In this document: positions 1 through 64,000 of the stretch, in pieces
Numbering within the stretch: the stretch's first letter is position 1
Layout of the letters: the number at the start of each line of letters is the position of its first letter
The notes under the pieces: generated by a model
Told to the model about the DNA's origin: nothing
Database searches by the model: none
Seen by the model: only the letters and a program-made list of their open reading frames with translations
Made by a program: the position numbers and the translations under genes
Virus record (IMG/VR): IMGVR_UViG_3300032897_000002
Coordinates: 17,533 to 81,532 of that record
Length of the DNA: 64,000 bases
DNA from: a virus
Strand: one strand, 5' to 3'

Positions 1-541
1 TGAAAAGGGGAGCCACTTCGCCAGGAGTCCTTTCACGCTTTGGATACTTGGCGAGATAGGCGAGGGCCTTTTCAAGCCAGCCGTGAACCTCAATGGCCTC
101 CAACCTTCGATTGCATTTCCCGCAGAGCAATCCGCGCACACACTTCCCGCAGCAGTGATATTGCTTTTGGCAACATCCGTGGTCGTGGTCAATCGAGAGG
201 CTTGAAATTGGGCCATATTGGTTTCTTGCGTTCGTCTCGGCATCGCCGCAGATAGCGCAAGCACCACCTTGTTCTTCAAACTTACTGCGATACCACTGGA
301 CGGTGACGCCTTTGTGGCTGAGATTAGAAATTCTCTGATAAGCCCGGAGTTTCTCAGGCTCGTGCGTCTTGAGCTTTCGATATCGTCTCCGTGCGTAATC
401 GGCAATCTTTGCATTGTTGCGTCGAGACCAGCCTCGGTGATATTCATTCCAGCACGCCTTGCAGAATGTTCCGTGGTTGACATTAGGCGGAAAATCGTTA
501 TGAACTTTCCCGCATTTGCTACACGCCTTCGTCTTGTTCAT
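1..541 (-). CDS. Recombination endonuclease VII-like nuclease (3' end beyond window)
   Basis: The frame is open from ATG at 541 to the left edge, giving about 180 residues, so the gene is cut by the window. A GAGGTGACC ribosome site precedes the ATG. The N-terminus has a zinc-ribbon-like CSKC...CKAC arrangement. The C-terminal half has the pattern of the T4 gp49/endonuclease VII family: CAIC, then SLSIDHDHGCC, then CCGKCVRGLLCGKCN. Family members resolve branched DNA before packaging or act as freestanding HNH-type nucleases. It lies directly downstream of the capsid gene. The exact role (resolvase or homing nuclease) is open. Confidence 0.85.
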   Translation of the reverse strand, partial: MNKTKACSKCGKVHNDFPPNVNHGTFCKACWNEYHRGWSRRNNAKIADYARRRYRKLKTHEPEKLRAYQRISNLSHKGVTVQWYRSKFEEQGGACAICGDAETNARNQYGPISSLSIDHDHGCCQKQYHCCGKCVRGLLCGKCNRRLEAIEVHGWLEKALAYLAKYPKRERTPGEVAPLF

Positions 542-621
542 GGTCACCTCTATATGGAACATAACATAAAGGCGACCATGATACAAGAAGATTCTGCAAT
601 AGCTAAGTGCGTTAGAATCAC

Positions 622-2599
622 TCAGATAGACGGCTGCGCTGCCGAACTTACATACACGCCAGCGCGAACATTTGAGTTGGCCGTATTGAGACTCGCAACG
701 TACGCAAACATCGAACTGGTGAGGTAGGAACCTCCCGCGCTGATGTCAGGTACCGGCGCGACCGTCATGCCCCCGCCGAAGTCGTACAGTTCGAGCGGCA
801 GCATCTCACCGATGTACCAGGTACTCGGCGCAAACAGGTCCAGCCGTCCCGGCAGTGCGTTCATGCCCACCATCAGGTCGAATCCGCCCCAAGTGGCAGG
901 CCAGTGGCGCTGGGTCATGTCGGGAGTCGTATCGCCCTTGGTATCCTCGCGGCGTGCCGACAGCACGTTGAGGTAGAGCGAAGCGATCTGCATGGCCTGG
1001 TCAGGCCCGCAGTACCACATCGCACTTTGCAGTGCGGCGTTGTCCTTGCCCAATGCACGCAAGAGCAACGTCTGGGCGCGGAAGGGGGTCAATGTGCTGA
1101 TGGAGGCGCCGTTGAGATTGATGGTGGGCGTGCTGAGACGGCCCGGATAGCTGGCGCGGCTGAGCCCGCCGATGCTGCCGGCGTTTGAGTTGAGTTGCCA
1201 AGCCCGGAGTCCTAGGATGGAACTGCCCGCTGCACCGCTGGTACCGGCCACCATGAGGTAGTCGCCGGTGGTTGTGCCGCTTGGCAATGCGCCAGCGCTG
1301 TAGATGGTTTGGGCAACAGGGTCCACGTAGGAGATCGTGAAGCTGCCCCGGCTGGAGCCGCCGACGCTCGGGAACACCTGAATGACTTGCTGGTCGGCAA
1401 ACTGGAAGGCGTTGTTGAGGCCCACAATGGAGCTTGTTGACTGCCCCGACCCCGTGTTGTTGTTGATGGTGGCGGTGGTGGGGATAGTGTCGAGAGTTCC
1501 CGACCCATCGCCCTGCAACAGCGATTCGAGGCCCTGCGTGGCCTGCTGGAAAGTGTTCTTCAGTTCCTGCGCCTGCACGTTGAAGAGTCCGCGTTTGCGG
1601 CCCTCCGTCGCAATGCGGGCCAGGAAGGTGATTTCACAGACCGAGAAGTAAAACACCGGAGCCAGCGCGAAACCGGCCCACTGGCTGCCCGTCCCACGGC
1701 CCAGAGAATCGGCGTTGCCGGTCCCCTGCGCGATGGCGGCCCCTGCCTGAATCCTCAAGGGAACGCGGAAAGACGGACGGGTTACGCCACCCGCTGCGGT
1801 CGTGAAGGAGACCGGGATGGTTGTTGCCTTAGTCTTAAATACCGTGTAGAGTGTCTTGTCAAATTGGATAAGATCAGGAATATCCTTAGCAAAGGCATCA
1901 AGTTCAATCAGTGTTGTTACTCAGTTGATTACTATATCATCTTTCTTCAACTGAGGTGCGGTCATTTCTGCCGCACTCTGTTCGTCACCGAACAGCTCAG
2001 ACTGGATCTTCTGTGTTTCCACAGGCTCACGCACAGTCGTTACGGAACCCAAGCCACGCGAGTTAAGTTCCTTGACTCGCGCCATCAGAAGTTCGTCCTC
2101 GGCACGGTTCGGCCTCATATGCCGACCCCTCTGGGTATGTACCCGACCCTTCAAAAACATGCCGGCCAGACGTAGATGTTCTGCTTTGGCGACGGCCACG
2201 GGCTCGATCAATTGGATATATTTTTTCTGTGCAGCGATAACTCGAATCTGCACAGCCCATGAACCCCGAAATCCCTTTTCGATATTCGGCTTCGTATGAA
2301 CCACGCCGAAATAGATGTTCGCCCTTCGCAGAATATCTTGAACCTTCTCGGAGATCAGCGCATTCGTGCTTGTGACCGGCTGGATGACGAGCCTAATCAC
2401 GCCGTCACCGCTATTGCGGTAAAGCATGACGCTGCCCTCGCCATCTAGCATCCCAGCCAAATATCCGATTTCTTTGTCGCTGATTTCCATTGGTTTCCTC
2501 GGAATTATCTCCCCCCGGAGACCTTTCCCGATACAGTGAGCTTTTAGGAGACCTGTTTTACCGAGCCTCCACTGCGGACTCGTATACGGGTGATGGCAT
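622..2599 (-). CDS. Putative major capsid protein, split by a group I intron (join of 2599-2564 and 1908-622)
   Basis: Exon 1 starts at ATG 2599 after a GAGGTGACAC ribosome site and encodes 12 residues (MPSPVYESAVEA). Without splicing it runs into TAA one codon past the proposed junction. Exon 2 is open from 1908 to a TGA at 622 (428 residues), with no suitable internal start near its true N-terminus; the first start codon is a TTG at 1758 with no ribosome site. Splicing as proposed restores a 440-residue protein rich in small residues, with FVFYFSVCEITFLARI-like hydrophobic and beta-rich stretches. Its place after portal and scaffold, size and composition fit a major capsid protein; no HK97 motif was matched by eye. 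An alternative junction (CGGT joined to TAACAAC) also keeps frame, so the boundary is uncertain by a few codons. Confidence 0.7.
1909..2563 (-). ncRNA. Group I self-splicing intron in the capsid gene
   Basis: The helices appear in the order expected for a group I core. P1 pairs exon GGAGGCU (2570-2564) with the guide GGUCUCC (2553-2547), leaving a U.G pair at the splice site. P3 is GCUCAC (2541-2536) with GUGAGC (2030-2025). P4 is CGGGAA (2530-2525) with UUCCG (2504-2500). P5 is a perfect GUCUCC/GGAGAU hairpin (2522-2507). P7 is ACUGU (2037-2033) with AUAGU (1935-1931), inside an R-like ACGACUG and an S-like GAUAUAGU. The endonuclease gene fills the P6-P7 interval. The 3' end is placed after the G at 1909, which keeps exon 2 in frame; it is less certain than the 5' site. 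Confidence 0.85.
1921..2490 (-). CDS. Intron-encoded LAGLIDADG homing endonuclease
   Basis: The 189-residue protein has the LAGLIDADG signature as YLAGMLDGEG at residues 9-18, a single-motif enzyme that would act as a homodimer. ATG 2490 follows CGAGGAAACC, which also serves as the start of P6. The last 40 codons overlap the 3' half of the intron core (P7, P3, P8), and the stop TGA lies just before the 3' splice site in the same frame as exon 2. Such enzymes cut intronless copies of the host gene and spread the intron by recombination. The target here would be an uninterrupted capsid gene near its 5' end. Confidence 0.9.
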   Translation of the reverse strand: MEISDKEIGYLAGMLDGEGSVMLYRNSGDGVIRLVIQPVTSTNALISEKVQDILRRANIYFGVVHTKPNIEKGFRGSWAVQIRVIAAQKKYIQLIEPVAVAKAEHLRLAGMFLKGRVHTQRGRHMRPNRAEDELLMARVKELNSRGLGSVTTVREPVETQKIQSELFGDEQSAAEMTAPQLKKDDIVIN

Positions 2600-2714
2600 A
2601 TGTGTCACCTCTTTTTGGGATTAGGTGACCTTGGTGGGTCACCGACAATCACGTTCATTGCCGGTGGATTAAAATCCCATGCGAGGGATTAGCCGATCTC
2701 GCCAGCTAGGACAA

Positions 2715-2743
2715 GTTCTAACTGAATTGGTTTTGGATGTCAA
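2715..2743 (-). promoter_or_regulatory. Sigma-70-like promoter for the capsid gene
   Basis: TTGACA at 2743-2738, 17-nt spacer, TAGAAC at 2720-2715. It overlaps the stop codon of the preceding small gene. The leader of about 110 nt before ATG 2599 holds a perfect hairpin (GGTGACC / GGTCACC) just upstream of the ribosome site and an AATCCC/GGGATT hairpin followed by TT. Confidence 0.75.
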
Positions 2744-2940
2744 GAGGATTTTGAAATAGTCAGCTTATCGCGGAGGCTGGTGTAGGCCGGCTGGCCCTGC
2801 ATTAAGCGTGCATGATCTTCCAGAACCAGCCGGGTATAATCCGTTTCCTTGCGGCCGTCCTGGTGGGCCAAGGCTCGGAGTTGATTGATGAGCTTCCGCG
2901 TGAGCCTTAGCCTCCAGGGGATTGTTTTGGGAACTTTCAC
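2740..2940 (-). CDS. Small basic protein, possible ribbon-helix-helix
   Basis: 66 residues from GTG 2940. The segment 'PWRLRLTRKLINQLRALAHQDGR' followed by a helix ending in LVLEDHAR resembles the strand-helix-helix layout of ribbon-helix-helix DNA-binding proteins. The resemblance is by eye only. It is the last gene of the Ro60 operon and could be an autoregulator of it or of the capsid promoter, which overlaps its stop codon. Function unknown. Confidence 0.6.
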   Translation of the reverse strand: MKVPKTIPWRLRLTRKLINQLRALAHQDGRKETDYTRLVLEDHARLMQGQPAYTSLRDKLTISKSS

Positions 2941-2942
2941 CG

Positions 2943-3248
2943 TTATGCGACTCCCTTGAGCTTGTCTTCGATCTCCGCCTTCTGCTTGCGCAGAGCTTCG
3001 CGCCGCTCTTCAGGAGTGGCAAGCTGCGTCAACCGGGCGTTGATCTTCCGCAGTTCGGCTTCGAGCGCGTCGGCGTTGCGGACCGTGATCTCCCGGCGCA
3101 GGGCCTTCAACTGAATGTCAACAAATTCGGGCTCGGGGATGTTCAGCGCTTCGTATTCGGAACGAATCGAGCGTCCGAAGGCCGACAACTCCACAAGCTC
3201 GTCCAGCGTCAGCCGGTCTTTGTCAAACGACTGATATCTCTCCAGCAT
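2943..3248 (-). CDS. Coiled-coil protein of the Ro60 operon
   Basis: 101 residues from ATG 3248, after a strong AGGAGG ribosome site that sits inside the 3' end of the Ro60 gene; the two genes overlap by 26 bp, so translation is likely coupled. Residues 50-98 are charged and heptad-like, suggesting a coiled coil. No enzymatic motif is visible. Its tight coupling suggests a partner or accessory of Ro60; this is inference. Confidence 0.75.
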   Translation of the reverse strand: MLERYQSFDKDRLTLDELVELSAFGRSIRSEYEALNIPEPEFVDIQLKALRREITVRNADALEAELRKINARLTQLATPEERREALRKQKAEIEDKLKGVA

Positions 3249-4821
3249 AGACTGCCTCCTTTCTCTCAGATTTGAAAACTTCTTTCAGTGTCACAAGCGG
3301 CACCGCCATGATCTCGTCCAGAATTGAATAGCGATTAACCCGCATGGTCTGGACCAGATTCGGCAGTGCATAGTGGTCGATGCTGTCCCCCAGCACGAAT
3401 TCCTGCAAGTCCAGTTCCGCCAGCTTCATGCTGTCCTGCAAGTCCATGTCGCCCGAGAACCGGAACGACGTGGCATTGAGCATCCGAAGTCGCGGAATGA
3501 GATGGCTTCGATATTCCGGCCCGCAGCGGTAGAGGTACACCGGAGGCTGCTTCCCGACAAACTCCGCATAGCGTGCATAGACCGCCGTAAATGCCGGGTT
3601 CTGGTTCTCCTTCGCATCCGATACTACCGCGATGCCATCCACCTCCAGCTTCGCATCAAGCAGATATTGCAGTGCCACCCCAATTGAGGTGCCCCCATCA
3701 GCGCGAACCTTGCTGGTTTCCTTGAGCAGTTCATCGTAGGTCTTTCCGGTTGCGTTGATGAAGCGCGGAGAGGTGTCGAAGAACACCAAATAGACGTTCC
3801 CCTTCACCATTCTGGCCAACGTCGCCGCAACTTGGCGGGAGGCTTCGATGGTGCTGCTCATGCTCCCGCTTTTGTCGCCCAACACGGCCCAGTTGCCTTC
3901 GACCCCTCCGAGCGTCTTGATCTGCTTCTCCTGAAGGGCTTGCAACTTCGCCTTGAGGCCCTCATCCTCGACCGCATCGGCCGCCACGGTGGTTTTGAAG
4001 GTGGCCTTCTTGCTGGTTCCCGCCTTCGCGATTGCGGCTTCGTAGGCGCCACGCAACGCCGGATTCGTCTTGATGCCGAGTTTTTCCAGCATCTTCGTAT
4101 TCGTGACCAACTCAGTCGGTGTCATGCCGTTGATGAGCGCCAAAACAAGGTCCGTTTCCTTGGCCATCTTCCCGAGCGCTCCGACGGCCACCAGAAAAGG
4201 AATTTTGCGGCCGATGATCTCCCCGGCTGCCTCTATCGGGGTCATGTCCTTCAAGTGCGTGATGATGTCGAAGATACTGCCCTTCGGGACCGGCATCTTG
4301 TCGGGGTGCTTCTTCGACGTTCCGAACAAGATCGCATCTGCCAGCGGGCACGGCTTTACATGCGCGAGAGCGTAGAGTGCCTTGAGGGTCTGCCGGTGCT
4401 GAACCGCAGCCCGCTCCCAGCGGTGCCAGTTGGCTTCCCGGTTGTGCAGGTAATCACCGATGAGCCCTTGCAGACTGCGAATCGTCTTGCTGCGCCCCGG
4501 CCACGGATGAGTTTTGCGAAGCTCCAGGGCAAACCGGAAAGCCCGCTCCAGTTCACGCGGTCCTTGTAGCGCCACATGCGCGAGCGAGTTCTCGATGAAA
4601 TCGCTGTCGGTAAATTCGGGCGAGCAGAGCGAGATGACCGGCAGCGCCACCTTGGAGTCACGGATTTGGCCTTTCAGTTGATTCCACGCAATGAGGTGGC
4701 TCAAAAATTCAGGCTCCCGCCGGGCGGCCTCCTGGGTCACCGGAATGTACTCTTCCAACTTGCCGTGAGGAGACTTGCTCAGGTCACTCAAAATTTGATT
4801 CTTGGTGATGCCGGTTTCCAT
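3223..4821 (-). CDS. rsr: Ro60/Rsr-like TROVE-domain RNA-binding protein
   Basis: 532 residues, the usual size of Ro60 orthologs. Residues 1-310 are the helical TROVE repeat ring (for example HLIAWNQLKGQIRDSKVALP near residues 42-61). Residues 311-485 form a von Willebrand A domain with a complete metal site: D316, S318 and S320 in DKSGSMS, T378 in GGTSIG and D402 in VSDAKE. Ro60 proteins bind misfolded RNA in the central hole and Y RNAs on the outside; in bacteria a Y RNA can tether Ro to a nuclease such as PNPase. Four Y-RNA-like elements lie directly upstream, the last ending 17 nt before the ATG (ribosome site AGAGGTAATCC). The gene lies between scaffold and capsid genes, a moron-like position. 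Confidence 0.93.
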   Translation of the reverse strand: METGITKNQILSDLSKSPHGKLEEYIPVTQEAARREPEFLSHLIAWNQLKGQIRDSKVALPVISLCSPEFTDSDFIENSLAHVALQGPRELERAFRFALELRKTHPWPGRSKTIRSLQGLIGDYLHNREANWHRWERAAVQHRQTLKALYALAHVKPCPLADAILFGTSKKHPDKMPVPKGSIFDIITHLKDMTPIEAAGEIIGRKIPFLVAVGALGKMAKETDLVLALINGMTPTELVTNTKMLEKLGIKTNPALRGAYEAAIAKAGTSKKATFKTTVAADAVEDEGLKAKLQALQEKQIKTLGGVEGNWAVLGDKSGSMSSTIEASRQVAATLARMVKGNVYLVFFDTSPRFINATGKTYDELLKETSKVRADGGTSIGVALQYLLDAKLEVDGIAVVSDAKENQNPAFTAVYARYAEFVGKQPPVYLYRCGPEYRSHLIPRLRMLNATSFRFSGDMDLQDSMKLAELDLQEFVLGDSIDHYALPNLVQTMRVNRYSILDEIMAVPLVTLKEVFKSERKEAVYAGEISVV

Positions 4822-4838
4822 GGATTACCTCTTTCTAA

Positions 4839-4956
4839 TTGCGGAAAGTTAGGCAGTGTCTACCCTCACCAATGGGTGGCACCAGGCAAGCCCGATGGCG
4901 GGATTCGAACCAGCATTGCACCTTGCAAGCGCATGTAAACTGCCAGGTATCCGCAA
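4839..4956 (-). ncRNA. Y-RNA-like RNA Y4, in the 5' leader of the Ro60 gene
   Basis: The ends pair perfectly: UUGCGGA (4956-4950) with UCCGCAA (4845-4839). After an internal loop (UACCU opposite UAACUU) a second helix GGCAGU (4944-4939) pairs with ACUGCC (4857-4852), followed by UUACAUG as in the other three copies. The inner domain has a T-arm with loop UUCGAAU (4909-4903; stem with one U.C mismatch) and, 3' of it, a D-arm-like hairpin ACCC-AUUGGUGA-GGGU (4877-4862). T before D is the permuted order seen in Y2. A cysteine tRNA reading can be forced from the CTTGCAAG segment, but there is no matching acceptor stem. Confidence 0.75.
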
Positions 4957-4962
4957 ATCTTA

Positions 4963-5078
4963 TGGCCTCAAGTCGAAGGTGGTATCTTTGCTAAGGCTCA
5001 AAAGCCTCCCCCCCGCAAGGATGGTGGAGGGGGGCCGGTACGACCGGCATGGCATGTAACCCTCTTCAGTAGAGGCCA
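4963..5078 (-). ncRNA. Y-RNA-like RNA Y3
   Basis: Terminal helix UGGCCUC (5078-5072) with GAGGCCA (4969-4963). The inner face is UACUGAAGAGGGUUACAUG on the 5' strand and ACCACCUUCGACUU on the 3' strand, giving GAAG/CUUC and GGU/ACC pairs around an internal loop. The UACUGA...UUACAUG and CGACUU sequences are shared with Y2. The inner domain has a T-arm-like GCCGG/CCGGC hairpin with a shortened loop, a C-run/G-run acceptor-like hairpin containing UCCACCA, and a GGCU-GAGCC hairpin in the D-arm place. It starts 3 nt after the HNH stop codon. Confidence 0.72.
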
Positions 5079-5081
5079 ATC

Positions 5082-5612
5082 TCACAAACTTCTTAGTTCC
5101 AAATACCGCTTGGTTGCGTTGAAATCGTAGCCCCGGCGTGCGCACCATGTCTCGGGGTCTTCCGAGCCTTTGTCTTTATTGCACGGCTTGCAGGCTGTAA
5201 GATAATTACTCGCGTTATTTTTTCCGCCCAGTTCCAACGGAACAAAATGGTCGATGGTCATGAGAGATTTTCCCATCTTCGCGCCGCAGTATGCGCACTT
5301 GAAGCCGTCAGCCGCCCAGATTCGCTGTTGCACGGAACCGGAAATCTCATAGCGCACCTTGCGCTGGAAAATCTTCGCTGGGCCGATCAGAATCTCTGGA
5401 TTATCGCTCCGCTGGATGAAGTCAGACCATTCTTCCACCGTCAACTCATACTCGCTTGTTTTGCGGCATTCGAATCCCGGCAACATGAGGATGGCCTTTG
5501 CTCCTCCGCCTCCAACCACAAGGCCCTCAATCTTCAGGAGTGATCCGATATCGCCGTACTTCACGGGCCGATTGCGAAATTCCAAGAGATAAAATCTGTC
5601 GTCGCTCGCCAT
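5082..5612 (-). CDS. HNH endonuclease nested between Y RNAs
   Basis: 176 residues from ATG 5612 (TTAGGATTGACC ribosome site, placed right after Y2). The C-terminal half is a full HNH/beta-beta-alpha-metal nuclease: CAYC at 106-109, D121-H122 in MTIDHFVPLELGG, N134 or N137, and CKPC at 141-144. Residues 1-95 are a separate domain I do not recognise. The gene fits exactly between Y2 (ends 5625) and Y3 (begins 5078), all on one strand behind one promoter. It may be a mobile nuclease using the locus as a niche, or an effector of the Ro/Y-RNA complex; the sequence does not decide this. Confidence 0.85.
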   Translation of the reverse strand: MASDDRFYLLEFRNRPVKYGDIGSLLKIEGLVVGGGGAKAILMLPGFECRKTSEYELTVEEWSDFIQRSDNPEILIGPAKIFQRKVRYEISGSVQQRIWAADGFKCAYCGAKMGKSLMTIDHFVPLELGGKNNASNYLTACKPCNKDKGSEDPETWCARRGYDFNATKRYLELRSL

Positions 5613-5624
5613 GGTCAATCCTAA

Positions 5625-5758
5625 TTGGGTGCAAGTCGCTGCGGGTTCATTAAGCGCTCTACCACTGAGCTAATCCCCCGTATGGCTGGGGGATGTTGGA
5701 TTCGAACCAACGACCTCTTCCTTAGAAGGAAGCATGTAACCGCCTCAGTAGCACCCAA
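5625..5758 (-). ncRNA. Y-RNA-like RNA Y2 with a circularly permuted tRNA-like domain
   Basis: Terminal helix UUGGGUGC (5758-5751) with GCACCCAA (5632-5625), 8 bp. Above an internal loop (UACUGAG opposite AGCGACUU), GCGGUU pairs with AACCCGC with one bulge. The inner domain contains, in order, a UUCC/GGAA hairpin, a perfect T-arm GUUGG-UUCGAAU-CCAAC (5711-5695), a perfect 7-bp acceptor helix AUCCCCC/GGGGGAU (5694-5673) closed by AGCCAUAC, then UA and a classic D-arm GCUC-AGUGGUA-GAGC (5670-5656). Cutting in the acceptor loop and rejoining gives an ordinary tRNA outline, so the Ro-type stem replaces the anticodon stem. A tRNA finder may report parts as a tRNA. Confidence 0.82.
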
Positions 5759-5764
5759 ACTTTA

Positions 5765-5874
5765 TCCCGGTAAGTCGGCCAGCTTTTACTTCATGGTTGG
5801 AATTGAACCAACTCCCACTGAGCCAAGTCAGTTGCTCACCAAAGAGCTTCATGTACGCTGTCCCATAACCGGGA
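5765..5874 (-). ncRNA. Y-RNA-like RNA Y1
   Basis: First RNA of the operon, starting about 12 nt after the predicted transcription start. Terminal helix UCCCGGU (5874-5868) with ACCGGGA (5771-5765); second helix CAGC/GCUG with flanking GG/CC; UACAUG on the 5' strand and CGACUU on the 3' strand match the other copies. Inner domain: a GCUC-UUUGGU-GAGC D-arm-like hairpin, an ACUGA/UCAGU hairpin, a perfect T-arm GUUGG-UUCAAUU-CCAAC (5812-5796), and CAUG/CAUG closing the domain. Here D precedes T, unlike Y2 and Y4, so Y1 may have a different fold or partner. Confidence 0.75.
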
Positions 5875-5892
5875 ATCTCATATCGAAGGTAC

Positions 5893-5921
5893 AGCCTACG
5901 ATTGTTCCAAGCGGTTGTCAA
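5893..5921 (-). promoter_or_regulatory. Promoter of the Y-RNA/Ro60 operon
   Basis: TTGACA at 5921-5916, exactly 17 nt, TAGGCT at 5898-5893. The same two hexamers and spacing recur at 57678-57706. The start would be near 5886, just before Y1. Confidence 0.8.
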
Positions 5922-5948
5922 CAACTTTTTTCAATTATTTTTTCAACT

Positions 5949-5973
5949 AAAAACCCCGGCTGCGGAGCCGGGG
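5949..5973 (-). terminator. Rho-independent terminator
   Basis: On the minus strand a CCCCGGCT/AGCCGGGG stem with a GCGG-type loop (7-8 bp) is followed by TTTTT. It would stop leftward transcription from the portal/scaffold genes just before the Y-RNA promoter, insulating the Ro60 cassette. Confidence 0.85.
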
Positions 5974-6132
5974 CGGAAGGGAAAAATGGACGGCTAAAGA
6001 GTAGCGCGGGAAGCTCGATTTTGCAAGATATTTCGCTTCTTGTTCGCCCTGCCGTGTTAGAATAGTTCGAGCGGCTGAAGTGCATCAACACTCACAGCCG
6101 CCCTTGACTCAACGACCTGGAAGGAGGCCGTC

Positions 6133-6666
6133 ATGCCCGAAGAAAATCTTACCACAACTCCAGAGATTTGGAAGCCCGTTGTTGGCTATGAGGGATATTA
6201 CGAAGTTTCAAACAAGGGAAGGGTGAAGCGCGTTGGGCACCGAAAACATACGCGAATAGGTAGAATTATAAAACCGTGGTTAAGCCGTGGATACTGCCAA
6301 GTACGATTATCAAGGGACGGAAATTTAATTGCGCGTCTTGCCCATCAACTTGTCATGGAGGCTTTTGTTGGCCCCCGCCCAGAGAAACATGAAGTAAATC
6401 ATATCAATGGCATTAAGACAGATAATATATGGCCTGAGAATCTTGAATATGTTACAAAAAGTCAAAATCAATTACACGCCTCAGACCTCGGTTTGATGCA
6501 CCGGGGAGAAGATCACCACAAGGCAAAACTTACAGAGGAGCAGGTTAAAGAAATTATTGTCGCCGAAGGATCGCATTCGCAAATCGCGATAAAGTATGGC
6601 ATCAGCCGAGCCATGATTTCATACATTAAACGAGGCAAATCATGGCGTCATATTCCGCGTCCATAG
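6133..6666 (+). CDS. NUMOD4-HNH homing endonuclease
   Basis: 177 residues on the strand opposite to the head genes; ATG 6133 follows GGAAGGAGGCCGTC. Residues 10-50 match the NUMOD4 start pattern (EIWKPVVGYEGYYEVSNKGR). Residues 70-115 hold the HNH nuclease (LAHQLVMEAFVGP, EVNHINGIKTDN, NLEYVT), and residues 130-170 a helix-turn-helix (SQIAIKYGISRAMISYIKRG) likely used for site recognition. The layout is that of freestanding HNH homing nucleases common in phages. The AT-richer coding sequence suggests a recent arrival. Confidence 0.93.
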   Translation: MPEENLTTTPEIWKPVVGYEGYYEVSNKGRVKRVGHRKHTRIGRIIKPWLSRGYCQVRLSRDGNLIARLAHQLVMEAFVGPRPEKHEVNHINGIKTDNIWPENLEYVTKSQNQLHASDLGLMHRGEDHHKAKLTEEQVKEIIVAEGSHSQIAIKYGISRAMISYIKRGKSWRHIPRP

Positions 6667-6731
6667 ATGGTCAAGAGACGGCCTCGGGGCGGAGCAAGCC
6701 ATTCATCGTTTGTCCGATTGCTACCCCAATC

Positions 6732-8132
6732 TTAGGCCCTCGGTGCTCCTGGTCCGATGCGGCCTGGACGCCACGAGACGAGCTTCCCGTTAGCTTTGAG
6801 ATATCCCCTTCCAGTTATGTACATTAATTGATTGGGATCTTTACTCATATCTAACTCTTCGATTCTGGGCTTCACCGCAATCGGAATGGGTTTGTTGGGA
6901 TTCAACCCCCCCCCAACTCGCGGAGCCTGCTGTTGAGGCTGTTGCGGCTGATAGATGGGCTCCTGCGGGGCCACACGGCGTACCGGAGGCTTCTCTGGGC
7001 CGTAGCGAAGCTCAACCACAGCTTTGATGGCGTCTTTCCGCACCTTGTCGATCTGCGGCTTGGCAAACCGCGTGATGGTGTCGATGGTGGCCTGACCGCT
7101 GTTGGTCTGGCGAAGAAGGTTTTTCAGGCTCGTATCGAAGAATGTCCCCGGCCCCAACCGGCGGGCGATCTCAACAATGCTGGCGTTTTCGAGGTCCTCG
7201 ATGGCCTTGGCCGTGAGGTTGCGCCCCTTCGACCATGTTTGCAGCACCGGCCGCACGGTACTGCGCATGTAGCTGTCCAGGTCGCGGCCAACGTGTTGTT
7301 CGAGCATCTGGCGCTTCTCGGTGCGGACCTGTTCCTGCTGCTTCTGGAGTTCATTCACGCGGGGGTCTTTGTAGCGGTTCTTGATCTCGTCATCCATGCC
7401 GCGAAGTTTCTTGATCCACTCCTCGACGGCCTGAATCTTCGCGCCCGCCCGCGCTACTCCATCTGCGGTGCCGGTCTTGAGTTCCTGAAGGGCTTCCGAC
7501 AACGCTCCCGTAGCGCCCTGGCCGTCCAGCGTGTCCAAGATCGGCCGCATGACGGCGAGGAAGTAGGCTTGCTGGTCCATTTTCTGGAGGATGCTGAGGG
7601 CTTCCGGTACGAGCTTCTTGAACCCCTCGGGGCTGGCTTGGCTCATCTCCTCGATCAGCCGCCCGTCGCCGTGGTCGAGCATGTCGTCAATGTCGGCCAC
7701 CCGGTCGCCCAACTTCTGCATCTCCATAAGGCCGTCAAAGCCTCCGAAGGCGTCGATGGTGGCCTGCGCCCCCCGCGCTTCTTCGACGGTCGGATAGACT
7801 TCCGTGAAGCCCTTCCAACGCCCGTAGGCGGCCTGGAGTTCGCGGAGGGCCGATGCGTGCTGAGGCGCCGTCGTGCGCAGTTCCCTGATGGCCTTATACA
7901 CATTCGCCGGTAACGGAGGCGTCTCCTCCTGCAAGGGCGATGGCGCTGGCTCGGCCGGTTGCGCACCCTCCCCTTCTACGGGGGGCATTTCCCCGCCTTC
8001 TCCCGGCTGTGGTTCCAGCGGGGCTTCCGTCCCCAGTCCCGTTTCGACCGGAAGTTGCTCTGTGCCGCCCTCCGGCGCTGCGCCCGTTCCTGAATCTACC
8101 AAGCCTTGCAAAGTGTCGATATCGGCTCCCAT
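6732..8132 (-). CDS. Putative head scaffolding protein
   Basis: 466 residues, starting 26 bp downstream of the portal stop. The N-terminal 70 residues are acidic and rich in Pro, Gly and Glu; residues 75-370 are mostly charged helix (for example a QKQQEQVRTEKRQMLEQH stretch); then comes a Gln/Pro-rich linker (YQPQQPQQQAP) and a basic, ordered C-terminus. A long acidic helical protein between portal and capsid genes is the usual place and shape of a scaffold, with a C-terminal capsid-binding tail. No protease motif is visible. Assignment rests on context. Confidence 0.65.
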   Translation of the reverse strand: MGADIDTLQGLVDSGTGAAPEGGTEQLPVETGLGTEAPLEPQPGEGGEMPPVEGEGAQPAEPAPSPLQEETPPLPANVYKAIRELRTTAPQHASALRELQAAYGRWKGFTEVYPTVEEARGAQATIDAFGGFDGLMEMQKLGDRVADIDDMLDHGDGRLIEEMSQASPEGFKKLVPEALSILQKMDQQAYFLAVMRPILDTLDGQGATGALSEALQELKTGTADGVARAGAKIQAVEEWIKKLRGMDDEIKNRYKDPRVNELQKQQEQVRTEKRQMLEQHVGRDLDSYMRSTVRPVLQTWSKGRNLTAKAIEDLENASIVEIARRLGPGTFFDTSLKNLLRQTNSGQATIDTITRFAKPQIDKVRKDAIKAVVELRYGPEKPPVRRVAPQEPIYQPQQPQQQAPRVGGGLNPNKPIPIAVKPRIEELDMSKDPNQLMYITGRGYLKANGKLVSWRPGRIGPGAPRA

Positions 8133-8158
8133 TTATTAAGCTCCTTTTTATTTTCGGT

Positions 8159-11100
8159 TCAAACTTGTGGTCCTGGTGCAACAATCGGCATCGGAACGGC
8201 GGGTCCGGTCGGATGCTTCGATTTCTCAAGCTCGGCCTGAAATTCGCGGGTCGTTGAAACGTCCGAACCCGTCACCGTGGTATCTCCCCGGCGCTGCAAC
8301 TCCTTCGCCACCGATTCGGCCGGCAGGTCGCTCAGCTTGCCACTGATGTTCATGGGCTTTACAACGGGCTCGGGCGGAGGCACCTTTGCTTTATGCTCAG
8401 AAAAGTGCAGATTAAGGTTGAGGAAAGCTGCCTGTTCCTCGGGACTCCCGTTGGCGAGTTTGCGTCCACGCGGGTCGTTGATCACATCGAGACACGCTTC
8501 CGCCTCCGACGCATGATCGTCTGTGTCGCGCACTGGGACCGTGGAAACAAGGTCTGGCAGCGCGTTGATGGCCGCTTCCATCTGCATAAGGGCCTGTGTC
8601 TCCTCGGGGGTTATCACGACGCCCTGCAACATCTTCGCGGCTGCCTGCGCCTTGGCCTGCTCGAAGGCCATCTGGGCCTGCTGCTTGGCGGGATTGGGAA
8701 CGGGGCCGCTGGCTAGCAGTACATCCAACTCGCCCATTTGTTTGTCGTAGGCGTCGGCCTCGGAGCACTTGAAGTGTCCGATGCGGAACGACTCCATCGC
8801 GGCCCGGATATTGGCGACCTTGCTGAGCAGTTTCATGACGAGCGGGTTGGTGACCTGCATCAGCACGCGGTTCCATGCGGCCTGACGCTGCGCGGGACTC
8901 TCGGAGTACCCGGCATCATCCTGCGGGAAGCACAGCACATTACCCTTGAGGTCGTCAATTTCGATATCGACCGCCTCGCCATTCTTGTCGGTTTGGTGGA
9001 TGGAGGCATTCCGGCAGCGGGCCGCGAGTTGCACGGCCTGGCGATGGTAATTGCAGGTGGCCATCTTCATGGCGTGCCACGGCGTTCCCTGGGTCGCGAG
9101 GGCCTGATCGCGCTGGATTTCGAGAGCGACACCGGATGGATTCGCAACGTCTGTATTGGCCGTGGACCCGAAGAGAGTCGGTAAGGCGTGCACAATCAAC
9201 TGCGGCAACTGCTCGATGAAGTACATGATTAACTGGATCATGAACGGCTGGCCGGTGGGGGTCGGAAACACAAACATGGAGTCGGCTATGGGCTTTCCCG
9301 CCGCTGCGCCTTGAAGCTGCCGCGAGTCCACTGGGATGAACGCCCCCGGATTCGAGCCGGTCTTGTTGAGCGCGTCCACGTCGAACAGCACCGTGTCCAC
9401 TGCGGTGTGCGGGACGCACTTGGTCATGTAGGCATCGGCCAAATCGAGCCAGTTGTTGAGGCGCCGCTGGATGGACGTGAGGCTGGACATGAGGGACTTG
9501 CGGTTCTGGCCTGTACCCGGAAGGGCCTGGATGAGCGTGAGGTGATCATCCATGCACTCATTGCGGGCCTCGATGAACGTGTCCCCGGCCATATAGCACT
9601 TCACGCCGTCGGGGAACGCATCGAACAGTTCACGCCGCACATCGAGGTCTTCCACTTCCATAAACATCGCGGGCCGCATCCAGATGCGATGCAGCGTGAC
9701 ATCCTTTACGAGCGAGTCCCCGGTGACGTAGCTCGCTTCGAGCGACAACGACACGTTGATGCGGGCAATGCGGTCCAGTTCGATTTCGGCCACGCCGGAA
9801 CCACCCGGCTTGATCTTGTCGGCTTTCTTGGGGAACATGGCCTTCAGCCGCGCCACATCGAACTCGCGGGAGACCTTCACGAAATCCATTTCGTCAAGCG
9901 ATTGCGCGACGATGGGGACCTTCGCCTCTAACTTGCCGCAGACCTCCACGACTTCCTGCCCACGCGGGATGCCACGCTTGATGCCGGCCGGTTGAGTGCC
10001 GGTGGATTTGGGGAAGATGGGCCGCATGTCGTAGTTGGCGTCCTCTTTCTGCTCCACCACCGCTACGCCACCCGGAGGCACGTTGGTAATGCCGTAGGGA
10101 ATCTCAGGGTTCAGAAATTGGCCCACAGAACTAATAACCGAATCATGACAGACGATGGCAAACGGTAGCCCCGGAGTTCGCAGCAGGTCCAGAATTGCAG
10201 AAGCAACGCGCTGATTGAACTCCTCGACATTCTCTCCGCCGGGAGCTTCCTCTTCGCCGGTAAAGATTTCGCGTATTTCCTCGGCATTTTTTTGCGCATC
10301 CTCTCCCGTAAGCGTTCCCAGGTCGAAGGCGGCTAGACGGTCATCAACATCGTAAGGCACCCCAAGGGCCTGCGAAACGTATTCGGCCGTCTCCACGCTC
10401 CGCTGTACGGGGCTGCACACAATGCGGCTGATGTTCTTGCCCTTCAGGAATGCCGCTACCTTCTCGGCCTCGCGCCGTCCGAGCTTGTTGAGCGGGTCCT
10501 GCGACTCGCCGCGCAGCTTGCCCTCAGCGTTCTTTTCGGTCTCGCCGTGGCGCACGATGTAGAGCAGGGGATTGTTGACGTGCTCTTCGGTTTCGGGCAC
10601 AACGGGCTCGGCAGGCTCGTTGAGGGGCTCCCGCCCAAAGCGCTGCGCGTCGATAACGTGGTCTGTTATCAACACGACCCGGCCATCGGTACAGAGGTAG
10701 TTGGCGATCTGCATGTGGGTGCCCAGCAGGTCGTTCTGGCTCTCGAACACGCGGGCATAATTGGACGCGGCTTCCTTCGCGGTGATGTCGGCATCGTCCT
10801 CGGGGTCACGCGCCTGGAACTGCACGCCGGGAATGTCACGCGATAGCGCTGCCGTGATGATCTGCTCGTAGCAGCCGTAGATGTTGGTCTCGTTGCCCCA
10901 GAACTTCTTGTTGCGGGTTGTGCCGCCGATGGTGCCGCTGAAACCGAGGGCTACCCAGCCGCCACCACGTCTCGGTAAAAGATATTGATAACCACGGGAA
11001 TAGAGTCTTTGGGACCAAGCGTCTTCAAACTTCCCATCTGCGCGCGGCCAAGTCGCGCCTTGCGGTTGCACCGCACAGGTCTACTAACGTGTTTTCTGCC

Positions 11101-11240
11101 TTCTCGCTGAGCTTACTTGGCTGATATGGTGACGACCAAGCAGGACTAATTTCGCCCGGTTCAAATTCTAGGCTAGGATCGCCTTGCGGCCTTTTCTTGG
11201 TTTCTTCATCAGTCGAATTGAAGGTAGGGTATGTTGCCAT
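8159..11240 (-). CDS. Portal protein with embedded histidine-phosphatase domain; N-terminus in another frame (frame break near 11027)
   Basis: The main frame (8159-11071, GTG start, 970 residues) has portal features: FWGNETNIYGCYEQIITAAL, GQEVVEVCGKLEAKVPI and a long helical C-terminus. Residues 168-350 are an inserted phosphoglycerate-mutase-like domain: RHGE (H175), CSPVQRSVETAE, DLGTLTGE, APGGEN and IVCHD (H309). The GTG has no ribosome site and an in-frame TAG lies four codons upstream. A second frame from ATG 11240, behind GGAGGGATACCATCTG, encodes a fitting N-terminus and ends ...AARRWEV at GTT-TGA (11030-11025). Skipping one T continues as EDAWSQRLYSRG. This is either a programmed +1 shift or an assembly error or mutation in a TTT run. 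Confidence 0.85.
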
Positions 11241-11273
11241 CAGATGGTATCCCTCCGATCTCCTGAAACTCGC

Positions 11274-11702
11274 TCATTGGATCACTATTGAATCCCTTTG
11301 ACGCGATTCAAGCAATTTTTCGTGCAACGCTTGGCGGTATGCCAATTTCTCCTTTGGGCAACTCTCTCGCCGTTGCGTATGGACAACCAAGGTTTCTATG
11401 AAATCCAACGCTAGGCCGATCTGTTCTCGTTTTCGAATTGAATGCGGATATATGTCGGCAAGAAATCTTTTTGCCGAAGTTCCGACAGCTTTTAACTGCC
11501 AGCAAGCCGCAGATTTTCTGGGTTGGCGAAGTCTAAATTCTGGGTAGAGTAGCTGAATTGCGGAGAGAAGCCCTTTGTCGTTTTGGGCTATTTCAACATT
11601 CAGTTGGCCGAACGGGGTCGAGGGCTTGATGGTATAGATGCTTACACAGCCTTCGCCATCAAAGAAGCCTGCGAGCCATTGAGGAGTTATTCTTTCAATC
11701 AT
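11274..11702 (-). CDS. LAGLIDADG homing endonuclease (freestanding)
   Basis: 142 residues with WLAGFFDGEG at residues 9-18, the single LAGLIDADG motif of homodimeric homing nucleases. It sits between the YodC-like small gene and the portal gene, whose ribosome site begins directly after it, so no intron is needed to explain its place. The upstream 110 bp (11703-11816) contain two perfect hairpins. About the same length class as the intron enzyme at 1921-2490 but with clearly different sequence. Confidence 0.88.
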   Translation of the reverse strand: MIERITPQWLAGFFDGEGCVSIYTIKPSTPFGQLNVEIAQNDKGLLSAIQLLYPEFRLRQPRKSAACWQLKAVGTSAKRFLADIYPHSIRKREQIGLALDFIETLVVHTQRRESCPKEKLAYRQALHEKLLESRQRDSIVIQ

Positions 11703-11713
11703 TTTGTTGGCTG

Positions 11714-11776
11714 GCCCCGCCCGGTTAGTGTCTGTGCGGGGCTCCTGCCTCTTTGGCAGTCAGATGTCCTGCCAAA
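11714..11776 (-). other. Pair of perfect hairpins upstream of the LAGLIDADG gene
   Basis: Stems TTTGGCAG/CTGCCAAA (11752-11776) and GCCCCGC/GCGGGGC (11714-11742). Neither is followed by a U-tract on the minus strand, so simple terminators are not indicated. They could control the endonuclease or be remnants of a structured element; no group I core was found around them. Confidence 0.5.
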
Positions 11777-11816
11777 CCGGATACTACTTAAAAATCATTG
11801 CAAATGCAAATGCTCC

Positions 11817-11999
11817 TTACTTACCTGCCTTAACTTTCCTGCTGGTGAGACTTTCTTTCGGAAAGTCGCACCCTCCTATTCCGCCCGGTATTTCTTTGGC
11901 GAACCACCTGACGGTAATAGTTCCGAAAGGCTCTTGAATTCTTGTTATCGTCAGAGCCGGACTTCCGCTCTTCAGGTAAACAACGTCACCGACTTTCAT
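11817..11999 (-). CDS. YodC-like (DUF2158-type) small protein
   Basis: 60 residues from ATG 11999 behind GAGGTGAGA. The start MKVGDVVYLKSGSPALTI is the hallmark of the small DUF2158/YodC family (compact beta fold, function unknown), followed by a VRWF segment where the family has 'C.WF'. First small gene upstream of the portal region. Confidence 0.75.
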   Translation of the reverse strand: MKVGDVVYLKSGSPALTITRIQEPFGTITVRWFAKEIPGGIGGCDFPKESLTSRKVKAGK

Positions 12000-12006
12000 T
12001 CTCACC

Positions 12007-12195
12007 TCACTTTGAAACATTCCTTGCGAAATTTGCCTGCTTAACCGTGGCCGGGTATTCATGCTCCTTGTTCGCCATGACGTGGGCCGCGTACTCTTTC
12101 GTGCTCATGCCGTGGCGCTTGGCCTTGCGGCCGAACAAACCAACTGTGCCTTTTTCTTCCTGCCGTTTTACAGCATCTTGTATCCATTTCGCCAT
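12007..12195 (-). CDS. Small conserved phage-type basic protein
   Basis: 62 residues from ATG 12195, placed by an AGGAGGTCCGCC ribosome site. It begins MAKWIQDAVKRQEEKGTVG and continues with KAKRHGMSTKEYAAHV, a pattern I associate with small phage or prophage proteins of unknown role found near structural genes. Basic and helical; possibly nucleic-acid binding. Confidence 0.75.
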   Translation of the reverse strand: MAKWIQDAVKRQEEKGTVGLFGRKAKRHGMSTKEYAAHVMANKEHEYPATVKQANFARNVSK

Positions 12196-12339
12196 GGCGG
12201 ACCTCCTAATTGATACTCCCCTCACTTGTGACCGCCGCTGATTGGGCGCACCCGTCACTCTCGGGCCTATCGCAGTCAGAATGAAACACATCTTTCTCTG
12301 AACGAAACCAAAGCGGGCCAGACCCGTTCCAGTTATACG

Positions 12340-13062
12340 TCACTGGCGCGTATCCCCAGGAGAACCTTTTCCGCACTTGCAGCACTTCGAGAAGGCCCAG
12401 CGCTTGAAATTGTCAATGAAATGAATCCGCAAACGCCAGTGCAGAATATGCCATTTCGGATGGCGATACCAGGGACGCCGCTCGCGCAAAATCTTGCTCA
12501 TGATGGCGCAGAAAAAACTCTCCGCGTCCTGCTGACGAAACCACTTGTCCTCTTCGACGGTATTCGGCTGCGGTGGGTGATACCAGTTGGAATGGTATCC
12601 GCTTTTGAAGGCGAGTCTGTGGCGGAAGTTGTCGATGGAATTATGAACCATCTCGGAGGCCCACTTGGTCGCCTCATCCAGCGTCACAGGTCGCTTTCGC
12701 AATCGCCATCTTCGCCAACCCAAGCGGTTCTCCAAGCACATTGAGACGATCAGAAAGGCGCCTCGTACCAGCGCTTCACATTGAACTGCGTCCGCATTCT
12801 CCTTCGCGTCCAGCGCTGCGAACCAAGGAGTTCTCGCTTCATCTTGCGCGAGGGTTTCTATGATTTCTCTTTGAATCTGGTTCAACGGGGGATGGAACCA
12901 GCCGCAGGAATCATCTGATCGTTGGCCGGGAATATGCCGCTCCGGGTCAATGTGCCAGATCGTGATGAATGGAACCCAATAGCGCCAGCGCTTCTCCTTG
13001 CCAAAACTGTGCCACTTCCAACGCCACGGAATCACAAAAGCCTGTGTTGATGGGTCGTGCAT
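12340..13062 (-). CDS. Conserved phage hypothetical protein, Trp/His-rich
   Basis: 240 residues from ATG 13062, which overlaps the stop of the upstream gene (TGATG). It is rich in Trp, His and Arg (FVIPWRWKWHSFG, TIWHIDPERHIPG, KSGYHSNWYHPP) and ends in a small CCKCGKG cluster. Similar DNFRHRLAFKSGYHSNW blocks occur in phage proteins of unknown function. No enzyme motif recognised. Confidence 0.7.
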   Translation of the reverse strand: MHDPSTQAFVIPWRWKWHSFGKEKRWRYWVPFITIWHIDPERHIPGQRSDDSCGWFHPPLNQIQREIIETLAQDEARTPWFAALDAKENADAVQCEALVRGAFLIVSMCLENRLGWRRWRLRKRPVTLDEATKWASEMVHNSIDNFRHRLAFKSGYHSNWYHPPQPNTVEEDKWFRQQDAESFFCAIMSKILRERRPWYRHPKWHILHWRLRIHFIDNFKRWAFSKCCKCGKGSPGDTRQ

Positions 13063-13322
13063 CAAACCTCCGGTGAAACAGCTTTCCAAGATTTTTCAAA
13101 TACGGCGCGAGCCGCGAGCGACACGACGCCCTGCTCATTAACTACATAGTAATCGTTTTGGTTTGCACTAACAGGACATCGCGATAGCACGCTCTGCGGC
13201 ACCGTCACCTTGCGGTCGTCCTCCAGCAGCAGGGTGACGCCGTTCATTTCATCGTGCGAAACAACGGACTTGATACGGAACGCATGAACCCTTGGAAGCC
13301 TCTGTTCGAAAACCACGTTCAC
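13062..13322 (-). CDS. Phage hypothetical protein
   Basis: 86 residues from GTG 13322, overlapping its neighbours at both ends. The C-terminal pattern (PVSANQNDYYVVNEQG...ARAVFEKSW) resembles a small phage protein family defined by a 'GDYyV...W.sakaFE' block. Function unknown. Confidence 0.65.
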   Translation of the reverse strand: MNVVFEQRLPRVHAFRIKSVVSHDEMNGVTLLLEDDRKVTVPQSVLSRCPVSANQNDYYVVNEQGVVSLAARAVFEKSWKAVSPEV

Positions 13323-13323
13323 C

Positions 13324-13614
13324 TCAGTTCTTCAGAATGCCGTGCGGGACTTCGATCACGGCCTTGTTCAATTCCTGTTCTTTTTTGGCGTTCTCAGCCA
13401 TCACTGCTTGCATCGTGCCGGCCACAATCGCCTGCGTAACGCATTGCAGCAGAAATTCTCCCGCTTTTGCGGAGAGAACCTTGGCTTTTATTGCCTCGCG
13501 GATATCCTTTTCGTTCTCGCCTATTTCGCGGCACGTCAGGACCATCATCTTGACGGGCTGCATCATCTGCGGCGGTGCCTCGGAGGGCGGGGCGGGGATT
13601 TCGGGGTCGCTCAT
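13324..13614 (-). CDS. Small helical phage protein
   Basis: 96 residues from ATG 13614 (GAGGAAATA ribosome site). A Pro-rich N-terminus precedes a helical region with many Lys and Ala residues (AIKAKVLSAKAGEFLLQCVTQ). No known domain seen. Confidence 0.65.
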   Translation of the reverse strand: MSDPEIPAPPSEAPPQMMQPVKMMVLTCREIGENEKDIREAIKAKVLSAKAGEFLLQCVTQAIVAGTMQAVMAENAKKEQELNKAVIEVPHGILKN

Positions 13615-13621
13615 TATTTCC

Positions 13622-13819
13622 TCACTTTGGTTTTTGGTATTCGCATGTGCCACACGAAAACTTGGTTGTGTAGTGGGATTCAGGCTCAAATCTATTGCAA
13701 CACCCGCGCTCCAGACTGATGCCGCCATTCACACGCACCTTGGAGCACTCGCCATCCTTATGGGCTCCGACGAGTTCCATATATCCGGCTTCGGAGGCAT
13801 TCAATCGGGTGTCAGCCAT
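13622..13819 (-). CDS. Small Cys-rich phage protein (possible zinc binding)
   Basis: 65 residues from ATG 13819. Cysteines cluster as C..V.VNGGISLERGCC and FSCGTCEY, a spacing that could bind one zinc ion. This pattern is recurrent in small phage proteins of unknown role. It overlaps the next upstream gene by 8 bp. Confidence 0.7.
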   Translation of the reverse strand: MADTRLNASEAGYMELVGAHKDGECSKVRVNGGISLERGCCNRFEPESHYTTKFSCGTCEYQKPK

Positions 13820-14078
13820 GTCTCTCCGCATCCTTCACTAGAAATTGGCGAACTTCCTTCGGCTCAAGATAGTTGGACGGCCTGAAGCCTTCAGCCTTTT
13901 CGTTTCGAACTACGATGAGCACGAATGCTCGGCTCACTCCGCCATTGGGTTCTATCAACGGGAAGGCCGATATGCCGTTGGGGTCTTCATACAGCTTGAA
14001 GCCGTGAACCAGCGCCGTGTAGCTTAGAGCCAGCATCAACTCCGACAATTCTTGAAATCGGTTTGGAGTGTCAGCCAT
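13812..14078 (-). CDS. Hypothetical protein
   Basis: 88 residues from ATG 14078. Mixed alpha/beta composition with hydrophobic strands (RAFVLIVVRN). It overlaps both neighbours by a few bases, so it is part of a translationally coupled run. Not recognised. Confidence 0.65.
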   Translation of the reverse strand: MADTPNRFQELSELMLALSYTALVHGFKLYEDPNGISAFPLIEPNGGVSRAFVLIVVRNEKAEGFRPSNYLEPKEVRQFLVKDAERHG

Positions 14079-14310
14079 TCTGCCTCGCAAAAGATTTTTT
14101 CTTGCTTCCGGCTATCCACTTCCCGCGCCCGGCCTTGTGGTCGGACAGTTCGTCCCGGTGCTCAACCTCTTCGGACCTTATATGGGAAAAAAGCCCAGCC
14201 GACCCGGAATCACCCCGCTTGCGGGCCTGCCTGATGCCACGGCTGTAATGGTCGATGGCCTCGCGTTCGTCGCTGATGAGAGATTCGAGACAACCTTTTT
14301 GGCCCATCAT
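14071..14310 (-). CDS. Small charged protein, HEXXH-like helix
   Basis: 79 residues. It contains EEVEHRDELSDH, reminiscent of short E..H metal-binding helices such as those of ferritin-like or rubrerythrin-like fragments (note also EREAIDHYSRGIRQ). A ferritin-like half-bundle is a guess. ATG overlaps the upstream stop. Confidence 0.6.
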   Translation of the reverse strand: MMGQKGCLESLISDEREAIDHYSRGIRQARKRGDSGSAGLFSHIRSEEVEHRDELSDHKAGRGKWIAGSKKKSFARQNG

Positions 14311-14564
14311 TCCACCTCCGGCTCGATTTCAAAACTGAAAGGCGTCAGGGGTTCCTTACCCGCCTCGCACCAGCGCACGAACTTTCTTGCGATTTCGGGG
14401 AGAAGATAGCGCGTTGAAGCAGGGCCGGCCACGATGCAATCCTCTCGCACCATCGGGTTCGGTCCAAGCACGCGGGAAGCCGCCAGTCCGATAGGGTCGA
14501 ACATCGAACAGCGCCGATTCTCCCGGCCCCGGCTTATGTCTTCGGCTGTGACGTGGATCGTCAA
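14307..14564 (-). CDS. Hypothetical phage protein
   Basis: 85 residues. It begins with a beta-strand-like TIHVTAEDI, then a Cys/Arg-rich turn, and ends EPLTPFSFEIE. Overlaps both neighbours by ATGA-type junctions. Not recognised beyond a generic small phage protein. Confidence 0.6.
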   Translation of the reverse strand: MTIHVTAEDISRGRENRRCSMFDPIGLAASRVLGPNPMVREDCIVAGPASTRYLLPEIARKFVRWCEAGKEPLTPFSFEIEPEVE

Positions 14565-14791
14565 TCGCTCATGCCTCCCCGGACGAAGCCCTTCTTGGGC
14601 CTTGGCTTTGCGTGGTACACGAAACTCCCTTTATGCTGCTTAGCGACGACTGAATTAGCCGCCTTGACCGCCCGCGCATCATCGCCAGTGGACTCAAGTT
14701 CGCTGTTGGCGACGGTCGCCCAGAGCTTCTTCAGCTTTGGAGTGTCGGCCTTATGTGTTTTTTCGGAGGCGTCACTTGCAATCCACGGCAT
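14561..14791 (-). CDS. ChaB-like small protein
   Basis: 76 residues. The first 50 (MPWIASDASEKTHKAD...LWATVANSELESTGDDARAVKAANSVV) resemble the ChaB/phage 'W..vaN..l..gd...AI..AN' pattern, a small helical fold of unclear function often seen in phages. The C-terminal 25 residues are basic. Confidence 0.65.
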   Translation of the reverse strand: MPWIASDASEKTHKADTPKLKKLWATVANSELESTGDDARAVKAANSVVAKQHKGSFVYHAKPRPKKGFVRGGMSD

Positions 14792-14794
14792 GAC

Positions 14795-14932
14795 TCACCT
14801 CACCTTCTTGCCTTTCGTGAGTTGGGATTCGCTGATGGCTTTTTGAAGCAAACCCGGCTCTCGCGGCGCCTCGTCCTTGGAGAGTTTGCCGATGAACTTC
14901 TTTGCCTCGGCTCCGCACATCTTGACCTTCAA
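14795..14932 (-). CDS. Short helical ORF (45 aa)
   Basis: Open frame from TTG 14932 to TGA 14795, between two coupled genes. A GAAGGAGGTG ribosome site lies 15-19 nt upstream of the TTG and is better spaced for the ATC codon nearer to it. Composition (KMCGAEAKKFIGKLSKDEA) is protein-like. The start is uncertain. Confidence 0.5.
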   Translation of the reverse strand: MKVKMCGAEAKKFIGKLSKDEAPREPGLLQKAISESQLTKGKKVR

Positions 14933-15198
14933 CTTGACTTCGATGGCGACACCTCCTTCTCAGTCTCCGGCGTCGGAACCGAAGGCTGCGGAGTTCCCCT
15001 GCCCTCTACCCACGGCTTGCGGCTATTGACGGCCTTGATGATGATGCCACCGCGCCGCGTGATGAGGCAGCCATCGGGGTAGCGCTCCGCAAGTTTCAGA
15101 GAGCCGTCCGGGTCGGGCCACACCCCAAGAGCCTGCGGCGGAATCCATGTCGTGGTGACGGTGACGAGCTTCTCTTTGCGCTTGCGGATGTAACGCAT
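14929..15198 (-). CDS. Hypothetical basic protein
   Basis: 89 residues from ATG 15198; a longer frame exists upstream but overlaps the preceding gene entirely, so the internal ATG is preferred. Basic N-terminus (RYIRKRKEKL), then beta-strand-rich middle (PDGCLITRRGGIIIKAV) and a Pro/Ser tail. Not recognised. Confidence 0.6.
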   Translation of the reverse strand: MRYIRKRKEKLVTVTTTWIPPQALGVWPDPDGSLKLAERYPDGCLITRRGGIIIKAVNSRKPWVEGRGTPQPSVPTPETEKEVSPSKSS

Positions 15199-15199
15199 T

Positions 15200-15583
15200 T
15201 TATTCTTGTGCCACTTCCTCTTCGATCTCTGGTTCGATCCTGCGCTTGTCCTCTCTCGCCAGTCTTTCAGATTCCTTCGGGCCAGTCGGATGCGCTCGAC
15301 TTCGTGCGTGAGTTTGGATTGCTGGTGGCGGAGTATCAATGCCATGTACCTGTTCAAGCACTTGATGCGCCCGGAAATATTCAGGATGGACCTGAGTATA
15401 TTTGAATCCATCGGCGTGTTTTATAACAAGCTGATGCTGCCCGTTTCCCAAAAACCTATAATGATGTTCAACAACATTTCCATGAAGCCTCATACCTTCT
15501 TCATGTGGACTGCCGCCTGGGGCTTTTGCGAAGTCATCCTCTCCCCGCTCCGACAGGCTCTTGTCCTGCTCCTGCTCGTCCAA
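15200..15583 (-). CDS. Hypothetical phage protein with uncertain 5' end
   Basis: 127 residues from TTG 15583. The frame stays open upstream to 15684, encoding a convincing CWGCLTGFVAKDGKRFPT segment (a possible zinc half-site) but without ATG, GTG or TTG. The true start may therefore be non-standard or the frame interrupted. The rest contains HADGFKYTQVHPEYF and an acidic tail. It lies in the coupled small-gene run. Confidence 0.6.
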   Translation of the reverse strand: MDEQEQDKSLSERGEDDFAKAPGGSPHEEGMRLHGNVVEHHYRFLGNGQHQLVIKHADGFKYTQVHPEYFRAHQVLEQVHGIDTPPPAIQTHARSRAHPTGPKESERLAREDKRRIEPEIEEEVAQE

Positions 15584-15639
15584 CCATTGCTGATACTTTC
15601 TGCCTTGAATGGCGGTCGGAAATCTTTTCCCATCCTTCG

Positions 15640-15810
15640 CTACAAATCCCGTAAGGCACCCCCAGCAGAATATTTCCGAAAGAGGTAGCTTTCAAAATGC
15701 CACGACCGCCGCATCTCGCGCTTCTCGGAGGCCGGCAGGAAGCTCAGCAGCGTGCGCCAACTGCGATGGGTCTTGAAGAAGTGATGGTGATTACGGAAAC
15801 TCTTTGTCAC
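15640..15810 (-). CDS. Short basic ORF (56 aa)
   Basis: GTG 15810 overlaps the upstream stop (GTGA junction). The protein is His/Arg/Phe-rich (NHHHFFKTHRSWRTLLSF) and would be basic and helical. It overlaps the open upstream part of the next frame, so one of the two is not fully real. Not recognised. Confidence 0.5.
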   Translation of the reverse strand: MTKSFRNHHHFFKTHRSWRTLLSFLPASEKREMRRSWHFESYLFRKYSAGGALRDL

Positions 15811-15965
15811 TCCGGGTCAGCCTCCTGCTCGCTGGTCTGGTACTCCTCGAAGCGTCCCGGCGGATGGCGCTGCTGGTACGCATCGGCCTTTTCCTTGGTG
15901 GTGAATATGCCATCCACGACCCAATGCTCGCTTACCGTCCAACGGCTTAGGATATAGACCTTCAT
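15807..15965 (-). CDS. Short hypothetical protein (52 aa)
   Basis: ATG 15965 to TGA 15807. Reads MKVYILSRWTVSEHWVVDGI, then FTTKEKADAYQQRH, then an acidic tail. The strand-turn-helix with 'TTKEKA' is typical of small phage proteins that look like 'motif for display of a value then helix'. Function unknown. Confidence 0.65.
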   Translation of the reverse strand: MKVYILSRWTVSEHWVVDGIFTTKEKADAYQQRHPPGRFEEYQTSEQEADPE

Positions 15966-15974
15966 GGTGGAATC

Positions 15975-16841
15975 CTATTCTTGCTTGGTTTTTGAATCAA
16001 GCAATTTTTTGAGCGACTCGACGGCGCACAGGCTGCACAGTGAGAACACGGTGATTTCGCCCGCTGCACGCGGCTCCGCTTCGATCTTGAAACCACCCTC
16101 GGTCAGCCGCTTCGCGAACTCGTCAATTTCGGATGCGGAGGGCTTCAGCGAGATGGTCAGGCATGGCCTGCCATGCTCGCAGACGGATTCTCCCAGCCGC
16201 GCCTCGCAACTAAACGGCAGAACCAGACGTGCTTCCGCCGCCGCGATCTCTTCCTCGGTGGGGGGATTTTGCGTACTCCAGAAGAGTCCCTGGTGCGTGT
16301 AATTGGCACCGGGGGAGAGCACAAATCCCGCCAGTTGCAACTCTTCCTCCGTCATGTCAAGGTCAAGCGTAAGATTGTCGGGCCAGCAAAAGTCCATAGC
16401 CGCTCGCTTGGCGTCGTAGATGACCAACTCTTTCCCGCTGTCCGTTATCGGACTGAATTCCAGCCGCATGATGGGATCGGGGAGGCAGGTTATAAGGTGA
16501 AAACGCTCGGACGGTAGGCAGGCCGGAATCTTTGTTTCCGGCAGGAGTCCGCTCTTCTCACGAATGAATGCGTGTCGGCCCACGGTGAAGATATAAACAT
16601 GATTCTGCGACTGGGGAACCTCTGGAGGAGGACTGAGTGAAGGCCAGCATCTACGATTGGCGTCTGCTTGGAAGCTTTGCTCTTGCTTTTTGATCGCCTC
16701 GCTTTTAGGCGCGACGATGCGGGCGTCGATGGAAGCCTGACGCTCTTTTATGATCTCAGGACTGGGCTTTTTTATTCTAGGGGCGGGGACTATTTTCTTG
16801 CCAAAAAACTTACTAAGCCACTGCCTAATCTTTTCGAGCAT
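15975..16841 (-). CDS. Hypothetical protein with basic N-terminal region
   Basis: 288 residues from ATG 16841. The first 45 residues are basic and Pro-rich (KKIVPAPRIKKPSPE), the middle holds a domain with FTVGRHAFIREK and the sequence SPGANYTHQGLFWS, and PPTEEEIAAAEARL marks a helix start. Three Cys pairs are spread over the C-terminal third. No domain recognised. Confidence 0.65.
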   Translation of the reverse strand: MLEKIRQWLSKFFGKKIVPAPRIKKPSPEIIKERQASIDARIVAPKSEAIKKQEQSFQADANRRCWPSLSPPPEVPQSQNHVYIFTVGRHAFIREKSGLLPETKIPACLPSERFHLITCLPDPIMRLEFSPITDSGKELVIYDAKRAAMDFCWPDNLTLDLDMTEEELQLAGFVLSPGANYTHQGLFWSTQNPPTEEEIAAAEARLVLPFSCEARLGESVCEHGRPCLTISLKPSASEIDEFAKRLTEGGFKIEAEPRAAGEITVFSLCSLCAVESLKKLLDSKTKQE

Positions 16842-16852
16842 CTTCGGTCCTT

Positions 16853-17074
16853 TCACGGTTGTGGGGCAAGCGGAATTTCGTCCATCTTCGGCCCTTGTCG
16901 CACTATCTCTGCTATTTTTGCCAGCATGGCTCCAAGGGCCATCGACTCGACGCTCCCTGGCATCACGTTGACCACCGTTATGCAGCCATATTGATTCAGT
17001 CTGTCCAAAATCATTTGTAGGCCATTCAGTGACATTCGGCAGCCATTAAAATCTACTCTTGTGGGCTCGTTCAC
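16853..17074 (-). CDS. Hypothetical protein
   Basis: 73 residues from GTG 17074, which overlaps the upstream stop (GTGA). Contains a helix-strand pattern (LNGLQMILDRLNQYGCITVVNV) and a helix (ALGAMLAKIAEIVRQ). Not recognised. Confidence 0.65.
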   Translation of the reverse strand: MNEPTRVDFNGCRMSLNGLQMILDRLNQYGCITVVNVMPGSVESMALGAMLAKIAEIVRQGPKMDEIPLAPQP

Positions 17075-17499
17075 CGCTTCACCTCCATGCCCGGAGGAGC
17101 AGGAATTCCAGCGCGTTCCCAGTCGATCTGCTTGACGATCTCGGGCGGTAACTCCGTGATGTCCCCCCAAAGCATTTTATTGGCAGCCGCCAGTGCGCCA
17201 CGGACACGCTTATTGTCGTCCACCAGGGTCTTGCCCGCTTCCCTGAGCGTGTCCACCTCCGTCTGCAACCGCGCCTTATCGGCCTGGAGGCCCTCAATCT
17301 GCTTCGTGAGCATTTCGGCCGTCTGCTGTGCCGCCACGATCATGTTGGACTGCGAAGCATTCAGGGCCTTCAGCGATAATACTTCGGGCCGTAGGCGTTC
17401 AACCTCATCGTGATCTTGCTGGTGGTCTTTGAGGAGTTTCAGGTACTCATCGCGGTCCAGCTTGACGTGCGGGCGGAATAGGCGTTCAAGGAAGGTCAT
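17071..17499 (-). CDS. Coiled-coil protein
   Basis: 142 residues; 20-105 form a long heptad-rich coiled coil (RLRPEVLSLKALNASQ... QIEGLQADKARLQTEVDTL). A short Trp-containing C-terminus follows. Could be a structural or regulatory scaffold; no domain recognised. Confidence 0.7.
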   Translation of the reverse strand: MTFLERLFRPHVKLDRDEYLKLLKDHQQDHDEVERLRPEVLSLKALNASQSNMIVAAQQTAEMLTKQIEGLQADKARLQTEVDTLREAGKTLVDDNKRVRGALAAANKMLWGDITELPPEIVKQIDWERAGIPAPPGMEVKR

Positions 17500-17505
17500 A
17501 GCGTT

Positions 17506-17697
17506 TCACCTCGGAATATCAATCTCAGTCCCGGTCCCCCAGACGTTATCCATCTGCGTGATGACGGACTCCGGGCAGTCCGTCGTGACGATGCGTCCCA
17601 CTACTCCGGTTTCGCGGTCATGCACGATGAAGCCGACGATCTCCAGATGGAGACGGGCGAGGCGGTTGGAGAGTTCTTCCACGGTGATCTTCGGCAT
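17506..17697 (-). CDS. Hypothetical protein (63 aa)
   Basis: Short alpha/beta protein (ITVEELSNRLARLHLEIVGFI, then DRETGVVGRIVTTDC). Its ATG overlaps the TGA of the upstream gene. Not recognised. Confidence 0.6.
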   Translation of the reverse strand: MPKITVEELSNRLARLHLEIVGFIVHDRETGVVGRIVTTDCPESVITQMDNVWGTGTEIDIPR

Positions 17698-17888
17698 CAG
17701 TCTTCCATTCTTGCGATTGCTTCTCGGTAAGCGATTTCAAACCGCACCGCGTCGGCCGTAGCTGAGTCCTCTTCTTTGCGGGAGTATCCTGGTGATTCAT
17801 ACATTTCGAGCGCATCATAAAGGAAAACGGTGTGTGCTTCCTTTATGGCCTTGTAATCAGGCATTTTTGGTATCACGCCGTCCATCAC
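17697..17888 (-). CDS. Hypothetical protein (63 aa)
   Basis: Helical, acidic, with repeated Tyr (YLDALEMYESPGYSR type composition). Overlaps both neighbours by 1-4 bp. Not recognised. Confidence 0.6.
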   Translation of the reverse strand: MMDGVIPKMPDYKAIKEAHTVFLYDALEMYESPGYSRKEEDSATADAVRFEIAYREAIARMED

Positions 17889-18079
17889 TTAGCCTCCGGG
17901 GGCCGCTGTAGTGCGGCATTAACGCGCAGCGCACAGGAATGGCAGAGGTCTACCGGCACGGGGCTTACCGCTACTGATGGAGTAATCCCAATTGAAAAGC
18001 TAATTTGGAGCCTTGCCCCAACTTCTCTTGGGTCTCCGATTACTCGGTCACAGCGATCACAATGAGTCTTCGTCATCAA
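17885..18079 (-). CDS. Small zinc-ribbon-like protein
   Basis: 64 residues with CDRCDRVIGDP near the N-terminus and DLCHSCALRVNAAL near the C-terminus: two CXXC knuckles about 35 residues apart, as in small zinc ribbons. Probably zinc binding; partner unknown. Confidence 0.7.
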   Translation of the reverse strand: MMTKTHCDRCDRVIGDPREVGARLQISFSIGITPSVAVSPVPVDLCHSCALRVNAALQRPPEAK

Positions 18080-18282
18080 GCATCTCCATAAGAGTAGTCG
18101 TCCGCATTGTACCGCTTTCGGGCGTCCGGGTCACTGAGATAGCGGACGGCGCGGCCACCCGGATAGACCTTGTAGAGCCCGCGCCCGCTGATACGCGCCC
18201 AGAGGGCCTCGTTGATTCTTGCGGAGGCGGCTAGGGCTTCTTCGAGTGAGTCAAACCAGATTGGGTGCTTTGGATATTGCAT
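18076..18282 (-). CDS. Hypothetical protein (68 aa)
   Basis: Start at ATG 18282 chosen over 18318 because the latter lies inside the upstream gene. Contains FDSLEEALAASARINEALW and a GLYKVYPGG strand pair. Not recognised. Confidence 0.6.
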   Translation of the reverse strand: MQYPKHPIWFDSLEEALAASARINEALWARISGRGLYKVYPGGRAVRYLSDPDARKRYNADDYSYGDA

Positions 18283-18286
18283 TGTG

Positions 18287-18904
18287 TCACCGAACCGGCG
18301 TGATGCTGATTGCTCCACTATAAGGACGCACTAGATTATCGGTACTGGCTGGTGTAATCCATGCACCGCCGCACGGATTCGCAGGCGCAGGCTCGGGCTT
18401 GGCAGGCACGATGAACTTGAAGTCGTGGGTGAAGTCGAAGCGGGGCGGGTTATTCATGTTCTCGATGCCTTCTTCGTTCCAACCTTTTCGGATGCGGCGT
18501 TCCTTGCCGATCTGTTCATCGGCCTCTTTCTTTTTAATTCGATATTTGGCAAGGTCTTGTTCGGAAAAACAAAATCCGTCAGTTGGGGCTCTTCCGTCAG
18601 CGCACTGAACTGCCTTTTCCCCTGTCATCCCATTAAAAGTAGTAGCACTACTGGGGTTGCTGATTAACGACCATTCGGTAGCAGGGGTGTAATGCTGCTG
18701 GCTCGCCTCCGGGTCCTTGGGCTCAACGGTCAGGTACTTCTCGCTGATTTGCTTCTGGACGGCCGCCCAATCCTTCTGGGCCGCAATCATGCGCTCGTAA
18801 ACCTGCTTGGCATGGCTTGCGTCCTCGGGTGATAGCTGGACCACGTATGCCTCCTGGCCGTAGGCGCAGAAGCAGAAGGCGAAGAGAAATATCAGGTGTT
18901 TCAT
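18287..18904 (-). CDS. Secreted or periplasmic hypothetical protein
   Basis: 205 residues from ATG 18904 (AAGGAGCCCGTC). A clear signal peptide (KHLIFLFAFCFCAYG, cleavage near Gly-Gln) leads a charged helical region (HAKQVYERMIAAQKDW) and a Pro-rich C-terminus with two Cys. Export of a phage-encoded helical protein suggests a role in the host envelope; function not recognised. Confidence 0.75.
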   Translation of the reverse strand: MKHLIFLFAFCFCAYGQEAYVVQLSPEDASHAKQVYERMIAAQKDWAAVQKQISEKYLTVEPKDPEASQQHYTPATEWSLISNPSSATTFNGMTGEKAVQCADGRAPTDGFCFSEQDLAKYRIKKKEADEQIGKERRIRKGWNEEGIENMNNPPRFDFTHDFKFIVPAKPEPAPANPCGGAWITPASTDNLVRPYSGAISITPVR

Positions 18905-18930
18905 GACGGGCTCCTTTCAAGATATTCGAT

Positions 18931-19770
18931 CTATTCCCAGCACGTTATTACATGACGGGCTTGCTTGTGGAGTACAGGGTATTTTTCTCTTTCGTCCGGG
19001 CTCACAAATTCTCTCTCCTCGATGTCGTCTTCCTTGGCGCTCCACGTTGAGAGTTTGACATGAGGGCCAGAGAAGCATTTTCTCCCGAACAATCTCGCCG
19101 TTTTAGAACTACCGACATCGCAAGCTCCGCAGGTTCTCGAAAATCCCCACTGACGGTAACAAATCTTGATGCCGCATGACATACAGATAAACGGTGCCGT
19201 AAATCTCCAGCCTCGATATTCAAACCCTGTATCTTCGGGAAGTCGGGAATGGACAAATCCCGGCCCGCAGTAGAAGCAACTTGGATGTTCCGCTGTCGGT
19301 TTATGATATCCTTTGCAGTCCGCGCAATAAGATTCCATGTCTCGTGCCAGGAATTCCCGCCATGATTTTGCTAGTGGAGATTTCCTGTCTGCCACAAGTT
19401 CTTTATGAAGTTGATCTGGGCTTATATTGTTTTGCACGCAGAATTCTTGCCTTATTTTTTCAAACTGATCTTGGCCTCGCCTTTCATGGGCACCGTTCCG
19501 TTCGCGCATGGCCTCGAACTGTTCTTTTCGAATCCTGGCCTCATCCTGCCAAAGCCTGTACTCGGCTGCGTCAGATAGCTGTTCAATGCTGATTTTCCTT
19601 CCGTTGTTTGGGCAGCCAAAGGACATGCACCGATAACCAGAGATTTTTATCAGGCCAATTTCTTTAATCATGTTTCTGCCACAGGAAGGACAGGAAACTT
19701 CAGGGGCCGTACCACAATCTTTAATTCCTGCTTCGAGAAGCCGCGAGAATTCAGAGAAATCCGATGCCAT
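18931..19770 (-). CDS. Multi-zinc-ribbon protein
   Basis: 279 residues from ATG 19770 (AAGGGGATGACT). At least four Cys pairs: CPSCGRN, CADCKG with CFYCGPG, CMSCGIK and CGACD. A charged helical stretch lies between the first and second ribbons. Looks like a nucleic-acid or RNA-binding adaptor. It is the first gene of the leftward small-gene run, with the plus-strand promoter 19835-19863 diverging from it. Confidence 0.7.
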   Translation of the reverse strand: MASDFSEFSRLLEAGIKDCGTAPEVSCPSCGRNMIKEIGLIKISGYRCMSFGCPNNGRKISIEQLSDAAEYRLWQDEARIRKEQFEAMRERNGAHERRGQDQFEKIRQEFCVQNNISPDQLHKELVADRKSPLAKSWREFLARDMESYCADCKGYHKPTAEHPSCFYCGPGFVHSRLPEDTGFEYRGWRFTAPFICMSCGIKICYRQWGFSRTCGACDVGSSKTARLFGRKCFSGPHVKLSTWSAKEDDIEEREFVSPDEREKYPVLHKQARHVITCWE

Positions 19771-19834
19771 AGTCATCCCCTTTCGATACCCCCGCCATTC
19801 AGCAGGGAGTACCGGTACCCGCCAAAGGTGGCAT

Positions 19835-19863
19835 TTGACAAGGACTGGCCACAAGATGTGTAA
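19835..19863 (+). promoter_or_regulatory. Plus-strand sigma-70-like promoter
   Basis: TTGACA at 19835-19840; TGTAAT at 19859-19864 with an 18-nt spacer (or GTGTAA with 17). It precedes the small plus-strand gene at 19881. Confidence 0.6.
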
Positions 19864-19880
19864 TAGTGGTGAGGACAGAG

Positions 19881-20093
19881 ATGAACGGTATTAACCATCG
19901 TCCAGCTAAAGAGCCTTTATCAAATATTGCTTTCCAAGCAGAAGTCAAAAAGTGGCTTCGCGGTAACGAGATTGTTTATAATTTTCTTCAGAAGGGAATT
20001 CCTCCACCTAAGCGTGGAATTCCTCTGAGAGTCCAAAAAGCGCTGCGACACAGGCGGCACTTCTTTAGATTGCTTGATTCCATAAAGGAATGA
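19881..20093 (+). CDS. Small basic plus-strand protein
   Basis: 70 residues from ATG 19881 behind GAGGACAGAG. Basic, with KKWLRGNEIVYNFLQKGIPPP and a C-terminal RHRRHFFRLL helix. DNA- or RNA-binding is possible from charge only. It is isolated between leftward genes, as expected for a small regulatory or moron gene. Confidence 0.55.
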   Translation: MNGINHRPAKEPLSNIAFQAEVKKWLRGNEIVYNFLQKGIPPPKRGIPLRVQKALRHRRHFFRLLDSIKE

Positions 20094-20208
20094 AACCCAC
20101 CTTTCAAAATACTCTCTCGCAGGCCCCCTGCACGAAAGATGGACGCCCCTCGACGTGGCTTCGGCCACTGCGGAATTGTCGATGTGGATTGGTTGATGTC
20201 GGCATGAA

Positions 20209-20296
20209 CCCAAAGCACCTTGGGAGGAGAGGCAAAGGGTGCTCTTCGCCTCTCCTGAATCCCTGGACTCGCGTCCCCTGTTCGATGCAGGAGACA
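20209..20296 (-). ncRNA. Candidate structured RNA with complementary hairpin loops
   Basis: A minus-strand promoter (20302-20330) would start transcription at the first of three hairpins: GUCUCCUG/CAGGGGAC with loop CAUCGAA (20295-20273; its U.G pair favours the minus strand), GGAGAGGC/GCCUCUCC (20255-20226) and CCCAA/UUGGG (20224-20209). The loops of the last two contain AGCACC and GGUGCU, fully complementary, allowing a six-pair kissing interaction. No protein-coding frame of note covers it. Family unknown. Confidence 0.6.
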
Positions 20297-20301
20297 CCCC
20301 A

Positions 20302-20330
20302 AGATAAAATCTGCGCGATGGAATTGTCAA
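20302..20330 (-). promoter_or_regulatory. Minus-strand promoter of the structured RNA
   Basis: TTGACA at 20330-20325, 17-nt spacer containing CCATCG, TTATCT at 20307-20302. Confidence 0.65.
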
Positions 20331-20375
20331 GCTCATTCTTTCGTCGGTAGTGTCTCAGTTTGAATTTTCTTGTCC

Positions 20376-20403
20376 TTGACTGAGGCAGCGAGCCTGCGAT
20401 AAT
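20376..20403 (+). promoter_or_regulatory. Plus-strand promoter
   Basis: TTGACT at 20376-20381 and GATAAT at 20398-20403 with a 16-nt spacer, just upstream of the 20410 gene. Confidence 0.65.
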
Positions 20404-20409
20404 GGGAGC

Positions 20410-20631
20410 ATGTCACAGAGACCCCGCGACCAGAACCAGCTTGCCAAGCTGATTGTGGATATTGCCACCGGACAGGCAGAGGATGCGGATAGTGAGGCCA
20501 AGCGACACCCAGAGAGCGTCAGAGGTAGGGCCGGAGGAATTGCAGGCGGAGTGGCAAGAGCGAAAACAATTTCAGCCAAGAAACGCTCCGCAATTGCGAT
20601 GAAAGCAGCTAAATCTCGCTGGAAATCTTAG
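20410..20631 (+). CDS. Small KGG-like/histone-like basic protein
   Basis: 73 residues from ATG 20410 (GGGAGC). The C-terminal half, RGRAGGIAGGVARAKTIS followed by KKRSAIAMKAAKSRW, is a recurring small-protein motif (GG..GG.ARA.....R..IA..AA..RW) found in bacteria and phages, usually as a small nucleic-acid-associated or stress protein. Exact role unknown. Convergent with the Ntn-hydrolase gene. Confidence 0.65.
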   Translation: MSQRPRDQNQLAKLIVDIATGQAEDADSEAKRHPESVRGRAGGIAGGVARAKTISAKKRSAIAMKAAKSRWKS

Positions 20632-20634
20632 CGT

Positions 20635-21378
20635 TCATTGAACAATATCACGGATACGATCTGTGAACCGTTTTAGGGCTGCCTCCCTTTGCTGCTCACT
20701 CGCATTTGAATTCATCACATCGAAAAAGAACTGTTTCAGGAAAAACTCTGCCATGAGCACATCTTGCTCCATGGTTGGGGTCATGGTGGAGCACTCGCGC
20801 AGGCTGCCGCCCGGTAACAGTTCAATCAGGTTAGTATCTCCTCCGCAGCCATCCACAAAGGCTTTTGCCTTAGCCACAAAATATGTCGCAATAACTGCCG
20901 CAGTCTTTATGGTTAGATGGAAAGGGCCGGATAAGAAAAGTGATTCTAGGTACCGGACTATTGAGCTATCCCCTACACCGACGTAATCATACAGAGGAAC
21001 CTCATTAACCGTTATTTTCGATGTTTTGATTAACTGCAAATCGCTGCCGATGGACAAACCGAATAGAGTAAAGAGTCCGTAAGGGTTGGGCATGATGACG
21101 TTCTTCATTCTTGCCAAAGTGGTTTCGATTAGCTTCCTGGTGTTGTGCCCGGTGGGAATATAGTCTGCCTTGCCCATAGAATCGACCAGCCTGTCCTTGA
21201 ACATCATCATTAAGTCAGGATCACCAGCAAAGGTGAAGCAAGCCCAGCCACCCGCACTCGGAAGTTCAATTTCACAAATCTTATTTTGGTGGAATTTGTG
21301 AGAGCCTTGGAAGGTTATTTGAGTGTCCGAACACAGAACGATCCCGTCTACGCACTTAAATCCGACCCCTATAGTCAC
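20635..21378 (-). CDS. Proteasome/HslV-like Ntn hydrolase
   Basis: 247 residues from GTG 21378, chosen because AAGGAGGAAACTT sits just before it; an upstream extension of the frame lacks a ribosome site. Removal of the initiator Met would expose Thr2 as the N-terminal nucleophile. Alignment by eye to proteasome beta subunits: T1 (TIGVGFK), D17 (CSDTQ), a Lys near position 33 (HQNKICEI), and the FTFAGDP strand. This is a threonine-peptidase fold without a propeptide, as in HslV. No ATPase partner or ubiquitin-like tag was seen in the window. It may be a host-derived moron with protease or amidase activity. Confidence 0.8.
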   Translation of the reverse strand: MTIGVGFKCVDGIVLCSDTQITFQGSHKFHQNKICEIELPSAGGWACFTFAGDPDLMMMFKDRLVDSMGKADYIPTGHNTRKLIETTLARMKNVIMPNPYGLFTLFGLSIGSDLQLIKTSKITVNEVPLYDYVGVGDSSIVRYLESLFLSGPFHLTIKTAAVIATYFVAKAKAFVDGCGGDTNLIELLPGGSLRECSTMTPTMEQDVLMAEFFLKQFFFDVMNSNASEQQREAALKRFTDRIRDIVQ

Positions 21379-21572
21379 AAGTTTCCTCCTTGCGAATTGC
21401 AGCGGATTGGGCCGGAAATGAGTCAGCGGGTTCTTCGGCAATTCAACTTTGACTATAGACACAGCTACCCTCACTGGTATAGATTAGAAACCAGCTAGGG
21501 CAGCGCTCCGGTTGATTGCCTTCAACCCCTTGCGCGACCACTCCGAGGATTTCCAGTCAAGTGAATCGTAAC

Positions 21573-21599
21573 AGCTTTCGGGTCACACCGAAAGCTTTT
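21573..21599 (+). terminator. Perfect hairpin with T-run
   Basis: AGCTTTCGG / CCGAAAGCT (9 bp, loop GTCACA) followed by TTT on the plus strand. It lies between the Ntn-hydrolase gene and the transposase promoter. Could be a weak terminator or an element-end structure. Confidence 0.5.
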
Positions 21600-21622
21600 A
21601 CATTTCAAACTGAACTTTGTGC

Positions 21623-21651
21623 TTGACAAGCAATTATTCGTCAAGCATAAT
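21623..21651 (+). promoter_or_regulatory. Promoter of the IS1-like transposase gene
   Basis: TTGACA at 21623-21628, 17-nt spacer, CATAAT at 21646-21651. ATG 21659 lies 7 nt after the -10 box, so the mRNA may be leaderless. Confidence 0.75.
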
Positions 21652-21658
21652 ATTCAGT

Positions 21659-22525
21659 ATGAACCGACTACCCATTGAAGACCGCGCACGAATAATTGGA
21701 ATGTTAATTGAGGGAATGAGCCTCCGCGCCACCAGTCGGCTGGCCGATGTTTCGATTAATACTGTCACAAAACTTCTAGTAGAAGTTGGCATCGCATCTG
21801 CCGAATATCAGGACCGGACCCTGCGCAAACTCAAGTGCAAAAGGATTCAATGCGACGAGATTTGGGCGTTTGTCTACGCCAAAGAGAAGAACGTCCCCAG
21901 TAAATTGAAAGGCAAGTTTGGCTTCGGAGATGTCTGGACCTGGACAGCGATTGACGCTGACACCAAACTGGTTCCCTCCTTCATGGTAGGCAACCGCGAC
22001 GCGCAGACCGCGAACATCTTCATTGACGATCTCAAAAGCCGACTAGCGAACCGCGTGCAACTCACCACCGATGGCCTCAAGGTTTACTTGGAAGCGGTTG
22101 AGGGCGCATTCGGAGCTGACATCGACTACGCCCAACTGGTAAAGATTTATGGTGCCACGCAGGAGGAAGTACGGTACTCGCCTGCCGAATGCTTGGGCTG
22201 CGAAACCAAACGAGTCCAGGGCCATCCTGATCCCAAACACATTTCGACAAGTTATGTTGAACGCCAGAATCTCACGATGCGAATGGGGATGCGCCGCTTC
22301 ACTCGCCTGACTAACGCCTTCTCAAAGAAAGTCGAGAACCACGCCTACCAGGTGGCCCTTCACTTCATGTACTACAATTTCGCCAGAATCCACCAGACCT
22401 TGCGATGCACTCCGGCAATGGAAGCTGGAGTATCCGACCATGTTTGGAGTATCAAGGAAATCGCGGCGCTCCTGCCAGAGCCGACATTCGGACCGCGCGG
22501 ACCGTATAGGAAGAGGGATAAATGA
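21659..22525 (+). CDS. IS1-family-like DDE transposase, form without zinc ribbon
   Basis: 288 residues. N-terminal helix-turn-helix (RIIGMLIEGMSLRATSRLADVSINTVTKLL), then the IS1 catalytic core: D66 (CDEIWAF), D138 (TTDGLKVY) and E201 (SYVERQNLTMRM), followed by RRFTRLTNAFSKK. All catalytic residues are intact in a single frame, unlike the frameshifted InsA-InsB of classic IS1. It overlaps the next gene by 4 bp, so it is part of a two-gene unit. Terminal inverted repeats were not found by eye, so whether it is mobile is unclear. Confidence 0.88.
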   Translation: MNRLPIEDRARIIGMLIEGMSLRATSRLADVSINTVTKLLVEVGIASAEYQDRTLRKLKCKRIQCDEIWAFVYAKEKNVPSKLKGKFGFGDVWTWTAIDADTKLVPSFMVGNRDAQTANIFIDDLKSRLANRVQLTTDGLKVYLEAVEGAFGADIDYAQLVKIYGATQEEVRYSPAECLGCETKRVQGHPDPKHISTSYVERQNLTMRMGMRRFTRLTNAFSKKVENHAYQVALHFMYYNFARIHQTLRCTPAMEAGVSDHVWSIKEIAALLPEPTFGPRGPYRKRDK

Positions 22526-22809
22526 CAGACAAACTGACACTCAAAGAGATGGTTCTTCAGCTTCTCCAAGCTCTCGAATATGACCAATGCCGAACCGCAG
22601 CCATGGCGAAGATTCTGACTGATTGCCCCGACAGAATAACTAGGGCAACATGGCCAGCGAAGGTCAAGAAACTCATAAACGACCCCGCATTGAGGGAGGC
22701 CGTTCATTCCTCATTTGAGCCAATCTACGCCCACATACGCGAAGCACCTGACGGGATGGGCCTTGCCGAATTGCTTGCGAAATTGCCAACAAAAGGGAGA
22801 ATAAATTAG
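22522..22809 (+). CDS. Accessory protein coupled to the transposase gene
   Basis: 95 residues; ATG overlaps the transposase stop (ATGA). Mostly helical (LKEMVLQLLQALEYDQCRTAAMAKIL) with a charged C-terminus. Not recognised. The coupling suggests it belongs to the same element; the second IS1-like gene (29627) instead has a helical gene upstream. Confidence 0.65.
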   Translation: MTDKLTLKEMVLQLLQALEYDQCRTAAMAKILTDCPDRITRATWPAKVKKLINDPALREAVHSSFEPIYAHIREAPDGMGLAELLAKLPTKGRIN

Positions 22810-22881
22810 TTGGTTTCTTAATCTTTGGCATTGGACGCAACTCCGTGATACTCTGAGTTTGCCCGACCCAAAGTCCGAAAG

Positions 22882-22907
22882 GCCCCGACTGCGAATCGGG
22901 GCTTTTT
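22882..22907 (+). terminator. Rho-independent terminator
   Basis: GCCCCGA/TCGGGGC stem (7 bp) with TTTTT, ending the transposase two-gene unit. Confidence 0.85.
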
Positions 22908-22953
22908 CTTTTTATACCACGCCTGTCAAATTACAAGCGTATAATCCCGGCCC

Positions 22954-23145
22954 ATGAGTCCTTCTGATCTCCCCTGGTGGGCATGGCTGTTCGGCGGATT
23001 AGCAGGCTTTATTGCGGGGCTCGCGATAAAAGCGGAGTGCGACGGTCTCTTATTGAAACTCCTTGGGATGCTGCTTGCCGTTGCTAGTTTCCTGTCTATA
23101 ATCATCGGTATTGTGCGGCTTATCAAGTGGGCTTGGGTTGGGTGA
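22954..23145 (+). CDS. Small two-helix membrane protein
   Basis: 63 residues with two hydrophobic helices (WWAWLFGGLAGFIAGLAI and LLLKLLGMLLAVASFLSIIIGI) separated by a short charged turn. TATAAT lies 9 nt before the ATG. Size and topology fit a holin-like or other small membrane protein; no further evidence. Confidence 0.6.
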   Translation: MSPSDLPWWAWLFGGLAGFIAGLAIKAECDGLLLKLLGMLLAVASFLSIIIGIVRLIKWAWVG

Positions 23146-23365
23146 ATAACCCGCTCAAATGGAGATACAACGCTATGTTAGAATTTGCCTTTCTTTTCGC
23201 CGTTCTCTTGCTCGCGGTAATTGTAAGGTGCATCTCCTTGATGCGGCGCCAGTGCTTGGCGTGCAGGCGCGAGAAGAGAAGCGGCGAGCGGGCGGCCGGC
23301 GTCTCGATGTCGGGGGCGCGACCAAAGATTCACCAGGTCTTGGGGATGTCGCGGGTGTCAGGCAT
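23123..23365 (-). pseudogene. Small gene interrupted by an early in-frame TGA
   Basis: ATG 23365 behind GAGGAGAAAAT reads MPDTRDIPKTW and then TGA (23332-23330). The same frame continues without a stop to 23123 with protein-like sequence (IFGRAPDIETPAARSPLLF, SRLHAKHWRRIKEMHLTI). Reading the TGA as Trp gives KTWWIFGRAP. The gene is broken by a point mutation, or TGA is read through. The start is coupled to the upstream gene (stop 23375). Confidence 0.55.
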
Positions 23366-23374
23366 ATTTTCTCC

Positions 23375-23533
23375 TCAATCTTTCTCAGTCGCAAAATGAA
23401 CCAATTGAACCAGAAAAAGACACGCTATGGCGGTGGAGAATCCTGGGTCCCAACCCTTCCATACCCCCACGGAAACGCCCACCAAAAGAGCAGCGCATAT
23501 TGCGAGGAATTGGGATTTTATTCGGTTCGTCAT
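23375..23533 (-). CDS. Small membrane protein
   Basis: 52 residues from ATG 23533 (overlapping the upstream TGA). Two hydrophobic stretches (FLAICAALLVGVSVGV and STAIACLFLVQLVHF). Possible holin-class protein. Not recognised. Confidence 0.6.
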   Translation of the reverse strand: MTNRIKSQFLAICAALLVGVSVGVWKGWDPGFSTAIACLFLVQLVHFATEKD

Positions 23534-23742
23534 GCTCGCTTGGACTCCTTCTCCTTCCAAAGTTCCTTCATGGTCGCCAGTTCGCGTTGCAGCTTCGAGC
23601 ACTCCAAGAACTTGGAGATGAACAGCCGATGTAAACGCTCCCAGGCTTCTGTGGCGCGGTCACGCTGCCAGGCGACCTCGGCTAGTTCGGCGCGGAGGCG
23701 CGTGATCTCGGGAGTGATGAGGAGCTTGCGGAGCCAGGTCAT
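23530..23742 (-). CDS. Coiled-coil protein (70 aa)
   Basis: Heptad-rich helix from residue 12 onward (EITRLRAELAEVAWQRDRA...LQRELATMKELWKEKE). ATG 23742 overlaps the upstream TGA. Not recognised. Confidence 0.65.
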   Translation of the reverse strand: MTWLRKLLITPEITRLRAELAEVAWQRDRATEAWERLHRLFISKFLECSKLQRELATMKELWKEKESKRA

Positions 23743-24002
23743 CAGTAAATCCTCCGGTGTCCGGGGAACTCAGACTCCTCCACTTCAAAGTGTGGCGGGG
23801 CCTCCAGTGGTAAGCCGCGCCCGTAGTGCTTCATGAAAATATCGTGCTCGGTTCCCTTGCGGTAACTCATCCTCAGACCGCACCACTTGCACCACTTTTG
23901 ATAATCGCCATCAGGAGCAATCGGGCCGATCTCCGGGGCGTAGTGCCAGTCAAAGCGATGGGCAAGGCGCATAAAGGGGCGGTAGAGGCCAAACCATTTC
24001 AT
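23742..24002 (-). CDS. Hypothetical protein with CXXC
   Basis: 86 residues, aromatic-rich N-terminus (WFGLYRPFMRLAHRFDWHY) and a single WCKWCGLRM knuckle. A short zinc or redox site is possible. Not recognised. Confidence 0.6.
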   Translation of the reverse strand: MKWFGLYRPFMRLAHRFDWHYAPEIGPIAPDGDYQKWCKWCGLRMSYRKGTEHDIFMKHYGRGLPLEAPPHFEVEESEFPGHRRIY

Positions 24003-24193
24003 CAGTAAATCCTCCGCATCAGGTCACGCACGAAACGCCACTGGGACGCGAGAACTTGGGTGAGCGTCCGGGGTTGCTCCCAGGTAGAATCGACCCAAGC
24101 GAGAATGGTCATTGCAAAGTAGAGGACGACTAATACAGTGGCAAGCGCAATGGAAAATCCGGCAAATTCCGCGAAAAATGACAGGTTTTGCAT
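24002..24193 (-). CDS. Small single-pass membrane protein
   Basis: 63 residues from ATG 24193 (GGAGTGACG). One hydrophobic helix (GFSIALATVLVVLYFAMTIL) and a basic C-terminal tail. Part of the coupled run. Confidence 0.6.
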   Translation of the reverse strand: MQNLSFFAEFAGFSIALATVLVVLYFAMTILAWVDSTWEQPRTLTQVLASQWRFVRDLMRRIY

Positions 24194-24195
24194 CG

Positions 24196-25023
24196 TCACT
24201 CCTTCCGCTCCTTGAGCATCTGCATCTCAACGAGGCAGTCCAGTTCACCGCGCAGGGCTCCGTCTTGGTCGGGGCCGGAGTAGCTGAGACATTCTTGGCG
24301 CATCTTCTCGGTGCGGTCGAACAGGGACGGCTGTGCTTCCACCAGCGCGATCCGCTCGCGGGCGATGCGGCAGTATTCCTCGCTGATTTCAAAGCCCAGG
24401 AAGTGGCGGGAAGAATGTTTAGCAGCTTGCAGCGTGGTGCCTGACCCCACAAAGCAGTCGAGAACAACACCATCACCGGGAACGCAGACATCGACCAACT
24501 CCTGCATCAACTCCGTGGGCTTCTGCACTGGATGCTCCCTTTCCGAAGATTCGGTTGCTGAATAGCGCAAGATGTCCGAATGTAAATCGCCGTTTCCCTT
24601 GGAAAAGGCCCCGGAGTTAGACGCCCAAAGAATCAGTTCAAACTGGTGGCGGAAGATGCGCCCAAGACCAACGCGCATTTTGTCCCAAACGAGTGCAACC
24701 GAGAAGTCCCACCATCCATAGGCAACTGGATAGAACACTGGATAGGATTCATCGTTACAGAAACAAAGGAGGTTGCCCTTTGTTTTAAGAACCCGCTTCC
24801 ACTCTTGGCACCAATCGAAGAAGCACTGACCAAGAATGCTCAAATCTCCCCAGCATCGGCCCCAAGAAATACGAGACTGATAATGAGATGCCGGGGCAAA
24901 AAACGGCGGGTCAGTTATCACCGCATCTATGCACCGATCCGGCAGCGCCTTCATGAGTTCCAGGCAATCCCCGCAGACCACCGAGCAGCAGTCATACGGC
25001 CCGAGTTTGCGCCCACAACTCAT
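24196..25023 (-). CDS. DNA (N4-cytosine or N6-adenine) methyltransferase, beta-type order
   Basis: 275 residues from ATG 25023 (GGTGAAGCG, overlapping the upstream stop); the longer upstream frame is inside the previous gene. Motif IV is TDPPF (DPPF at 38-41) near the N-terminus and motif I is DCFVGSGTT (189-197) near the C-terminus, with QKP before it, so the order is that of beta-class DNA MTases. No restriction partner is seen nearby, so it may protect phage DNA from host enzymes. A target base cannot be read from the motif alone. Confidence 0.88.
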   Translation of the reverse strand: MSCGRKLGPYDCCSVVCGDCLELMKALPDRCIDAVITDPPFFAPASHYQSRISWGRCWGDLSILGQCFFDWCQEWKRVLKTKGNLLCFCNDESYPVFYPVAYGWWDFSVALVWDKMRVGLGRIFRHQFELILWASNSGAFSKGNGDLHSDILRYSATESSEREHPVQKPTELMQELVDVCVPGDGVVLDCFVGSGTTLQAAKHSSRHFLGFEISEEYCRIARERIALVEAQPSLFDRTEKMRQECLSYSGPDQDGALRGELDCLVEMQMLKERKE

Positions 25024-25220
25024 CGCTTCACCTGCGGACCGCGCCACAACTCCCGCTGCGAGTCCCATCGGTAGCCGAGACGCTCGATACGCTTCTGGGC
25101 TTGGACCGCACGCTTGAGCAGGTCTGGCATCGCCAGGGGACCGGCCCCGTTGTGCGGCTGCGCCTTGATGTACCGCTCGATCTCGCGCCGGAGGTGCATG
25201 AGGGTGGGTTGGCGGGGCAT
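25020..25220 (-). CDS. Hypothetical basic protein (66 aa)
   Basis: Starts MPRQPTLMHLRREIERYIKAQ and is basic and helical. It overlaps the methyltransferase start by 4 bp and may help in its expression. Not recognised. Confidence 0.6.
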   Translation of the reverse strand: MPRQPTLMHLRREIERYIKAQPHNGAGPLAMPDLLKRAVQAQKRIERLGYRWDSQRELWRGPQVKR

Positions 25221-25495
25221 TAAATGTCCTTCCCATCCAGCAGCTTTATCTTGCGCAGTTTCCCGAGGTAATGCTCCTGACCCACCGTGCAGAATCCCAG
25301 TTGAGCCAGAACTGTGCGCAGGCTCTTTGCGGCTATGGTGACCCGACCCCGGATGAACTCAGCGCTTCCACTCTTTTGATCTCGGCTGAGAACATCTAGG
25401 GCATCTCTAGTGGCAGCTTCGACTATAAGCAGTTCACGTTCAATCTCGCCGCGCAGGAAGAACAGGGCTCTTTCGGACTTCTTGATTCTGGGCAT
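25220..25495 (-). CDS. Helical protein (91 aa)
   Basis: Helix-rich (ELLIVEAATRDALDVLSRDQ, then VTIAAKSLRTVLAQLGF). Overlaps its upstream neighbour by one base. Not recognised. Confidence 0.6.
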   Translation of the reverse strand: MPRIKKSERALFFLRGEIERELLIVEAATRDALDVLSRDQKSGSAEFIRGRVTIAAKSLRTVLAQLGFCTVGQEHYLGKLRKIKLLDGKDI

Positions 25496-25653
25496 TACTC
25501 CATCCCCTCTCGTGCGTGCTCAACGTGAATCGTGCGGACAGCCGGGCACTTGCAGCAGCGCTGAAAGACGTGGTGGGCCGGCATGGGCTCATCGGGCGGC
25601 GGCTCGTGGTAGTGCCAGCAGTGCGAGCAGGGGTCACGGTGCGTGTCTTTCAT
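25495..25653 (-). CDS. Small Cys/His-rich protein (52 aa)
   Basis: ATG 25653 to TAA 25495. CSHCWHYH and a RCCKCPAVRTIHVEH segment suggest a zinc knuckle. Not recognised. Confidence 0.6.
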   Translation of the reverse strand: MKDTHRDPCSHCWHYHEPPPDEPMPAHHVFQRCCKCPAVRTIHVEHAREGME

Positions 25654-25661
25654 GGATCACC

Positions 25662-25829
25662 TCACTTCCCCATCCTGACGTAGAGCCGCGCCACAAAGAA
25701 GGCGGGCCACATTGGAATACCCAGCAGAGCCGCAAGCAATCGGACTGCAAGGCGCCCCTTGCGGTTGTCTCGTTCAGCCACGATGATGACGCCTGTCCAG
25801 AGGTAGAGGAAGAGCAGGAAGTATCTCAC
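25662..25829 (-). CDS. Small membrane protein (55 aa)
   Basis: GTG 25829 overlaps the upstream stop (GTGA). Two hydrophobic stretches (YFLLFLYLWTGVIIV and LLAALLGIPMWPAFFV). Not recognised. Confidence 0.55.
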   Translation of the reverse strand: MRYFLLFLYLWTGVIIVAERDNRKGRLAVRLLAALLGIPMWPAFFVARLYVRMGK

Positions 25830-25945
25830 TTCGGCCCCCTTCCGAGCTTGCGCAACTGGCGCTCGACGTACCAGACGAATAGGGCGGCTTCGAGGCAGAT
25901 GACCGCAGCGGAGATTAGAAAGGCTTCGATCACGGTTAGGTCCAT
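25826..25945 (-). CDS. Tiny single-helix membrane protein (39 aa)
   Basis: ATG 25945; one hydrophobic helix (VIEAFLISAAVICLEAALFV) and a basic tail. Coupled to the next gene by GTGA. Confidence 0.5.
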   Translation of the reverse strand: MDLTVIEAFLISAAVICLEAALFVWYVERQLRKLGRGPK

Positions 25946-25949
25946 CGCT

Positions 25950-26498
25950 TCAAATCCCCCTTGCCGGGTTGCGGTGGCCCATCGCCTTGCACTGAAAGCA
26001 GCCGTACAGACGGCAGGTCAGCGGGTCGTGTTTGGCTGGCTTCGGCTCGTCGTAGGCTTCAATGATGTCTGCCGGGTCGGGCTCCCAGGCGGCATTGTGC
26101 GGCACTCCAGCGGGGCGCGTAGGGTCGGGTGGCTCGTCATCCTCTCGCAGCATCGGGGCTCCGATGTCCTGCGGGTCAATGACAGCCGGCTTGCGCTTCT
26201 TGAGACGCTCAAGGAATGGCTCTCTCGTGGGTTTTGGTTGCCCGCCTTCGGGGCGTGTTTGTGCGGATGCGTCCCCCGCTACAGCATTCGCGTCCCGCAT
26301 TGTTGGCAGACTCCCATCACGAAGTTGTGATTCAAGCATGGCGCGATCATGGCTATCACCCCCCTTTATCGGACTGTTCCAATCGGTGCGCTTGCAGCGT
26401 GGGCAGACCTTCGGCAGCGTCCCGTAACGCGGTTTCCATGTGTATTTGCAGCGTTCGCAGACCAGAGAGTCTACCGTCTCGCGGGTTATCACTGCCAT
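25950..26498 (-). CDS. Zinc-ribbon protein with basic linker
   Basis: 182 residues from ATG 26498. The N-terminus is a zinc ribbon (CERCKYTWKPRYGTLPKVCPRC), the middle is Pro/Asp-rich and probably disordered, and the C-terminus has CRLYGCFQC. The ribbon resembles the 41-residue protein at 53438-53563. Possibly a DNA-binding accessory for packaging; it lies directly downstream of the terminase. Confidence 0.65.
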   Translation of the reverse strand: MAVITRETVDSLVCERCKYTWKPRYGTLPKVCPRCKRTDWNSPIKGGDSHDRAMLESQLRDGSLPTMRDANAVAGDASAQTRPEGGQPKPTREPFLERLKKRKPAVIDPQDIGAPMLREDDEPPDPTRPAGVPHNAAWEPDPADIIEAYDEPKPAKHDPLTCRLYGCFQCKAMGHRNPARGI

Positions 26499-26537
26499 AC
26501 CTATACGTATAAAGGCGGGCTGAGTCGATGTCAAGCC

Positions 26538-28136
26538 CTATCTGTTCCCCTCTCGAAACCACTCCGGGGCGTAATCGACCTCGACCACGTACTTCTTTTC
26601 CTTGGCCATGTGCTGCATCAGATACAGGTCTCGCTGGACTGGATCACCGATCAGGGCCGCGTGGGCTTGGGTCTGAATGTCCTCCGGCATCTCGGCAAAA
26701 CGCACCGGGCCGGCAAAGGTCAGCGCGAGGGCGTCTCCTTCGTCGGGGGATTTCAGGCCGCGTTTCTTCATGCTCTCTTTGGACTCCAGAATCAACTTGC
26801 CGTTGGCCTTGGAAGCTCCGTAGCCAACCTGGGTCAAGTCCTGCTCCAGGTCGGGGCTGTGCGGGATAGCGCCTTGTGGCAGCCAGGCCCGCATACGCCA
26901 CCACATAGCCGCCCGCATGTTCTCGCAGTGTGCCTCTGCGGATGAGCCGCTGAACTGCACTCCCACAATCCGCACGCCATGGCCTTTATCGGGCCAACTC
27001 TCCACCACCGCCCGCAGGCGGTCCCCGATAGGTCCGCCGATGGAGCCGCCCGTTTCATCAATAAAAACCATGTCTGGCCAGCGCTCGCGGATCACGTCAG
27101 CTAGGAGCGACACCATAATGCCGGTGTCCCGCGTCTTCTCGCCCGGTACCATCAGCCAGGGAATCGACCGCGCATCCTGCCCGCGCCGGAAGGCAATCAC
27201 GTTGCGGTCGTCGCCGCCCCGCGCCAGGTCCACGCCCATCAACAGCGGGTCAAGGGATTCATCAACGTGCCGCGTCATGGCGCCATAAACCCGGTCTGAG
27301 TCGATAAAGGACGCATCGCCGGCCCGTGGGAACTCACCGCGCACCCGGACGCGCACAAAGTCGCTATCCTCGCCCCAGTCCTCAACCCATTGTTGGAATT
27401 GCTCTTTATTGGTACCGTCAACTGTACGGCTGTCAATCTGATAGGTCTTCCAGCGGTGCGAATGGCGGCCGAAACACTCACGGAAGCGGCCGGTTGATCT
27501 TGAAGGGTTCCCGAAGGCCAGCCAGATTATCTCTGTGCCGGTGTCGGTCTGCGCACCTTCGGCAGCAGCCCAGATACTATCCGCTATCGCGCTTGCCTCA
27601 TCGAATACTAGCACGATCCGGCTGCCCTGGTTGTGCATTCCCTGAAAGGCTTCTGAATTGTGCTCCGTCCACGGCACCAAGTCTGCCCGCCAGTCGGCCG
27701 GCGACTCTTTAACGGCTAAAGTGGTGCCGGTCAACGCCATCCAGTGGCTATTGATGGCGCGATTGAGCCAGATGTTAAGCTCTGGCCGGGTCTTTGTGCG
27801 TAGCTGTACCTCAGTGTTGGCGGTGACCGTAGCGCGGGCGCGGGGGCACGTTGACAGGCCCCACAGCAGCACCATAGAGACTAGGGCAGACTTCCCGATG
27901 CCATGACCAGAGCTTACGGCAATGCGGCAGGGCTCGCCGCGCCGGTTCTGGAGATGCCAGGCGATATACTGGAGGATTTCACGCTGCCAAGGGCGTGGAC
28001 CGGGAGCACTTAGCAATTCACCTTGACCCCAGCCAAACGCTAGATGGACATATCGAAGCGGGTCGTAAGTGCAATAGCCGACTGCCTTTATAAGCTCAAG
28101 ATCGGCTTCAGTTGCCTGCGGTGAGGGCGCGGACAT
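26538..28136 (-). CDS. terL: Terminase large subunit
   Basis: 532 residues. ATPase half: Walker A SGHGIGKS (76-83), Walker B VLVFDEAS (175-182). Nuclease half: GVDLARGGDDRN with the first catalytic Asp, VFIDETGG, and the DEGDALALTF acidic motif near residue 480. This is the packaging motor that pumps DNA through the portal and cuts concatemers. It overlaps the small subunit by 29 bp. Both catalytic sites look complete. Confidence 0.95.
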   Translation of the reverse strand: MSAPSPQATEADLELIKAVGYCTYDPLRYVHLAFGWGQGELLSAPGPRPWQREILQYIAWHLQNRRGEPCRIAVSSGHGIGKSALVSMVLLWGLSTCPRARATVTANTEVQLRTKTRPELNIWLNRAINSHWMALTGTTLAVKESPADWRADLVPWTEHNSEAFQGMHNQGSRIVLVFDEASAIADSIWAAAEGAQTDTGTEIIWLAFGNPSRSTGRFRECFGRHSHRWKTYQIDSRTVDGTNKEQFQQWVEDWGEDSDFVRVRVRGEFPRAGDASFIDSDRVYGAMTRHVDESLDPLLMGVDLARGGDDRNVIAFRRGQDARSIPWLMVPGEKTRDTGIMVSLLADVIRERWPDMVFIDETGGSIGGPIGDRLRAVVESWPDKGHGVRIVGVQFSGSSAEAHCENMRAAMWWRMRAWLPQGAIPHSPDLEQDLTQVGYGASKANGKLILESKESMKKRGLKSPDEGDALALTFAGPVRFAEMPEDIQTQAHAALIGDPVQRDLYLMQHMAKEKKYVVEVDYAPEWFREGNR

Positions 28137-28815
28137 TGTTCTCTTCGGGGGTTTCCTGCTTAGGCATGGTTGATAATCGCTGCCGAATGACCGCTAATTG
28201 CTCAGCGATAAGAATAGGCCCACCATTAGGCCCGGAGACCTCAACCTTGGTCGGGAACAGCGCCAAATGCTTCCCGAGCATCTCAAGCGCTCGCAACCTG
28301 TCTGTCAGCTTGAACTTGCGCAACTGACCGAAGCAATGCTTACCGCTGCCGTCCGCCGCGTCTTCGTACAGGTTCACAAACTCAAAACCGGCCACTGCAT
28401 GGGCGCTCAGGTCATCCAGGTCTTTAATGTCCTTCGCGGTGCCTTTTTCGTCAAAGAAATCTCGAACGTCGTAAGTCGCTGATTTGGCAAGAGCTTGCAG
28501 AACGTCGTCGGCCTTCATTTCGATCTTCTTAGCCTGAATCGCCAAAAGTTCATCAATTCTTGCCCGTATTTTAGGGGTTTTTAGCAGTTTGGCAGCCGAT
28601 ACCGCCGCAGACCTTGGACTGTACCCGGCCCGAACCGCTGCGAGCATCTTCTTGCGGTCAACGATGTACTCACGGCAGAAGCGCTCTTGATTATCAGGGA
28701 GTTTCCCGCCCTTCGTCTGGGATGGCCTGCCCTTGGGTACAGTGGCCCCAGGCTGCACTTTCTCGGGTTGGTGCCCCGCTAATTGTGCGTTGCTGCTTTT
28801 CTGATCTTCGAGCAT
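28108..28815 (-). CDS. terS: Terminase small subunit
   Basis: 235 residues. A basic N-terminus (QTKGGKLPDNQERFCREYI) followed by the small-terminase helix-turn-helix block (AAVRAGYSPRSAAVSAAKLLKTPKIRARIDELL) and a helical oligomerisation region ending in RLRALEMLGKHLALF. Matches the Terminase_2/Nu1-type pattern. It recognises the packaging site and regulates TerL. Confidence 0.9.
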   Translation of the reverse strand: MLEDQKSSNAQLAGHQPEKVQPGATVPKGRPSQTKGGKLPDNQERFCREYIVDRKKMLAAVRAGYSPRSAAVSAAKLLKTPKIRARIDELLAIQAKKIEMKADDVLQALAKSATYDVRDFFDEKGTAKDIKDLDDLSAHAVAGFEFVNLYEDAADGSGKHCFGQLRKFKLTDRLRALEMLGKHLALFPTKVEVSGPNGGPILIAEQLAVIRQRLSTMPKQETPEENNVRALTAGN

Positions 28816-28820
28816 ATAAT

Positions 28821-29051
28821 CTAAGCCGACCTCTCAGTATGAGAGGCTCGCTCCCGGCTTGGAACAGAAAGACTCATCTGCGGAAATATATAACCCTTAT
28901 CCCGTTTGCGCTTGAAAGATCGCAGCGACGCAGAAAGTTGCTTTATCCTGTCTTTCTCCTGCCGAATCTGTTCCTCGGTGTCCGCTATCAGAACATCCCA
29001 AGAAATGTCTCCTGACCTTTCATTTTTTTCTTGACAAACGTCTCTAGACAT
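28821..29051 (-). CDS. Small coiled-coil protein upstream of terS
   Basis: 76 residues from ATG 29051 (AAGGAGCTTATA). Central helix EEQIRQEKDRIKQLSASLRSFKRKRDKG is coiled-coil-like and basic. Its start overlaps the plus-strand promoter of the divergent gene at 29066, so the two units share control DNA. Confidence 0.65.
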   Translation of the reverse strand: MSRDVCQEKNERSGDISWDVLIADTEEQIRQEKDRIKQLSASLRSFKRKRDKGYIFPQMSLSVPSRERASHTERSA

Positions 29052-29059
29052 TATAAGCT
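29031..29059 (+). promoter_or_regulatory. Plus-strand promoter overlapping the divergent start
   Basis: TTGACA at 29031-29036; -10 TATAAG (15-nt spacer) or TAAGCT (17-nt). ATG 29066 follows closely. Confidence 0.55.
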
Positions 29060-29065
29060 CCTTGC

Positions 29066-29503
29066 ATGACAAAGCCTGAATATAAGGAAATCGTTGATCG
29101 GCTTAGAATTAGGCTTACCGAAATCGACACCGAAAGAGCAGAACTTGACGTGCGCCGCTCCGATTTCGACCGGGAGGCCGCAAGCATTAAAGACACCCTT
29201 GCCGACCTGCTGCCGTTGTGCGGGGAAGTTGCCAATCTCGGTGATCTGAGCGGACTTGGATTCACGAACGCGATTCGCGGGGTCATGACTCTCAGGGCCG
29301 GAGAATGGATGTCCGCATCCGCAATAAAAGAAGCACTGGTTCAAGGTGGATTTGAACTCTCGACCTACACAAACCCGATGGCGAGCATCTACAAAATTCT
29401 CTCCCGTCTCAAGGAAGCCAAAGAGATTGAAGTTAAAGATGAAGGAATGAAAACGCTGTACCGAGGTAAACCTAACCTTCCGGTCGTTTCCAAGGTTAGA
29501 TGA
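29066..29503 (+). CDS. Coiled-coil plus winged-helix-like protein
   Basis: 145 residues. Residues 1-55 are a coiled coil (EIVDRLRIRLTEIDTERAELDVRRS); 75-135 resemble a winged helix (LRAGEWMSASAIKEALVQGG... MASIYKILSRLKEAKEIEV). Likely DNA-binding. It is followed by the IS1-like transposase on the same strand and may be its regulator or simply a neighbour. Confidence 0.65.
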   Translation: MTKPEYKEIVDRLRIRLTEIDTERAELDVRRSDFDREAASIKDTLADLLPLCGEVANLGDLSGLGFTNAIRGVMTLRAGEWMSASAIKEALVQGGFELSTYTNPMASIYKILSRLKEAKEIEVKDEGMKTLYRGKPNLPVVSKVR

Positions 29504-29512
29504 AAGTAAGAA

Positions 29513-29545
29513 GCCCTGCCAGTAGTTACGAGCTGCTGACAGGGC
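29513..29545 (+). other. Long near-perfect hairpin before the transposase gene
   Basis: GCCCTGCCAGTAG pairs with CTGCTGACAGGGC (12 of 13 positions) around loop TTACGAG. No U-tract follows. Could be an element end, a translational control structure or a repeat. Confidence 0.5.
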
Positions 29546-29626
29546 CAAATCCAGCACGCGGGGTAAGCCGTATGCCGAATCTCTCAATCGCATTATCGGC
29601 TTGCTACCGCAGAAAGGCAAGCCGAA

Positions 29627-30565
29627 ATGACCTGTCACAACTGCAATTCCCGCTGCAAAGAATTTGGACGCCACCGCAACGGCCTTCAGCGCTTCCGCTG
29701 TAAGCAATGCCGCAAAACCTTTACCGAAGATCACGCCACGCCGCTGGGTGGCATGTATACGCGCCTGGAGGATGCGGCCAGGGTCATAGAACTTTTGACT
29801 GAGGGTTGCTCCGTCAGTAGCACCGAGCGCCTGAGTGGCATTCACCACACCACAATTTTGTCTTTGCTGGCACTGATGGGAGATAAGTGTGAACGGCTCT
29901 TGGAGAACCGGATTACCCGTCTCCCGGTATCCGATGTGCAAGTTGACGAGATATGGGGTTTTGTCGGCTGCAAAGAGCGCCGGAACGTGAACGGCGATCC
30001 GCTGCGCGGGGATGCCTATTGCTTTATCGGCGTTGAGCGTAACACCAAGCTCGTTCTGGCTTGGCACCTCGGAAGGCGAAGCGCCCGCGATACCCTGGCC
30101 TTTACCGAAAAGCTGGAGGGCGCCACGGCGGGACACTTCCAGATTACCACCGATGGCTTTAAGCCCTACTTTGACGCTATCCACACTTGCCTTGGCACCC
30201 GCGTTGACTACGGGCAGCTTATCAAGACCTTCGCCGGCACCACCGACGAAGAACACCGTTATTCGCCACCACAGGTGGTGGACATAACGATTAAACCGAT
30301 GTGGGGCCAGCCTGACCTTGGCCGTATTTGTACCTCGCATGTCGAGCGCAACAACTTGTCTATTCGCATGGGGATGCGGCGAATGACCCGGCTCACCAAT
30401 GCCTTCAGCAAGAAATGGGCAAACCGCAAGGCCGCTTATGCTGTGTGGTTCGCGTTCTATAACTTCTGCCGTGTTCATTGCACCCTTCGCGTTACGCCCG
30501 CCATGGCCGCTGGCATCACTGACCATATCTGGCCGGTCAGGGAACTTGTGGAGGCCGCCGCATGA
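29627..30565 (+). CDS. IS1-family-like DDE transposase, zinc-ribbon form
   Basis: 312 residues. N-terminal zinc ribbon CHNC (3-6) ... CKQC (25-28), as in InsA; a helix-turn-helix region (ARVIELLTEGCSVSSTERLSGI); then the DDE core D107 (VDEIWGF), D176 (TTDGFKPY) and E240 (HVERNNLSIRM) with RRMTRLTNAFSKK. InsA- and InsB-like parts are in one frame. It is only partly similar to the 21659 copy, so the two are not a recent duplication. A terminator follows. Confidence 0.9.
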   Translation: MTCHNCNSRCKEFGRHRNGLQRFRCKQCRKTFTEDHATPLGGMYTRLEDAARVIELLTEGCSVSSTERLSGIHHTTILSLLALMGDKCERLLENRITRLPVSDVQVDEIWGFVGCKERRNVNGDPLRGDAYCFIGVERNTKLVLAWHLGRRSARDTLAFTEKLEGATAGHFQITTDGFKPYFDAIHTCLGTRVDYGQLIKTFAGTTDEEHRYSPPQVVDITIKPMWGQPDLGRICTSHVERNNLSIRMGMRRMTRLTNAFSKKWANRKAAYAVWFAFYNFCRVHCTLRVTPAMAAGITDHIWPVRELVEAAA

Positions 30566-30610
30566 TGACCTTCGGATGTTGGCCGATCTGGCTCAGACCC
30601 CCACCATTTA

Positions 30611-30634
30611 AGCCAGCCCTCCCGGCTGGCTTTT
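30611..30634 (+). terminator. Rho-independent terminator
   Basis: AGCCAGCC/GGCTGGCT stem (8 bp, loop CTCCC) followed by TTT, closing the transposase unit. Confidence 0.75.
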
Positions 30635-30654
30635 GGTATTATTAGCACGTCTTT

Positions 30655-31542
30655 ATGCGCCCAGTACTGAAGTGTATTACCGTGGTCGTCGTCTTGGCAT
30701 CGGTAGGGTTTGTCTGCGCTCAGGGCACGCCAGAAAAGGGGATCGTTAAAGACAACAGTGGTCTCCATACCGAGATATCCACAGACTCCGAGAAGGATAA
30801 AGACCGCACCCAGAATGTAACGGTGGTCGTAAACCCAGAACATCCCCAAAACCTGAAATCCAATGCAAAAGAGACCGACGAAGATATAGACACACAAAGG
30901 AATCTTGTCCGCTTCACAAAGTTGCTTGTTGTCGTCGGCGTTATTCAATCCGTTATTTTGGCTATTACCGGCCTTATTCTCGGCCTCCAGATTTTCGCTA
31001 TGATATCCAGCGAACGCGCTTGGCTCTCGGTCAAAAGGGTCGGCAATCCGCCAGAGGATTGGCTTAATCGCGTTAAGTCGAGTTATGTGGTTGGCGTCAT
31101 ACTGGAATTTAGTGTATTCGGGAAAACTCCAGCTAGAATAACCGAGGCGCGTTTTGCGCTCCGGCTTATTCCAACGAAGAATAACTCTCGACGCCGCGAG
31201 CCCGACCTTCCCGAAAATCCAAACTACGCAGGCATAACCGGACTCGAAATTACGGGTAAGAATACGATTGTTATTGCTCCCGGCGGCGATTTCAGAATCC
31301 AAGAGTTTCTTTCCCCACCCCCCAAGCCGGAGGATTTGGAAGAAACGAGGGACGGCAAGAAAGTATTGTGTGTCTATGGGTTTATCAAGTACAAGGATGC
31401 ATTCGGGAGAGGCAGAGAAACAAGGGCGTGCTTCGTTTATGACTTTTCGTTCGGGGGCATACTCAGAAGCCCCGATGGGATAGTGCTTAATCCGGCTGGC
31501 TTCCGCCCAGGGGGTTCGGCAGCCTACAATCAAGCAACCTAA
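30655..31542 (+). CDS. Exported or membrane-anchored hypothetical protein
   Basis: 295 residues. N-terminal signal-like segment (CITVVVVLASVGFVCAQG), a charged stretch, a transmembrane helix (LLVVVGVIQSVILAITGLILG at about 88-108) and a 180-residue C-terminal region with beta-strand pattern. Such layouts occur in host envelope proteins of unknown role, so this may be a lysogenic-conversion or moron gene. No domain recognised. Confidence 0.7.
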   Translation: MRPVLKCITVVVVLASVGFVCAQGTPEKGIVKDNSGLHTEISTDSEKDKDRTQNVTVVVNPEHPQNLKSNAKETDEDIDTQRNLVRFTKLLVVVGVIQSVILAITGLILGLQIFAMISSERAWLSVKRVGNPPEDWLNRVKSSYVVGVILEFSVFGKTPARITEARFALRLIPTKNNSRRREPDLPENPNYAGITGLEITGKNTIVIAPGGDFRIQEFLSPPPKPEDLEETRDGKKVLCVYGFIKYKDAFGRGRETRACFVYDFSFGGILRSPDGIVLNPAGFRPGGSAAYNQAT

Positions 31543-31983
31543 CAGCAAGCTCAACGAAATACGTCTCGGGCAGATTCCACCCAAACATCAACTCAATCGC
31601 CCTTTTAGCTAGGATGGGGCAGTGTATTTGGATGGCTTCAACCACAGTTCAAAGTTAAATGAACGCCAGAATTGTGCGGGGGTCCGGAAGTTGGCTCCCA
31701 TCCCCAAATTACCTAGCAACGCACTCTTAGCCGAGCACCCTCGGGTTGGCTGATGTCATCCATGCCCCGAATCTAAAGCAGCCAGAATCCGTTGTCAAGC
31801 CCAAAGTGACAAACCACGTCCATGCCATCGACACGATTTGTCATCTTTTAACATTTCGATGGGTTTTAGAGCAATTCCAGTGCCAATGCAAACCAGCAAA
31901 CCCCACACCCTCATTAGCTTACAAACCCATCGAATTTAACTCCTTTCTCGTCTTATGGAACCCAGCTTGCACTAGACTATGGC
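31543..31983. promoter_or_regulatory. Regulatory gap with inverted operator-like sites
   Basis: No convincing gene in 440 bp. Two copies of one site lie in inverted orientation: TTCGATGGGTTT (31855-31866) and AAACCCATCGAA (31924-31935). The same CCYATCGAA core occupies the spacers of promoters at 44964, 45231, 54981 and 56171. The segment ends with TAGACTAT close to the first plus-strand gene. It looks like the control region of the rightward early genes. Confidence 0.6.
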
Positions 31984-32166
31984 ATGACCCAGCGAGACAA
32001 ACTCGAAAGGCTTGATAAGCGGATAGCAACCCTACTCAAGCGTACTCAAGCTAAAGGACTTGCACCGCTGAAACAGTGCTACACTCTGCACGATGAGATT
32101 GCAGACCTGCGAGCCCGGAGAGTTGCGCTGGTGTCCGGTATGACAAAAAAGGTCAGCCGAATCTAA
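31984..32166 (+). CDS. Small helical protein, first gene of the rightward run
   Basis: 60 residues, basic and helical (KLERLDKRIATLLKRTQAKG, then HDEIADLRARRVAL). Directly follows the operator region, so it would be the earliest product if that region is an early promoter. Not recognised. Confidence 0.6.
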   Translation: MTQRDKLERLDKRIATLLKRTQAKGLAPLKQCYTLHDEIADLRARRVALVSGMTKKVSRI

Positions 32167-32187
32167 TTCTCTTGGAGGGATGAGTCA

Positions 32188-32544
32188 ATGAGAGACACAG
32201 ACAGAGCCGCAAAGGACGCGGCTAAACTTGAATCGCGCAGCTATCAGGAAATCGCCCACTTTGCGAACGAGTTAAGCCACTACATCACCGACCTGGAATT
32301 TGCCGCCGAATATGAAGCCCGCGCCCAGGTGGCAACAGACGGCAATGTGAGCGGACTTGAGGCAATCGTCCACTGCCTCATGAACCGCCTTGAATACGCC
32401 GGGTTGGTTCCACATTCCGCCACGCCCGAACTCCTGGCAGCGTGCAAAGAGGCACACAAGTATTTTGTGAACATGCCTGGCAACCTCGAAAACGGATTGA
32501 GAGAAATGCTTGGCTCCGCCATTGCCAAGGCCGAAGCCCGCTAG
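32188..32544 (+). CDS. Hypothetical early-type protein
   Basis: 118 residues; helical, acidic (YQEIAHFANELSHYITDLEFAAEYEAR). ATG 32188 follows GGAGGGATGAGTCA. Not recognised. Confidence 0.65.
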   Translation: MRDTDRAAKDAAKLESRSYQEIAHFANELSHYITDLEFAAEYEARAQVATDGNVSGLEAIVHCLMNRLEYAGLVPHSATPELLAACKEAHKYFVNMPGNLENGLREMLGSAIAKAEAR

Positions 32545-32623
32545 TCCGCCGGTCACGGGTCGGCGGTCCGACTCGTGAGCGATGGGCTAGAAAAGAGCCG
32601 CAAGGCGGCAGGAGGAACCCAAA

Positions 32624-32854
32624 ATGACGGTCATTGTCCACGCTGAAAATACGACGCTGGCAGGTCAACGGTGCTGGAAAGACATCGAAGACCTTACGCT
32701 GCTTGATGACGTAGCCATTTACGAGGGAACGCCCGAAGAACTGCGTCAGGTTGCCAACCACTTGCGCAAAACTGATGGAGCACTAGGACGGGCCAATGCG
32801 TACCGCGACCGCGTTGCTGCCACCATCGAAAGCGCGTTGTCTTACGAAAGCTAA
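32624..32854 (+). CDS. Hypothetical early-type protein
   Basis: 76 residues; starts with a strand (TVIVHAENTTLAG) then helices (YEGTPEELRQVANHLR). AGGAGGAACCCAAA precedes the ATG. Not recognised. Confidence 0.65.
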   Translation: MTVIVHAENTTLAGQRCWKDIEDLTLLDDVAIYEGTPEELRQVANHLRKTDGALGRANAYRDRVAATIESALSYES

Positions 32855-32892
32855 TCCCAAGGGGTGGGCAACCCCGCAGAGAGGAACGAACC

Positions 32893-33075
32893 ATGACCAC
32901 CCTACAGCAATTAGAAGCGCTCGAAGCAGCGGCCAACATCATACTGGATTGCCGTATCAAGTGCGCCTCCTCCGCTGGACCGCTGGCTTTTCTGCGCGAT
33001 GCTTCAAAGTATCTCGAAGCCGAGTCACGCCGGCTCTTCGCCACCCTTGACCCGGAGGCGCCCGCCAATGCCTGA
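32893..33075 (+). CDS. Helical protein (60 aa)
   Basis: TTLQQLEALEAAANIILDCR opens a helical hairpin-like protein; overlaps the next start by 8 bp. Not recognised. Confidence 0.6.
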   Translation: MTTLQQLEALEAAANIILDCRIKCASSAGPLAFLRDASKYLEAESRRLFATLDPEAPANA

Positions 33076-33211
33076 CGACTACACCATAACGCTCTCGCTC
33101 TGGGAGGATTTGAGAACGGGAGACTTCGGCTTCTCGGTCTGGGATGAGCGCCAGCCGCAGGAGTGCGAGGCGTACCAAACGGGTACTAAATCTGTGAAGA
33201 TGGAGGACTGA
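33068..33211 (+). CDS. Short acidic protein (47 aa)
   Basis: ATG 33068 overlaps the previous gene's 3' end. Trp- and Glu-rich strands (YTITLSLWEDLRTGDFGFSV). Not recognised. Confidence 0.6.
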   Translation: MPDDYTITLSLWEDLRTGDFGFSVWDERQPQECEAYQTGTKSVKMED

Positions 33212-33214
33212 GAA

Positions 33215-33412
33215 ATGTTTGACCCAAATCCAGAGACACGCAACCCCTTGAAGTTCTCAGATGTTGCCTTCGCGTGCTCGCTTCACTGGTGCATAACCGA
33301 AAAAGCCGCACTGGCGTACTTACAGCGCAACTTTGCGACACCGCGAGAAGCGTTGCACCACCTCAAGGATAATCTCAGTTCCGCACCCAACGCTTTTTGG
33401 GAACAACTGTAG
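33215..33412 (+). CDS. Hypothetical protein (65 aa)
   Basis: Helical, with FSDVAFACSLHWCITEKAAL. Not recognised. The 78 bp after it hold a GC-rich inverted repeat (GGGAGCC...GGCTCCC) that may terminate or pause transcription. Confidence 0.6.
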   Translation: MFDPNPETRNPLKFSDVAFACSLHWCITEKAALAYLQRNFATPREALHHLKDNLSSAPNAFWEQL

Positions 33413-33490
33413 CCCTTTCCGACCTCGGCGGGAGCCGTGCGGGGGCTCCCAGCGAGGCCAGAATAGAACGGCTTCTAAAGGGATGAGAAA

Positions 33491-34432
33491 ATGAGATTCA
33501 AGCCAACGAGATGGGTACCGAAAGACTCCGAGACCTTCAACCACCCGGACGGCTTAGGGGTTTGCTACCTCTACCCGCTGCGCGATGGGGCGGGGTTGGT
33601 CGGCTACGGTGGCAAGCGCAATAACCATGACTTTCACTTCTCGTACAAGAGCCGCGAGAAGGCCTTGGAGAAGATCAAGGAATACTTCGACAGCCTGTCC
33701 GCCTCCGCGAAGTACAAGGCCGACCGCCGCGAGGAGCTACGCAACCGGCAGCCCGACCCGAGCAACCCCAGCCTAGCCGAGACGGCACAACTGGTTCGTG
33801 AGTGCCTCGCGCAAGCCTTCCCGCGTACTAAGTTTTCGGTGCGGTCCGAGTCCTATTCAATGGGGTGCAGCATTGATGTCTGCTGGACGGACGGCCCGAC
33901 CGCCAGCCAGGTTAACCCGATCTTGAACGCCTTCGAGCGTTGCGGCTTCGATGGAATGCAGGACCTCAAAACGTACAACGGCCCGTCCATCTACAAGGGC
34001 CGGGTGATGCACTTCGGGGCCGACTACGTACAAGGACAGCGAACCGAGTCCGCCGAACTGCTGCGCGAGGCCGCCTTGACGGTGGCTTTCGAGTGCGACC
34101 TGCCCTTGCTGGTCCTTGGCCCTAACGGTTGCTTCGAGGACGGACAGCACCGCGTTGACTGGGTGACGTACAAGAAAGATGACGGCTCGGTCGGCTTGTC
34201 GCATTGCAGCTGGCGCGGGGAGAACTACGCGCAGTTGATCTACCAAGTGGCGCGGGGCACCTCGAAGGAAGAAACACAGCCCGGCGTTGAACTGCCGCAC
34301 CTTCAGGCGAAGGAAGAGAAACCGGCCAGCGATAACGCACGGCTGGCGGGCGCAATCTGGGGCGAGGACTCCAAGCAGGCGCGGGAGTTTGAAGCCATCG
34401 CCTCGCAGGAGCCCAGCCGCATGGTGAATTGA
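33491..34432 (+). CDS. LPD29-domain protein
   Basis: 313 residues, the largest of the rightward run. Residues 95-170 have the LPD29 pattern (LVRECLAQAFPRTKFSVRSE, YSMGCSIDVCWTDGP, CGFDGMQDL), a domain of large polyvalent phage and plasmid proteins associated with counter-defence or genome protection. Here it is stand-alone. Ribosome site AAAGGGATGAGAAA. Precise activity unknown. Confidence 0.75.
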   Translation: MRFKPTRWVPKDSETFNHPDGLGVCYLYPLRDGAGLVGYGGKRNNHDFHFSYKSREKALEKIKEYFDSLSASAKYKADRREELRNRQPDPSNPSLAETAQLVRECLAQAFPRTKFSVRSESYSMGCSIDVCWTDGPTASQVNPILNAFERCGFDGMQDLKTYNGPSIYKGRVMHFGADYVQGQRTESAELLREAALTVAFECDLPLLVLGPNGCFEDGQHRVDWVTYKKDDGSVGLSHCSWRGENYAQLIYQVARGTSKEETQPGVELPHLQAKEEKPASDNARLAGAIWGEDSKQAREFEAIASQEPSRMVN

Positions 34433-34534
34433 GGGTTTGCCGACCCCGTGACTCATCCCGCGAGGTTGGCCGGTGGGGGCATCGGGGACCAAGGCTCGAT
34501 GTTCCCCCGAGCAACTTTGAGGGAGGCGAATAAC

Positions 34535-34969
34535 ATGAACACACCAGGACAGGAAGGAATCGAGGCAGCTAAGGCAGACGACGCGGTGCGCAAGATGCGA
34601 GACGCCTGCTTCCACGACATGCTTGAATTGGTCAAGCGGTGCGCCAATGACGACGCAGCCAAGATCAACGGGAGAACCGCGCTTCTCGTTCTGCGCGATT
34701 GCATTCTGGAATCCGGCCCGCAGGGGTTTGGCTTGAACCTAGACGCCGAGCCAGACCCTCGCGAAGCGCTGATTAAGGAACTCACCGACGCACTTAAAGG
34801 GATTGCAAGCCTTTGGCCCGAACAGACCGCTGCGCCCATCAACCCGGAATGGGTTGGACCCAATGACGGCAAAATGCGGGCGATTCTGCTTGAGGCGGCG
34901 ATTATAAGCGCCCGCGCTGCTCTCACCAAGGCCGCCGAATTCAAAGAGAAAGCGGGGACCGGAAAATGA
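34535..34969 (+). CDS. Hypothetical helical protein
   Basis: 144 residues from ATG 34535 (GAGGGAGGCGAATAAC). Helical with two Cys; contains LIKELTDALKGIASLWPEQ and ends in a Lys-rich helix. Overlaps the next gene by ATGA. Not recognised. Confidence 0.65.
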   Translation: MNTPGQEGIEAAKADDAVRKMRDACFHDMLELVKRCANDDAAKINGRTALLVLRDCILESGPQGFGLNLDAEPDPREALIKELTDALKGIASLWPEQTAAPINPEWVGPNDGKMRAILLEAAIISARAALTKAAEFKEKAGTGK

Positions 34970-35130
34970 GCACCTACTACCTAACCGAAGAAGGCGAGAT
35001 TAACCTGGCCATCATCAACCGCGAGCAACGGCGCATCGAAACCCAGCGGGCTTGGTTGCGCGGCTACGGCTGGGGATTCGCGGCTGGCATCGCGTTGACG
35101 TGCCTGCTGTTCTTTTTGTGGTTGAACTAA
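34966..35130 (+). CDS. Small tail-anchored membrane protein (54 aa)
   Basis: ATG overlaps the upstream TGA. Charged N-terminus (EINLAIINREQRRIETQ) and a C-terminal hydrophobic helix (GWGFAAGIALTCLLFFLWL). Confidence 0.65.
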   Translation: MSTYYLTEEGEINLAIINREQRRIETQRAWLRGYGWGFAAGIALTCLLFFLWLN

Positions 35131-35139
35131 GGAGCCGCC

Positions 35140-35361
35140 ATGCCTGAAAAAGTTCAGCGCATCATCGACGCCTTCCGAGCTACGCATCCCACCGCGACCG
35201 ACATTCGTGTATCATGCGTGACGAGGAAGGCGGTCTTTCTAAAGTTTCACACCCCAGTCTTAGGACCCGCTGGGGTGTATGTTGGAAGGTTCGAGAAGAA
35301 GCAAAAAGGAGGTGAGGCTATCATGGCGCACCCCGACGAAAGCCGGGCAGCTAGGCGCTAG
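35140..35361 (+). CDS. Hypothetical basic protein (73 aa)
   Basis: ATG 35140 behind AAGGAGCCGCC. Two-strand N-terminal domain (TDIRVSCVTRKAVFLKF) and a charged C-terminal tail. Not recognised. Confidence 0.6.
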   Translation: MPEKVQRIIDAFRATHPTATDIRVSCVTRKAVFLKFHTPVLGPAGVYVGRFEKKQKGGEAIMAHPDESRAARR

Positions 35362-35419
35362 TCCCGCGCCCAGGCTCCCACAAAGGGACCGGGGGTCTGG
35401 GCGAGTGATTGGAGGACGT

Positions 35420-35602
35420 ATGAAATCAAACAGGCCCGTTAAGCTGCGAGACAAGGACACCATCAAGCACCGCGATGGGGAACGGATAAGCGTCTGGGTA
35501 AAAGAGTGGCCTTGCGGCTGCGTCTATTCCTGTTCGAGCCAGGACTTCCTTGCTTTGTGCGAGCAGCACGAAGCCGTTTTGAAATCAGGGAGGCAGCCGT
35601 GA
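35420..35602 (+). CDS. Hypothetical protein (60 aa)
   Basis: ATG 35420 follows GGAGGACGT. Beta-strand-rich with a CGCVYSC cluster. Overlaps the next gene by GTGA. Not recognised. Confidence 0.65.
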   Translation: MKSNRPVKLRDKDTIKHRDGERISVWVKEWPCGCVYSCSSQDFLALCEQHEAVLKSGRQP

Positions 35603-36393
35603 AACGGATCAAGGCGAGCTACCATGTCGAAGAATCCAACGAATACTTTTGCAAGAAATGCGCCAAGCGCTACAAGGCTACGGAAATCCAGATCGACGTT
35701 GACAAAGGGCGCATGTTGGCGTGGTGGTGCCCGAAAAATCACCCGGTAAAACTCATCGGCAAAACAGCCTTGCCCTGTCCGATGTGCGGAGCGACATACA
35801 AAAACTATGCGGGCGAAGCAAAGCCGTTTCGTGAGGAAGGAAGACCCTGCGACTCTTGTATGTCGGAATATGAACGCATGAAAAAAGCCGTCGCGGCACT
35901 GGAGAAGGAAACGGCTGGCATGGAAATACGTGCAGTTCCAGCCTGGGTATCAATGCCGACGCCTGCGTTTTCTGAAATTGAATTGGGGCACCTCTTCCTT
36001 AAACTTGTCCTACTTGTTGGAGTGCCCTCTGCGTCCTCGAAAGAATATAACACGCCAAAGATTCCCACTCCTTATCACGCCGATGGCGCTGGGCCAGTCT
36101 ACGAGGTAAGAAAATATAGCCCTGAGCAAATCGACGCCATTCAAAAACTGTATGACGGGATTGTAGAGGTCATCCGGCTCACAAAAGAGGAAGGGCGTAG
36201 CGAAGGAGAGCAATTTATTACCCGTCTGGCCGCCGGGGAAATCAGCGTGGAATCTATGAACAAACACGCACTCAATAACTACCACGCCGATAAGGTGCAA
36301 GAGGTATTTGAACTGGCAACTTCAGGAAGGCAGCTAAAAAAGGATGAAGAGTGGAAGCTGAAACGAGAAATTAGTTCAGCGCTTCAGCGCTAG
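35599..36393 (+). CDS. Zinc-binding hypothetical protein
   Basis: 264 residues from GTG 35599 (GTGA overlap). N-terminal third has two likely zinc sites: YFCKKCAKRYK with WWCPKNH, then CPMCGAT with CDSC. The rest is helical with no familiar domain. Probably binds nucleic acid or another zinc-dependent partner. Confidence 0.65.
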   Translation: MKRIKASYHVEESNEYFCKKCAKRYKATEIQIDVDKGRMLAWWCPKNHPVKLIGKTALPCPMCGATYKNYAGEAKPFREEGRPCDSCMSEYERMKKAVAALEKETAGMEIRAVPAWVSMPTPAFSEIELGHLFLKLVLLVGVPSASSKEYNTPKIPTPYHADGAGPVYEVRKYSPEQIDAIQKLYDGIVEVIRLTKEEGRSEGEQFITRLAAGEISVESMNKHALNNYHADKVQEVFELATSGRQLKKDEEWKLKREISSALQR

Positions 36394-36403
36394 GGAGGCA
36401 ACC

Positions 36404-36616
36404 ATGCTCTATGATTCCTTGGACGACTACGAGGCCGAGAACCCCACCCCCGCCGAGTTTCACCGCATGGAGGAACTCAGCATCAACGATTATTTGGAGA
36501 TTTTCGCCATCATCCACGATTCACGCGACAACATGGGACTGGCGGGCTTCCGGCCGATCACGTTGCAGCCTTCCGCGACTGACCAACGGAGGAAATCATG
36601 CGACCCGCAATCTTAA
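36404..36616 (+). CDS. Acidic protein (70 aa)
   Basis: Strongly acidic N-terminus (YDSLDDYEAENPTPAEFHR), helical middle. Such small acidic phage proteins can be DNA mimics or inhibitors, but nothing specific is seen. AGGGAGGCAACC precedes ATG. Confidence 0.6.
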   Translation: MLYDSLDDYEAENPTPAEFHRMEELSINDYLEIFAIIHDSRDNMGLAGFRPITLQPSATDQRRKSCDPQS

Positions 36617-37020
36617 TCCTTTTGCTGTCCTGTGCGCTGCACGGCCAAGTCCGGCCCGCCGCGTTCAGCACGACCCCGCCCGCGCATGTCACCACTGACA
36701 AAGCCTTCTGGCGCCTTGTGGCGGCCGATATTGCGCTGAATAGTGTGGACGTGGCGACGAGCCTGTACGACTTCCACGCAATCCACGCCGGAGAATCTAA
36801 CCCGCTATTCGGGCATCACCCCTCGACGGCGCGGTTCTCAGTGCAGTACGCCGCGATGTCGGTTGGCTATATCTGGCTTGCGCACCGGCTCGACAAGCGG
36901 CGCCCGCGAGCGGCCCGCATGATGCTGCTTATTGATATCGGCATTGAAGTTGACTGTGTCCAGAACAACATCCGCCTGATGCAATACGTTCCCACCCCCC
37001 CGCGTTTACCTCGCGGGTAA
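36598..37020 (+). CDS. Membrane protein with signal-like N-terminus
   Basis: 140 residues; signal-like RPAILILLLSCALHGQVRP, then two further hydrophobic helices (VAADIALNSVDVATSLY and VQYAAMSVGYIWLA). Last gene of the rightward run. Not recognised. Confidence 0.6.
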   Translation: MRPAILILLLSCALHGQVRPAAFSTTPPAHVTTDKAFWRLVAADIALNSVDVATSLYDFHAIHAGESNPLFGHHPSTARFSVQYAAMSVGYIWLAHRLDKRRPRAARMMLLIDIGIEVDCVQNNIRLMQYVPTPPRLPRG

Positions 37021-37032
37021 GCCCACCAACAC

Positions 37033-37061
37033 AAAAGGGGCAGGTTTTCCCCGCCTGCCCC
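37033..37061 (-). terminator. Terminator between converging units
   Basis: GGGGCAGG/CCTGCCCC stem (8 bp) with TTTT on the minus-strand side, ending leftward transcription of the helicase region. Confidence 0.75.
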
Positions 37062-37072
37062 TCCCACCTTGG

Positions 37073-37264
37073 CTATTGAGTTTCGATTGGAGTTTCCTCG
37101 ACCTCGCGGTAGACCAGCCGGCCGCTGGGAAGTTCGTCAATCAACTGGAACATGAACACGGCGCCCTCGGGGGTATCGAGCCGATAGGCGTCTCCAACCG
37201 GCTTACCCCGTTCCATCGGAGCGACTAAAACGGCCCCGTTTTGAAATCTCAGCAGCGCGTCCAT
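37073..37264 (-). CDS. Hypothetical protein (63 aa)
   Basis: From ATG 37264. Beta-rich small protein (NGAVLVAPMERGKPVGDAYR; RLVYREVEETP). Not recognised. A weak promoter candidate (TTGACA at 37315-37310, CACATT) precedes it. Confidence 0.6.
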   Translation of the reverse strand: MDALLRFQNGAVLVAPMERGKPVGDAYRLDTPEGAVFMFQLIDELPSGRLVYREVEETPIETQ

Positions 37265-37311
37265 GATCGTCAACTTCCACGGGTTAAATGTGCATGATTA
37301 GAAATGGGTTG

Positions 37312-38619
37312 TCAAGGGATTTGTGTTGTCTCAATGGCCGCAAAACGCATGGTCGAGATGTTGAATAGGCAATCAATGTGCCCGATGCTGCCGTTACGAT
37401 TTTTTAGGATGTATATCTTGGCCTGGGTCTGGTCCCCTTCGAGATCACGCACAAATGGACGGTCGATGAAAAGAATCGTGCTGGCATCATTGGCCTTTGC
37501 ACTGCCACCGAACAGCCGGTGACGACTTGGCTTGTCGGCCCGTTCGCCTTGTTGCAACTTGCGGACCTGAGAGAGTAGAAATACCGGGATGTGGTTGCCC
37601 ATCGCGACTGACTTACACGCCCTCGCGACGGTGTTCTGTTTCTCAAATTCCGTCTTTCCGGGTGCGTCCACCAATTCGTCATAATCGACCATCATAAATC
37701 CTAGGTTCTTCCGGCGACGGATTTCCATAGCGGCTGACGTTACCCTGGACACGCTCAGGTTGCCAGACAGCACCGAGCACTTATCGCATTCTCCCGCAGC
37801 GAAATCCAGCACCAGATTGAAGTCTGTCTTTTCCATTTCCCACGGGTTTCTGAATTTTCGTAGCGGAATCCCGGTTCGACTCGCGGCTTCGCGTGCCGAT
37901 AGCTGCTCTCCGTCCATCTCTCCCGAGCAATATAGGCCGTGGATACCGCGCTTACACGCGGCCCGCCGAATCTGCCTGGCAAATACGGTTTTCCCTACGC
38001 CCGTTTCGGCTCCGATGATGACAAGTTCTCCCGACCTGAATCCTCCCAACTCCGCATCCAGCTTTTCGATTCCGGTCACCACCACGGCGCGGCTCTGGGA
38101 CTCCAAGGATGCCGCCATTTCGATGGCGTTATCCCGCTCCGCAGCCGTCGAATGGTCCGATAGAAGATCGCTTTCCAACTCGCGCAGAAATTTTATCGTT
38201 CCCTCTGCGATGTCAGCCGGGTCATCGGTGGCAAGTGAAGCTCTGGCGATTATCGCCATTCCCGCCTTTATCATGCCCCTCAGCATCGCATAGCGCTTCA
38301 GGATGCAGCAGTCTCCGTGGTAGTCGGCCGAACAGTTCCCAAAATCCGTGAGGCTTTCCATAAAGACCGGACCGCCGCACTTTTCCATGAGTCCGCTTGC
38401 CGTGATCCTCTCGCAGAGCTTCGGCATGTCGATAACGGTTCCCTCTTCGACCATGCTTCGAATTGCCTCAAAAATCAACTTGTGCTTGTCGGAGTAAAAA
38501 TGCTCGGGCTTTACCAGCGAGCAAATTTCCTGCACCGCTTCCTGGTTCGTTCCGACCGCGCACAGAGAGAGAATGGCTAATTCAATTTCTTTCGACCACG
38601 GCATGTTCTGGGGAATCAC
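37312..38619 (-). CDS. dnaB: Replicative DnaB-family helicase
   Basis: 435 residues from GTG 38619 (AGGAGAGTAATC). N-terminal DnaB-like helical domain (EIELAILSLCAVGTNQEAVQ) and RecA-type ATPase: Walker A GAETGVGKT (203-211), MMVDYDELVD for Walker B, FLLSQVRKL, and RLFGGSAKANDAS/LKNRNG motif region. It unwinds DNA at the replication fork. Lies directly downstream of the initiator-like gene. Confidence 0.93.
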   Translation of the reverse strand: MIPQNMPWSKEIELAILSLCAVGTNQEAVQEICSLVKPEHFYSDKHKLIFEAIRSMVEEGTVIDMPKLCERITASGLMEKCGGPVFMESLTDFGNCSADYHGDCCILKRYAMLRGMIKAGMAIIARASLATDDPADIAEGTIKFLRELESDLLSDHSTAAERDNAIEMAASLESQSRAVVVTGIEKLDAELGGFRSGELVIIGAETGVGKTVFARQIRRAACKRGIHGLYCSGEMDGEQLSAREAASRTGIPLRKFRNPWEMEKTDFNLVLDFAAGECDKCSVLSGNLSVSRVTSAAMEIRRRKNLGFMMVDYDELVDAPGKTEFEKQNTVARACKSVAMGNHIPVFLLSQVRKLQQGERADKPSRHRLFGGSAKANDASTILFIDRPFVRDLEGDQTQAKIYILKNRNGSIGHIDCLFNISTMRFAAIETTQIP

Positions 38620-38629
38620 GATTACTCTC

Positions 38630-39178
38630 CTAGCTAATTTTACGGAATATCCCAGTTGCTTTAGAGGAATTCAAATCCGATTTACGATCCCCTCCCGAGC
38701 CTAAGCCTAAGCCTAAGCCTAAGCCTAAGCCTAGGCAACCATTGGTTTCCTTTTGGTTAGCCAATGGGTAGCCGTTAGAGATGTGGTGGCTGTCCATAAA
38801 TTTCCTTAACTCATCGACTGGTGGGGCAGGCCCAAGTTTTTCATGCCTTTCTTTGTCGCTAATCCTGCTTGCTGGCGGAAGCCTGCCTGGTTTGTTGATA
38901 TTCGTCCAAAATCCATAATGATGCTCATCCACTGTGTACCGAAACAGAAGACCAGAAGATTCGAAACAATTAAGCATTTCAACAATAAATTCAACCGTTA
39001 CTTCCGGCAAAAGTAGGCTGTACCTTGTGGACCAGATGATCTCGGGATCACACTCGAAGACCCCGTTAGCCAAGGCAAGCGTCAGTAGGTAGGGGTAATG
39101 AAGTCTGTATATTGGGGGGACTTTGCGGAGGGTTTTACTTGTGGCAATTGCCTCGCCATCAACGATTCTTTTGGGCAT
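38630..39178 (-). CDS. Replication initiator/helicase-loader-like protein with (LG)n tract
   Basis: 182 residues. Residues 15-105 form a winged-helix-like region found in phage replication proteins (YLLTLALANGVFECDPEIIW, FIVEMLNCFESSGLLFRY). Residues about 148-160 are a Leu-Gly repeat encoded by hexamer repeats (38701-38736), then a short Ser/Lys tail. Position upstream of dnaB with its own promoter supports a replisome organiser. The repeat could be a flexible linker or a site for slippage. Confidence 0.72.
   Translation of the reverse strand: MPKRIVDGEAIATSKTLRKVPPIYRLHYPYLLTLALANGVFECDPEIIWSTRYSLLLPEVTVEFIVEMLNCFESSGLLFRYTVDEHHYGFWTNINKPGRLPPASRISDKERHEKLGPAPPVDELRKFMDSHHISNGYPLANQKETNGCLGLGLGLGLGLGSGGDRKSDLNSSKATGIFRKIS
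38701..38736 (-). repeat. Hexamer tandem repeat inside the replication gene
   Basis: Five copies of TTAGGC plus one CTAGGC (minus strand), in frame, coding Leu-Gly. Since the unit is 6 bp, copy changes keep frame. Confidence 0.95.
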
Positions 39179-39282
39179 CCGCTCCTCCTACAGAGCGTGG
39201 GGCGGGGTAGGAGGCCCGCCCCGTGATCTCTCAGTACGGGAAGCTAACCCGAACCGGCCAACGGTGGACGCAGGCACGACCA

Positions 39283-39311
39283 TTTTAGGAAGCCGAAGTT
39301 GGAATTGTCAA
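39283..39311 (-). promoter_or_regulatory. Promoter of the replication module
   Basis: TTGACA (39311-39306), 17-nt spacer, CTAAAA (39288-39283). Precedes the initiator-like gene. Confidence 0.7.
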
Positions 39312-39319
39312 CCGGATTT

Positions 39320-39523
39320 TCAAACCTCCCCCTGCACGCACGAGCACAATACCGGGCCTCCTTCCGCGTCCCATCCGATGACTGCGAGGCAGCCAAGCCC
39401 GACCATGTGGTAGGCCAGAAACTCATGGGGGCAGTAGGGGCAATCTCGGGGAAGAACAGCAGCCGGCGGGGTTGGCGGAGCCTGGGGCACGGGTCGGCGG
39501 AAATCGAGGGGTAGTTGGCGCAT
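39320..39523 (-). CDS. Small Cys-containing protein
   Basis: 67 residues from ATG 39523, overlapping the upstream stop (TGATG). RRPVPQAPPTPPAA linker, then CPYCPHEFLAYHM and CSC, likely a zinc site. Not recognised. Confidence 0.65.
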   Translation of the reverse strand: MRQLPLDFRRPVPQAPPTPPAAVLPRDCPYCPHEFLAYHMVGLGCLAVIGWDAEGGPVLCSCVQGEV

Positions 39524-39651
39524 CAGAGCCAGGATACCAGCCGCACTACCGCCATAGCGATTTTGTAGATGCCGTACCACAGCAGCACACAGAGAGTGAT
39601 GGCGACCACGAAAACGATCACGCAGGATAGGTCCTCAGTGCGGGGTTTCAT
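39523..39651 (-). CDS. Small membrane protein (42 aa)
   Basis: ATG 39651. Hydrophobic helix (CVIVFVVAITLCVLLWYGIY). Coupled to both neighbours. Confidence 0.6.
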   Translation of the reverse strand: MKPRTEDLSCVIVFVVAITLCVLLWYGIYKIAMAVVRLVSWL

Positions 39652-39901
39652 GGGGCTCCTTCAGCGCGGCAATGTGATCTCGCATTGCAGTAGAGTTCCA
39701 CGGGTTCATACCCGATTCTTCCGCCTCTTTCATAAACCACTCCGCTTCCTTCAGCCGTATCTCACGATCATGGTCCTCCAAGCCAGCTATGGCGACTTCA
39801 TAACCTACCCTGAAACTCTTGGTCTCGACCGCCAATGGACCATGGATTCGTTGAATAATTGAGAGTGCCATTTCTTGTGCCAATTCCTGATCCTTCGTCA
39901 T
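39635..39901 (-). CDS. Helical hypothetical protein
   Basis: 88 residues from ATG 39901 (ATGA overlap). Helical, with EIRLKEAEWFMKEAEESG. Not recognised. Confidence 0.65.
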   Translation of the reverse strand: MTKDQELAQEMALSIIQRIHGPLAVETKSFRVGYEVAIAGLEDHDREIRLKEAEWFMKEAEESGMNPWNSTAMRDHIAALKEPHETPH

Positions 39902-40290
39902 TTTCCCCTCTTCAACTCGGCAAGCGTTTTCTCCAGACATCGCGGGTCCGACGAGAGCATGATGCGCTCCAGTAGGGCGATCTGCAAGGCGCGATCATGC
40001 TCCTCCAGGGCGTCGGTGGGCGGGAGGGATCGGATAGCCTGAATTGCATCCCCGAACGTGACGTAGCAATCATCAACCGGAAGTCCTTCGCTACCCCTTT
40101 CAAGTTCCTTTATCGCTCCGCAGCATCTCTCCCTCTCCGTTGCGAGCATGGCGGGGAGGTCCGATAGGGCGGCTTCAACCGCTTTCCGCGCATAGTCTCG
40201 TGCTACATGGCCGACTGTAAACTGCGCGTTATCGGCGGCGCAATTCTCAGCGTCCCACTTATCAAACCACTGCGTTTGCTCGGGTGTCAT
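39898..40290 (-). CDS. Hypothetical helical protein
   Basis: 130 residues; begins TPEQTQWFDKWDAENCA and contains repeated helix blocks with ERERCCGAIKELE. Not recognised. Starts with ATG overlapping the upstream tiny gene's stop. Confidence 0.65.
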   Translation of the reverse strand: MTPEQTQWFDKWDAENCAADNAQFTVGHVARDYARKAVEAALSDLPAMLATERERCCGAIKELERGSEGLPVDDCYVTFGDAIQAIRSLPPTDALEEHDRALQIALLERIMLSSDPRCLEKTLAELKRGK

Positions 40291-40376
40291 TTAATCCTCC
40301 GAATTCTTATAATCATCCACGCGGCCCATACCCAGCACGCCAGCATGGCCACGGAAGCTAGGATTATAGGGGTCAT
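40287..40376 (-). CDS. Tiny membrane protein (29 aa)
   Basis: GAGGAGGAAGCC ribosome site before ATG 40376; a single hydrophobic helix (IILASVAMLACWVWAAWMII) followed by basic residues. Stop overlaps the next start (ATGA). Confidence 0.5.
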   Translation of the reverse strand: MTPIILASVAMLACWVWAAWMIIRIRRIK

Positions 40377-40534
40377 GGCTTCCTCCTCTCGCACTCTGGT
40401 CAAATCAACTTAGCTGCGCTGGCCGGACTCCGCGTGGCATTTGCCGCGCCTTAGAATCCGCTCGTTGGAAGGCGGCTCATAGAGCCGTTCCGTGAAGCGT
40501 TCACGCCGCAGCGCAGCTAGCTTGACTTGCCCTC

Positions 40535-40696
40535 CTAATCCGGCCACTCAATTCTCCAGGTCTTGCCGCACACTTTGCATCTGTAATCATCGCAGCATCC
40601 ATCGCGACACCCACCGATACATTCCACGGTATCTGGATAGGAAACAACTCCCTGCTGGCTGATTGTCACCTTACCGCATTCATGTTCGTCGCTCAC
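40535..40696 (-). CDS. Cys-rich zinc-ribbon-like protein (53 aa)
   Basis: GTG 40696 (GTGA overlap). Contains CIGGCRDGCC and CKVCGKTWR, a likely zinc ribbon. Confidence 0.65.
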   Translation of the reverse strand: MSDEHECGKVTISQQGVVSYPDTVECIGGCRDGCCDDYRCKVCGKTWRIEWPD

Positions 40697-41289
40697 TTGC
40701 CCTCCTTGGCAGCTTTCCATGCTGCGAGTGCGGCTTCAAGGTCTGTCCATGCTCCCGTGTTAACGTTGCTTGCGATTACTCCCTCTACCGCATCCCCCAA
40801 CCTCTCCGCCGCCTCCAGGCGTGCGATAAGCGTGGAGCCGGGGTTCGCCAACCGCTTCCGAGCCTTGACGCAGTATTCAAGCCCGCACGTCTCGAATGGA
40901 CCCGCTGGATGGTTTTCGTAGTGCCACGCCCGGTCGGGTTTTTCGGCTTCTACCCGGAGCTCCGCTGCTGATGCCTGCTCCCGCTGTCGGGCCTCCTCCG
41001 CGTTCTCGGAACGCTGTCGCAGAATTTTCTTTTCATCGATGACCACAGCACAAGTAGTGCGGAGATGATCTCGCTCGCTTTCTACTTCCTGCCGGGCCTC
41101 GCGCTCGTGGGTGAGTTGGATTCTCAGTTCGTCCTCGCGTCGGCACCCGGCACAGTAGAACAGTAGTGACTTCGCGGTAGGCCGTGGCTCTTGTGACCAC
41201 TCCGCCTTGAGATGCCCGCACTCCATGCGCTCAAGTTGGGAGCGAAGATCAACTGTAGTTGCTTCCAAGAATACTTTAGGCTCGATCAT
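40693..41289 (-). CDS. Coiled-coil protein with Cys pairs
   Basis: 198 residues from ATG 41289. A CGHLKAEW...CAGCRR zinc-like element near residue 25 is followed by a long heptad region (EREARQEVESERDHLR...ENAEEARQREQASAAEL). Not recognised. Could be a structural or regulatory adaptor. Confidence 0.65.
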   Translation of the reverse strand: MIEPKVFLEATTVDLRSQLERMECGHLKAEWSQEPRPTAKSLLFYCAGCRREDELRIQLTHEREARQEVESERDHLRTTCAVVIDEKKILRQRSENAEEARQREQASAAELRVEAEKPDRAWHYENHPAGPFETCGLEYCVKARKRLANPGSTLIARLEAAERLGDAVEGVIASNVNTGAWTDLEAALAAWKAAKEGK

Positions 41290-41501
41290 TTTGCCCCTTT
41301 CGGCTTGCGGCCCTCTGGCAGTACCACGGCCTGTCCTGGGGATGGCCATGCAGCATCTTTATACTCAATCGCCAGTTCACTTGCTGAAACCGCCATATTG
41401 CTGGGATTTTCGAAGATCGCTATTCGATACCAAGTTTTTTCCCAAGCTGTTTCGTTGGCGTTCCTGAATCGAACCCACACGCACCATCGCTTACGCTTCA
41501 T
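41286..41501 (-). CDS. Hypothetical protein (71 aa)
   Basis: Starts MKRKRWCVWVRFRNANETAWEK, beta-strand-rich. ATG 41501 is coupled to the upstream stop. Not recognised. Confidence 0.6.
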   Translation of the reverse strand: MKRKRWCVWVRFRNANETAWEKTWYRIAIFENPSNMAVSASELAIEYKDAAWPSPGQAVVLPEGRKPKGAK

Positions 41502-41863
41502 TTCCCATCCTCTATCGGCCTGCCCCGCCAATCCACGGGAGGAATGCCACGCCGCTTCGCCGCCCAGCACAATAGGCCGTTATCTCCCTTATCTTTCCAC
41601 GTCTGGTAGACTTCCTCGAATAGTTCGTCTGGAATTAACTCCGTGTCGCTACCGGGATAGAATACGTCGTTGACCAGAACGTAAGGTTGGCCATTAAACC
41701 CGTAGTAGACCGGCGCATCTTCGGACAGCATCTCGCGCATCTTCAGCAGGCGGTCAATCAGAGCCGCCGCGTATAGATACGGGTGATCCTCGGGATTGTC
41801 GTCGGATCGCATCGCTCGCAGGAGACCGACAATTTGAGCATCCATCTCGGGGTTTAATCTCAT
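41498..41863 (-). CDS. Hypothetical protein (121 aa)
   Basis: ATG 41863. Acidic alpha/beta protein; VYYGFNGQPYVLVNDVFYPG is notable. Not recognised. Confidence 0.6.
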   Translation of the reverse strand: MRLNPEMDAQIVGLLRAMRSDDNPEDHPYLYAAALIDRLLKMREMLSEDAPVYYGFNGQPYVLVNDVFYPGSDTELIPDELFEEVYQTWKDKGDNGLLCWAAKRRGIPPVDWRGRPIEDGK

Positions 41864-42066
41864 CGCATCTCCCTCAACTGGTGAACCAGCCGATTCGCCA
41901 GCCTCCGAATGTCCCACCCGGCATACTGCGGGAATCGCTGCTCCCACTCCGCGCAACTCATCGGCCCGAACCAGTCACGGATGGCTTTCGCCGTCACTTC
42001 GCAGCGGCGCACGGCATCGGCCGGCGGGGTCTTGGCCAGCATTTGGCGTGATCTAATGACGGTCAT
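41860..42066 (-). CDS. Hypothetical basic protein (68 aa)
   Basis: ATG 42066; helical with DWFGPMSCAEWEQRFPQYAGW. Not recognised. Confidence 0.6.
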   Translation of the reverse strand: MTVIRSRQMLAKTPPADAVRRCEVTAKAIRDWFGPMSCAEWEQRFPQYAGWDIRRLANRLVHQLREMR

Positions 42067-42272
42067 TGTTCGCTCCGGTGGATATCGTACCACCTGTTTT
42101 CGCACTCCAGGGAGTGAAACAGGTAGATGCTTTCAGAGTCGGATTGCGAGGGCCGGTACAGTTGCCCGCAGCCAACGCAATTCGTTTCGCCGTCCTGATG
42201 GCGGTTGACCCAGACCACCAGTACGATCAGAAGAATTAGGACTGCCAACGTGATGCCGATTACGGATAGCAT
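42063..42272 (-). CDS. Small membrane protein with Cys knuckle
   Basis: 69 residues: N-terminal hydrophobic helix (VIGITLAVLILLIVLVVWV), then CVGCGQLYR and a further Cys. Possibly zinc-binding. Not recognised. Confidence 0.65.
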   Translation of the reverse strand: MLSVIGITLAVLILLIVLVVWVNRHQDGETNCVGCGQLYRPSQSDSESIYLFHSLECENRWYDIHRSEQ

Positions 42273-42281
42273 GGGGGCCTC

Positions 42282-42458
42282 CTAGTGCTTTCGCTTCCAA
42301 ATGTACGCCGCCAGCAGCAGCGGCCACAGCATAATGGCGCCGATGCGCTCGATTCCCTCATCCGGTTCTGACGGCCAGTCCGGGGCGCGGTCAAGGAAAT
42401 GCAGGACGATGATCCCCACCACAAGATAGTAGATGACCCCGAGACAGATGAGCACCAT
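42282..42458 (-). CDS. Small membrane protein (58 aa)
   Basis: ATG 42458; two hydrophobic stretches (VLICLGVIYYLVVGIIVL and AIMLWPLLLAAYIW). Not recognised. Confidence 0.6.
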   Translation of the reverse strand: MVLICLGVIYYLVVGIIVLHFLDRAPDWPSEPDEGIERIGAIMLWPLLLAAYIWKRKH

Positions 42459-42464
42459 AACGCC

Positions 42465-43307
42465 TCAGATTCGGTCGCGGAGGTTCTGCAACCAATCCAA
42501 CATCGGCTTGAGGATTTTGAAATCGCCAATGGCGCCGTCGCTAATCACGTCATCAAGCTCCTGCTTGACCTGCTTGGTGGTAAGTCGGGCCGGTTTGTCG
42601 GAGGCCACGCGAATATCCGCTGGCTTGAGTTCGCCCCTCTCCGCTTTCTTAAGGGCCTCCGATTGATGCTCCTTGTCCAGCTTGGCAAGGTGCTGGGCTT
42701 GGCTCTCCGTCACCGTCCCATCTGCCAGCGCCTTTTCCACCGCCGGTCCCACCGTCAAAAGCGCCTGCCACTTCTTGATCTGACGAATGGCCTTCTTCAG
42801 TTCAGGGTGCTTCTCGTTGCCGTTGACGCGATTCGCGAGGTTCGGAAAGAGCCCGGAGTTCAGCGCAATCCATGCCTCATCCTTGCCGAAACGGATGAAT
42901 TGTTTGCAGGAATAGGCTAGGTCAAGTGGCCCCATGTCGGCCCGGTTGAAGTTCTCGGAGAGTGCCATCGCCAGCGCTTCGATGTCGTCCGCCTGGATGT
43001 AAATCACCCGGATTGCCATGGGCACAGGGGTCAGTTTGTTCTTGTTGATGTAACAGATGGCTTCCCACCTGCGCCGTCCGCAGATGATCGTGAAAAATCC
43101 CTTGGCATTTTTCCGGCACGTAATCGGCACCACTTGCCCTTTGATCGTCTTGCCATCGGGCTTGCTGAGCATGTCGGCCACAAGGTCATCAACCGGCTTG
43201 TGCTCATGCCGCACGTCCAGCAGCGGGTCCACGTACACATCAAGGGGGTTCATAACGTATTCGGACCGCCGCGTCATGTCAAACGAATGCTTGATTTCAA
43301 CCGCCAT
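42465..43307 (-). CDS. ParB-like nuclease/partition-family protein
   Basis: 280 residues from ATG 43307 (AGGAGAAAGAAA). ParB/Srx-fold features: VDDLVADMLSK, the CGRRRWEA (GERR-like) box, and ALSENFNRADMGPLDLA, followed by a helical DNA-binding half (VTESQAQHLAKLDKEHQ) and a C-terminal dimer-like helix. ParB-like proteins in phages may act in partition, transcription control or as CTPase/nuclease. No ParA is seen. It is adjacent to the Gp37/Gp68 gene as in many phages. Confidence 0.85.
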   Translation of the reverse strand: MAVEIKHSFDMTRRSEYVMNPLDVYVDPLLDVRHEHKPVDDLVADMLSKPDGKTIKGQVVPITCRKNAKGFFTIICGRRRWEAICYINKNKLTPVPMAIRVIYIQADDIEALAMALSENFNRADMGPLDLAYSCKQFIRFGKDEAWIALNSGLFPNLANRVNGNEKHPELKKAIRQIKKWQALLTVGPAVEKALADGTVTESQAQHLAKLDKEHQSEALKKAERGELKPADIRVASDKPARLTTKQVKQELDDVISDGAIGDFKILKPMLDWLQNLRDRI

Positions 43308-43320
43308 TTTCTTTCTCCTT

Positions 43321-43674
43321 TCACCTCGCCCTGAATTTGAACTCGACTTCGAGATAGCGCAGGATAGCCATGAACCGCGCCTTGCCGTCCCGCAGGTCTG
43401 CGCCCCGCACTTCCCCAACCTTCAGAAATCCGTTTGGCCCGTCGCCATCTCGGGAGAGCAGCGCCCGCGATAACGCAATGCCGCGCCCTACTTGGCGGCT
43501 GAAGTGGTCCAGCGGCGAGCACCGCCCAATGCCGATGCGGAGATGCAGCTTGACAATCTCGACGCCCTGGTAGCACGCATGAGTCACCACCACCGCGAAA
43601 GTCCGGCGGTCGCGTATCGGCTGATTCAGCAGGTCTTTGTGGGCTTCGTGAAAGATGTAGACTTGGGGGGTCAT
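43321..43674 (-). CDS. Hypothetical phage protein
   Basis: 117 residues from ATG 43674, coupled to the upstream Gp37/Gp68 gene by ATGA. Begins TPQVYIFHEAHKDLLNQPIRDR and is beta-rich. Not recognised; conserved-looking in its linkage. Confidence 0.65.
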   Translation of the reverse strand: MTPQVYIFHEAHKDLLNQPIRDRRTFAVVVTHACYQGVEIVKLHLRIGIGRCSPLDHFSRQVGRGIALSRALLSRDGDGPNGFLKVGEVRGADLRDGKARFMAILRYLEVEFKFRAR

Positions 43675-44945
43675 CGGTTCACCTCGGGGAATTCTCGAAT
43701 TCTTAAATCCTCTGGCCATTCTTCGGGGTTCCCACCCTTATGGTCCTTGATGCGGAGAGGTATCTGCCCGCCGTTAATGTGCGTCCATGGGTGCGCCCCG
43801 AGTTGCTTCATAAAATATTTCACGCCAGCCGCCTTACACTGATCTCGCAGGCTTCGATACCACGCGAGATTCGAGGGCCGCGCATTCGGACCACTCTCGC
43901 CACCGGCGATAACCAAATTTAGATGAGGAACTTTTAGTTCGCCGCTGCCATCGCTAAAATCGTACCGGGAAAGTGCCGACCAAGTATGCTCGTTCTCAGG
44001 ATATGGCACATCGAAACTGATCGGGCCAATGAGCGGTTCCAAGCTGGCGAAGAGCACATTGTAAGGCCCCACAATCCAGCGCATGGATTCAAATCGCGTC
44101 ATCCGTTCATTGAAAGTCTTTTGATTTTCCGCGCTGAATCCGAACTGCACATTGGGAGGCAAGGCGTGCTTCGGGCGGCCACAAAGCCGCATCCAATCGG
44201 TGCTCTCTTCCGTCAGTCCCTTTTCGTCAAATTCATACTCTCTCTCGACACCTATTGCCTTCAGGCTCTCCCAGTCGTCAATGCTCTCAGCAATGGGGCA
44301 GCAGTAGTTGTGGCATTCGCCTTCCTCGTTATTTTTGGGATGAGAACATCGCCAATCGCCATGAGCGTAGCCGCATTGGTTGCGATAGAAAATATCATCC
44401 AAGTGAGCCTCGTAGCCCGGTCCCATCGGCACCCGCTCTTTTTCCGTCCATCCGAATGAACGTCTGGAAGCCCGTTTCTCGACGTATTTGCACATGCGCT
44501 CAACGCGCTTCGTGAGAATCTGAAAGGTGTGCTGGCAGCATTCCCACATGATGTCGAAAACTTTGTCGATCATCTCATCCGGCACAAACTCCCCGAACAG
44601 GTCCGTCTGTGAGCACACAAACACTTTGCGCGGCTTCTTCCAATGGCGGGGCTGAAGGAGAATCTTTTCGTCAAGGAAGATTTCAACGAGGTCGCGGGCT
44701 TGGCGATTGAACGGGAGGCCGGTTCCGTTGAAGGGAAGGCACCGACCGTTATTGGTTTCACTGTAGCAGTGTACGCATCCCGGCGAGACACGCTCGCAAT
44801 GCGGCCCCACTCTTCCGGGTTGGATGATGGGCAGGAGAGAGGTGTACCCTTTTTGCTTTGCGATCTCCCGCGCATCCTTGCGGACCTTGGCACGGAGGGG
44901 TGTCCATGAGGCATCCGTCCATTGGATTGAACTTTTTGCGCCCAT
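43671..44945 (-). CDS. Gp37/Gp68 (DUF5131)-family protein
   Basis: 424 residues. N-terminal SSIQWTDASWTP and CERVSPGCVHCYSE, then FVCSQTDLFGEFVPDEMIDKVFDIM, WLLTKRVER-like LTKRVERM, ...GGESGPNARP and QCKAAGVKYFMKQLG are the family hallmarks. The Cys cluster and barrel pattern resemble radical-SAM-type enzymes, but the activity is not known. Transcribed from the 44964-44992 promoter; ribosome site GGAGGTCTTA. Confidence 0.9.
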   Translation of the reverse strand: MGAKSSIQWTDASWTPLRAKVRKDAREIAKQKGYTSLLPIIQPGRVGPHCERVSPGCVHCYSETNNGRCLPFNGTGLPFNRQARDLVEIFLDEKILLQPRHWKKPRKVFVCSQTDLFGEFVPDEMIDKVFDIMWECCQHTFQILTKRVERMCKYVEKRASRRSFGWTEKERVPMGPGYEAHLDDIFYRNQCGYAHGDWRCSHPKNNEEGECHNYCCPIAESIDDWESLKAIGVEREYEFDEKGLTEESTDWMRLCGRPKHALPPNVQFGFSAENQKTFNERMTRFESMRWIVGPYNVLFASLEPLIGPISFDVPYPENEHTWSALSRYDFSDGSGELKVPHLNLVIAGGESGPNARPSNLAWYRSLRDQCKAAGVKYFMKQLGAHPWTHINGGQIPLRIKDHKGGNPEEWPEDLRIREFPEVNR

Positions 44946-44963
44946 TAAGACCTCCGAGACGCA

Positions 44964-44992
44964 TCCTAAGTGAGTTCGATAGGTTTTGTCAA
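44964..44992 (-). promoter_or_regulatory. Promoter with operator-like spacer
   Basis: TTGACA (44992-44987), 17-nt spacer with CCTATCGAAC, TTAGGA (44969-44964). Confidence 0.75.
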
Positions 44993-44993
44993 G

Positions 44994-45224
44994 TTATTTC
45001 TTTCGCGGCCGTCCACCCAGCTTCCCATTGCGCCGGGACGCGGCTTGCTTGGCATCCGTGACGCAGGCCCCGATGCACGCGAAGCAGACGTGGTGGAGTT
45101 TGACCGTGGCAGCGTGTTGCGCATGGGACTTGGGATAAGGCGCTGGCACCCGGCACACCGGGCAGCGCTCGGTCTTGGCGACGTGATGCACCCGGCACGT
45201 TGGGGTGCGGTGGCGGTTCGACAT
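44994..45224 (-). CDS. Small zinc-finger protein
   Basis: 76 residues from ATG 45224. CPVCRV and CFACIGAC give two knuckles; the C-terminus is basic (SRRNGKLGGRPRKK). Its ATG is 6 nt beyond the -10 box, so the mRNA may be leaderless. Probably nucleic-acid binding. Confidence 0.7.
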   Translation of the reverse strand: MSNRHRTPTCRVHHVAKTERCPVCRVPAPYPKSHAQHAATVKLHHVCFACIGACVTDAKQAASRRNGKLGGRPRKK

Positions 45225-45230
45225 GCCCTG

Positions 45231-45259
45231 ACGGTAGCAGCCGTTCGATGGGATGTCAA
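45231..45259 (-). promoter_or_regulatory. Promoter with operator-like spacer
   Basis: TTGACA (45259-45254), 17-nt spacer with CCCATCGAAC, TACCGT (45236-45231). Confidence 0.7.
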
Positions 45260-45262
45260 CCG

Positions 45263-45436
45263 TTACGGATATTCCGCCTTGTTCGCCTGAAGGCCATACT
45301 TGGTCCGGTAGTGAACCACCGTAGAGGTCTCCGTCCCCAGTCGCGTGGCGATGACTTTATCGGTCAAGCCCTGCTTCCAGAGACGGAGAAATGCCTCACG
45401 GTCGAATCGGCTGCCTTTCAGGCGCGGGCGGTACAT
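45263..45436 (-). CDS. Small helix-turn-helix protein
   Basis: 57 residues from ATG 45436. The pattern FDREAFLRLWKQGLTDKVIA followed by TRLGTETSTVVHYRTKYGL is a classic homeodomain-like helix-turn-helix. Ends 4 bp before the next promoter's -35 box. A candidate regulator for the CCYATCGAA promoters; that link is a guess. Confidence 0.75.
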   Translation of the reverse strand: MYRPRLKGSRFDREAFLRLWKQGLTDKVIATRLGTETSTVVHYRTKYGLQANKAEYP

Positions 45437-45627
45437 CAGACTTCCTGCGGAACCACGGTATCGCCTGGCTTGCGTGTCTTGCGCGGCCGTGGCACTTCGG
45501 GTCCCCCTGGCTGGCGAGCTTTCAACTCGACGGCAGCTTGGGCCGCGATGTGCTTTAACTCGGCGTCCGGCGCGGTGCGCAGGTACGTGAGAATCTCTAA
45601 AAATGGGTCTTTCTTGGCTCTTGACAT
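45436..45627 (-). CDS. Hypothetical protein (63 aa)
   Basis: ATG 45627 behind AAAGGAGACCCACCA. Helical N-terminus and a basic Pro-rich tail (RQPGGPEVPRPRKTRKPG). Stop overlaps the next start. Confidence 0.65.
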   Translation of the reverse strand: MSRAKKDPFLEILTYLRTAPDAELKHIAAQAAVELKARQPGGPEVPRPRKTRKPGDTVVPQEV

Positions 45628-45647
45628 TGGTGGGTCTCCTTTCGATT

Positions 45648-46031
45648 TTACAACACTAGCTTTCCCCCGCCGCGAGCCAGTTCGATCTCGTAGCGGGACG
45701 ATGGAACACGACCGGCAGGTGGTATCGGGCGGGCAGGCTTCTGCTTCTTCGCAATGGGCTCCCGATGATCTCCCGGCAGATAGATGTCGGGTGGCAATTC
45801 GTTGGTCAGCTTGACGTGCGCCCCGAGAGCGAGCAATTCCTTGTCCTGAATCTGGCGGCGGTACATATCGACCAGCAGCCATAGGTAGCGGGCTTGTCTC
45901 TCTGTGAGCTTGTAGTCGGGGTCCTTGTCAACGCGCCAAGCGATATCGCGGCGAAAACGCTTCCCGGCTGAGGCCATTCGCATGGTGGCAGAGTAGAGAG
46001 CGGATAAGGCGCGTTGTTCAAGGGCGGTCAT
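45648..46031 (-). CDS. Hypothetical protein
   Basis: 127 residues. N-terminal helices with Arg (KRFRRDIAWRVDKDPDYKLTERQARYLWLL) and a basic Pro-rich C-terminus. Overlaps the upstream gene by ATGA. Not recognised. Confidence 0.65.
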   Translation of the reverse strand: MTALEQRALSALYSATMRMASAGKRFRRDIAWRVDKDPDYKLTERQARYLWLLVDMYRRQIQDKELLALGAHVKLTNELPPDIYLPGDHREPIAKKQKPARPIPPAGRVPSSRYEIELARGGGKLVL

Positions 46032-46738
46032 TTCTTTCGGAGAATTGAGATGAATTCGTCCTTTATGTCTTTGTTAGCAATCGCCCGCAAAGTCTCTTCG
46101 TGTTCGGCGTGTGTCATGGGTTCGCCAGACATAGCCTTGCAGAATCCGACGATGAGGTTCCCAATGTTCGGCTTATCGGTGTATTGCGGAGTACGAGTCC
46201 CTTGGCAGAAAGCAGCACAGGCACGAATGAATCCCGGCCCGCTGCATGGTGCCCGCCGTGCGAATTCATCCCATTCCTTCAAGTCAAGCGTCGTTAGATG
46301 CTCAACGAATAGGCGCATCCGCAGGAAATGAATGCCTCCGAAGGCACCACGTCCATCTTGGTAATAGTACCCGCAGTCGGAAACCATGCCAGCAGAATGG
46401 ATGATCTCTTCATGGAGCGCTAGAGACGGGCCAATGGGGTATCCTTCCCAAGCCTTATAGATGCAGATGCCATCGGGAATCGGTAGGCGCTCCCACTCGC
46501 CGTATTCCTTCCCTTGGTAAACCTTGCGGCCCGTTCCCTTAACACGCAACAGGACGGAATCGCGCAGGCTGGCGTAAAGGCCGTACTCGGTTCTAATCCT
46601 GTATCCTGTCAGCGCGAGGTGCTTCAGGAGTGGCTTGAACGCCTCTTGCCGCTTGATGTAGATGCCGATTTGAGGAATAAGGAAAGTCCCCGCGGGAAGA
46701 TTCGGAATGGTTTCGTCTTCAAGCCTAATCGTGCTCAT
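46028..46738 (-). CDS. Hypothetical protein, possible replication-associated
   Basis: 236 residues. Alpha/beta, with GTFLIPQIGIYIKRQEAF, ALHEEIIHSAG and a helical C-terminus (HAEHEETLRAIANKDI). The HEEIIH segment looks HEXXH-like, hinting at a metallopeptidase-type site, but no third ligand is evident. Not recognised. Confidence 0.6.
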   Translation of the reverse strand: MSTIRLEDETIPNLPAGTFLIPQIGIYIKRQEAFKPLLKHLALTGYRIRTEYGLYASLRDSVLLRVKGTGRKVYQGKEYGEWERLPIPDGICIYKAWEGYPIGPSLALHEEIIHSAGMVSDCGYYYQDGRGAFGGIHFLRMRLFVEHLTTLDLKEWDEFARRAPCSGPGFIRACAAFCQGTRTPQYTDKPNIGNLIVGFCKAMSGEPMTHAEHEETLRAIANKDIKDEFISILRKK

Positions 46739-46932
46739 CTCTTCACCTCGTAGAACCCCTGGTGTCCCTTCATACTGACGACGTACTCGCCCTTCTTTGA
46801 GGTTCGGTGCAGCAACCCTTTCTCGACCATGCGCTCAGCCATCTCGCCTTCCATGCCGACAAACTTGTAGTGCGGCTGCTGCTTGATGGTGCAGATCACG
46901 GACCATTCGTTGATGGTGAGTTCTTTACTCAT
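46735..46932 (-). CDS. Small winged-helix-like protein
   Basis: 65 residues: ELTINEWSVICTIKQQPHYK, AERMVEKGLLHR and EYVVSMKG give the helix-helix-wing order of small winged helices. Likely DNA-binding regulator. Confidence 0.6.
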   Translation of the reverse strand: MSKELTINEWSVICTIKQQPHYKFVGMEGEMAERMVEKGLLHRTSKKGEYVVSMKGHQGFYEVKR

Positions 46933-47399
46933 TCGGGCAGCTTCAGGTTCCAGAGTCCGAGCGAGCCAGTGACTTGGAATGGGGGTTCAAATATCCTCGT
47001 CACTGGACCAAGAAATAACCCGTATCGACCTTCCGTGTAATCTCCGAAGGCCCGCTCCATGTCGGTCAACGGCTTTGCCCCATTTAACACGGCAATCGTA
47101 TCTGGGTTGAGAATCCTTTCGGTCGGCACGCAATCTTCCAGTGATCGAATGCAGAGTAGTACGCCACGGGGCAAGTCCTTCGCACGGAGACCGCGCAACG
47201 TGGATTTGAACGGCTCCTCATCGCAAAGTTCCTGCGCCCATTTCGGGAAGCCTTTGGCCGCATGAATGCCCAGAGGCCCCCGATATGAAGTAGCCCAACT
47301 TCGCGTTTCGATGTCCTTCGCGGGTTGGATAGGTGTGCTGATGGCGCACAGCGTTGCCCATGGCTGCGTCAGACTGAGAACCTTGATGGGTTGGCTCAT
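46929..47399 (-). CDS. ASCH-domain protein
   Basis: 156 residues from ATG 47399. The N-terminal LSLTQPWATLC, ETRSWATSYRGPLGIHAAKG and the C-terminal RYGLFLGPVTRI match the ASCH (PUA-like) fold, which binds RNA or modified nucleosides; several ASCH proteins hydrolyse N4-acetylcytidine. A second ASCH-like gene lies at 54340. Confidence 0.85.
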   Translation of the reverse strand: MSQPIKVLSLTQPWATLCAISTPIQPAKDIETRSWATSYRGPLGIHAAKGFPKWAQELCDEEPFKSTLRGLRAKDLPRGVLLCIRSLEDCVPTERILNPDTIAVLNGAKPLTDMERAFGDYTEGRYGLFLGPVTRIFEPPFQVTGSLGLWNLKLPE

Positions 47400-47815
47400 A
47401 TCGCCTCTGGCGTCTTTTTCGGCACAACCGCAGGCTCCGGTTCGGGCGGCCAAGGAATGACGGGGACGACAATCTTGTCCCGACCAGCCTTGGTAATCTG
47501 CGCTGCCAAGGCGGGGCAATCAGTGGCCTTGGCTTCCTGCAAAACTGTCCCTTTGTCGTCGCGGATCGTAATGTGCCCCTCTCGGATGCAGGCCCACCTG
47601 CCGTCCGACGTTTCAAGGCACGTTCCCCACGACTCCGGTGCGAGGTCGCCAAGCAAGCAATCGGTTCCGTTGGGTGTCGGCGTGCATCCAGGGGGTGGCG
47701 CTTTTTGAGTGATCTCCTCACACTGCATCGGGCGGTACTTGAGACAAAGCAAGCCTACCGCGCAAATCACCAAGGCACCCCCAATGGTGATGACGAAAAA
47801 AAGCACGTACCTCAT
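47396..47815 (-). CDS. Exported Cys-containing protein with N-terminal helix
   Basis: 139 residues. Hydrophobic helix (YVLFFVITIGGALVICAVGLL) at the N-terminus, then a Cys-rich domain (six Cys) and a Pro-rich C-terminus. Probably anchored facing the periplasm. Not recognised. Confidence 0.65.
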   Translation of the reverse strand: MRYVLFFVITIGGALVICAVGLLCLKYRPMQCEEITQKAPPPGCTPTPNGTDCLLGDLAPESWGTCLETSDGRWACIREGHITIRDDKGTVLQEAKATDCPALAAQITKAGRDKIVVPVIPWPPEPEPAVVPKKTPEAI

Positions 47816-48117
47816 GAGTTGTCTCCCTTCCTGACAATCACGCCATCGGGCGTCGGGATGAGGCGCTGGTCTTCCGCCGCCGCTCGGTCAATGTCGTGCC
47901 GTGCCGTCTGTGCGTCTATGGCGTCCGCCACGAACTTCACCAACTCCCGGCAGGTGTGGCCCAGAATGCTGTAGAAGGCCCCGGCGAGTAGGCTTGTCAG
48001 TACGGCTAGAACTATAAGCCAAACCTTGTCGGGGACGGGCAGCGTGAGAATCAGAATGGCAACTGCCGTGAGGCATCCCAAGGCCCAGATTGCGAAGTCA
48101 CGATCATCTCGAATCAC
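47812..48117 (-). CDS. Membrane protein
   Basis: 101 residues from GTG 48117 (AAAGGAGGCTAT). Two adjacent hydrophobic helices (FAIWALGCLTAVAILILTL and KVWLIVLAVLTSLLAGAFY) and a charged C-terminus. Could be holin-like. Confidence 0.65.
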   Translation of the reverse strand: MIRDDRDFAIWALGCLTAVAILILTLPVPDKVWLIVLAVLTSLLAGAFYSILGHTCRELVKFVADAIDAQTARHDIDRAAAEDQRLIPTPDGVIVRKGDNS

Positions 48118-48251
48118 ATAGCCTCCTTTTCCGCAACCCAATCCGCCGTCCCCGGAGGAAACGGCGGGTGGTACAGACCCTCTAAATGTGTCCCCTCTTA
48201 ACATCGAACGCGGAGACAGCGGACTGGGCTGCGGCTACTGCTACTGCTATT

Positions 48252-48746
48252 TCATTCCAGCGTCAGTGGTTTGGGTTTGCCTTCGACCGCTACCTTTAGG
48301 TCCTTGTTCTCGGCCTCCAGCGCGTAAATCCTCGACATCAGTTCCCGCGTCGGGAAGTCAGACCGGAACACGTCATCGTAGCGGTGCCACTGCCGCGAGA
48401 AGTCCAATTCCATCGTGCGGAGGGAGTGAATCTGCTTCTCCAGAAGCTCCACGAGGCCCCGCAGCCGGGCATCCTTCTCCTTGTGCGTGTAGCCGTTGCC
48501 CACGGTTTCTAGGTATAGCACGATGGCCCGGAGGTCCACGATCACATCGTCGCGGAATGCCTTGGCCCCTGATAGGGCCTGTACGGCAACGGAATTGTAT
48601 TCCTGAAGGACGTGCTGTAGGCGCTCGGAAATATCGCCTCCGTATCGAATGGATTGCTTTTCCTCATGTTCGCGGAGGATACTACTCAGCTTTTCCATCA
48701 GTGGCGTCACCGGGTCGATGGGTGGCGTCGGGATTTTCTTTTTCAT
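48252..48746 (-). CDS. Coiled-coil protein with LTLE tail
   Basis: 164 residues; helices from residue 15 on (MEKLSSILREHEEKQ, RLRGLVELLEKQIHSL, RIYALEAENKDLK). It ends KPKPLTLE, matching the end of the ATPase at 48768 (KQLTLE). The shared tail resembles a weak sliding-clamp-binding peptide (QLxLF), so both may dock on a clamp; inference only. Confidence 0.65.
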   Translation of the reverse strand: MKKKIPTPPIDPVTPLMEKLSSILREHEEKQSIRYGGDISERLQHVLQEYNSVAVQALSGAKAFRDDVIVDLRAIVLYLETVGNGYTHKEKDARLRGLVELLEKQIHSLRTMELDFSRQWHRYDDVFRSDFPTRELMSRIYALEAENKDLKVAVEGKPKPLTLE

Positions 48747-48767
48747 GCCTTTCCTCCATGGTCTTGA

Positions 48768-50342
48768 TTATTCCAGCGTCAGTTGCTTGGCCTCACCCTT
48801 GTAGTTGTCGGCCACAATCTCGCCATCCTCCAGCACGAATCCCACCTTCCCGGTTTCGTCCACTTCTTCCATGAGAATGGTGTACCCATGCTCGGAAGCC
48901 ATATCGCGGATGACTGCCTTGGTTTTCTTGTCCAGCAAGCTGCCGTCGCGGACGAGAATTGCCTTCAGCCCTGGGTTCTGGGCGATGCAGATGGCGATGG
49001 CAACGCGCCACTTTTCGGCGGTCCCAGCCTGGGCAAGTGGGTGACCGTTGAAAAGTACCTCACCCTTCCCGAATCCGAGGCCAGCTACGGGCATTTTGGC
49101 ATTGGCGATTGCCTTGCGCTTCTGTTCCTCGCGCCTTTCCATGGCCTTAGTCAGATTGTCCGACTCCGCCTTCTTGGTAGCCAGTTCAGCCGCCAGCTTG
49201 TCCCGAGACTGCTTCTGGCGCACCAGATCGTTGATTGTGGTGGCCTCCTGTACGCGCTGGCGGAACGCTGTGAGGTCAACGGGCTCTGGGAGGGGCGGAG
49301 CATCGGAAAGTCGCTTTTCGCACGCCACAGCGTCATTTTCGCGCAATTCGGCCATCTGGAGGCTCTCGATGGCGTCCTGGGGGGTGGGCACGGCGCCATT
49401 TTGGACCGTGGCGCTAAACTCTTCGGCGGAGGAGTCATGTCCAGCAGCCTCTTTGTCCGCTTCCGCGATCTTGCCTTGCAGGGTTGAAATCTGCCTCTTG
49501 AGGAACTCGATTTGCTCCTCATATCCAGCTTTCTTGTCCCGGCAGGCCCGCGCCAAGTCCCGCTGGTCCTTCGCCAGTTCGACGTACCGCTCTATCTCCC
49601 GCGCCTTCGCCTTCTCGGCGTCCTGGCGCAACCGCTTTGCCGCTTCGCGGAGCCCTTTGGCTCTGACTTTCTCCCCATCCCGCCGGCTTTGGCGCACAGT
49701 GATCTCGTTGTTGGCACGGGCCGCCGCCTCCATCTCCTGAGAAATGGCACTGATATCGAGTTCGCCTGCGGGGAGGTCATCGGGAAACACGGTTGCCGGG
49801 ATGCGGGCCTTGAGGGACTCGACTTGCTGATTGATGCCGTGGCGTATTTTGTAATCAGTCTCGTTTTGAACGTCCAGCGCATCCACGTCCACTTCCAAGG
49901 GTGCCAGCCGCTTCAGCATATCGAACTGCTCTGCCTTGTTGGCCTGAATAAAGTCCATCGGCCGGAAGGCAAGAATGCTGAGGAACTGGTCGATTACGGT
50001 TTGGGGACCGCCCGGAAGCTTCTTCTTGTTGGCATCAGTGACGGTAAGCCCGATGGTGCCCTTGTTATTGAAGGTGCGCGTCACTTCGAGGCAGACCTTA
50101 CCGCCAAGTTGCTCGCTGAAGGCGCCGTAGAGCAACCCCTTTTCGGCCCCCTCGCGCAGCGGCTCGGTTTCGGACTTGGGAAGCTCGGAGAACTTCAGGA
50201 GGGCAATGAGGGACTCGCAGGCCGATGACTTTCCGGCTCCGTTCCGACCGCTGATCTCGACAAGGTTGCCTTTCGGCTCGATGGAAATGGCGCGAATTTT
50301 TTTGTAGTTTTGCGAAACCAACTTGATAAGGTTGTAAGGCAT
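48768..50342 (-). CDS. SMC/Rad50-like ATPase
   Basis: 524 residues. Walker A GRNGAGKSSACESL near residue 32; long coiled coil from about residue 195 to 415; the C-terminal half has the ATP-cassette signature region and a Walker-B-like AILVRDGSLLDKK. The N-terminus (LIKLVSQNYKKIRAISIEPKG) is RecF/Rad50-like. In phages this class works with nucleases in recombination. The DEDD and Cas4-like nuclease genes follow. C-terminal KQLTLE is shared with the neighbour. Confidence 0.88.
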   Translation of the reverse strand: MPYNLIKLVSQNYKKIRAISIEPKGNLVEISGRNGAGKSSACESLIALLKFSELPKSETEPLREGAEKGLLYGAFSEQLGGKVCLEVTRTFNNKGTIGLTVTDANKKKLPGGPQTVIDQFLSILAFRPMDFIQANKAEQFDMLKRLAPLEVDVDALDVQNETDYKIRHGINQQVESLKARIPATVFPDDLPAGELDISAISQEMEAAARANNEITVRQSRRDGEKVRAKGLREAAKRLRQDAEKAKAREIERYVELAKDQRDLARACRDKKAGYEEQIEFLKRQISTLQGKIAEADKEAAGHDSSAEEFSATVQNGAVPTPQDAIESLQMAELRENDAVACEKRLSDAPPLPEPVDLTAFRQRVQEATTINDLVRQKQSRDKLAAELATKKAESDNLTKAMERREEQKRKAIANAKMPVAGLGFGKGEVLFNGHPLAQAGTAEKWRVAIAICIAQNPGLKAILVRDGSLLDKKTKAVIRDMASEHGYTILMEEVDETGKVGFVLEDGEIVADNYKGEAKQLTLE

Positions 50343-50350
50343 GAACCCCC

Positions 50351-51325
50351 CTAAAGTTTTGAAATCTTAACCGTCCATGTGTCGGTTGCCTTCACCGTGT
50401 ATTCCTTCCGGTGCCCTGGCGTTCCGGTGATGAGAAACTGCCCGCAGAGCCCGGTTTCGATGTTGCGGAGTTGCGCCTTCACGATCTTGTCAATGGAATC
50501 GAATTCGCTGTGCGCTTCCTTCAATTCCTCCCGGCGCACTAGGGCGGCCTCAAGCTCGGGGTCGGCTAGTACCTTCGCCGCTTCGTGCTTCACATCGGGT
50601 TGACAGAGCCCACCAAACCAATCGCAATGCTTGCATACATCGGGATCGTCAATGAAGGGAGGAAGGGTCTTGGCCTCTTTGTGGTCAAGGGCTTTTTCGG
50701 CCAGGGAAAGGAATTCTTCGACTCTTTCCTTGTTCGGCTCCAACTCGACCGGAATGATGCGAGGGATGCCGGGGCGGTCAATTCCGAGGAAACCAATGGG
50801 CTCCTTCGCTCCCCAGAGGTAGGAGAGAATCTGATAGCCACCCTTGGTTGTCCAGGGCGACCGGAAAAGGTCGTCGAACGTCTCAATCTTGGCCGTAAGT
50901 AGGTGCGACCATGCCTTAAATTCGAAGGGAGCCGACAGCTTGCGTGAGAACTCCAAGCGGGCGTCAACCTTCCCGACGATGGCGACACGGCCCTTCTTAT
51001 CCAGCATTTCGAAGCGCTGCTGCTGGCCCACGACGCTAAACGATGGCACGCACCGCTGTCCTACCCGCGAAAGATAAATCAGCTTGTCACGTTCCACTTC
51101 CTTGCCGCGCTGGAACCGAGCCAGCACGTCGGCCGGAAAGGGAGGCCGTTCGGCTCCGTTGGTCATGTTATAGCACAAGGCGCGGGCGCACGGGCTGTAG
51201 CCGCTGGCATACACATACTCGGCATTGGTGCGCGTGCCCTGGTCGGACAGAAGCTCCTGTTTCCAGGCTTCTTCTATCGAACCCGAAAGGTCTACTGCAT
51301 TCGGAAGGGTTTCAGTTTCGCTCAA
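50351..51325 (-). CDS. Cas4/RecB-like PD-(D/E)XK nuclease with iron-sulfur-type Cys set
   Basis: 324 residues. Core: VGKVDARLEF with the active-site Asp, then FEFKAW (E-X-K), helix QILSYLWG. Cys residues in SPCARALCYN at the N-terminus and CKHCDWFGGLC near residue 230 match the four-Cys Fe-S pattern of Cas4/AddB-type nucleases. It sits between the SMC-like ATPase and the DEDD exonuclease, supporting a recombination role. Confidence 0.85.
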   Translation of the reverse strand: MSETETLPNAVDLSGSIEEAWKQELLSDQGTRTNAEYVYASGYSPCARALCYNMTNGAERPPFPADVLARFQRGKEVERDKLIYLSRVGQRCVPSFSVVGQQQRFEMLDKKGRVAIVGKVDARLEFSRKLSAPFEFKAWSHLLTAKIETFDDLFRSPWTTKGGYQILSYLWGAKEPIGFLGIDRPGIPRIIPVELEPNKERVEEFLSLAEKALDHKEAKTLPPFIDDPDVCKHCDWFGGLCQPDVKHEAAKVLADPELEAALVRREELKEAHSEFDSIDKIVKAQLRNIETGLCGQFLITGTPGHRKEYTVKATDTWTVKISKL

Positions 51326-51335
51326 GGGAGTCTCC

Positions 51336-51902
51336 TTATGGTTTCAGTCTCAGGACTTGGCCTGTCTTGCCACTCACCACAAATCCGTAGCGGTCCACGA
51401 AATCGGTCAAGTCGCGCTCTAGGGCAACATCATCAGCGCAGTAGTTGACGAGTTTGGCCCATTGTCCGGCCTGATACCACTTGGGCGCATCGCCGCCGTA
51501 GCCAATCTTGCCGACTCCGAACGTGCCTTCAGCCACGACGTTCAGGCTCCAACCTGCATGGAGCTTGGAAAATTCCTCATCATTGAGATTGAGGGACCGC
51601 CAGATGCGCTGAAGGATGTCGTTGGTCTTGGGCTTCAATTCCAGAACGCGGGAACGGCCCGGAATCGCCCAGATCACAGGGAAGTCAAAACGGTAAATAT
51701 TGAACCCGCTGATGCGGTCGGCTTTGAGAAGGCGCTCTTGGAGGGAGGGCACATCATCGGGGCCGTAGACGCGCATCCGTTCGCCCTTGTATTCCCAGAC
51801 ACATGCACAGGCCACGCCAAGTTTATCCGTGGCATCCCAGCCGCCGGGGGTTTCCTCGATGGTTTTCTGGATTTCAACATCTACTACAACGTGGTCGATC
51901 AT
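51336..51902 (-). CDS. DEDD-type 3'-5' exonuclease-like protein
   Basis: 188 residues from ATG 51902 (GGAGATGACA). VVVDVEIQ near the start carries the D-X-E motif, GFNIYRFDFPVI gives the second Asp, and NYCADDVALERDL gives the last Asp pair. This is the ribonuclease-H-like DnaQ/RNase T pattern. Likely degrades single-stranded ends during repair or recombination. Confidence 0.8.
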   Translation of the reverse strand: MIDHVVVDVEIQKTIEETPGGWDATDKLGVACACVWEYKGERMRVYGPDDVPSLQERLLKADRISGFNIYRFDFPVIWAIPGRSRVLELKPKTNDILQRIWRSLNLNDEEFSKLHAGWSLNVVAEGTFGVGKIGYGGDAPKWYQAGQWAKLVNYCADDVALERDLTDFVDRYGFVVSGKTGQVLRLKP

Positions 51903-51908
51903 TGTCAT

Positions 51909-52250
51909 CTCCTGGTGGGCTCGGTTGCGTGACCGGAATTCCACCGGCTCGGCTCATAGCAGTTACGATTCGCTTTGGGGTCCATCTCACCCAACCGGAC
52001 AGCGTAGAGGTTGGCCACGGACTCGCACCGTGGAGCTTGTTAAGCGACCGAGCCGTCAATCCTGACCGCGCTCTTTTTTCTGGGTCGCTACTCCCAATTA
52101 CCCCCAGTTGCCACCTCTGGAGGTCGCCGTTCCGCCCCTTCCATCTCTGCTCCTGTGTCAGTGTCCACAGCGCACGCAACCATTGCCCATAAAACTGATG
52201 CCGCCAGCCTCTAACGCCTAGAGGAAATCCCGATCCGTGGCGGCACAACT
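51909..52250 (-). other. Structured intergenic region in the recombination module
   Basis: Contains two perfect hairpins: CCTCTA/TAGAGG (52208-52224) and CCACGG/CCGTGG with loop TGCGAGT (52015-52033). A 124-residue frame (52248-51874) covers it, but it starts with TTG, lacks a ribosome site and overlaps the exonuclease start, so I do not call it. The hairpins could be a replication origin, a leader RNA or part of a regulatory element. Confidence 0.45.
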
Positions 52251-53441
52251 CTACAACCCTAACTCGCCCTGCCCCTCGTTGTCGGGAGGCGTCGTAGGGG
52301 GCAAGATCGTTGCATACTTCTTTTCAAGTTCGTCGCAGGCTTTGGAAATCAGCCTCAAGGTCTTAGCTGCTTTCCAGGTCTTGATCTGCTCGTAAGTGTA
52401 CGCCGTGCCTTCGATGGTGAAAAATTGTTTACAGACCGCATCCGGGGTCAGGCTCTTGTCGGCCTGCTGAAGCTGTATGAGGATACCGCCCAGGCGAATG
52501 ATCTCGGGTGGGAACGTGGCGGCGGCAACTTCGGATGCCTTGGTGAAGCCGGACTTCTCTTCCGTGGTGCCGTTGGTGGCTGGCTTCCGTGCCGCGAGTT
52601 GTTCAAGCCAGTCGGACTCATTGAGAGTTTCTTTGCAGTCCTTGCTTCGAAAGTTCGGGCATCCGTAGAATGAGCCCTTGTTGCCCTTCCGAAGAACCAT
52701 GTCGATGTGGCACTTTGGGCATTTCGGCGGCTGCACTTTGTCGGGAGCCATCTCGCCTTGGAAACTCCGCTCGCCCTTCTTACCAAATCCACGGCCTTCA
52801 CGGAATCGAGCACGAACCTTGGTCGGGTCGGTTTTCTGGTAGATTTCCATGATCTCTTCAAGCGGAACGCTTTCCAAGCCGGCCAGTTCCCGCGTTATTG
52901 AGCCGTCCAGATTCGATCTCGCGGCCTTTCTCACGGCAAGGTCAAGGGCAGTTCCCGTCAAAGGGGGATTTTGCTTCGTGATAAAATCATCTGTCGATGA
53001 TCTGGCACCTTCAATGCTCTCGACTTGACCAAGACTCCGGGCGCAAAATCCGCTGCCCGAAATGATGTAGGTAAATGAGCCATCGGTCTGGGTCATCTTC
53101 TCCGGTTTTGAAACATTGTAGATGCTGATGCCGTACAGCGGACGGACACGAGCGCACCCGCAATCCTGAAGGTAACAAGTAATGCGCCCTTCGGGGTCAC
53201 GAAAAAGCAGCCAATCCTCGGGTGCTGTAAGGGACAGGGCCGCCCTTCGCAAGTTGTTCCACAAATCAATGGCGGCCTGCAAGGTCTGCACGCCCACGCC
53301 CAATTGCTTGGAAAGCTCGGCAAGGGATAACATATTTTTCCCCTGCCATGTCGGAGCGGACGTAGTAGTCGGTGCCTTCACAGACTCTTCGGTGTTTTGA
53401 GTGCCGCCGTTCTCTTCAATGCCTTCGTAATCGCCGTTCAT
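52251..53441 (-). CDS. Putative ssDNA annealing/recombination protein with zinc ribbon
   Basis: 396 residues. An N-terminal region (RRAALSLTAPEDWLLFRDPEGRITCYLQDCG, ITGSGFCARSLGQ, ARSSTDDF, ALDLAVRKAARSNLDGSITRELAG) is a block seen in phage recombination or replication operons. Residues about 240-275 hold a topoisomerase-like zinc ribbon (CPKCHIDMVLRKGNKGSFYGCPNF...C). Together with the SMC-like ATPase and the nucleases it suggests a RecT/Erf/Rad52-like annealing role, but no defining motif was identified. Confidence 0.6.
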   Translation of the reverse strand: MNGDYEGIEENGGTQNTEESVKAPTTTSAPTWQGKNMLSLAELSKQLGVGVQTLQAAIDLWNNLRRAALSLTAPEDWLLFRDPEGRITCYLQDCGCARVRPLYGISIYNVSKPEKMTQTDGSFTYIISGSGFCARSLGQVESIEGARSSTDDFITKQNPPLTGTALDLAVRKAARSNLDGSITRELAGLESVPLEEIMEIYQKTDPTKVRARFREGRGFGKKGERSFQGEMAPDKVQPPKCPKCHIDMVLRKGNKGSFYGCPNFRSKDCKETLNESDWLEQLAARKPATNGTTEEKSGFTKASEVAAATFPPEIIRLGGILIQLQQADKSLTPDAVCKQFFTIEGTAYTYEQIKTWKAAKTLRLISKACDELEKKYATILPPTTPPDNEGQGELGL

Positions 53442-53563
53442 GATTTTTCCTTTCTCTTGCTGTCTGGGCTCCAGTCGTACCGCTTACAGCGCGGACAGCT
53501 TTTAGGGGTTTTCACCCTCGAAACCCAAGCGTAACCGCATTGCTGGCATACATGGCTTTTCAT
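53438..53563 (-). CDS. Small zinc-ribbon protein (41 aa)
   Basis: ATG 53563 behind GAGGACGTT. CQQCGYAWVSRV...CPRCKRYDW is a zinc ribbon similar to the N-terminus of the 25950-26498 protein. It precedes the recombination gene and overlaps its start (ATGA). Confidence 0.7.
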   Translation of the reverse strand: MKSHVCQQCGYAWVSRVKTPKSCPRCKRYDWSPDSKRKEKS

Positions 53564-53572
53564 AACGTCCTC

Positions 53573-53601
53573 ATCGTAATATTATTAAAATCGCTTGTCA
53601 A
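53573..53601 (-). promoter_or_regulatory. Promoter of the recombination module
   Basis: TTGACA (53601-53596), 17-nt spacer, TACGAT (53578-53573). Confidence 0.75.
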
Positions 53602-53939
53602 GAACTTTTTTCAGGGGAAATCGCCCACACGACCATGCTGCGCCCGCCCCGGTTCTTCCGCCTCTTCCCGGTGTCCACCAGCTTTCCGGCCTGGGCAAGT
53701 TCCGACCGTCTCTTTCGCAGGGTGCTGAATCCGGGGTGGGAGTCGCCAAGGGCATCCTCCAAGTCTTCATCCGTGCTCGGGCCGTGCGCGAAAAAGAATT
53801 CCAGCACGTCCTGTTGAAGCGCCGTCAGCTTCTCGCCTCTCATCGCAAGTCCCGCCTCACGCGAAGTCTCCGGCCCCTTCTTCCGGTAAGCCCCGTGAGC
53901 TTCGGGAGTGGAATCGAAGAGTGTAGGCTGGTCGGTCAT
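53598..53939 (-). CDS. Small winged-helix-like protein
   Basis: 113 residues; TALQQDVLEFFFAHGPSTDEDLEDALGD and a basic wing (RKRRSELAQAGKLVDTGKRR) suggest a winged helix for DNA binding. Coupled to the upstream gene by TCATGA overlap. Confidence 0.65.
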   Translation of the reverse strand: MTDQPTLFDSTPEAHGAYRKKGPETSREAGLAMRGEKLTALQQDVLEFFFAHGPSTDEDLEDALGDSHPGFSTLRKRRSELAQAGKLVDTGKRRKNRGGRSMVVWAISPEKSS

Positions 53940-54112
53940 GATTTCTTCTTTTTCTTCAGTTCCGCGTCGAGAGCCGCTTTGATCCGGTTCGCCACGGCTG
54001 ACTCACACCATCCGAGTTGAGCAGCATCATCCATCGACAAGTGCGAGTAGTGCTTGCTGGGGCCGGTAAAGAGGTCCTTGGCGATCTTCTGTGCAACCTT
54101 TTTTGTGTCCAT
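53936..54112 (-). CDS. Hypothetical protein (58 aa)
   Basis: Helical and basic (DTKKVAQKIAKDLFTGPSKH...), ending in a Lys-rich tail. ATG 54112 coincides with the cold-shock gene's stop. Not recognised. Confidence 0.6.
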   Translation of the reverse strand: MDTKKVAQKIAKDLFTGPSKHYSHLSMDDAAQLGWCESAVANRIKAALDAELKKKKKS

Positions 54113-54327
54113 CAGTCCACCCTTTCGACACCAACCGCTCTCAATCCCTTCGGCCCGTCCTTGACCTCAAATTCCACATGTTGCCCCTCCGCGAGCTTCT
54201 TCTTGCCCGTTCCCGCGATGGCGCTGAAGTGGACAAATACTGATTGCCGCGTGCCGTCCACCGAGATGAAGCCATACCCTTTCTCATCGAACCAGCGGCT
54301 TACCGTACCTGTGACTCGTTCCGACAT
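54112..54327 (-). CDS. csp: Cold-shock-domain protein
   Basis: 71 residues: [19 protein letters not shown] contains RNP1 (KGYGFI), and VFVHFSAI is RNP2. Single-stranded nucleic-acid binding chaperone. Phage-encoded CSPs can support expression of late or structured mRNAs. Confidence 0.92.
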
Positions 54328-54339
54328 GGAACCTCCTGA

Positions 54340-54972
54340 TTAGATGCGACGAAATGAAATGGCCCAAACCCAAAAATTCCCTGACCACGGGAACTTCTTG
54401 CCGTTGATGTCGTCCCAAAGATCAGCGAATGTCATGCGATAGGAATAGGCCACGGTATCTGGGTTGGCGGGATCGTAGAGCAGCTTGCGCTCAACGCCCT
54501 CCGCCTTCGCATCCTCTTCGCTGATGTCCTGAAGCCGTTGGACTCTGACTTCTGTAATCTCCAGCGTCAGGCGGCTGGCCCAGCGGGGCATGTGGATGGA
54601 GGGACGCCATCTTCCACGGTCGTTAAATTCAAAATTAAATCCTCCTCCGGCGCGATAGGCAACATTGTGAACATGGCGGGAAAGGCTTCCATGATAACTA
54701 TCGTAAGCCGTGCTCACCGCCCAAGTTTCGCGAACGTAAAGATGGTCGCCTGGAACCCCGAAGGGGCATTTCACGAGTTCCGACATTCCGTCTGCCATAA
54801 AAAATCTGACTCCATCCTTCTGCGGAGTCGCCTCGACCAATCCTCGCTTGAGGAAATCTGGATGCGGCTGCCGATTCATCACTCTTCGCGTCTGTGTTTT
54901 CCGGCCTTCCATGATGGCGCGGACTCCCCAACCCTGAAAGATGATGGGGCGTGCTTTATGTTCTTTCTCCAT
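54340..54972 (-). CDS. ASCH/PUA-like phage protein
   Basis: 210 residues. IIFQGWGVRAIMEGRKTQTRRV, GDHLYVRETWAV, RLTLEITEVRVQRLQDISEEDAKAEG and W at the C-terminus match the phage ASCH family. RNA or nucleotide binding is likely. ATG lies 8 nt after the -10 box, so the mRNA may be leaderless. Confidence 0.85.
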   Translation of the reverse strand: MEKEHKARPIIFQGWGVRAIMEGRKTQTRRVMNRQPHPDFLKRGLVEATPQKDGVRFFMADGMSELVKCPFGVPGDHLYVRETWAVSTAYDSYHGSLSRHVHNVAYRAGGGFNFEFNDRGRWRPSIHMPRWASRLTLEITEVRVQRLQDISEEDAKAEGVERKLLYDPANPDTVAYSYRMTFADLWDDINGKKFPWSGNFWVWAISFRRI

Positions 54973-54980
54973 GATTGGGG

Positions 54981-55009
54981 AGTATCAGCCAGTTCGATAG
55001 GTTTGTCAA
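54981..55009 (-). promoter_or_regulatory. Promoter with operator-like spacer
   Basis: TTGACA (55009-55004), 17-nt spacer with CCTATCGAAC, GATACT (54986-54981). Confidence 0.75.
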
Positions 55010-55016
55010 GGGGAAA

Positions 55017-55394
55017 TTACATATTCTTCCGAAGCCATTCTTCGAGTTCGGCAGCAGACCTTATTAAGAGGTAGGTGTGGCCCTCGTCCTCGACCATCTG
55101 CTGAAATTGCTTTTGCTCGGCGGATTGCTCGCCCGTAGGCGATTTCAACTCAAGCCAAACTATTTCGGGTTCTTGCCATGTTGCGTTGCTACGATCTGCT
55201 GAATAGGTTCTCTGCGGAAAGCAAAGGATGTCAGCCGTGCCGCTCGGATTCCCCATGACGCGGTGCCGTGACTTGCCGTGAACAACAATCTGATCCCCTG
55301 CGTTCATCCTGAAGCACAGCACTCCCCGCGCTTTGAGGAGTTCCACTACGGCCCGCTTTACGTCGGCTTCGCTGCGCTTAAATCTTTCCGCCAT
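55017..55394 (-). CDS. VRR-NUC-domain nuclease
   Basis: 125 residues. RFKRSEADVKRAVVELLKARGVLC, GTADILCF (the Asp of the PD-(D/E)XK core) and IVWLELKSPTGEQSAEQKQF (E-X-K plus helix) are typical of the small phage VRR-NUC group, related to Holliday-junction resolvase-like nucleases. Confidence 0.88.
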   Translation of the reverse strand: MAERFKRSEADVKRAVVELLKARGVLCFRMNAGDQIVVHGKSRHRVMGNPSGTADILCFPQRTYSADRSNATWQEPEIVWLELKSPTGEQSAEQKQFQQMVEDEGHTYLLIRSAAELEEWLRKNM

Positions 55395-55837
55395 ACCAAT
55401 CTCCTATTCGCGTGCTCGCGTCGGTGACATTCTTTGCAGGCTGCCAGGCTGTTTTCAACGCTGATTTCGCCTCTCTTGAATCCGGTCATGCCCCGTGGCT
55501 GGCGCTCGTGCATTTCGCCCGACTCCCAAGTGATGGCGGCATTACAGCGTTTTCTGTCCTTGGGCACTTCGCAATGCCCGGCGGCTCGGTCAAAGACCTG
55601 TCGGCGGATACTCTCGACCGCGCCAGCACGGGGAGCCCAGGCCCATGGCAGACCGCTTTGAACGGCTGCCTTCTCCGACAGGAAGATTCTCTTGATGATG
55701 CAGGTTTCGCCAAGGTGGACATGCCTGTCAATTTCGACCGGCACAAACTCCTTGTGCCGTCGCATCGGCTTGCGGCTGCGCTTGAAACTCGTCCGCTTCA
55801 TTGGCTTGCGTGACCGGCGCATCGGGGAGCGCTTCAT
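55358..55837 (-). CDS. HNH-type nuclease with basic N-terminus
   Basis: 159 residues. N-terminal region of Arg/Lys/Ser repeats (RRSRKPMKRTSFKRSRKP), then CEVPKDRKRC, AITWESGEMHERQPRG and NSLAACKECHRREH, an HNH fold with Cys pairs. Overlaps the VRR-NUC start by 37 bp. Freestanding HNH nuclease of phage type. Confidence 0.75.
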   Translation of the reverse strand: MKRSPMRRSRKPMKRTSFKRSRKPMRRHKEFVPVEIDRHVHLGETCIIKRIFLSEKAAVQSGLPWAWAPRAGAVESIRRQVFDRAAGHCEVPKDRKRCNAAITWESGEMHERQPRGMTGFKRGEISVENSLAACKECHRREHANRRLVWRKDLSAAKPT

Positions 55838-56100
55838 TTCGGTGGGTCTTCCATTCCCACGACCGTCAGCACCGTGTCTTTGTGGACGTAGGTACAGGTT
55901 TCGTCAGGATGGCAGAACTGGAGAAAGTCCGTGTCGGTGTCATCGGTTCCGTGCCAGCACGTTATTTCGAGCGTCAGCTTGTCTCCGAATCCGGGCCTGA
56001 AGGTGATCTGTATCATCGACGGCTTCAGGTCCGTCTCCGGTTCGAGGTTATTTTTGATGTCCTGAATTACATCTTTAACTTCTTGGACGGCCGCCGCCAC
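55834..56100 (-). CDS. Hypothetical protein
   Basis: 88 residues from GTG 56100. Beta-rich (MIQITFRPGFGDKLTLEITCW) after a helix. The stronger ribosome site (AAGGAGGCTTACA, before ATG 56135) belongs to an out-of-frame 22-codon ORF overlapping its start, so this gene may depend on coupled translation. Confidence 0.6.
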   Translation of the reverse strand: MAAAVQEVKDVIQDIKNNLEPETDLKPSMIQITFRPGFGDKLTLEITCWHGTDDTDTDFLQFCHPDETCTYVHKDTVLTVVGMEDPPK

Positions 56101-56170
56101 TGCCGATTCTTCCTTTTACTCCAAGGCCAATTCATTGTAAGCCTCCTTGTGGGGATAGATTCATGCAGGC

Positions 56171-56199
56171 ATCTTTGCACTATTCGATGGGTTAGTCAA
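56171..56199 (-). promoter_or_regulatory. Promoter with operator-like spacer
   Basis: TTGACT (56199-56194), 17-nt spacer with CCCATCGAAT, AAAGAT (56176-56171). Leads the 56100 gene and the nucleases after it. Confidence 0.65.
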
Positions 56200-56295
56200 G
56201 CCCAATAAAGGGGGAAGGCATGGCTCTGTTCAGGGCTGTTGGTTTGATTGGCGGGAATGCGTGCGGATTATGAGGTAACGTGCGGACCTTCCCCC

Positions 56296-56511
56296 CTAAT
56301 TGTCGTCTGGCAACATCAAAGGTGTCCCATTAGGAATGGGAGGATAGGCCGCTCGGTGTGCGAACGGTCTACCATTGATCTCGTTCGGGTGCTCGCGCAT
56401 GGCCTTGTCCCAGGCGGCGTCGAGGTCCATATACTTCAGCAGCGGCTCGACGTAGCGACGCTTGAAGCTCTCGACGCGCTCAATCTGTTGGGTTGGGTCC
56501 GGTTCCACCAT
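56296..56511 (-). CDS. Hypothetical protein (71 aa)
   Basis: Helical and charged (VESFKRRYVEPLLKYMDLDAAW), with a Pro-rich tail. Overlaps the upstream gene by 32 bp. Not recognised. Confidence 0.6.
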   Translation of the reverse strand: MVEPDPTQQIERVESFKRRYVEPLLKYMDLDAAWDKAMREHPNEINGRPFAHRAAYPPIPNGTPLMLPDDN

Positions 56512-56845
56512 CTTTTACCACCTCAACAATCGGAAACGGTTTGAAATCGGAACAACCACAGGTAGACCATGAGATGGCCTCATCCCTGCTTATTTCCGTG
56601 CCCACTGTCAGGATTTGGCCTTTGGCGAACGTCCTTCTTCCCGGCTTGCTGCCGAGATGAACGTCGATGGTATCGATGCCGTATAGAACTTTGACCTTCA
56701 TGGCTTTCCCTTCGCAGGATGCCCGAGCACCGCCTTGTGTGGTCATGGCTTCGGGCTTCCCTTCCATCAGGTCTACCAGCAAAAAACTTGCCGCAATAAT
56801 TCCTGCGACAACGATGAAGAAAAATGTTGCAGCTTCATAACTCAT
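56480..56845 (-). CDS. Membrane-anchored hypothetical protein
   Basis: 121 residues; N-terminal hydrophobic helix (TFFFIVVAGIIAASFLLV), then a globular part starting MKVKVLYGIDTIDVHLG. The last part could be a separate gene with its own ATG. Not recognised. Confidence 0.6.
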   Translation of the reverse strand: MSYEAATFFFIVVAGIIAASFLLVDLMEGKPEAMTTQGGARASCEGKAMKVKVLYGIDTIDVHLGSKPGRRTFAKGQILTVGTEISRDEAISWSTCGCSDFKPFPIVEVVKDGGTGPNPTD

Positions 56846-56955
56846 TTCTTGTTCACCAGTCGCTTGACCCAGTAGTACGGGGCCGTAGCCAGCGCCACGA
56901 CCCCGATTAAGAGTTTTCCGAAGATGCCCGAGCTTGAGGGTTGCTGGTCAGACAT
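56842..56955 (-). CDS. Tiny membrane protein (37 aa)
   Basis: ATG 56955; one hydrophobic helix (GKLLIGVVALATAPYYWV) and a basic end. Position before the lipoprotein and holin-like gene suggests a lysis-region product. Confidence 0.55.
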   Translation of the reverse strand: MSDQQPSSSGIFGKLLIGVVALATAPYYWVKRLVNKK

Positions 56956-56962
56956 TAGAGCC

Positions 56963-57595
56963 TCACACCCGGAACGGACCGAGGTGCGCGTGCGTTTCGT
57001 GTTCGCAGTGATCATTGATCTTCTTGATCGTGTCCGCGTCCAATCCCGAATTGGCAATGGCTGCTTCAAAGGTGGTCTTGGTCTTGACCGCTTGGAGCTT
57101 CATGCCAACATCAAGGGCCTTAGCTGGTTCCGCATTGTGGGCAGTAAATTGAGCCTTGGCTGCGGCGGCTTGTGGCAGCACGTTCTTAGCGAGATACGAC
57201 AGCACGTCGCCTGACGCTGCGAGTACGGCCGCGATGACCGCCTTCACAACCGGGTTGCCGATATTCGCCGCTGTCTCGACATCGGGCAACGCGGCCTGGA
57301 TGTCCGCGATAACGCCTTGCACCGCTGTCAGCGTTCCATTCGTGGCGTTGGTCGTGTAGTCCTGCACGGCAGTCTTGAGATCATTCCAGAGGCTCTGAAC
57401 CTTTGACACCGCTCCCGTAATCGCTGACACCTGCGCTGGCGACAAGACGCTACCAAGCGCGGCCAGGGCGATTCCCACCGCACCGAGCGCCACGTTCCCT
57501 ATCGTCCAGAGCGACATAAAGCCGGCGCACGCGGTCATGGAGAGAGCAAAGCAGCAAATCGAAAGTAACAGCAAAATCTGAGGCTTAAATTTCAT
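56963..57595 (-). CDS. Putative lipoprotein
   Basis: 210 residues from ATG 57595. N-terminus MKFKPQILLLLSICCFALSMTACAG has a lipobox (MTAC), so it should be lipidated. The rest is alanine- and valine-rich helix (ITGAVSKVQSLWNDLKTAVQ; VKAVIAAVLAASG). Phage lipoproteins in lysis regions can be spanin-like or exclusion proteins; undetermined here. Confidence 0.7.
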   Translation of the reverse strand: MKFKPQILLLLSICCFALSMTACAGFMSLWTIGNVALGAVGIALAALGSVLSPAQVSAITGAVSKVQSLWNDLKTAVQDYTTNATNGTLTAVQGVIADIQAALPDVETAANIGNPVVKAVIAAVLAASGDVLSYLAKNVLPQAAAAKAQFTAHNAEPAKALDVGMKLQAVKTKTTFEAAIANSGLDADTIKKINDHCEHETHAHLGPFRV

Positions 57596-57677
57596 CGAGG
57601 TCTCCTTTAATTGAGGGGCGCTCAGGGAAGCGCCCCGCTCATCTTGTCGAGGAAAGTACACTTCAAGCATTTGGCAA

Positions 57678-57706
57678 AGCCTAACGCCCCAAGATGCGGG
57701 TGTCAA
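57678..57706 (-). promoter_or_regulatory. Promoter matching the Y-RNA operon promoter
   Basis: TTGACA (57706-57701), 17-nt spacer, TAGGCT (57683-57678), the same hexamers as at 5893-5921. Drives the lipoprotein gene and downstream genes. Confidence 0.75.
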
Positions 57707-58029
57707 GGAGTTTTTGCCGGAGGCGCGGCGGGCGCGTAGGCTGTTTTAAAAATCAACTTCTGCGACCAGTAATAACCAATCCAATGGTAAAGGAAGCTGA
57801 CCACGTTGGCCACGGTCACACCGGCCCAGGTGATCGTGAGAGAGCCCTGCTGCACACTCCCCGTATGGCTCGCCCCGAACACGACGCCGGCCGCCGCGAA
57901 TGCCGCGATGACAGCCGATACGGCTTTGTTGATTTTCCCGGTCTCCGCTGTAATGAATGGCAGATATTTCGAACTCTTGGCCGCTTGGATAATCCACACC
58001 GCAACGGCATTCAGTACCAGTAAATTCAT
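57703..58029 (-). CDS. Holin-like membrane protein
   Basis: 108 residues from ATG 58029. Three hydrophobic stretches (LLVLNAVAVWIIQAA; AVSAVIAAFAAAGVVFG; VTVANVVSFLYHWIGYYW) and a short Pro/Ala-rich basic tail, the layout of small phage holins. No endolysin is identified next to it. Confidence 0.6.
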   Translation of the reverse strand: MNLLVLNAVAVWIIQAAKSSKYLPFITAETGKINKAVSAVIAAFAAAGVVFGASHTGSVQQGSLTITWAGVTVANVVSFLYHWIGYYWSQKLIFKTAYAPAAPPAKTP

Positions 58030-58055
58030 TCCCTCATTTCCCATGGGCTCTCCTT

Positions 58056-58550
58056 TCAGTCACTTTCGATTTGAGCGTGAGCCTTGGAGTAGATCGCGCT
58101 CTGATTTTGAAGAATTACGTCACACTTTCTGTCGATGGTTTCGAGCAGCTTGTTCTGTATGAGCATGTAGGGCTCCAGCGCTTCCTTGTGCCCCTGGATG
58201 ATGGCGGACTTCATTTCCGCAATCAGCACCCGAAACTCCGCCGTGGCCGGACACATCGGCGCGGGAACCTGCATAATCGTCTGCTTGCCGTTGCCGTTCT
58301 TCGGAGGGCCAATCCAGCCCATTAGTTTGAGTACCACTGCTCCCATGGTCATAACCGCCACCGCCAACAAAGTTATCACCCCAAGCGAATCCGTTGGGGT
58401 GGTCATGCCACCCTGCTGCGCCCGCCCCTGCAATGGCCATAGCAGCCACGCCGCCACGACCGTTAGCGAGGGTAGCCGGGGTTCGATGTCGAGTCTCCAA
58501 ATTACCCATCCCACATCCACAACCGCATCCACTGCCGCCAGTATGAGCAT
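58056..58550 (-). CDS. Membrane protein with helical tail
   Basis: 164 residues from ATG 58550. Two or three N-terminal hydrophobic stretches (VVAAWLLWPLQGRA; VITLLAVAVMTMGAVVL) then a cytoplasmic helical tail (IQNKLLETIDRKCDVILQNQ). Not recognised. Confidence 0.6.
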   Translation of the reverse strand: MLILAAVDAVVDVGWVIWRLDIEPRLPSLTVVAAWLLWPLQGRAQQGGMTTPTDSLGVITLLAVAVMTMGAVVLKLMGWIGPPKNGNGKQTIMQVPAPMCPATAEFRVLIAEMKSAIIQGHKEALEPYMLIQNKLLETIDRKCDVILQNQSAIYSKAHAQIESD

Positions 58551-58564
58551 AGGGCTCCTGCCCG

Positions 58565-61500
58565 TCACTTCCGATTTTCCGCTGTGGTCATCGTCGGCGC
58601 ACCCGGCCCGCCGATTTGGTAAATGTGAACTTCTTGGTCCTGCCAATTCGAGGACGTGTCCGTGAACGTGTGGCCCGACATGGTGATGGTCCGGCTTTCC
58701 CCGACCACGTTGACCGTGCTCCCTGACGGAATCACGTTCGTCAGCGTGAACGTGGGAGCGTAGGCCGTCCCTCCCGTGCCGTTGGAGTTTATCGACCCGC
58801 ATAGATTCGTCGCGAAGATGTAATACGAACCTCCGATGGCTTTCGTCACGAATCGCACCGGCCCGAACGGGAACAAGGTCGAGTCGGTATAGTTGCCAGC
58901 ACGGGCGGTAATCCCGCACGCGGCTGCGGGGGTCTGGCTGGTGGTGACGTTCGAGACTATCGTGCCCACCCCTGGCGGGTAGTAGCCTGCCATGCCGGTA
59001 GGCGCGGAGCTATCGAGAGTGGGGCTTTCGAGCACGTACTGCCACGAATTGATTTCCTGGCCCAACTGCACGGCGTCGAGATAGGCTTGGGTGTTGGCGT
59101 ACTGGTAATAGAAAATATCCATCGCGTCGCCATTGCCCCAATTCCACATCATGCTCCCGCACCCCAAATTGCCTGTCTCCTCGCAGCCGATGAGTTGCTT
59201 CCAAGCCGCCCGTCGCAATTCGGCATACGGGAAGCCGCGCTCCAGCGAGACCTTCTGGAATTGTTGGATGACACCGAGGTAGCTCTTGGCCCCGTAAGTG
59301 TCCCGGCCCAACACCCACGCCCCCACGTCGCTATTCTGCGGCGCCATCACACCGCCCGAAGTCCCGCTGGTCAAGCCCGTGGAATTGTTGGTGCCGTTGT
59401 AGATGGTCGCATTGCGGCTCTGGTCGCCCGCCCATACCAAGTCTGCTAACGAAGCCGACCCGCAGCAGTAGGGGTCATTACCGACGAGATCAAGCACGTT
59501 CCTCCAGATTCGGTAGGCGGTGTTGTCCACCAACACTCCCCACGAGAACATATCGTAGGAGCCGTTTTGCTGCATACCCGCTGGGCTCATCATCTGCCGC
59601 CAGACGTTTGCGGTGGACTGGGGGTGAGGCTCATCGGCGACGTAGTAGCCCTGTGCACCGGCTTTCTGGCTGCCGTCCATGACGGCCGTGTAGAGTTGCC
59701 AGAAGGAAGGGTCGGTTACCGTAGGCGAGCCGCTCTCCCAACTCGGCCGGCTGAGCAGCGTGGTATCGATGGGAGCAATCTGCTGCACCGACATCGCGGC
59801 CCCAGTCGGCACCACGTAAGTCGAGCCACCCAGCACTGGCGAGCCCACGGGAGTCTGAAGGAAGTAATTCCACGGGTTATTGGGACTGGCCGACGATGCC
59901 TGCGAGATGTAGAAGCCTGTCTGTCCAGTTCCGAGTGCGGGAAGCGTAAGCGTGGAGCCCGCCACCGCCGCGAAGCCCGGTGACGGCAGGCTCACGAGCC
60001 CTGGCGACACCGCTTGGATGATGACGTTCACCGTGGCCGTTCCGGTGCAACTTGAGGTGCAAGTGACAGCGGCAGGGGTGTTTGCGACGGTGTTCGAGGT
60101 GGGCAGAATCGGGCCATAGGCGAAGTTGAGTGACCCCTGGTTGCCGCCGCTGGTGCCGTCGCCAATCAACGTAACGCTCGTCTGGCCGCATGAGACAAAC
60201 GGAGTATTCTCGGCCCCAGAGTAGCTGTAGAAGGCATCGCCGGAAGGTGCCGTGGAATTGCTGGTGCTTGCAGCGACGTGAATTCCCCAGCCGATTTGCC
60301 GACCCTGGCAACTTGGCAAGGCCACTGTCACGTAGTTATTCGTCGCATTCGCAAACGCGCTTGACGACACCACCGCCGCGCTCGTCATGCCGCGCTGGAG
60401 CGTGTTTCCGGCCTGCCCGAGAGACGACCAGTATTTAGGTACGATTTCGACCCACGCATAATGGGTGCCGTCGTCCTTGATGTCGCCCGATCCACCTTGA
60501 CCTATCGTGACGGAGCTTGGTGAGGTCGGAATCGTGTTGGCCGAATCCTGGCCCGCTTCGTCCCACCCTGTACCGTACAGGGTGTTGGAGATTTGGAAGT
60601 GGCTGAAGCCATAGACCTGCGCGACGGTGAGCCACGGGCTTAGCTGATCGCTTCCCGGCGTCACGTTGACGGCGGGGAATAGGTTGAATGGCGACATGAG
60701 CGAATTGAAGTTGTTGATCTGGTAGTCGAGGACCGCTTGGCTTCCATTCGTCGTAATCAACATGCCGCTGTGCGTGGCGTTGCTGGTACTGAGGGGCGGT
60801 GTCGAGCCCATGCCTGCAATCAGATTTTCGTAACTCGTTGTCGCACCGAATCCCGAGTAGAGCCCCGGACTTGTTCCGGTCCTATTTTTCGCGGTCCAAC
60901 TGTCGTAGGCCCCCCAGTCGATTTGGCGCTGGGATCGGTGGACAATGGCTCCATCCGAATCAGAGTAGTTGGTGAGCGTGGCCCGAAACGCAGGAGACAC
61001 ATAGTAGAACCGGTAGTCCGGTATCGTGTACGTCACTGAGTTCACAGTTGCAGCCGTGCAGACGTAATAGGCCGTGGCAGGGGGATTCTCTGCGGCGTTC
61101 CCCAGGCCCGCAATCCATGTGGCCGCATCGAAGTTCCAATGCACCACTCCCAGGTTCCATGCCCCAAAGGTTTGAGGCAGCGTGACCGTCTGGGTGGGTG
61201 GCGTAATCGAGATCGTCTGGCGATGCCCCGTGGCGTTGGCGCAACCCGCCGCTGTATCGACGTAGAGTGCTACCGAGTAGGTACTGAAGTTGGTATCGCC
61301 CGCATTGAAAGCGGAGTAGGGCATGGCCAATTCAATGTTCCCTGCGATTTTTCCAGCAGCCGGTGAAGGACCGTAATAGGTCTGTGAGGGAACCTTGTCG
61401 CTCCACAAGTAGCCGTGGAAATTGGGATAGGTAATGTCATTTTGAAGCGGGAAATCTGCCTCGACCACAGAGGGCTCTGCAATCCAAATCGTTCCCGCTG

Positions 61501-63739
61501 TTGTGCCGGGGCTTGGGAATCGGATGTCTAACTGGAGGGTATCGCCCACGTAAAGCCGCGAGTTGAGCCAGATTTCACGATATTCCTGAATCCATCCTGA
61601 GTTTGCGGGGATAGCAATGGTGAGGCCGTTGCTTGAGGATATGTCCATCGGCGCGACCCGGCCCACGGCGGAATTCGAGAACACGCTGCCCAGTGTAATG
61701 TTCACCACTGGATCATCCATCTGGGCAGCATAGGAACTATCCGTTTTCACCCAGAATGACAACTGGAGAGTCTTTCCACCCGAGTAGGTAAGCTGCTGCG
61801 AGATGATGCCATTCACCCCCGCGCTTCCGCAAGAGGTCACCTTGAGGGACCGCCCTACCGCCGTGAGGTGATAGACGGTGTTATCGACCACGGCCCCAGA
61901 ACAGTTCGAGAGGCTCCAGGGCGCACCGGGCGCGTTGCCGGGAGTGTCGCCAGCGAAGTCGGTGTCACTCCAAAGATTCGTAGTGGTCGGCGTGCTGGGC
62001 CAGGGTGGAATGGCCGTGATGCCGCCGATGGGAAGTGGGAGCGTGGCAGGACCGTACTGGTAGGCCCCCATGTCCCACGCGCTGGACACGGGCCTAAATA
62101 CATTAGCCAAGTCATAATCCAACTGGGATACCCCAAGGCCAGTCAAGTTTGCCGCTGCCGAACGTGCTGGAGAGCTTGAACTGAGGCCGTAGGTGACCGT
62201 CAGCAAGGGATTCGACGTGATACTGTGGGCATCGGGACTAGCACCGTTGAAAAATGTCTTCGTCTTCCAATTCGTGTAAGTGACGTATCCCGTGCGGAAA
62301 TAAAACTGGTTGCTGCCAAGTCCGTAATAGGTATTGTAATCGGAGAGGGTCATGTCGGTTGCGGAACCGTTCATGTTCACCCCGATTTGGCAATTCGAGA
62401 TGTTATTTTCCCAAGTCTCACCACCGCCGCTGTTGATGATGAACGGGTAGCTTTGGCTGGACGATGAGCAGACTACGGTGTTGTTGTAGAAGGCGTTGTG
62501 CGAGCCATCGTAGACACTTCCACCCCCACTATGCGCGTCCGAGCCTGCCTGGACATAGGTAAATTGCGTGGGGGACGTGACGGTGATCTGAAACGTGCCT
62601 TGAAAGGAAGTATCGGAAGTTCCGTAGATGAAATCCCACTCACCGCTCGTCCGGTTATGGGCACTGGTAGTCGTAACTGTGACCACTCCTCCGCTTCGGC
62701 ACAGTCCCGCCGATCCGCACACGGCATTGTCGGCCGCAATCGTGGCCTTTGAGACGGCCTTGGTATACAAGTTTCCAGCCGCATAATTGTTCGTGCCCGT
62801 GGACACGCAAAGATTGTTGAACACCAGGGCTCCCGAAATCTGTTCCAACTCAAGGCACGCTGTCGCGTTGATGCCGGGATCGCCCACCATCGTATTGTTG
62901 AAAATCATGGCGCCCGTCGTAGAGGACCCGGTTTGCACCATGTAATAGTGTATGGGAGCGTCGTGGATTCCGCTCCCATCCCAGTATGTGTTGGGGGAAA
63001 GGACGTTGTTATAGACCCAGATATTGGTGGCGATGGCATTCGCCCCGCCGTCACCCACGTTGATGGCGACGGAAGAGCAGCAGGACGAATTGCTGTAGAT
63101 GCTTTCGTTCTGGGTATTGTAGCCTCCGTTGTAGGTGACGACGATGCACCACCACATGATCCCCGTGCAGGCGTTGCCGTGAATCAGGCCGTTGGTATCG
63201 TTCCAGGTCGTAATCCCGAACCCGAAGGCGTTGGCGTCCGCTGAGCCCTGAAAGCGATACCAGAGTTGCCCGATGTTCCAATTCCGGATCTCGACGTTCG
63301 TCCCGTACTCGCTGACAATCCCATCCGTCTGCTGCTGGTAGGTGAGTCCTACGCCGTTCTGTGTGGAGCTAATCGTTCCGCCGTTGCCGTCCAGGATGAT
63401 GTAGCTCTTCCCGTTCACGTTGATGGCCCCGGTGGTGGGCCAGGCATAGTTCACAAAAGAACACGGTGAGCCAGCGTCGCAGACAATCGTGATGGGATTC
63501 CCCGCGCTTCCACTTGCCTGCACGGTCAGAGCAGTTGACGTGTTGTCGGTGTAGGTAAAGGCCCCGCACAGATGGATGGTGTCGCCCGCCGTGTAGTGTC
63601 CAGCCGTGTTAAACCACGCGGCAGAATTGGCGCTGGCACAGGAGCTTCCCGCGCCTCCTCCCGCTTGGGTCACGTAGTAGGTCGCAGCGTACCCTTGCGA
63701 AACAAAAAACAAAATGGCAATGAACCAGAGGTTTTTCAT
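58565..63739 (-). CDS. Giant exported protein: beta-helix plus glycosidase-like region
   Basis: 1724 residues. Signal peptide MKNLWFIAILFFVSQGYA, then about 480 residues of parallel beta-helix-like repeats (IILDGNGGTISS, VEIRNWNIG, GLIHGNACTG, ANSNSSC-like turns) as in pectate-lyase/polysaccharide-lyase folds. The middle has a carbohydrate-binding-like block (WSDTDFAGDTPG, WSLSNCSGAVVDN). From about residue 1000 a barrel-like region has HFQISN, YYVADEPHP and MMWNWGNGDAM, similar to glycoside-hydrolase active-site blocks. Probably degrades or binds surface polysaccharide. A Sec signal is unusual for a tail spike. Confidence 0.7.
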   Translation of the reverse strand: MKNLWFIAILFFVSQGYAATYYVTQAGGGAGSSCASANSAAWFNTAGHYTAGDTIHLCGAFTYTDNTSTALTVQASGSAGNPITIVCDAGSPCSFVNYAWPTTGAINVNGKSYIILDGNGGTISSTQNGVGLTYQQQTDGIVSEYGTNVEIRNWNIGQLWYRFQGSADANAFGFGITTWNDTNGLIHGNACTGIMWWCIVVTYNGGYNTQNESIYSNSSCCSSVAINVGDGGANAIATNIWVYNNVLSPNTYWDGSGIHDAPIHYYMVQTGSSTTGAMIFNNTMVGDPGINATACLELEQISGALVFNNLCVSTGTNNYAAGNLYTKAVSKATIAADNAVCGSAGLCRSGGVVTVTTTSAHNRTSGEWDFIYGTSDTSFQGTFQITVTSPTQFTYVQAGSDAHSGGGSVYDGSHNAFYNNTVVCSSSSQSYPFIINSGGGETWENNISNCQIGVNMNGSATDMTLSDYNTYYGLGSNQFYFRTGYVTYTNWKTKTFFNGASPDAHSITSNPLLTVTYGLSSSSPARSAAANLTGLGVSQLDYDLANVFRPVSSAWDMGAYQYGPATLPLPIGGITAIPPWPSTPTTTNLWSDTDFAGDTPGNAPGAPWSLSNCSGAVVDNTVYHLTAVGRSLKVTSCGSAGVNGIISQQLTYSGGKTLQLSFWVKTDSSYAAQMDDPVVNITLGSVFSNSAVGRVAPMDISSSNGLTIAIPANSGWIQEYREIWLNSRLYVGDTLQLDIRFPSPGTTAGTIWIAEPSVVEADFPLQNDITYPNFHGYLWSDKVPSQTYYGPSPAAGKIAGNIELAMPYSAFNAGDTNFSTYSVALYVDTAAGCANATGHRQTISITPPTQTVTLPQTFGAWNLGVVHWNFDAATWIAGLGNAAENPPATAYYVCTAATVNSVTYTIPDYRFYYVSPAFRATLTNYSDSDGAIVHRSQRQIDWGAYDSWTAKNRTGTSPGLYSGFGATTSYENLIAGMGSTPPLSTSNATHSGMLITTNGSQAVLDYQINNFNSLMSPFNLFPAVNVTPGSDQLSPWLTVAQVYGFSHFQISNTLYGTGWDEAGQDSANTIPTSPSSVTIGQGGSGDIKDDGTHYAWVEIVPKYWSSLGQAGNTLQRGMTSAAVVSSSAFANATNNYVTVALPSCQGRQIGWGIHVAASTSNSTAPSGDAFYSYSGAENTPFVSCGQTSVTLIGDGTSGGNQGSLNFAYGPILPTSNTVANTPAAVTCTSSCTGTATVNVIIQAVSPGLVSLPSPGFAAVAGSTLTLPALGTGQTGFYISQASSASPNNPWNYFLQTPVGSPVLGGSTYVVPTGAAMSVQQIAPIDTTLLSRPSWESGSPTVTDPSFWQLYTAVMDGSQKAGAQGYYVADEPHPQSTANVWRQMMSPAGMQQNGSYDMFSWGVLVDNTAYRIWRNVLDLVGNDPYCCGSASLADLVWAGDQSRNATIYNGTNNSTGLTSGTSGGVMAPQNSDVGAWVLGRDTYGAKSYLGVIQQFQKVSLERGFPYAELRRAAWKQLIGCEETGNLGCGSMMWNWGNGDAMDIFYYQYANTQAYLDAVQLGQEINSWQYVLESPTLDSSAPTGMAGYYPPGVGTIVSNVTTSQTPAAACGITARAGNYTDSTLFPFGPVRFVTKAIGGSYYIFATNLCGSINSNGTGGTAYAPTFTLTNVIPSGSTVNVVGESRTITMSGHTFTDTSSNWQDQEVHIYQIGGPGAPTMTTAENRK

Positions 63740-63744
63740 GGTAG

Positions 63745-64000
63745 TTAGAAGTTAGTATACTGAATTCCGCACGTTGGTTCAGTCATTGTCCCTGCCGTAG
63801 CGCTCACGGCTATTTGCACGGCGAGGGTCGAACCTGCCGTAACGCTTAGATTGTGGCCAGCGTTGGTATCGCTGCAATAGTTGTTTCCGCCAGTCGTCAT
63901 GGTGCAAGTCAAGCTGGAGGACGTGGCTGTGGTTACCCCAAGCGCCGCCGAGACCAAGGTAACGGTGAACGTCTGTGCAGAACCGGCTGGAGCCGCAGCG
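63745..64000 (-). CDS. 3' end of a Thr/Ser-rich structural-type protein (5' end beyond window)
   Basis: Open frame from the right edge to the stop at 63745. Composition is Thr/Ser/Ala-rich and beta-like (TFTVTLVSAALGVTTATSSS; NLSVTAGSTLAVQIAVSATAG), as in tail-fibre or surface domains. Six bp separate its stop from the next gene. Confidence 0.6.
   Translation of the reverse strand, partial: AAAPAGSAQTFTVTLVSAALGVTTATSSSLTCTMTTGGNNYCSDTNAGHNLSVTAGSTLAVQIAVSATAGTMTEPTCGIQYTNF

What the first reader, a model, noticed from the sequence alone, without database searches (positions are those of the whole stretch)
5625..5758. Y2 contains a complete circularly permuted tRNA outline
Perfect T-arm, 7-bp acceptor helix and D-arm occur in the order T, acceptor, D. 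The acceptor ends are joined by AGCCAUAC and the open end is where the anticodon stem would be, fused to the Ro-type stem. YrlA tRNA mimicry is established; an intact 7-bp acceptor helix in such a permuted context may be uncommon and could recruit tRNA enzymes (RNase P, CCA-adding or T-loop modification enzymes).
Basis: partly seen in the sequence, partly recalled or inferred. Interest (0 to 1): 0.85.

Follow-up and report, generated by a model that had tools for sequence, protein, structure and literature searches.

The report
Phage Y RNA carrying rearranged tRNA
A bacteriophage encodes a small RNA in which a whole transfer RNA has been re-cut and grafted onto a stem that probably binds the phage's own Ro60-like protein; it belongs to a family in phages and bacteria that has re-cut tRNAs at several different places, probably to imitate tRNA without being usable for translation.

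Summary
On the minus strand (5758..5625) lie a T-arm, a perfect 7-bp acceptor helix closed by AGCCAUAC, and a D-arm, in that order, on a two-helix Ro-type stem. This order is the defining layout of the known YrlA RNAs (Rfam RF02553, sub-threshold here: 35 bits against a cut-off of 69).

The claim that an intact 7-bp acceptor is uncommon is wrong. In 32 permuted RNAs (Y2 included), 221 of 224 acceptor pairs form (shuffled partners: mean 119, maximum 148), and 29 of 32 keep 7/7.

A hairpin (CUUCC-UUCUAA-GGAAG), one variable-loop length upstream of the T-arm, resembles an Arg(UCU)-type anticodon arm. The tRNA is therefore opened near position 26, not inside the anticodon stem.

Y2 is one of four Ro-stem RNAs upstream of a divergent Ro60 gene (profile and predicted fold). 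Relatives in phages, cyanobacteria and Chloroflexi graft the stem at other points: acceptor ends, position 8, D-loop, position 26, anticodon stem, variable loop. Some insert a capped Ro stem into tRNAs that keep normal ends.

Verdict: a new variant of a known kind. Best guess at function: a Ro-tethered tRNA mimic that cannot be charged. Function was not tested.

The parts
5625..5758 (-). Y2: whole Ro-stem RNA with permuted tRNA module
   Evidence: Two-stem Ro signature score 36; Rfam YrlA 35 bits at 5719-5648
5751..5758 (-). Ro lower stem, 5' strand UUGGGUGC
   Evidence: pairs with 5632-5625
5740..5743 (-). Ro upper stem, 5' strand GCGG
   Evidence: pairs with CCGC 5644-5641
5733..5739 (-). 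conserved UUACAUG motif that ends the Ro 5' strand
   Evidence: UACAUG/UACACG/UACAAAC in relatives, CUACAU in cellular YrlA
5717..5732 (-). anticodon-arm-like hairpin CUUCC-UUCUAA-GGAAG (Arg UCU-like, 6-nt loop)
   Evidence: such an arm occurs in 9 of 22 permuted RNAs against 0.24 expected
5712..5716 (-). variable-loop-like AGGUC
   Evidence: sequence; spacing as in tRNA
5695..5711 (-). T-arm GUUGG-UUCGAAU-CCAAC
5688..5694 (-). acceptor helix, 3' strand AUCCCCC
5680..5687 (-). acceptor loop AGCCAUAC (resembles discriminator base plus CCA end)
   Evidence: same AGCCA follows the acceptor of L011 3542-3660
5673..5679 (-). acceptor helix, 5' strand GGGGGAU
5656..5670 (-). D-arm GCUC-AGUGGUA-GAGC
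5641..5644 (-). Ro upper stem, 3' strand CCGC
5625..5640 (-). Ro 3' loop AGCGACUU and lower stem GCACCCAA
   Evidence: GACUU conserved in relatives
5765..5874 (-). Ya: Ro-stem RNA with a canonical-order tRNA-like module (Rfam tRNA 34 bits at 5788-5856)
4963..5078 (-). Yb: Ro-stem RNA without clear tRNA; G/C hairpin with CCUCC-ACCA
4835..4957 (-). Yc: Ro-stem RNA, YrlA order (T-acceptor-D), 18.8 bits to YrlA
   Evidence: inspection
3223..4821 (-). Ro60-like protein (TROVE + vWA with invariant D315/S317/S319/T377/D401)
   Evidence: profile to PDB TROVE 1.4e-6; AF2 model best matches 13 Ro60/Rsr/TROVE chains

Best explanation
Y2 is a phage-encoded, Ro-binding Y RNA. Its effector module is a whole tRNA (anticodon-like arm, variable loop, T-arm, closed 7-bp acceptor, D-arm) whose backbone is opened near position 26 and re-closed at the acceptor. 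The base-paired stem at the opening is bound by the phage's own Ro60-like ring protein, encoded just downstream on the same strand. Because the acceptor is a closed hairpin and the real ends lie in the Ro stem, the RNA can show the tRNA core to tRNA-recognising proteins but cannot be charged or used in translation. Most likely it ties a tRNA-recognising host factor to Ro, or competes with tRNA for an enzyme (a modification enzyme, a nuclease, or a repair/decay enzyme) during infection. Shown here: sequence, structure by covariation, linkage to Ro, and homologues. Inferred: binding to Ro, the tRNA-like 3D shape, modification, and the tether/decoy role. The layout most simply arose from a tandem tRNA duplication that lost its outer parts.
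For: Ro identity: profile A2 hits PDB TROVE proteins at 1.4e-6; the AF2 model's 13 best PDB matches are all Ro60/Rsr/TROVE, including phage phiLo Ro60; MIDAS residues are invariant. Ro stem: 83 hits in 625 kb against 17.7 in shuffles, the high scorers sit upstream of Ro genes. Acceptor covariation 221/224; no tandem tRNA pair reaches 7/7. Anticodon arm in 9/22 permuted RNAs against 0.24 by shuffling, 0 of 2000; loops follow tRNA rules: U33 was required by the search, but positions not required also fit, with pyrimidine at 32 in 35/36 and purine at 37 in 35/36. Closest twin, L015 2900-3035, folds unconstrained into the whole architecture, z = -6.5. Origin: CCA exactly at positions 74-76 in 4 acceptor loops against 0.5 expected. 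Same order beside Ro/TROVE genes of named phages CcrColossus, BRock, Atuin.
Against: The anticodon hairpin of Y2 has a 6-nt loop, and part of its 3' strand could also pair with GCUU after the D-arm. The full-length minimum-energy fold opens the T-arm, by 1 kcal/mol. No expression data exist; the host is unknown and the contig is a metagenomic fragment. The modules in relatives carry 23 different anticodons in 36 loops, which argues against a decoy for one anticodon-specific nuclease. No direct evidence that this Ro binds these RNAs.
Confidence: 0.66

Rival explanations
1. Plain YrlA: only T, acceptor and D arms matter, as in Salmonella YrlA. The extra hairpin is an unrelated spacer or a remnant without function.
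For: Rfam YrlA matches the T-acceptor-D part. Several relatives lack an anticodon arm. The Y2 hairpin has a 6-nt loop.
Against: Anticodon arms with tRNA-like loops, at variable-loop distance from the T-arm, occur in 9/22 permuted RNAs against 0.24 expected. Relatives opened at other points keep complete anticodon arms.
Confidence: 0.25
2. Anti-defence decoy: the module occupies host tRNA-cleaving defence enzymes, with Ro stabilising it. (A narrower form of the best explanation, so the two are not exclusive.)
For: A competitive-inhibitor role for YrlA against an anticodon nuclease was proposed by others (PMC7790460). Phage tRNAs are known to counter PARIS (PMC11455837). Phage arrays present many anticodon loops.
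Against: The same arrays sit in cyanobacterial and Chloroflexi loci. YrlA-order members lack the anticodon loop. Anticodons are diverse.
Confidence: 0.3
3. Precursor of a functional tRNA: RNase P and other enzymes would cut at AGCCAUAC and rejoin the ends, as with permuted tRNA genes of algae.
For: Intact acceptor, CCA-like AGCCA, near-complete cloverleaf. Relatives L011 and L013 carry the Ro stem at the same place but with ordinary acceptor ends.
Against: The Ro stem would have to be removed at position 26. Many relatives have tetraloop-closed acceptors or no CCA. The Y2 anticodon loop has 6 nt. Bacteria lack the splicing endonuclease (general knowledge).
Confidence: 0.06
4. Chance or debris: two adjacent tRNA gene remnants that happen to pair.
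For: BLAST of Y2 also hits real tandem tRNA genes in phages, and the YrlA model rings on ordinary genomes.
Against: None of 73 adjacent tRNA pairs reaches 7/7. There is a shared Ro stem in four RNAs, linkage to Ro, and covariation.
Confidence: 0.02

Closest known systems
YrlA RNAs (Rfam RF02553; Salmonella YrlA, PDB 6CU1)
   Same: Ro-type stem; T-acceptor-D order; closed acceptor; next to a Ro60/Rsr gene
   Different: Scores 35 bits against a 69-bit cut-off; keeps an anticodon-arm-like hairpin, so it is opened near position 26; the Ro stem carries UACUG/GACUU motifs; one of four differently built sisters
Deinococcus Y RNA / RYPER (Rsr-Y RNA-PNPase)
   Same: A Y RNA joins Ro to an effector
   Different: The effector here is unknown; the module is a tRNA mimic
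Phage Ro60/TROVE proteins (jumbo phages; Thermus phage phiLo 9l5y; CcrColossus, BRock, Atuin)
   Same: Phage-encoded Ro next to tRNA-like RNAs and tRNAs
   Different: Only about 15% identity to solved Ro; no Pfam TROVE hit above cut-off
Circularly permuted tRNA genes (algae, archaea)
   Same: Acceptor halves joined by a short linker, halves in swapped order
   Different: No sign of processing to an aminoacylatable tRNA; a Ro stem is fused at the opening

Membership tests
YrlA (RF02553) | score above the curated gathering threshold | tested here: not met
   35 bits against 69
YrlA (RF02553) | T-arm, closed acceptor, D-arm in this order | tested here: met
YrlA (RF02553) | Ro-binding stem with internal loop and conserved strands | tested here: met
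   cellular YrlAs show the related CUACAU ... ACUUG
YrlA (RF02553) | no anticodon arm; opening within the anticodon stem | tested here: not met
   anticodon-like hairpin 5' of the T-arm
YrlA (RF02553) | encoded next to a Ro60 orthologue | tested here: met
   ORF 3223-4821
YrlA (RF02553) | modified by DusA and TruB | not testable with these tools
   known for Salmonella YrlA (PMC8394870); UUCGAAU T-loop and GG-containing D-loop present
Ro60/TROVE protein | helical TROVE ring plus vWA domain | tested here: met
   AF2 pLDDT 79.6; 13 best PDB matches are Ro60/Rsr/TROVE, TM 0.54-0.60 by query length
Ro60/TROVE protein | Pfam TROVE/vWA_Ro60 above curated cut-off | tested here: not met
   vWA_Ro60 12.3 bits against 27.7; no TROVE hit
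Permuted tRNA gene | processed to a mature tRNA | not testable with these tools
   no RNA data
Tandem tRNA genes | acceptor halves belong to two different tRNAs and need not pair | tested here: not met
   7/7 here; 0 of 73 controls

The most novel reading that the evidence does not exclude
Ro60 systems of phages and bacteria treat the tRNA as a ring-shaped module. The same Ro stem is grafted at about six backbone points (acceptor ends, position 8, D-loop, position 26, anticodon stem, variable loop). The RNA ends lie either at the Ro stem or at the acceptor, the latter by inserting a tetraloop-capped Ro stem into an otherwise ordinary tRNA. This would be a natural library of most circular permutations of one RNA fold, held together by Ro and kept as non-translating tRNA mimics.
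Probability: 0.55. Interest if true: 0.82.

Novelty: new variant of a known kind. Interest (0 to 1): 0.62.

Why it matters
YrlA is known as one fixed permutation of a tRNA with an unknown partner. These arrays show that the tRNA object is kept while the cut point moves, and that the anticodon arm is often retained. That points to recognition of the whole tRNA shape, and it gives natural variants for finding the partner (nuclease, modification enzyme, PNPase or repair enzyme). Named phages (CcrColossus, BRock, Atuin) carry such RNAs unannotated next to Ro genes, so the question can be tested in the laboratory.

Tried and rejected
Tandem tRNA genes as explanation: rejected. Direct Ro protein search in viral contigs: nothing with single sequences; alignments worked. 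DNA pattern of the L002-type Ro strand in viral contigs: no hits. Single sequence against PDB sequences: no hit; the profile worked. TACATG or CGACTT alone are not enriched in the window. The consensus promoter scan found no site 5' of Ya; by eye there is TTGACA-17-TAGGCT before Ya (minus strand, about 5920-5892), not scored. Automated arm calling misread a few RNAs (for example L015_2900's anticodon arm called as a D-arm, and the line between nested and position-8 classes), so class counts are approximate. Key papers (Chen 2014, Wang 2018, Sim and Wolin 2018, Sim 2020) were not available (those looked up were not held), so I cannot exclude that some of these forms are already described there.

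Full report
What is there. The finding lies on the minus strand, 5758..5625. Reading 5'->3': an 8-bp lower stem, the loop UACUGAG, a 4-bp upper stem, UUACAUG, then the hairpin CUUCC-UUCUAA-GGAAG, AGGUC, a T-arm, AUCCCCC-AGCCAUAC-GGGGGAU, UA, a D-arm, a linker, and the 3' strands of the two outer stems with AGCGACUU between them. Free folding of the module alone gives exactly the four arms. The full-length RNA has a competing fold that opens the T-arm, about 1 kcal/mol better than the best fold with the Ro stem enforced; with that stem enforced, the T, acceptor and D arms each form with probability of at least 0.94. Binding by Ro could therefore matter for folding.

Surroundings. The contig is an 81.5-kb IMG/VR virus record with terminase subunits and a DnaB helicase. 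Directly downstream of the RNAs on the same strand is a 532-aa protein. Single-sequence Pfam and PDB searches give only a weak vWA match. A profile of its relatives hits solved TROVE proteins at 1.4e-6. An AlphaFold2 model (pLDDT 79.6) has Ro60, Rsr and TROVE structures as its 13 best matches, including a phage Ro60. It is a divergent Ro60. Three more Ro-stem RNAs lie on the same strand: Ya (5874..5765) with a tRNA-like module in normal order, Yb (5078..4963) with a G/C hairpin, and Yc (4957..4835) in YrlA order. An HNH endonuclease gene sits between Y2 and Yb.

Relatives. Alignment-based searches found 27 viral loci and 30 cellular contigs with related Ro genes. A two-helix finder for the Ro stem gave 83 hits against 17.7 in shuffles; the high-scoring ones lie just upstream of Ro genes. 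A related stem (CUUACAU ... ACUU) occurs next to cellular Ro genes in cyanobacteria, Chloroflexi and others.

Is the acceptor helix unusual? No. In 32 permuted RNAs (Y2 included) 221 of 224 acceptor pairs form, against a mean of 119 and a maximum of 148 when partners are swapped; two to four Watson-Crick pair types occur at every position, and 29 of 32 have 7/7. The RNAs in this set were chosen partly because their acceptor pairs, so the covariation and the 0-of-73 control carry more weight than the raw percentage. Adjacent ordinary tRNA genes give 3.5 of 7 on average and never 7, so the order is not an accident of tandem tRNA genes. Several acceptor loops begin with what looks like a discriminator base plus CCA (4 exact, 0.5 expected). 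The AGCCA of Y2 recurs after the acceptor of L011. This suggests descent from tandem tRNA copies.

Where is the tRNA opened? YrlA is described as D, T and acceptor arms plus a Ro stem (PMC8394870), and its structure is a circular permutation of tRNA (PMC11472068). Y2 has in addition an anticodon-like arm at variable-loop distance 5' of the T-arm. Such arms occur in 9 of 22 permuted RNAs with enough upstream sequence, against 0.24 after shuffling (0 of 2000 reach it). The best twin, L015 2900-3035, folds without constraint into the Ro stem, a 5-bp/7-nt anticodon arm, the T-arm, an extended closed acceptor and the D-arm (z = -6.5). So Y2 is opened near position 26.

A wider pattern. Relatives are opened elsewhere: at the acceptor ends (normal tRNA nested in the Ro stem, e.g. 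L006 4826, L020 4060); at position 8 (D-AC-T-closed acceptor, e.g. L005 5857, L007 4453); in the D-loop (L004 5700); in the anticodon stem (YrlA order, e.g. L012 4718, L066); and in the variable loop (L005 5707, L021 2964, L009 4344, L014 3917). In L002, L028 and L029 a tetraloop-capped (mostly GAAA) Ro stem is inserted in the D-loop region of tRNAs with ordinary ends, and in L011 and L013 between the D and anticodon arms (no such hits in shuffled controls of eight loci). L011 and L013 have the same connectivity as Y2 but are cut at the acceptor instead of at the Ro stem. The sorting is partly by rule and partly by eye, so class counts are approximate.

How it probably works (inference). The Ro stem should be held by the phage Ro60, as known for Y RNAs. 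The tRNA module then projects outward. A closed acceptor cannot be charged or receive CCA, so the RNA is a non-translating mimic. It could tether a tRNA-recognising factor to Ro, or compete with tRNA for an enzyme. A competitive role against an anticodon nuclease was suggested for YrlA (PMC7790460). The diversity of anticodons (23 in 36 loops) and the presence of the arrays in cellular loci argue against one anticodon-specific target.

Comparison and novelty. By its Rfam score Y2 is not a YrlA member (35 against 69 bits), but it shares the YrlA order and the Ro linkage. It is best called a new variant of a known kind. Phage Ro/TROVE proteins are known (PMC7824862, PMC7765460). Similar unannotated RNAs sit next to Ro/TROVE genes in named phages BRock, CcrColossus and Atuin; in CcrColossus the anticodon-like arm is also present (TCGA-CTGTTAA-TCGA). 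The main primary papers on bacterial Y RNAs could not be read here, so priority for the wider pattern is open.

Noticed in passing
L002 1700-5300 (LR756511.1, 595-kb phage): Array of about 14 or more Ro-type strands next to a Ro gene, many fused to tRNAs, several with a GAAA-capped Ro stem inserted in the D-loop region.
   Followed up: partly
L011 3542-3660, L013 3842-3960: tRNAs with ordinary ends (AGCCA or U-CCA) and a capped Ro stem between the D and anticodon arms: the unpermuted counterpart of Y2.
   Followed up: partly
L035-L041, L063, L064 upstream of Ro genes: Cyanobacterial and other cellular Ro loci carry arrays of Ro-stem RNAs with nested normal-order tRNAs and permuted ones with anticodon arms (Glu UUC, Tyr GUA, Arg ACG loops).
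   Followed up: partly
window 4963-5078; L008 4255; L009 4213; L005 5542; L013 4262: A second Ro-stem class without a T-arm, with a long G/C hairpin and often CCUCC-ACCA; possibly an acceptor-only remnant.
   Followed up: no
window 5082-5618 (-); L015 4404-4985: HNH endonuclease gene inside or next to the Y RNA cluster; a gene with a similar start lies just upstream of Ro in L015, perhaps a mobile element.
   Followed up: no
window 8159-11071 (-): 970-aa protein with an intact-looking histidine-phosphatase domain (residues 170-316) inside an otherwise unassigned protein, possibly a portal.
   Followed up: no
L065 (Klebsiella phage KP2025), 1259-2689 and about 2990-3070: DUF2828 gene beside an unannotated YrlA-like RNA, with a tRNA-Arg annotated as 432 nt that overlaps the DUF2828 start.
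   Followed up: no
window 5974-5953 (-) and about 5920-5892 (-): Terminator-like hairpin followed by TTGACA-17-TAGGCT before Ya: a likely start of one transcript carrying Ya, Y2, HNH, Yb, Yc and Ro.
   Followed up: partly

What the first reader, a model, noticed from the sequence alone, without database searches (positions are those of the whole stretch)
8159..11240. Portal protein with an inserted histidine-phosphatase domain
Residues 168-350 of the main frame carry RHGE and the second catalytic His (IVCHD) of the phosphoglycerate-mutase-like superfamily, and portal-like sequence resumes after it. An enzymatic domain inside the DNA-translocating ring is striking and would be present in about twelve copies per virion. 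In the usual catalytic Glu region the sequence is LAAFDLG, so the acid residue is altered.
Basis: partly seen in the sequence, partly recalled or inferred. Interest (0 to 1): 0.82.

Follow-up and report, generated by a model that had tools for sequence, protein, structure and literature searches.

The report
Phage portal with inserted histidine-phosphatase domain
In one small clade of uncultivated phages, the ring protein through which DNA enters the virus head carries a whole enzyme-like phosphatase domain in one of its outer loops, a real and inherited architecture whose function is still unknown.

Summary
ORF 8162-11071 (-) is a portal protein interrupted at residues ~166-357 by a branch-1 histidine-phosphatase domain (Pfam His_Phos_1, E=1.4e-32). 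AlphaFold (mean pLDDT 82) shows both folds in one chain: flanks match podovirus-type portals (Pan3 Z 24.5), the insert matches histidine phosphatases (Z 24.2). It is not a chimera: nine other viral contigs (five further lineages) carry the domain at the same site, whereas about 60 homologues have a 30-80 aa acidic loop there. One acquisition explains the portal tree (SH-aLRT 100). Pocket residues R174, H175, N181, R224, H309 are invariant; the usual Glu is Ala or Ser in all six lineages, and Asp follows the second His in all. The nearest cellular relatives found also lack the Glu, so its loss alone does not show inactivity. Placement on the wing, inside the shell, in twelve copies is inferred. 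Most likely a tethered phosphatase acting during assembly; activity and substrate are untested. Enzyme domains fused to portals are known, so this is a new variant. In this contig the portal's first ~70 residues lie in another frame.

The parts
8162..11071 (-). portal protein main frame, 970 aa (stop 8159-8161), with the inserted domain
   Evidence: the ORF listing; portal fold; homologues
11028..11240 (-). portal N-terminal ~71 residues (ATG 11240) in a different frame, ended by TGA 11027-11025; homologues read through in one frame here
   Evidence: (41% identity over 68 aa to L010 residues 14-81, E 1.6e-14)
10634..11026 (-). portal part before the insert: helices and strand 131-140 (wing, inferred)
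   Evidence: model; alignments
10577..10633 (-). linker before the insert (pLDDT below 50 at residues 156-165)
10001..10576 (-). inserted histidine-phosphatase (branch 1) domain, residues ~166-357
   Evidence: Pfam; NCBIfam; fold
10544..10552 (-). R174-H175-G176, nucleophile motif
   Evidence: invariant in the 7 insert rows (six lineages)
10400..10402 (-). R224, second pocket arginine (SPVQR)
10328..10330 (-). A248, position of the usual proton-donor Glu (A or S in all six lineages)
10142..10147 (-). H309-D310, second pocket His followed by invariant Asp (HDSVI)
9968..10000 (-). linker after the insert (pLDDT below 50 at 357-363)
8162..9967 (-). portal part after the insert (strand 371-378 onwards, stem, clip and crown regions by fold order, helical C-terminus)
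6735..8132 (-). next gene, scaffold-like protein conserved downstream of the portal in relatives
   Evidence: 34.5% to L001 ORF 8255-9592, E 2e-68
625..1908 (-). probable major capsid protein (69-75% identical to the conserved ORF two genes downstream of the portal in relatives)
26541..28136 (-). terminase large subunit (phrog_2, E 6e-39); small subunit at 28111-28815 (PF03592)

Best explanation
The gene encodes a genuine podovirus-type portal protein in which an ancestral phage gained, once, a complete branch-1 histidine-phosphatase domain in a pre-existing length-variable loop between two beta-strands, most likely of the wing domain. Shown by sequence and predicted fold: the insert's site, its inheritance pattern, its fold, and the invariant phosphate pocket. 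Inferred: the portal assembles as a twelve-subunit ring, so twelve flexibly tethered domains sit around the outside of the ring on the inner side of the capsid shell. Also inferred: the domain binds a phosphorylated ligand and probably transfers the phosphoryl group to H175, with the acid role of the missing Glu taken by D310 (as in the HD motif of branch 2) or dispensed with. Because the portal starts procapsid assembly in the host cytoplasm and stays with the empty head after ejection (established portal biology, not tested here), the most likely time of action is late infection and assembly, on a host or phage phospho-compound or phosphoprotein, not delivery into the next cell.
For: Pfam 1.4e-32. 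One model shows both folds: portal Z 24.5 over residues 10-719 and histidine phosphatase Z 24.2, rmsd 2.5 A, over 167-355. The uninserted homologue is a portal. Same insertion site in ten contigs including the window, six lineages; ~60 homologues have a 30-80 aa loop there instead. Portal tree needs one change for the insert, SH-aLRT 100. R, H, N, R, H and the Asp after the second His are invariant although the domains are only 32-45% identical to the window's. The four R/H pocket residues are the conserved set of the superfamily, while the Asn and Glu vary, per PMC12051542. Asp of the HD motif is the proton donor in AppA, and MINPP has Ala there, per PMC11836120. Wing location: the order of elements and SU10's description of the wing (helix 8-44, beta-sandwich), with the stem spanning the shell. 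Gene order portal, scaffold-like gene, probable capsid gene agrees.
Against: No activity, substrate, oligomer or virion data exist. The Glu proton donor is absent in all six lineages, so catalysis may be weak, restricted to labile phospho-compounds, or lost. Per-residue mapping onto a solved portal was not available, so the wing placement rests on element order and on alignment end points. In this contig the gene as assembled is frame-shifted.
Confidence: 0.6

Rival explanations
1. The insert is a pseudoenzyme: it has lost catalysis with the Glu and keeps the pocket only to bind a phosphate group (phosphoprotein, nucleotide, DNA end, scaffold or capsid ligand), acting as an assembly or attachment module.
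For: Glu replaced by Ala or Ser in all six lineages; flexible tethers on both sides; the site in other homologues holds non-enzymatic linkers or CxxC knuckles.
Against: Nucleophile H175 and the whole R-H-N-R-H set are kept at low identity; pure binding would not obviously need both histidines. The nearest cellular relatives found also lack Glu, and MINPP is reported with Ala at the donor position of branch 2 (PMC11836120).
Confidence: 0.27
2. The domain is a virion-packaged effector that is delivered to the new host, like the Nudix, 2H, InPase and ART domains reported fused to portal or MuF proteins.
For: Such fusions are described and proposed to be injected (PMC9503650; PMC5512222).
Against: The domain is inserted within the portal fold and tethered at both ends, and the portal is part of the fixed vertex. 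Release would need proteolysis at both linkers, for which there is no evidence here.
Confidence: 0.1
3. The architecture is an assembly artefact or chimera, or a recent decaying insertion without function.
For: The window's copy is frame-shifted near its N-terminus.
Against: Same architecture in nine other contigs from nine metagenomes with one site and one tree change, and invariant pocket residues. The frameshift is about 450 bases from the insert's start and absent from relatives.
Confidence: 0.03

Closest known systems
Podovirus-type portal proteins (Pan3, P22 gp1, SU10 gp6, N4, PaP3, T7 gp8)
   Same: Fold over most of the non-inserted N-terminal ~540 residues and position in the head gene block
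   Different: No detectable sequence similarity to solved portals or to PHROG portal families; has the phosphatase insert; long helical C-terminal part
Branch-1 histidine phosphatases (HFP of Aquifex 9mmh, phosphoserine phosphatase 4ij5/4ij6, PhoE 1h2e, CobC)
   Same: Fold (Z 22-24, rmsd 2.5-3 A), R-H-N-R-H pocket
   Different: Glu proton donor replaced by Ala or Ser; Asp after the second His; not a free enzyme but a loop of a portal; far below every NCBIfam equivalog cut-off
Cellular histidine-phosphatase subfamily with FRGR, NNINLG and SHRSVLK motifs (L111-L119, L122, L127, L131 from the acidobacterial search)
   Same: The nine best-scoring cellular hits to the insert profile belong here, and they also lack the Glu (Asn instead)
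   Different: Arg after the second His instead of Asp; not inserted in a portal
Portal and MuF fusions with effector enzymes (Nudix, 2H, PBECR, InPase, ART, lysozyme) in PMC9503650 and PMC5512222
   Same: An enzyme domain carried by a head or portal protein
   Different: No histidine-phosphatase example is given in the passages read; here the domain is inserted inside the portal fold

Membership tests
Caudoviricetes portal protein | portal fold (wing, stem, clip and crown order) | tested here: met
   Z 19-26 to many solved portals for the uninserted homologue and 21-24.5 for the window protein
Caudoviricetes portal protein | place in the head and packaging gene block | tested here: met
   followed by scaffold-like and probable capsid genes; terminase genes at 26.5-28.8 kb in the window; terminase large subunit upstream in relatives L001 and L003
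Caudoviricetes portal protein | dodecameric ring at one vertex | not testable with these tools
   only monomer prediction was available
Caudoviricetes portal protein | sequence match to a named portal family | tested here: inconclusive
   no PHROG or Pfam portal hit; identity rests on fold
Histidine phosphatase superfamily, branch 1 | RHG motif with nucleophile His, second Arg, second His | tested here: met
   R174, H175, R224, H309 invariant in all inserts
Histidine phosphatase superfamily, branch 1 | fold and family score | tested here: met
   Pfam 113 bits against cut-off 21.7; Z 24
Histidine phosphatase superfamily, branch 1 | Glu proton donor (usual, but reported as variable in the superfamily, so not a strict defining feature) | tested here: not met
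   Ala or Ser in all six lineages; variability stated in PMC12051542
Histidine phosphatase superfamily, branch 1 | phosphatase or mutase activity | not testable with these tools
   needs biochemistry

The most novel reading that the evidence does not exclude
The loop is a general docking site on the portal at which phages of this lineage swap whole functional modules (histidine phosphatase in one clade, double CxxC knuckle in another). The phosphatase module is an active enzyme that moved its acid from the branch-1 Glu to the Asp of a branch-2-like HD motif and acts from the portal on a host or virion phosphorylated target.
Probability: 0.25. Interest if true: 0.78.

Novelty: new variant of a known kind. 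Interest (0 to 1): 0.6.

Why it matters
Portals are usually regarded as channels and pressure sensors. A kept catalytic-type domain inside the portal fold would make the portal vertex a possible enzyme platform with about twelve copies at one point of the virion. It also marks a portal loop that tolerates a folded ~190-residue insert, which is useful for labelling portals of laboratory phages. The E-to-A/S plus HD pattern offers a natural test of how the superfamily donates its proton.

Tried and rejected
PHROGs and Pfam for the portal part gave nothing, so portal identity was taken from structure. A sequence profile against solved structures gave no portal hit. A search for the insert elsewhere in viral contigs found only portals with it, and the phage collection gave only 24-42% identical matches, mostly in unannotated records; the one with a named domain that was opened, PseuP_222, is not in a portal. 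dN/dS could not be used: near-identical copies have no changes in the insert, and the lineages are too far apart. The tree of insert and cellular domains does not resolve the donor; 62% of bootstrap trees keep the inserts together. Literature search for a histidine phosphatase in a portal found no description; the library is open-access only. Rfam gave no intron or RNA match. Chimeric assembly was rejected because of the independent contigs.

Full report
The window is positions 17533-81532 of an 81.5-kb viral contig. The minus-strand ORF 8162-11071 (970 aa, GTG start as listed) carries a Pfam histidine-phosphatase domain at residues 170-316, E=1.4e-32. phmmer against solved structures finds 53 distinct chains, all in the histidine-phosphatase stretch, best fructose-2,6-bisphosphatase; its alignment puts Ala where the enzyme has its Glu (ALNEIDAG against RLAAFDLG).

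No sequence library names the rest of the protein. Homologues were collected from IMG/VR and from acidobacterial genome bins. AlphaFold with 54 sequences gave mean pLDDT 82.4 for the window protein, and with 53 gave 80.9 for homologue L017, which has no insert. L017 matches portals of Pan3, P22, GP4, PaP3, SU10, N4 and T7 with Z 20-26. The window model matches the same portals over residues 10-719 (Pan3 Z 24.5) and histidine phosphatases over 167-355 (9mmh Z 24.2, 4ij6 Z 24.0, rmsd 2.5 A). Both folds are therefore present in one chain, joined by two low-confidence linkers (156-165 and 357-363).

The insert lies between the strand ending at about residue 140 (motif DAQRFG just after it) and the strand starting at 371 (motif PRGxEVxxxxGKLExK). 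In about 60 homologues the same interval is a 30-80 residue, mostly Glu/Asp/Ser/Pro-rich loop. In ten contigs (the window and nine others, each of the nine from a different metagenome), making six sequence lineages, it is a 223-227 residue stretch holding the phosphatase. In five acidobacterial genome-bin sequences it is a 95-144 residue stretch with two CxxC pairs. On a portal tree made without these columns, insert carriers form one side of a branch with SH-aLRT 100 and need one change; the CxxC carriers do likewise. A chimeric assembly cannot give this pattern.

Across the inserts (32-45% identity to the window's) R174, H175, N181, R224 and H309 are invariant, as is the Asp after H309 (HDSVI). 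The Glu position is Ala or Ser in all. Of 31 comparable cellular relatives from acidobacteria, 19 have Glu and 12 have Asn; the nine best matches to the insert profile are all Asn proteins, and all 12 have Arg after the second His. Asp after the second His occurs once, in a protein that keeps the Glu (L110, a partial match, is left out of this count). Loss of the Glu is therefore not peculiar to the portals, but Ala or Ser together with HD was seen only there. PMC12051542 states that the R-H-R-H set is conserved and that the Asn and Glu vary between families. PMC11836120 gives Asp304 as the proton donor of AppA and notes Ala at that place in MINPP. Whether D310 plays that part here is inference.

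Placement on the portal is inferred. The N-terminal helices of L017 (54-89) correspond by alignment end points to the SU10 helix 8-44 that lines the inner capsid face. The insert site follows in the alpha/beta part that precedes the stem and clip elements. The SU10 and T7 papers describe the wing as holding the N-terminus and the beta-sandwich, with the stem crossing the shell and the clip outside. On that reading the domain is on the ring's outer side within the capsid, in twelve copies.

Neighbouring genes agree with a head block: a scaffold-like gene (6735-8132) and the probable major capsid protein (625-1908) follow as in relatives. Terminase genes lie at 26541-28815.

The portal N-terminus in this contig (ATG 11240) is in another frame and meets TGA at 11027-11025 in GAA GTT TGA A; five relatives read the same place in one frame. 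A one-base error in sequence or assembly, a real mutation, or a +1 shift at GTT TGA are possible; I favour the first and could not test it.

Function. The best-supported reading is a tethered phosphatase-type domain acting during assembly or in the virion (0.6), against a phosphate-binding pseudoenzyme (0.27) or an injected effector (0.1). Published portal fusions with Nudix, 2H, PBECR, InPase and other enzymes make the general kind known. The phosphatase and its place inside the fold make this a new variant. No description of a histidine phosphatase in a portal was found in the open-access library, which does not cover all literature.

Noticed in passing
window 1909-2599 (-): The probable major capsid gene appears split: a 12-residue start (MPSPVYESAVEA, 2599-2564) and the rest from 1908 are separated by 655 bases that hold an HNH endonuclease ORF (1924-2490), out of frame, so intron-like; no Rfam intron family matched. 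The 12-residue match is weak (E 5.5).
   Followed up: partly
window 11025-11030 (-): Portal reading frame is shifted by one base at GAA GTT TGA A, a sequence that resembles the +1 shift site of release factor 2 (from memory); relatives are in one frame.
   Followed up: partly
L093-L095, L098, L099 (e.g. L095 9563-12178): In acidobacteria-associated homologues the same portal loop holds two CxxC pairs, zinc-knuckle-like, with long spacers between; no Pfam match in the two tested.
   Followed up: partly
window 11277-11702 (-), 6133-6666 (+) and 1924-2490 (-): A LAGLIDADG ORF directly upstream of the portal, an HNH ORF in the capsid gene and a further HNH-like ORF by eye near the scaffold gene: homing endonucleases crowd the head genes.
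   Followed up: no
window 3226-4821 (-): A protein with a VWA-like domain (Pfam just under cut-off; phrog_850 RNA-binding protein) lies between the scaffold-like and capsid genes.
   Followed up: no
window 43674-44945 (-): DUF5131 / phrog_2045 protein with about 150 extra residues relative to the profile, and a homologue near the head genes of L010 and L018.
   Followed up: no
window 58568-63739 (-): 1724-aa ORF without any Pfam match at E 0.01.
   Followed up: no

What the first reader, a model, noticed from the sequence alone, without database searches (positions are those of the whole stretch)
20635..21378. Stand-alone proteasome-like Ntn hydrolase in a phage-like genome
Correct positions for Thr1, Asp17 and a Lys near 33, and a start codon that would expose Thr1 after Met removal. 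No ATPase, tag or second subunit is nearby. Phage-borne proteasome-fold enzymes are rare, and a role in counter-defence, capsid maturation or host control is open.
Basis: partly seen in the sequence, partly recalled or inferred. Interest (0 to 1): 0.72.

Follow-up and report, generated by a model that had tools for sequence, protein, structure and literature searches.

The report
Proteasome-like enzyme carried by transposons
The phage gene does encode an enzyme with the proteasome fold, but it is not a phage gene proper: it belongs to a family of cargo genes that two kinds of small jumping DNA elements carry around in soil bacteria and their phages.

Summary
The ORF at 20635-21378 (-) is real and encodes a proteasome-fold Ntn hydrolase. 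AlphaFold2 (pLDDT 80.5) puts model residue Thr2 on Thr1 of proteasome beta subunits (VIA Z up to 23); Asp and Lys are in place. In 58 of 60 homologous loci a start codon directly precedes Thr (56) or Ser (2).

The phage reading does not hold. The neighbour (21617-22525) is an IS1-family transposase, and a terminal inverted repeat (TIR) lies at 20346. Of 60 homologous loci (56 in Acidobacteriota genomes, 4 viral contigs), 34 have an IS1- or IS1595-type transposase beside the gene. In 25, paired TIRs and an exact 8-bp target duplication enclose it (mismatched controls 0 and 2 of 3540). It is cargo of "transporter IS" elements; the window copy keeps only one end. On the protein tree the two IS types are mixed as by chance, so the gene has changed vehicle repeatedly. 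Of 30 IS1-like elements sampled 10 carry it, so it is not needed for transposition.

Six literature searches found no proteasome homolog as IS cargo. What the enzyme does is not shown; my inference is an ATPase-independent peptidase acting on host or rival proteins.

The parts
20346..20367 (+). left terminal inverted repeat, GGTAGTGTCTCAGTTTGAATTT, outer end at 20346
   Evidence: 16 of 16 specified bases of the family TIR pattern; next best place in the whole window 11 of 16; sequence read
20410..20631 (+). 73-aa small accessory gene (KRPRDxNQLAK ... GG.ARA..KR..IA.KAA.ARW type), just inside the TIR
   Evidence: homolog in the same place in L015, L011, G009; cluster of 15 of 60 loci, the 12 printed all with IS1-type ends or transposase; also in 5 of 6 delimited IS1-type elements without Ntn; no Pfam or NCBIfam match
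20635..21378 (-). proteasome-like Ntn hydrolase, 247 aa, GTG start, Thr1
21617..22525 (+). IS1-family DDE transposase, single ORF (Met start probably at 21659), head-to-head with the Ntn gene
   Evidence: Pfam DDE_Tnp_IS1 31.4 bits, cut-off 24.1; 59-62% identical to transposases beside Ntn in L015, L011, G009
22522..22809 (+). 95-aa ORF overlapping the transposase stop; membership in the element uncertain, since no right TIR was found
   Evidence: no family match of note; right-end search to 36000 negative

Best explanation
The gene is cargo of a transporter insertion sequence: an IS1-family element (TIR, small accessory gene, proteasome-like Ntn hydrolase, DDE transposase) that inserted into an Acidobacteriota phage and later lost its right end or had it decay. 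Shown: fold, conserved N-terminal Thr/Ser behind the start codon, Asp and Lys; recurrent placement of homologs inside IS1- and IS1595-type elements with TIRs and 8-bp target duplications; exchange between the two IS types. Inferred: that the phage's host is an Acidobacteriota bacterium (from its relatives only); that Met removal frees Thr1, which attacks amide or peptide bonds with Lys33/Asp17 help. Inferred function (about 0.45 for this part): a self-sufficient peptidase, oligomeric like Anbu or HslV but without a dedicated ATPase, acting in trans on unfolded or specific host or rival-element proteins, and so repaying the carrier. It is not part of the transposition machinery. The confidence given is for the cargo statement.
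For: Transposase beside Ntn in 34 of 60 loci: 19 IS1, 15 IS1595. Near window (-1500..+3000) 34 hits, remaining flanks 1. Background is only 130 IS1-like matches in 151 genomes and 78 IS1595 matches in 61. TIR pair plus exact 8-bp duplication enclosing Ntn: 21 of 60 motif-guided, control 0 of 3540; 23 of 60 motif-free, control 2 of 3540; union 25. Start codon lies inside the element in 25 of 25 (L067 and L083 read by eye from that output). L109 is a 1411-bp element with Ntn alone, sharing its TIR with L086/L104. In phage G009 the element (58480-61554, GGCGAAGG both sides) splits what becomes a 147-aa frame when the flanks are joined; G009 has TerL and portal. IS labels scatter on the Ntn tree: 26 changes, shuffled mean 25.3. 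10 of 30 best IS1-like transposases have Ntn within 1.5 kb.
Against: The window copy has only one TIR and no target duplication. 20 of 60 loci carry no IS signature by the rule, although L109 and L101 among them show element ends. L107/L110/L112 are near-identical and share a chromosomal neighbourhood, so some copies look resident. G008 has no transposase. L117 (same locus as L015) has 28/28 TIRs but no duplication. No biochemical evidence; the substrate is unknown; the oligomer was not modelled. The survey is confined to Acidobacteriota; an even draw over the phylum gave only 2 of 199 genomes.
Confidence: 0.9

Rival explanations
1. A phage gene proper: a phage-encoded protease for counter-defence, capsid maturation or host take-over; the transposase next door is coincidence.
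For: It lies in a phage record with TerL and TerS. Phage families of proteasome homologs exist (PPH, AAH; PMC8665760), and 21 viral predicted structures match at E<=1e-3. The window copy has only one TIR.
Against: 56 of 60 homologous loci are bacterial. Two of the three viral contigs with a long Ntn frame (window, G009) have an IS1 transposase and TIR beside it, and G009 has both TIRs and the duplication. No PADLOC match for 5 Ntn proteins tested.
Confidence: 0.06
2. A regulator of transposition: the Ntn hydrolase cleaves or processes the transposase (or a host factor common to IS1 and IS1595 elements) and so controls copy number.
For: Recurrent in two transposase families that are said to be related (title of Siguier 2009, seen only in the reference list of PMC3129680); compact tail-to-tail packing, 11 of 19 IS1 cases with stops within about 31 bp of each other.
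Against: 20 of 30 best IS1-like loci lack it within 1.5 kb. On the Ntn tree the IS labels are scattered as by shuffling, unlike a partner that co-evolves with one transposase. One element holds Ntn alone (L109).
Confidence: 0.2
3. Host chromosomal genes caught by chance between IS copies (composite transposon or gene capture), with no lasting tie.
For: Some loci have no IS signature (20 of 60), and three of them are syntenic.
Against: Single TIR pairs with 8-bp duplications around a compact unit in 25 of 60 loci, the same order in distant elements, and catalytic residues kept at 20-50% identity.
Confidence: 0.06

Closest known systems
Proteasome-like family of Fuchs, Alva and Lupas 2021 (22 new homolog groups; PPH, AAH, CPH, PMI-4, DAH marked in phages)
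   Same: Fold, Thr1/Asp/Lys, no propeptide, no AAA+ partner recognised nearby, presence in phages
   Different: That paper reports no informative genomic context; here the context is IS1/IS1595 elements. Not PPH (247 aa against about 140, first two helices present). No large H3/H4 insertion as in PMI-2 to PMI-6. Their alignments were not available to me, so the exact group is open.
Anbu (PDB 5nyg, 5nyw)
   Same: Best Foldseek match (TM 0.71-0.72), C-terminal helical extension, no known ATPase
   Different: About 13% identity; transposon-borne; oligomer unknown
HslV / phrog_1040 'peptidase HslV family'
   Same: Ntn threonine fold; weak phrog hit (E 0.0047)
   Different: No HslV model match in NCBIfam
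Transporter IS (tIS), notably the IS1595 family (concept cited in ISsaga, PMC3129680)
   Same: IS with TIRs, duplication, transposase and an unrelated passenger gene
   Different: The passenger is a proteasome-like enzyme, shared between IS1- and IS1595-type elements; I found no report of this

Membership tests
Proteasome-like Ntn hydrolases | proteasome beta-like fold | tested here: met
   AF2 pLDDT 80.5; Foldseek and VIA matches to Anbu and 20S beta, Z up to 23
Proteasome-like Ntn hydrolases | N-terminal Thr/Ser nucleophile | tested here: met
   start codon directly before Thr/Ser in 58 of 60 loci; model residue 2 aligned on beta residue 1
Proteasome-like Ntn hydrolases | Asp17 and Lys33 | tested here: met
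   Asp 54 of 54; in another alignment Asp 51 and Lys 48 (Arg 3) of 53
Proteasome-like Ntn hydrolases | oxyanion-hole Gly47 | tested here: inconclusive
   Gly52 (Met counted) invariant in 7 of 7 and 9 of 9, but geometry not inspected
Proteasome-like Ntn hydrolases | ring or other oligomer, peptidase activity | not testable with these tools
   needs protein
PPH (phage proteasome homolog) | about 140 residues, lacks helix H2 | tested here: not met
   247 aa with helices 54-68 and 77-90
PMI groups 2 to 6 | insertion between helices H3 and H4 | tested here: not met
   helices 138-147 and 157-174 joined by 9 residues in the model
HslV | HslV sequence family | tested here: not met
   no NCBIfam match at E<=0.1; only a weak phrog_1040 hit, E 0.0047
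Anbu | Anbu sequence family and split-ring assembly | tested here: inconclusive
   closest fold, about 13% identity, no NCBIfam match; assembly not testable
IS1 family | IS1-type DDE transposase | tested here: met
   PF03400 31.4 bits against cut-off 24.1
Transporter IS: the homologous elements | TIR pair, target duplication and transposase around a passenger | tested here: met
   24 of 60 loci with a transposase, plus L109 without one
Transporter IS: the window copy itself | TIR at both ends and target duplication | tested here: not met
   left TIR only; no right TIR or duplication found to 36000. I therefore call it a one-ended remnant, not a complete element.

The most novel reading that the evidence does not exclude
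Proteasome-like N-terminal-Thr hydrolases are a dedicated effector class of the IS1/IS1595 transposon world: a proteolytic cargo that passes from one transposon family to another because it gives any small element an advantage, for example by destroying host factors that silence or degrade mobile DNA, and that rides these elements into phages.
Probability: 0.25. Interest if true: 0.87.

Novelty: new variant of a known kind. Interest (0 to 1): 0.72.

Why it matters
Many prokaryotic proteasome homologs have no known function, and the survey that described them found no telling genomic context (PMC8665760, section 4). Here one group has a clear and repeated context: it is cargo of two IS families and is swapped between them. 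That turns an orphan enzyme into a testable question (what does a small transposon gain from a threonine protease?), warns that IS-borne copies in phages are not phage weapons by default, and adds a catalytic cargo class to transporter ISs.

Tried and rejected
Rejected: phage-specific role, chance capture, transposition regulator (see rivals). Window protein against phages and plasmids by tblastn: no match; L015, L066 and L069 Ntn against plasmids: no match (the L066 query carried 21 residues upstream of its likely start). PDB sequence search with the single protein: none. PADLOC: none for 8 proteins. Viral scans with the window protein, its N-terminus, alignment A1 and the L069 protein gave at most the two records already found. 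The first DNA pattern was faulty, as it would not have matched the window itself; its zero says nothing. Right TIR of the window element: not found. A motif-free TIR search at a lax threshold had 48 of 707 false positives, so only hits of at least 16/20 are used. Dropped before counts: L006 (alike only in the searched motif; no Proteasome match) and L025 (C-terminal fragment at a contig end). VIA absence of other families is not used as evidence.

Paper use: PMC8665760 parts 1-4 of 6 of the whole text and passages; PMC3129680 passages only; all others search listings only; Siguier 2009 seen only as a reference-list entry. Recalled, from no call: that 8-9-bp duplications are usual for IS1/IS1595, and the GGT start of IS1 ends.

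Full report
1. The observation. The ORF 20635-21378 on the minus strand is there. It begins with GTG at 21378, with AAGGAGG just upstream. With Met removed the protein starts with Thr1 and has Asp17 and Lys32. Pfam's Proteasome model scores it below its cut-off (13.9 against 22.4 bits), but relatives score above it or match the archaeal beta-subunit model (P0002; L011 E 6e-10, below that model's curated cut-off). AlphaFold2 on a seven-sequence alignment gives pLDDT 80.5 and pTM 0.78. Foldseek's best PDB matches are Anbu (TM 0.71-0.72) and proteasome beta. VIA-align gives Z up to 23 and lays model residue 2 (Thr) on residue 1 of beta subunits. So the fold claim stands.

2. Conservation of the nucleophile. 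I assembled 60 loci that encode relatives: 4 viral contigs (window, L005, G008, G009) and 56 bacterial loci, from the search for related loci (7 loci, all Acidobacteria MAGs), one from a draw over the phylum, and the rest from a profile search of 399 genomes of one class, of which 48 had a match at E<=1e-8. The even draw over the phylum gave only 2 of 199. In all 54 loci whose N-terminus aligned, the codon before Thr (53) or Ser (1) is ATG (34), GTG (18) or TTG (2), and Asp18 (Met counted) is present in 54 of 54. Of the remaining six, L083, L093 and L102 have start codon plus Thr, L067 start codon plus Ser, and L091 and L101 neither. Lys33 is Lys in 48 and Arg in 3 of 53. Selection is therefore keeping a free N-terminal nucleophile and its partners.

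3. The neighbour. The gene at 21617-22525 is an IS1-family transposase over Pfam's cut-off. A cross-comparison of neighbourhoods showed the same transposase beside the Ntn gene in unrelated Acidobacteria contigs and in another phage. Around those pairs lie inverted repeats beginning GGTAGTGG. In G009 the element is 3075 bp with GGCGAAGG on both sides; in L011 it is 3533 bp with GGGCCCCC on both sides; L015 has 28 of 28 matching ends but no duplication. In the window the left end is at 20346 and matches the pattern at 16 of 16 specified bases, the next best place in the window at 11. A small gene of the same kind lies just inside it, as in the other elements. I found no right end up to 36000. 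The window copy is thus a one-ended remnant or a copy with a decayed end.

4. How general this is. Of 60 loci, 19 have an IS1-like and 15 an IS1595-like transposase (Pfam PF12762 for the L070 example) within -1500 to +3000 of the Ntn frame, 6 more only a TIR, and 20 neither by that rule. In the rest of the same +-5 kb windows there is one such hit. The transposases are not so common as to explain this: 130 IS1-like matches in 151 genomes (my sum) and 78 IS1595 matches in 61 genomes (my sum). TIR pairs with an exact 8-bp duplication enclosing the Ntn gene: 21 of 60 with motif-guided ends, against 0 of 3540 pairings of left and right ends from different loci; 23 of 60 with no motif assumed and at least 16 of 20 TIR identity, against 2 of 3540. 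The union is 25: 13 IS1-type, 11 IS1595-type, and L109, which carries the Ntn gene alone between ends like those of L086 and L104. The Ntn start codon is inside the element in all 25. In G009 joining the flanks gives a 147-aa frame across the site, which the element interrupts; that record has terminase and portal genes.

5. Exchange between vehicles. A tree of 53 Ntn proteins needs 26 changes of the label IS1/IS1595/none, against a shuffled mean of 25.3. Close pairs differ in vehicle: L066 (IS1) and L067 (IS1595), 49% identical, support 100/93; the window protein and L069 (an IS1595-type element with duplication AATTGTTT), 39% over the best-aligned part, support 100/95. Conversely, 20 of the 30 best IS1-like transposase loci lack an Ntn gene within 1.5 kb (one of the ten positives, L123, is weak at E 6.5e-4), and six delimited elements among them carry other passengers, five of six with the small gene. 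So the Ntn gene is neither required by, nor loyal to, one transposase.

6. How it works. Shown by sequence and model: an Ntn hydrolase with a conserved active site, carried as its own gene, usually tail-to-tail with the transposase (11 of 19 IS1, 12 of 15 IS1595). Inferred: Met removal, then a threonine nucleophile acting on peptide or amide bonds; probably an oligomer of Anbu type because of the C-terminal helices. I recognised no unfoldase with it, so unfolded or specific substrates are likelier than bulk degradation. Who benefits is open. The scatter over two IS types and the Ntn-only element favour a cargo function over a role in transposition.

7. What is known. Fuchs, Alva and Lupas (PMC8665760; parts 1-4 of the text read) describe 22 groups of proteasome homologs, some in phages, and state that no genomic context suggestive of a function was found. 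ISs with passenger genes (transporter ISs) are known, and the ISsaga paper cites the IS1595 family paper for them (PMC3129680, passages). Six searches aimed at proteasome homologs as IS or transposon passengers, or at passengers of these IS families, returned no report of it in the held open-access library; two on proteasome homologs as such did not either. Subscription papers and ISfinder itself were not available to me.

8. Limits. All genome loci come from Acidobacteriota; other phyla could not be reached. The window's own element is incomplete. Function is inferred, not shown.

Noticed in passing
window 28770-31739: A second IS1-like element in the same phage: TIRs matching 14 of 18, perfect 8-bp duplication CTCGGGTT, transposase 29627-30565 (+), and a 295-aa passenger with an apparent membrane segment at 30655-31542 (+) that matches no Pfam or PADLOC model. 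It sits about 5 codons into the terminase small subunit frame.
   Followed up: partly
L127, L128, L131, L138, L144, L145: IS1-like elements with TIRs and 8-bp duplications but no Ntn gene carry other unnamed passengers (up to 359 aa); the small ...ARW gene is in 5 of these 6.
   Followed up: partly
window 20410-20631; L066 9468-9785; L011 12496-12732: Small gene family (73-105 aa, C-terminus GG.ARA..KR..IA.KAA.ARW) at one end of IS1-type elements with no NCBIfam match, and no Pfam match for the two tested; a candidate accessory DNA-binding protein of the transposon.
   Followed up: no
ON529850.1 about 171.8-178.7 kb (L149): The jumbo Brevundimonas phage vB_BpoS-Gurke has a nearly unannotated stretch with an IS1-like transposase (32.5% identity to the window's); no TIR pair with duplication found.
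   Followed up: partly
L107, L110, L112: Near-identical Ntn genes in a shared chromosomal neighbourhood without IS signature: possibly resident copies.
   Followed up: no
window 8159-11071 (-): 970-aa phage protein with a histidine phosphatase domain in its first third (His_Phos_1 E 1.4e-32).
   Followed up: no
window 58565-63739 (-): 1724-aa ORF without a PHROG match.
   Followed up: no
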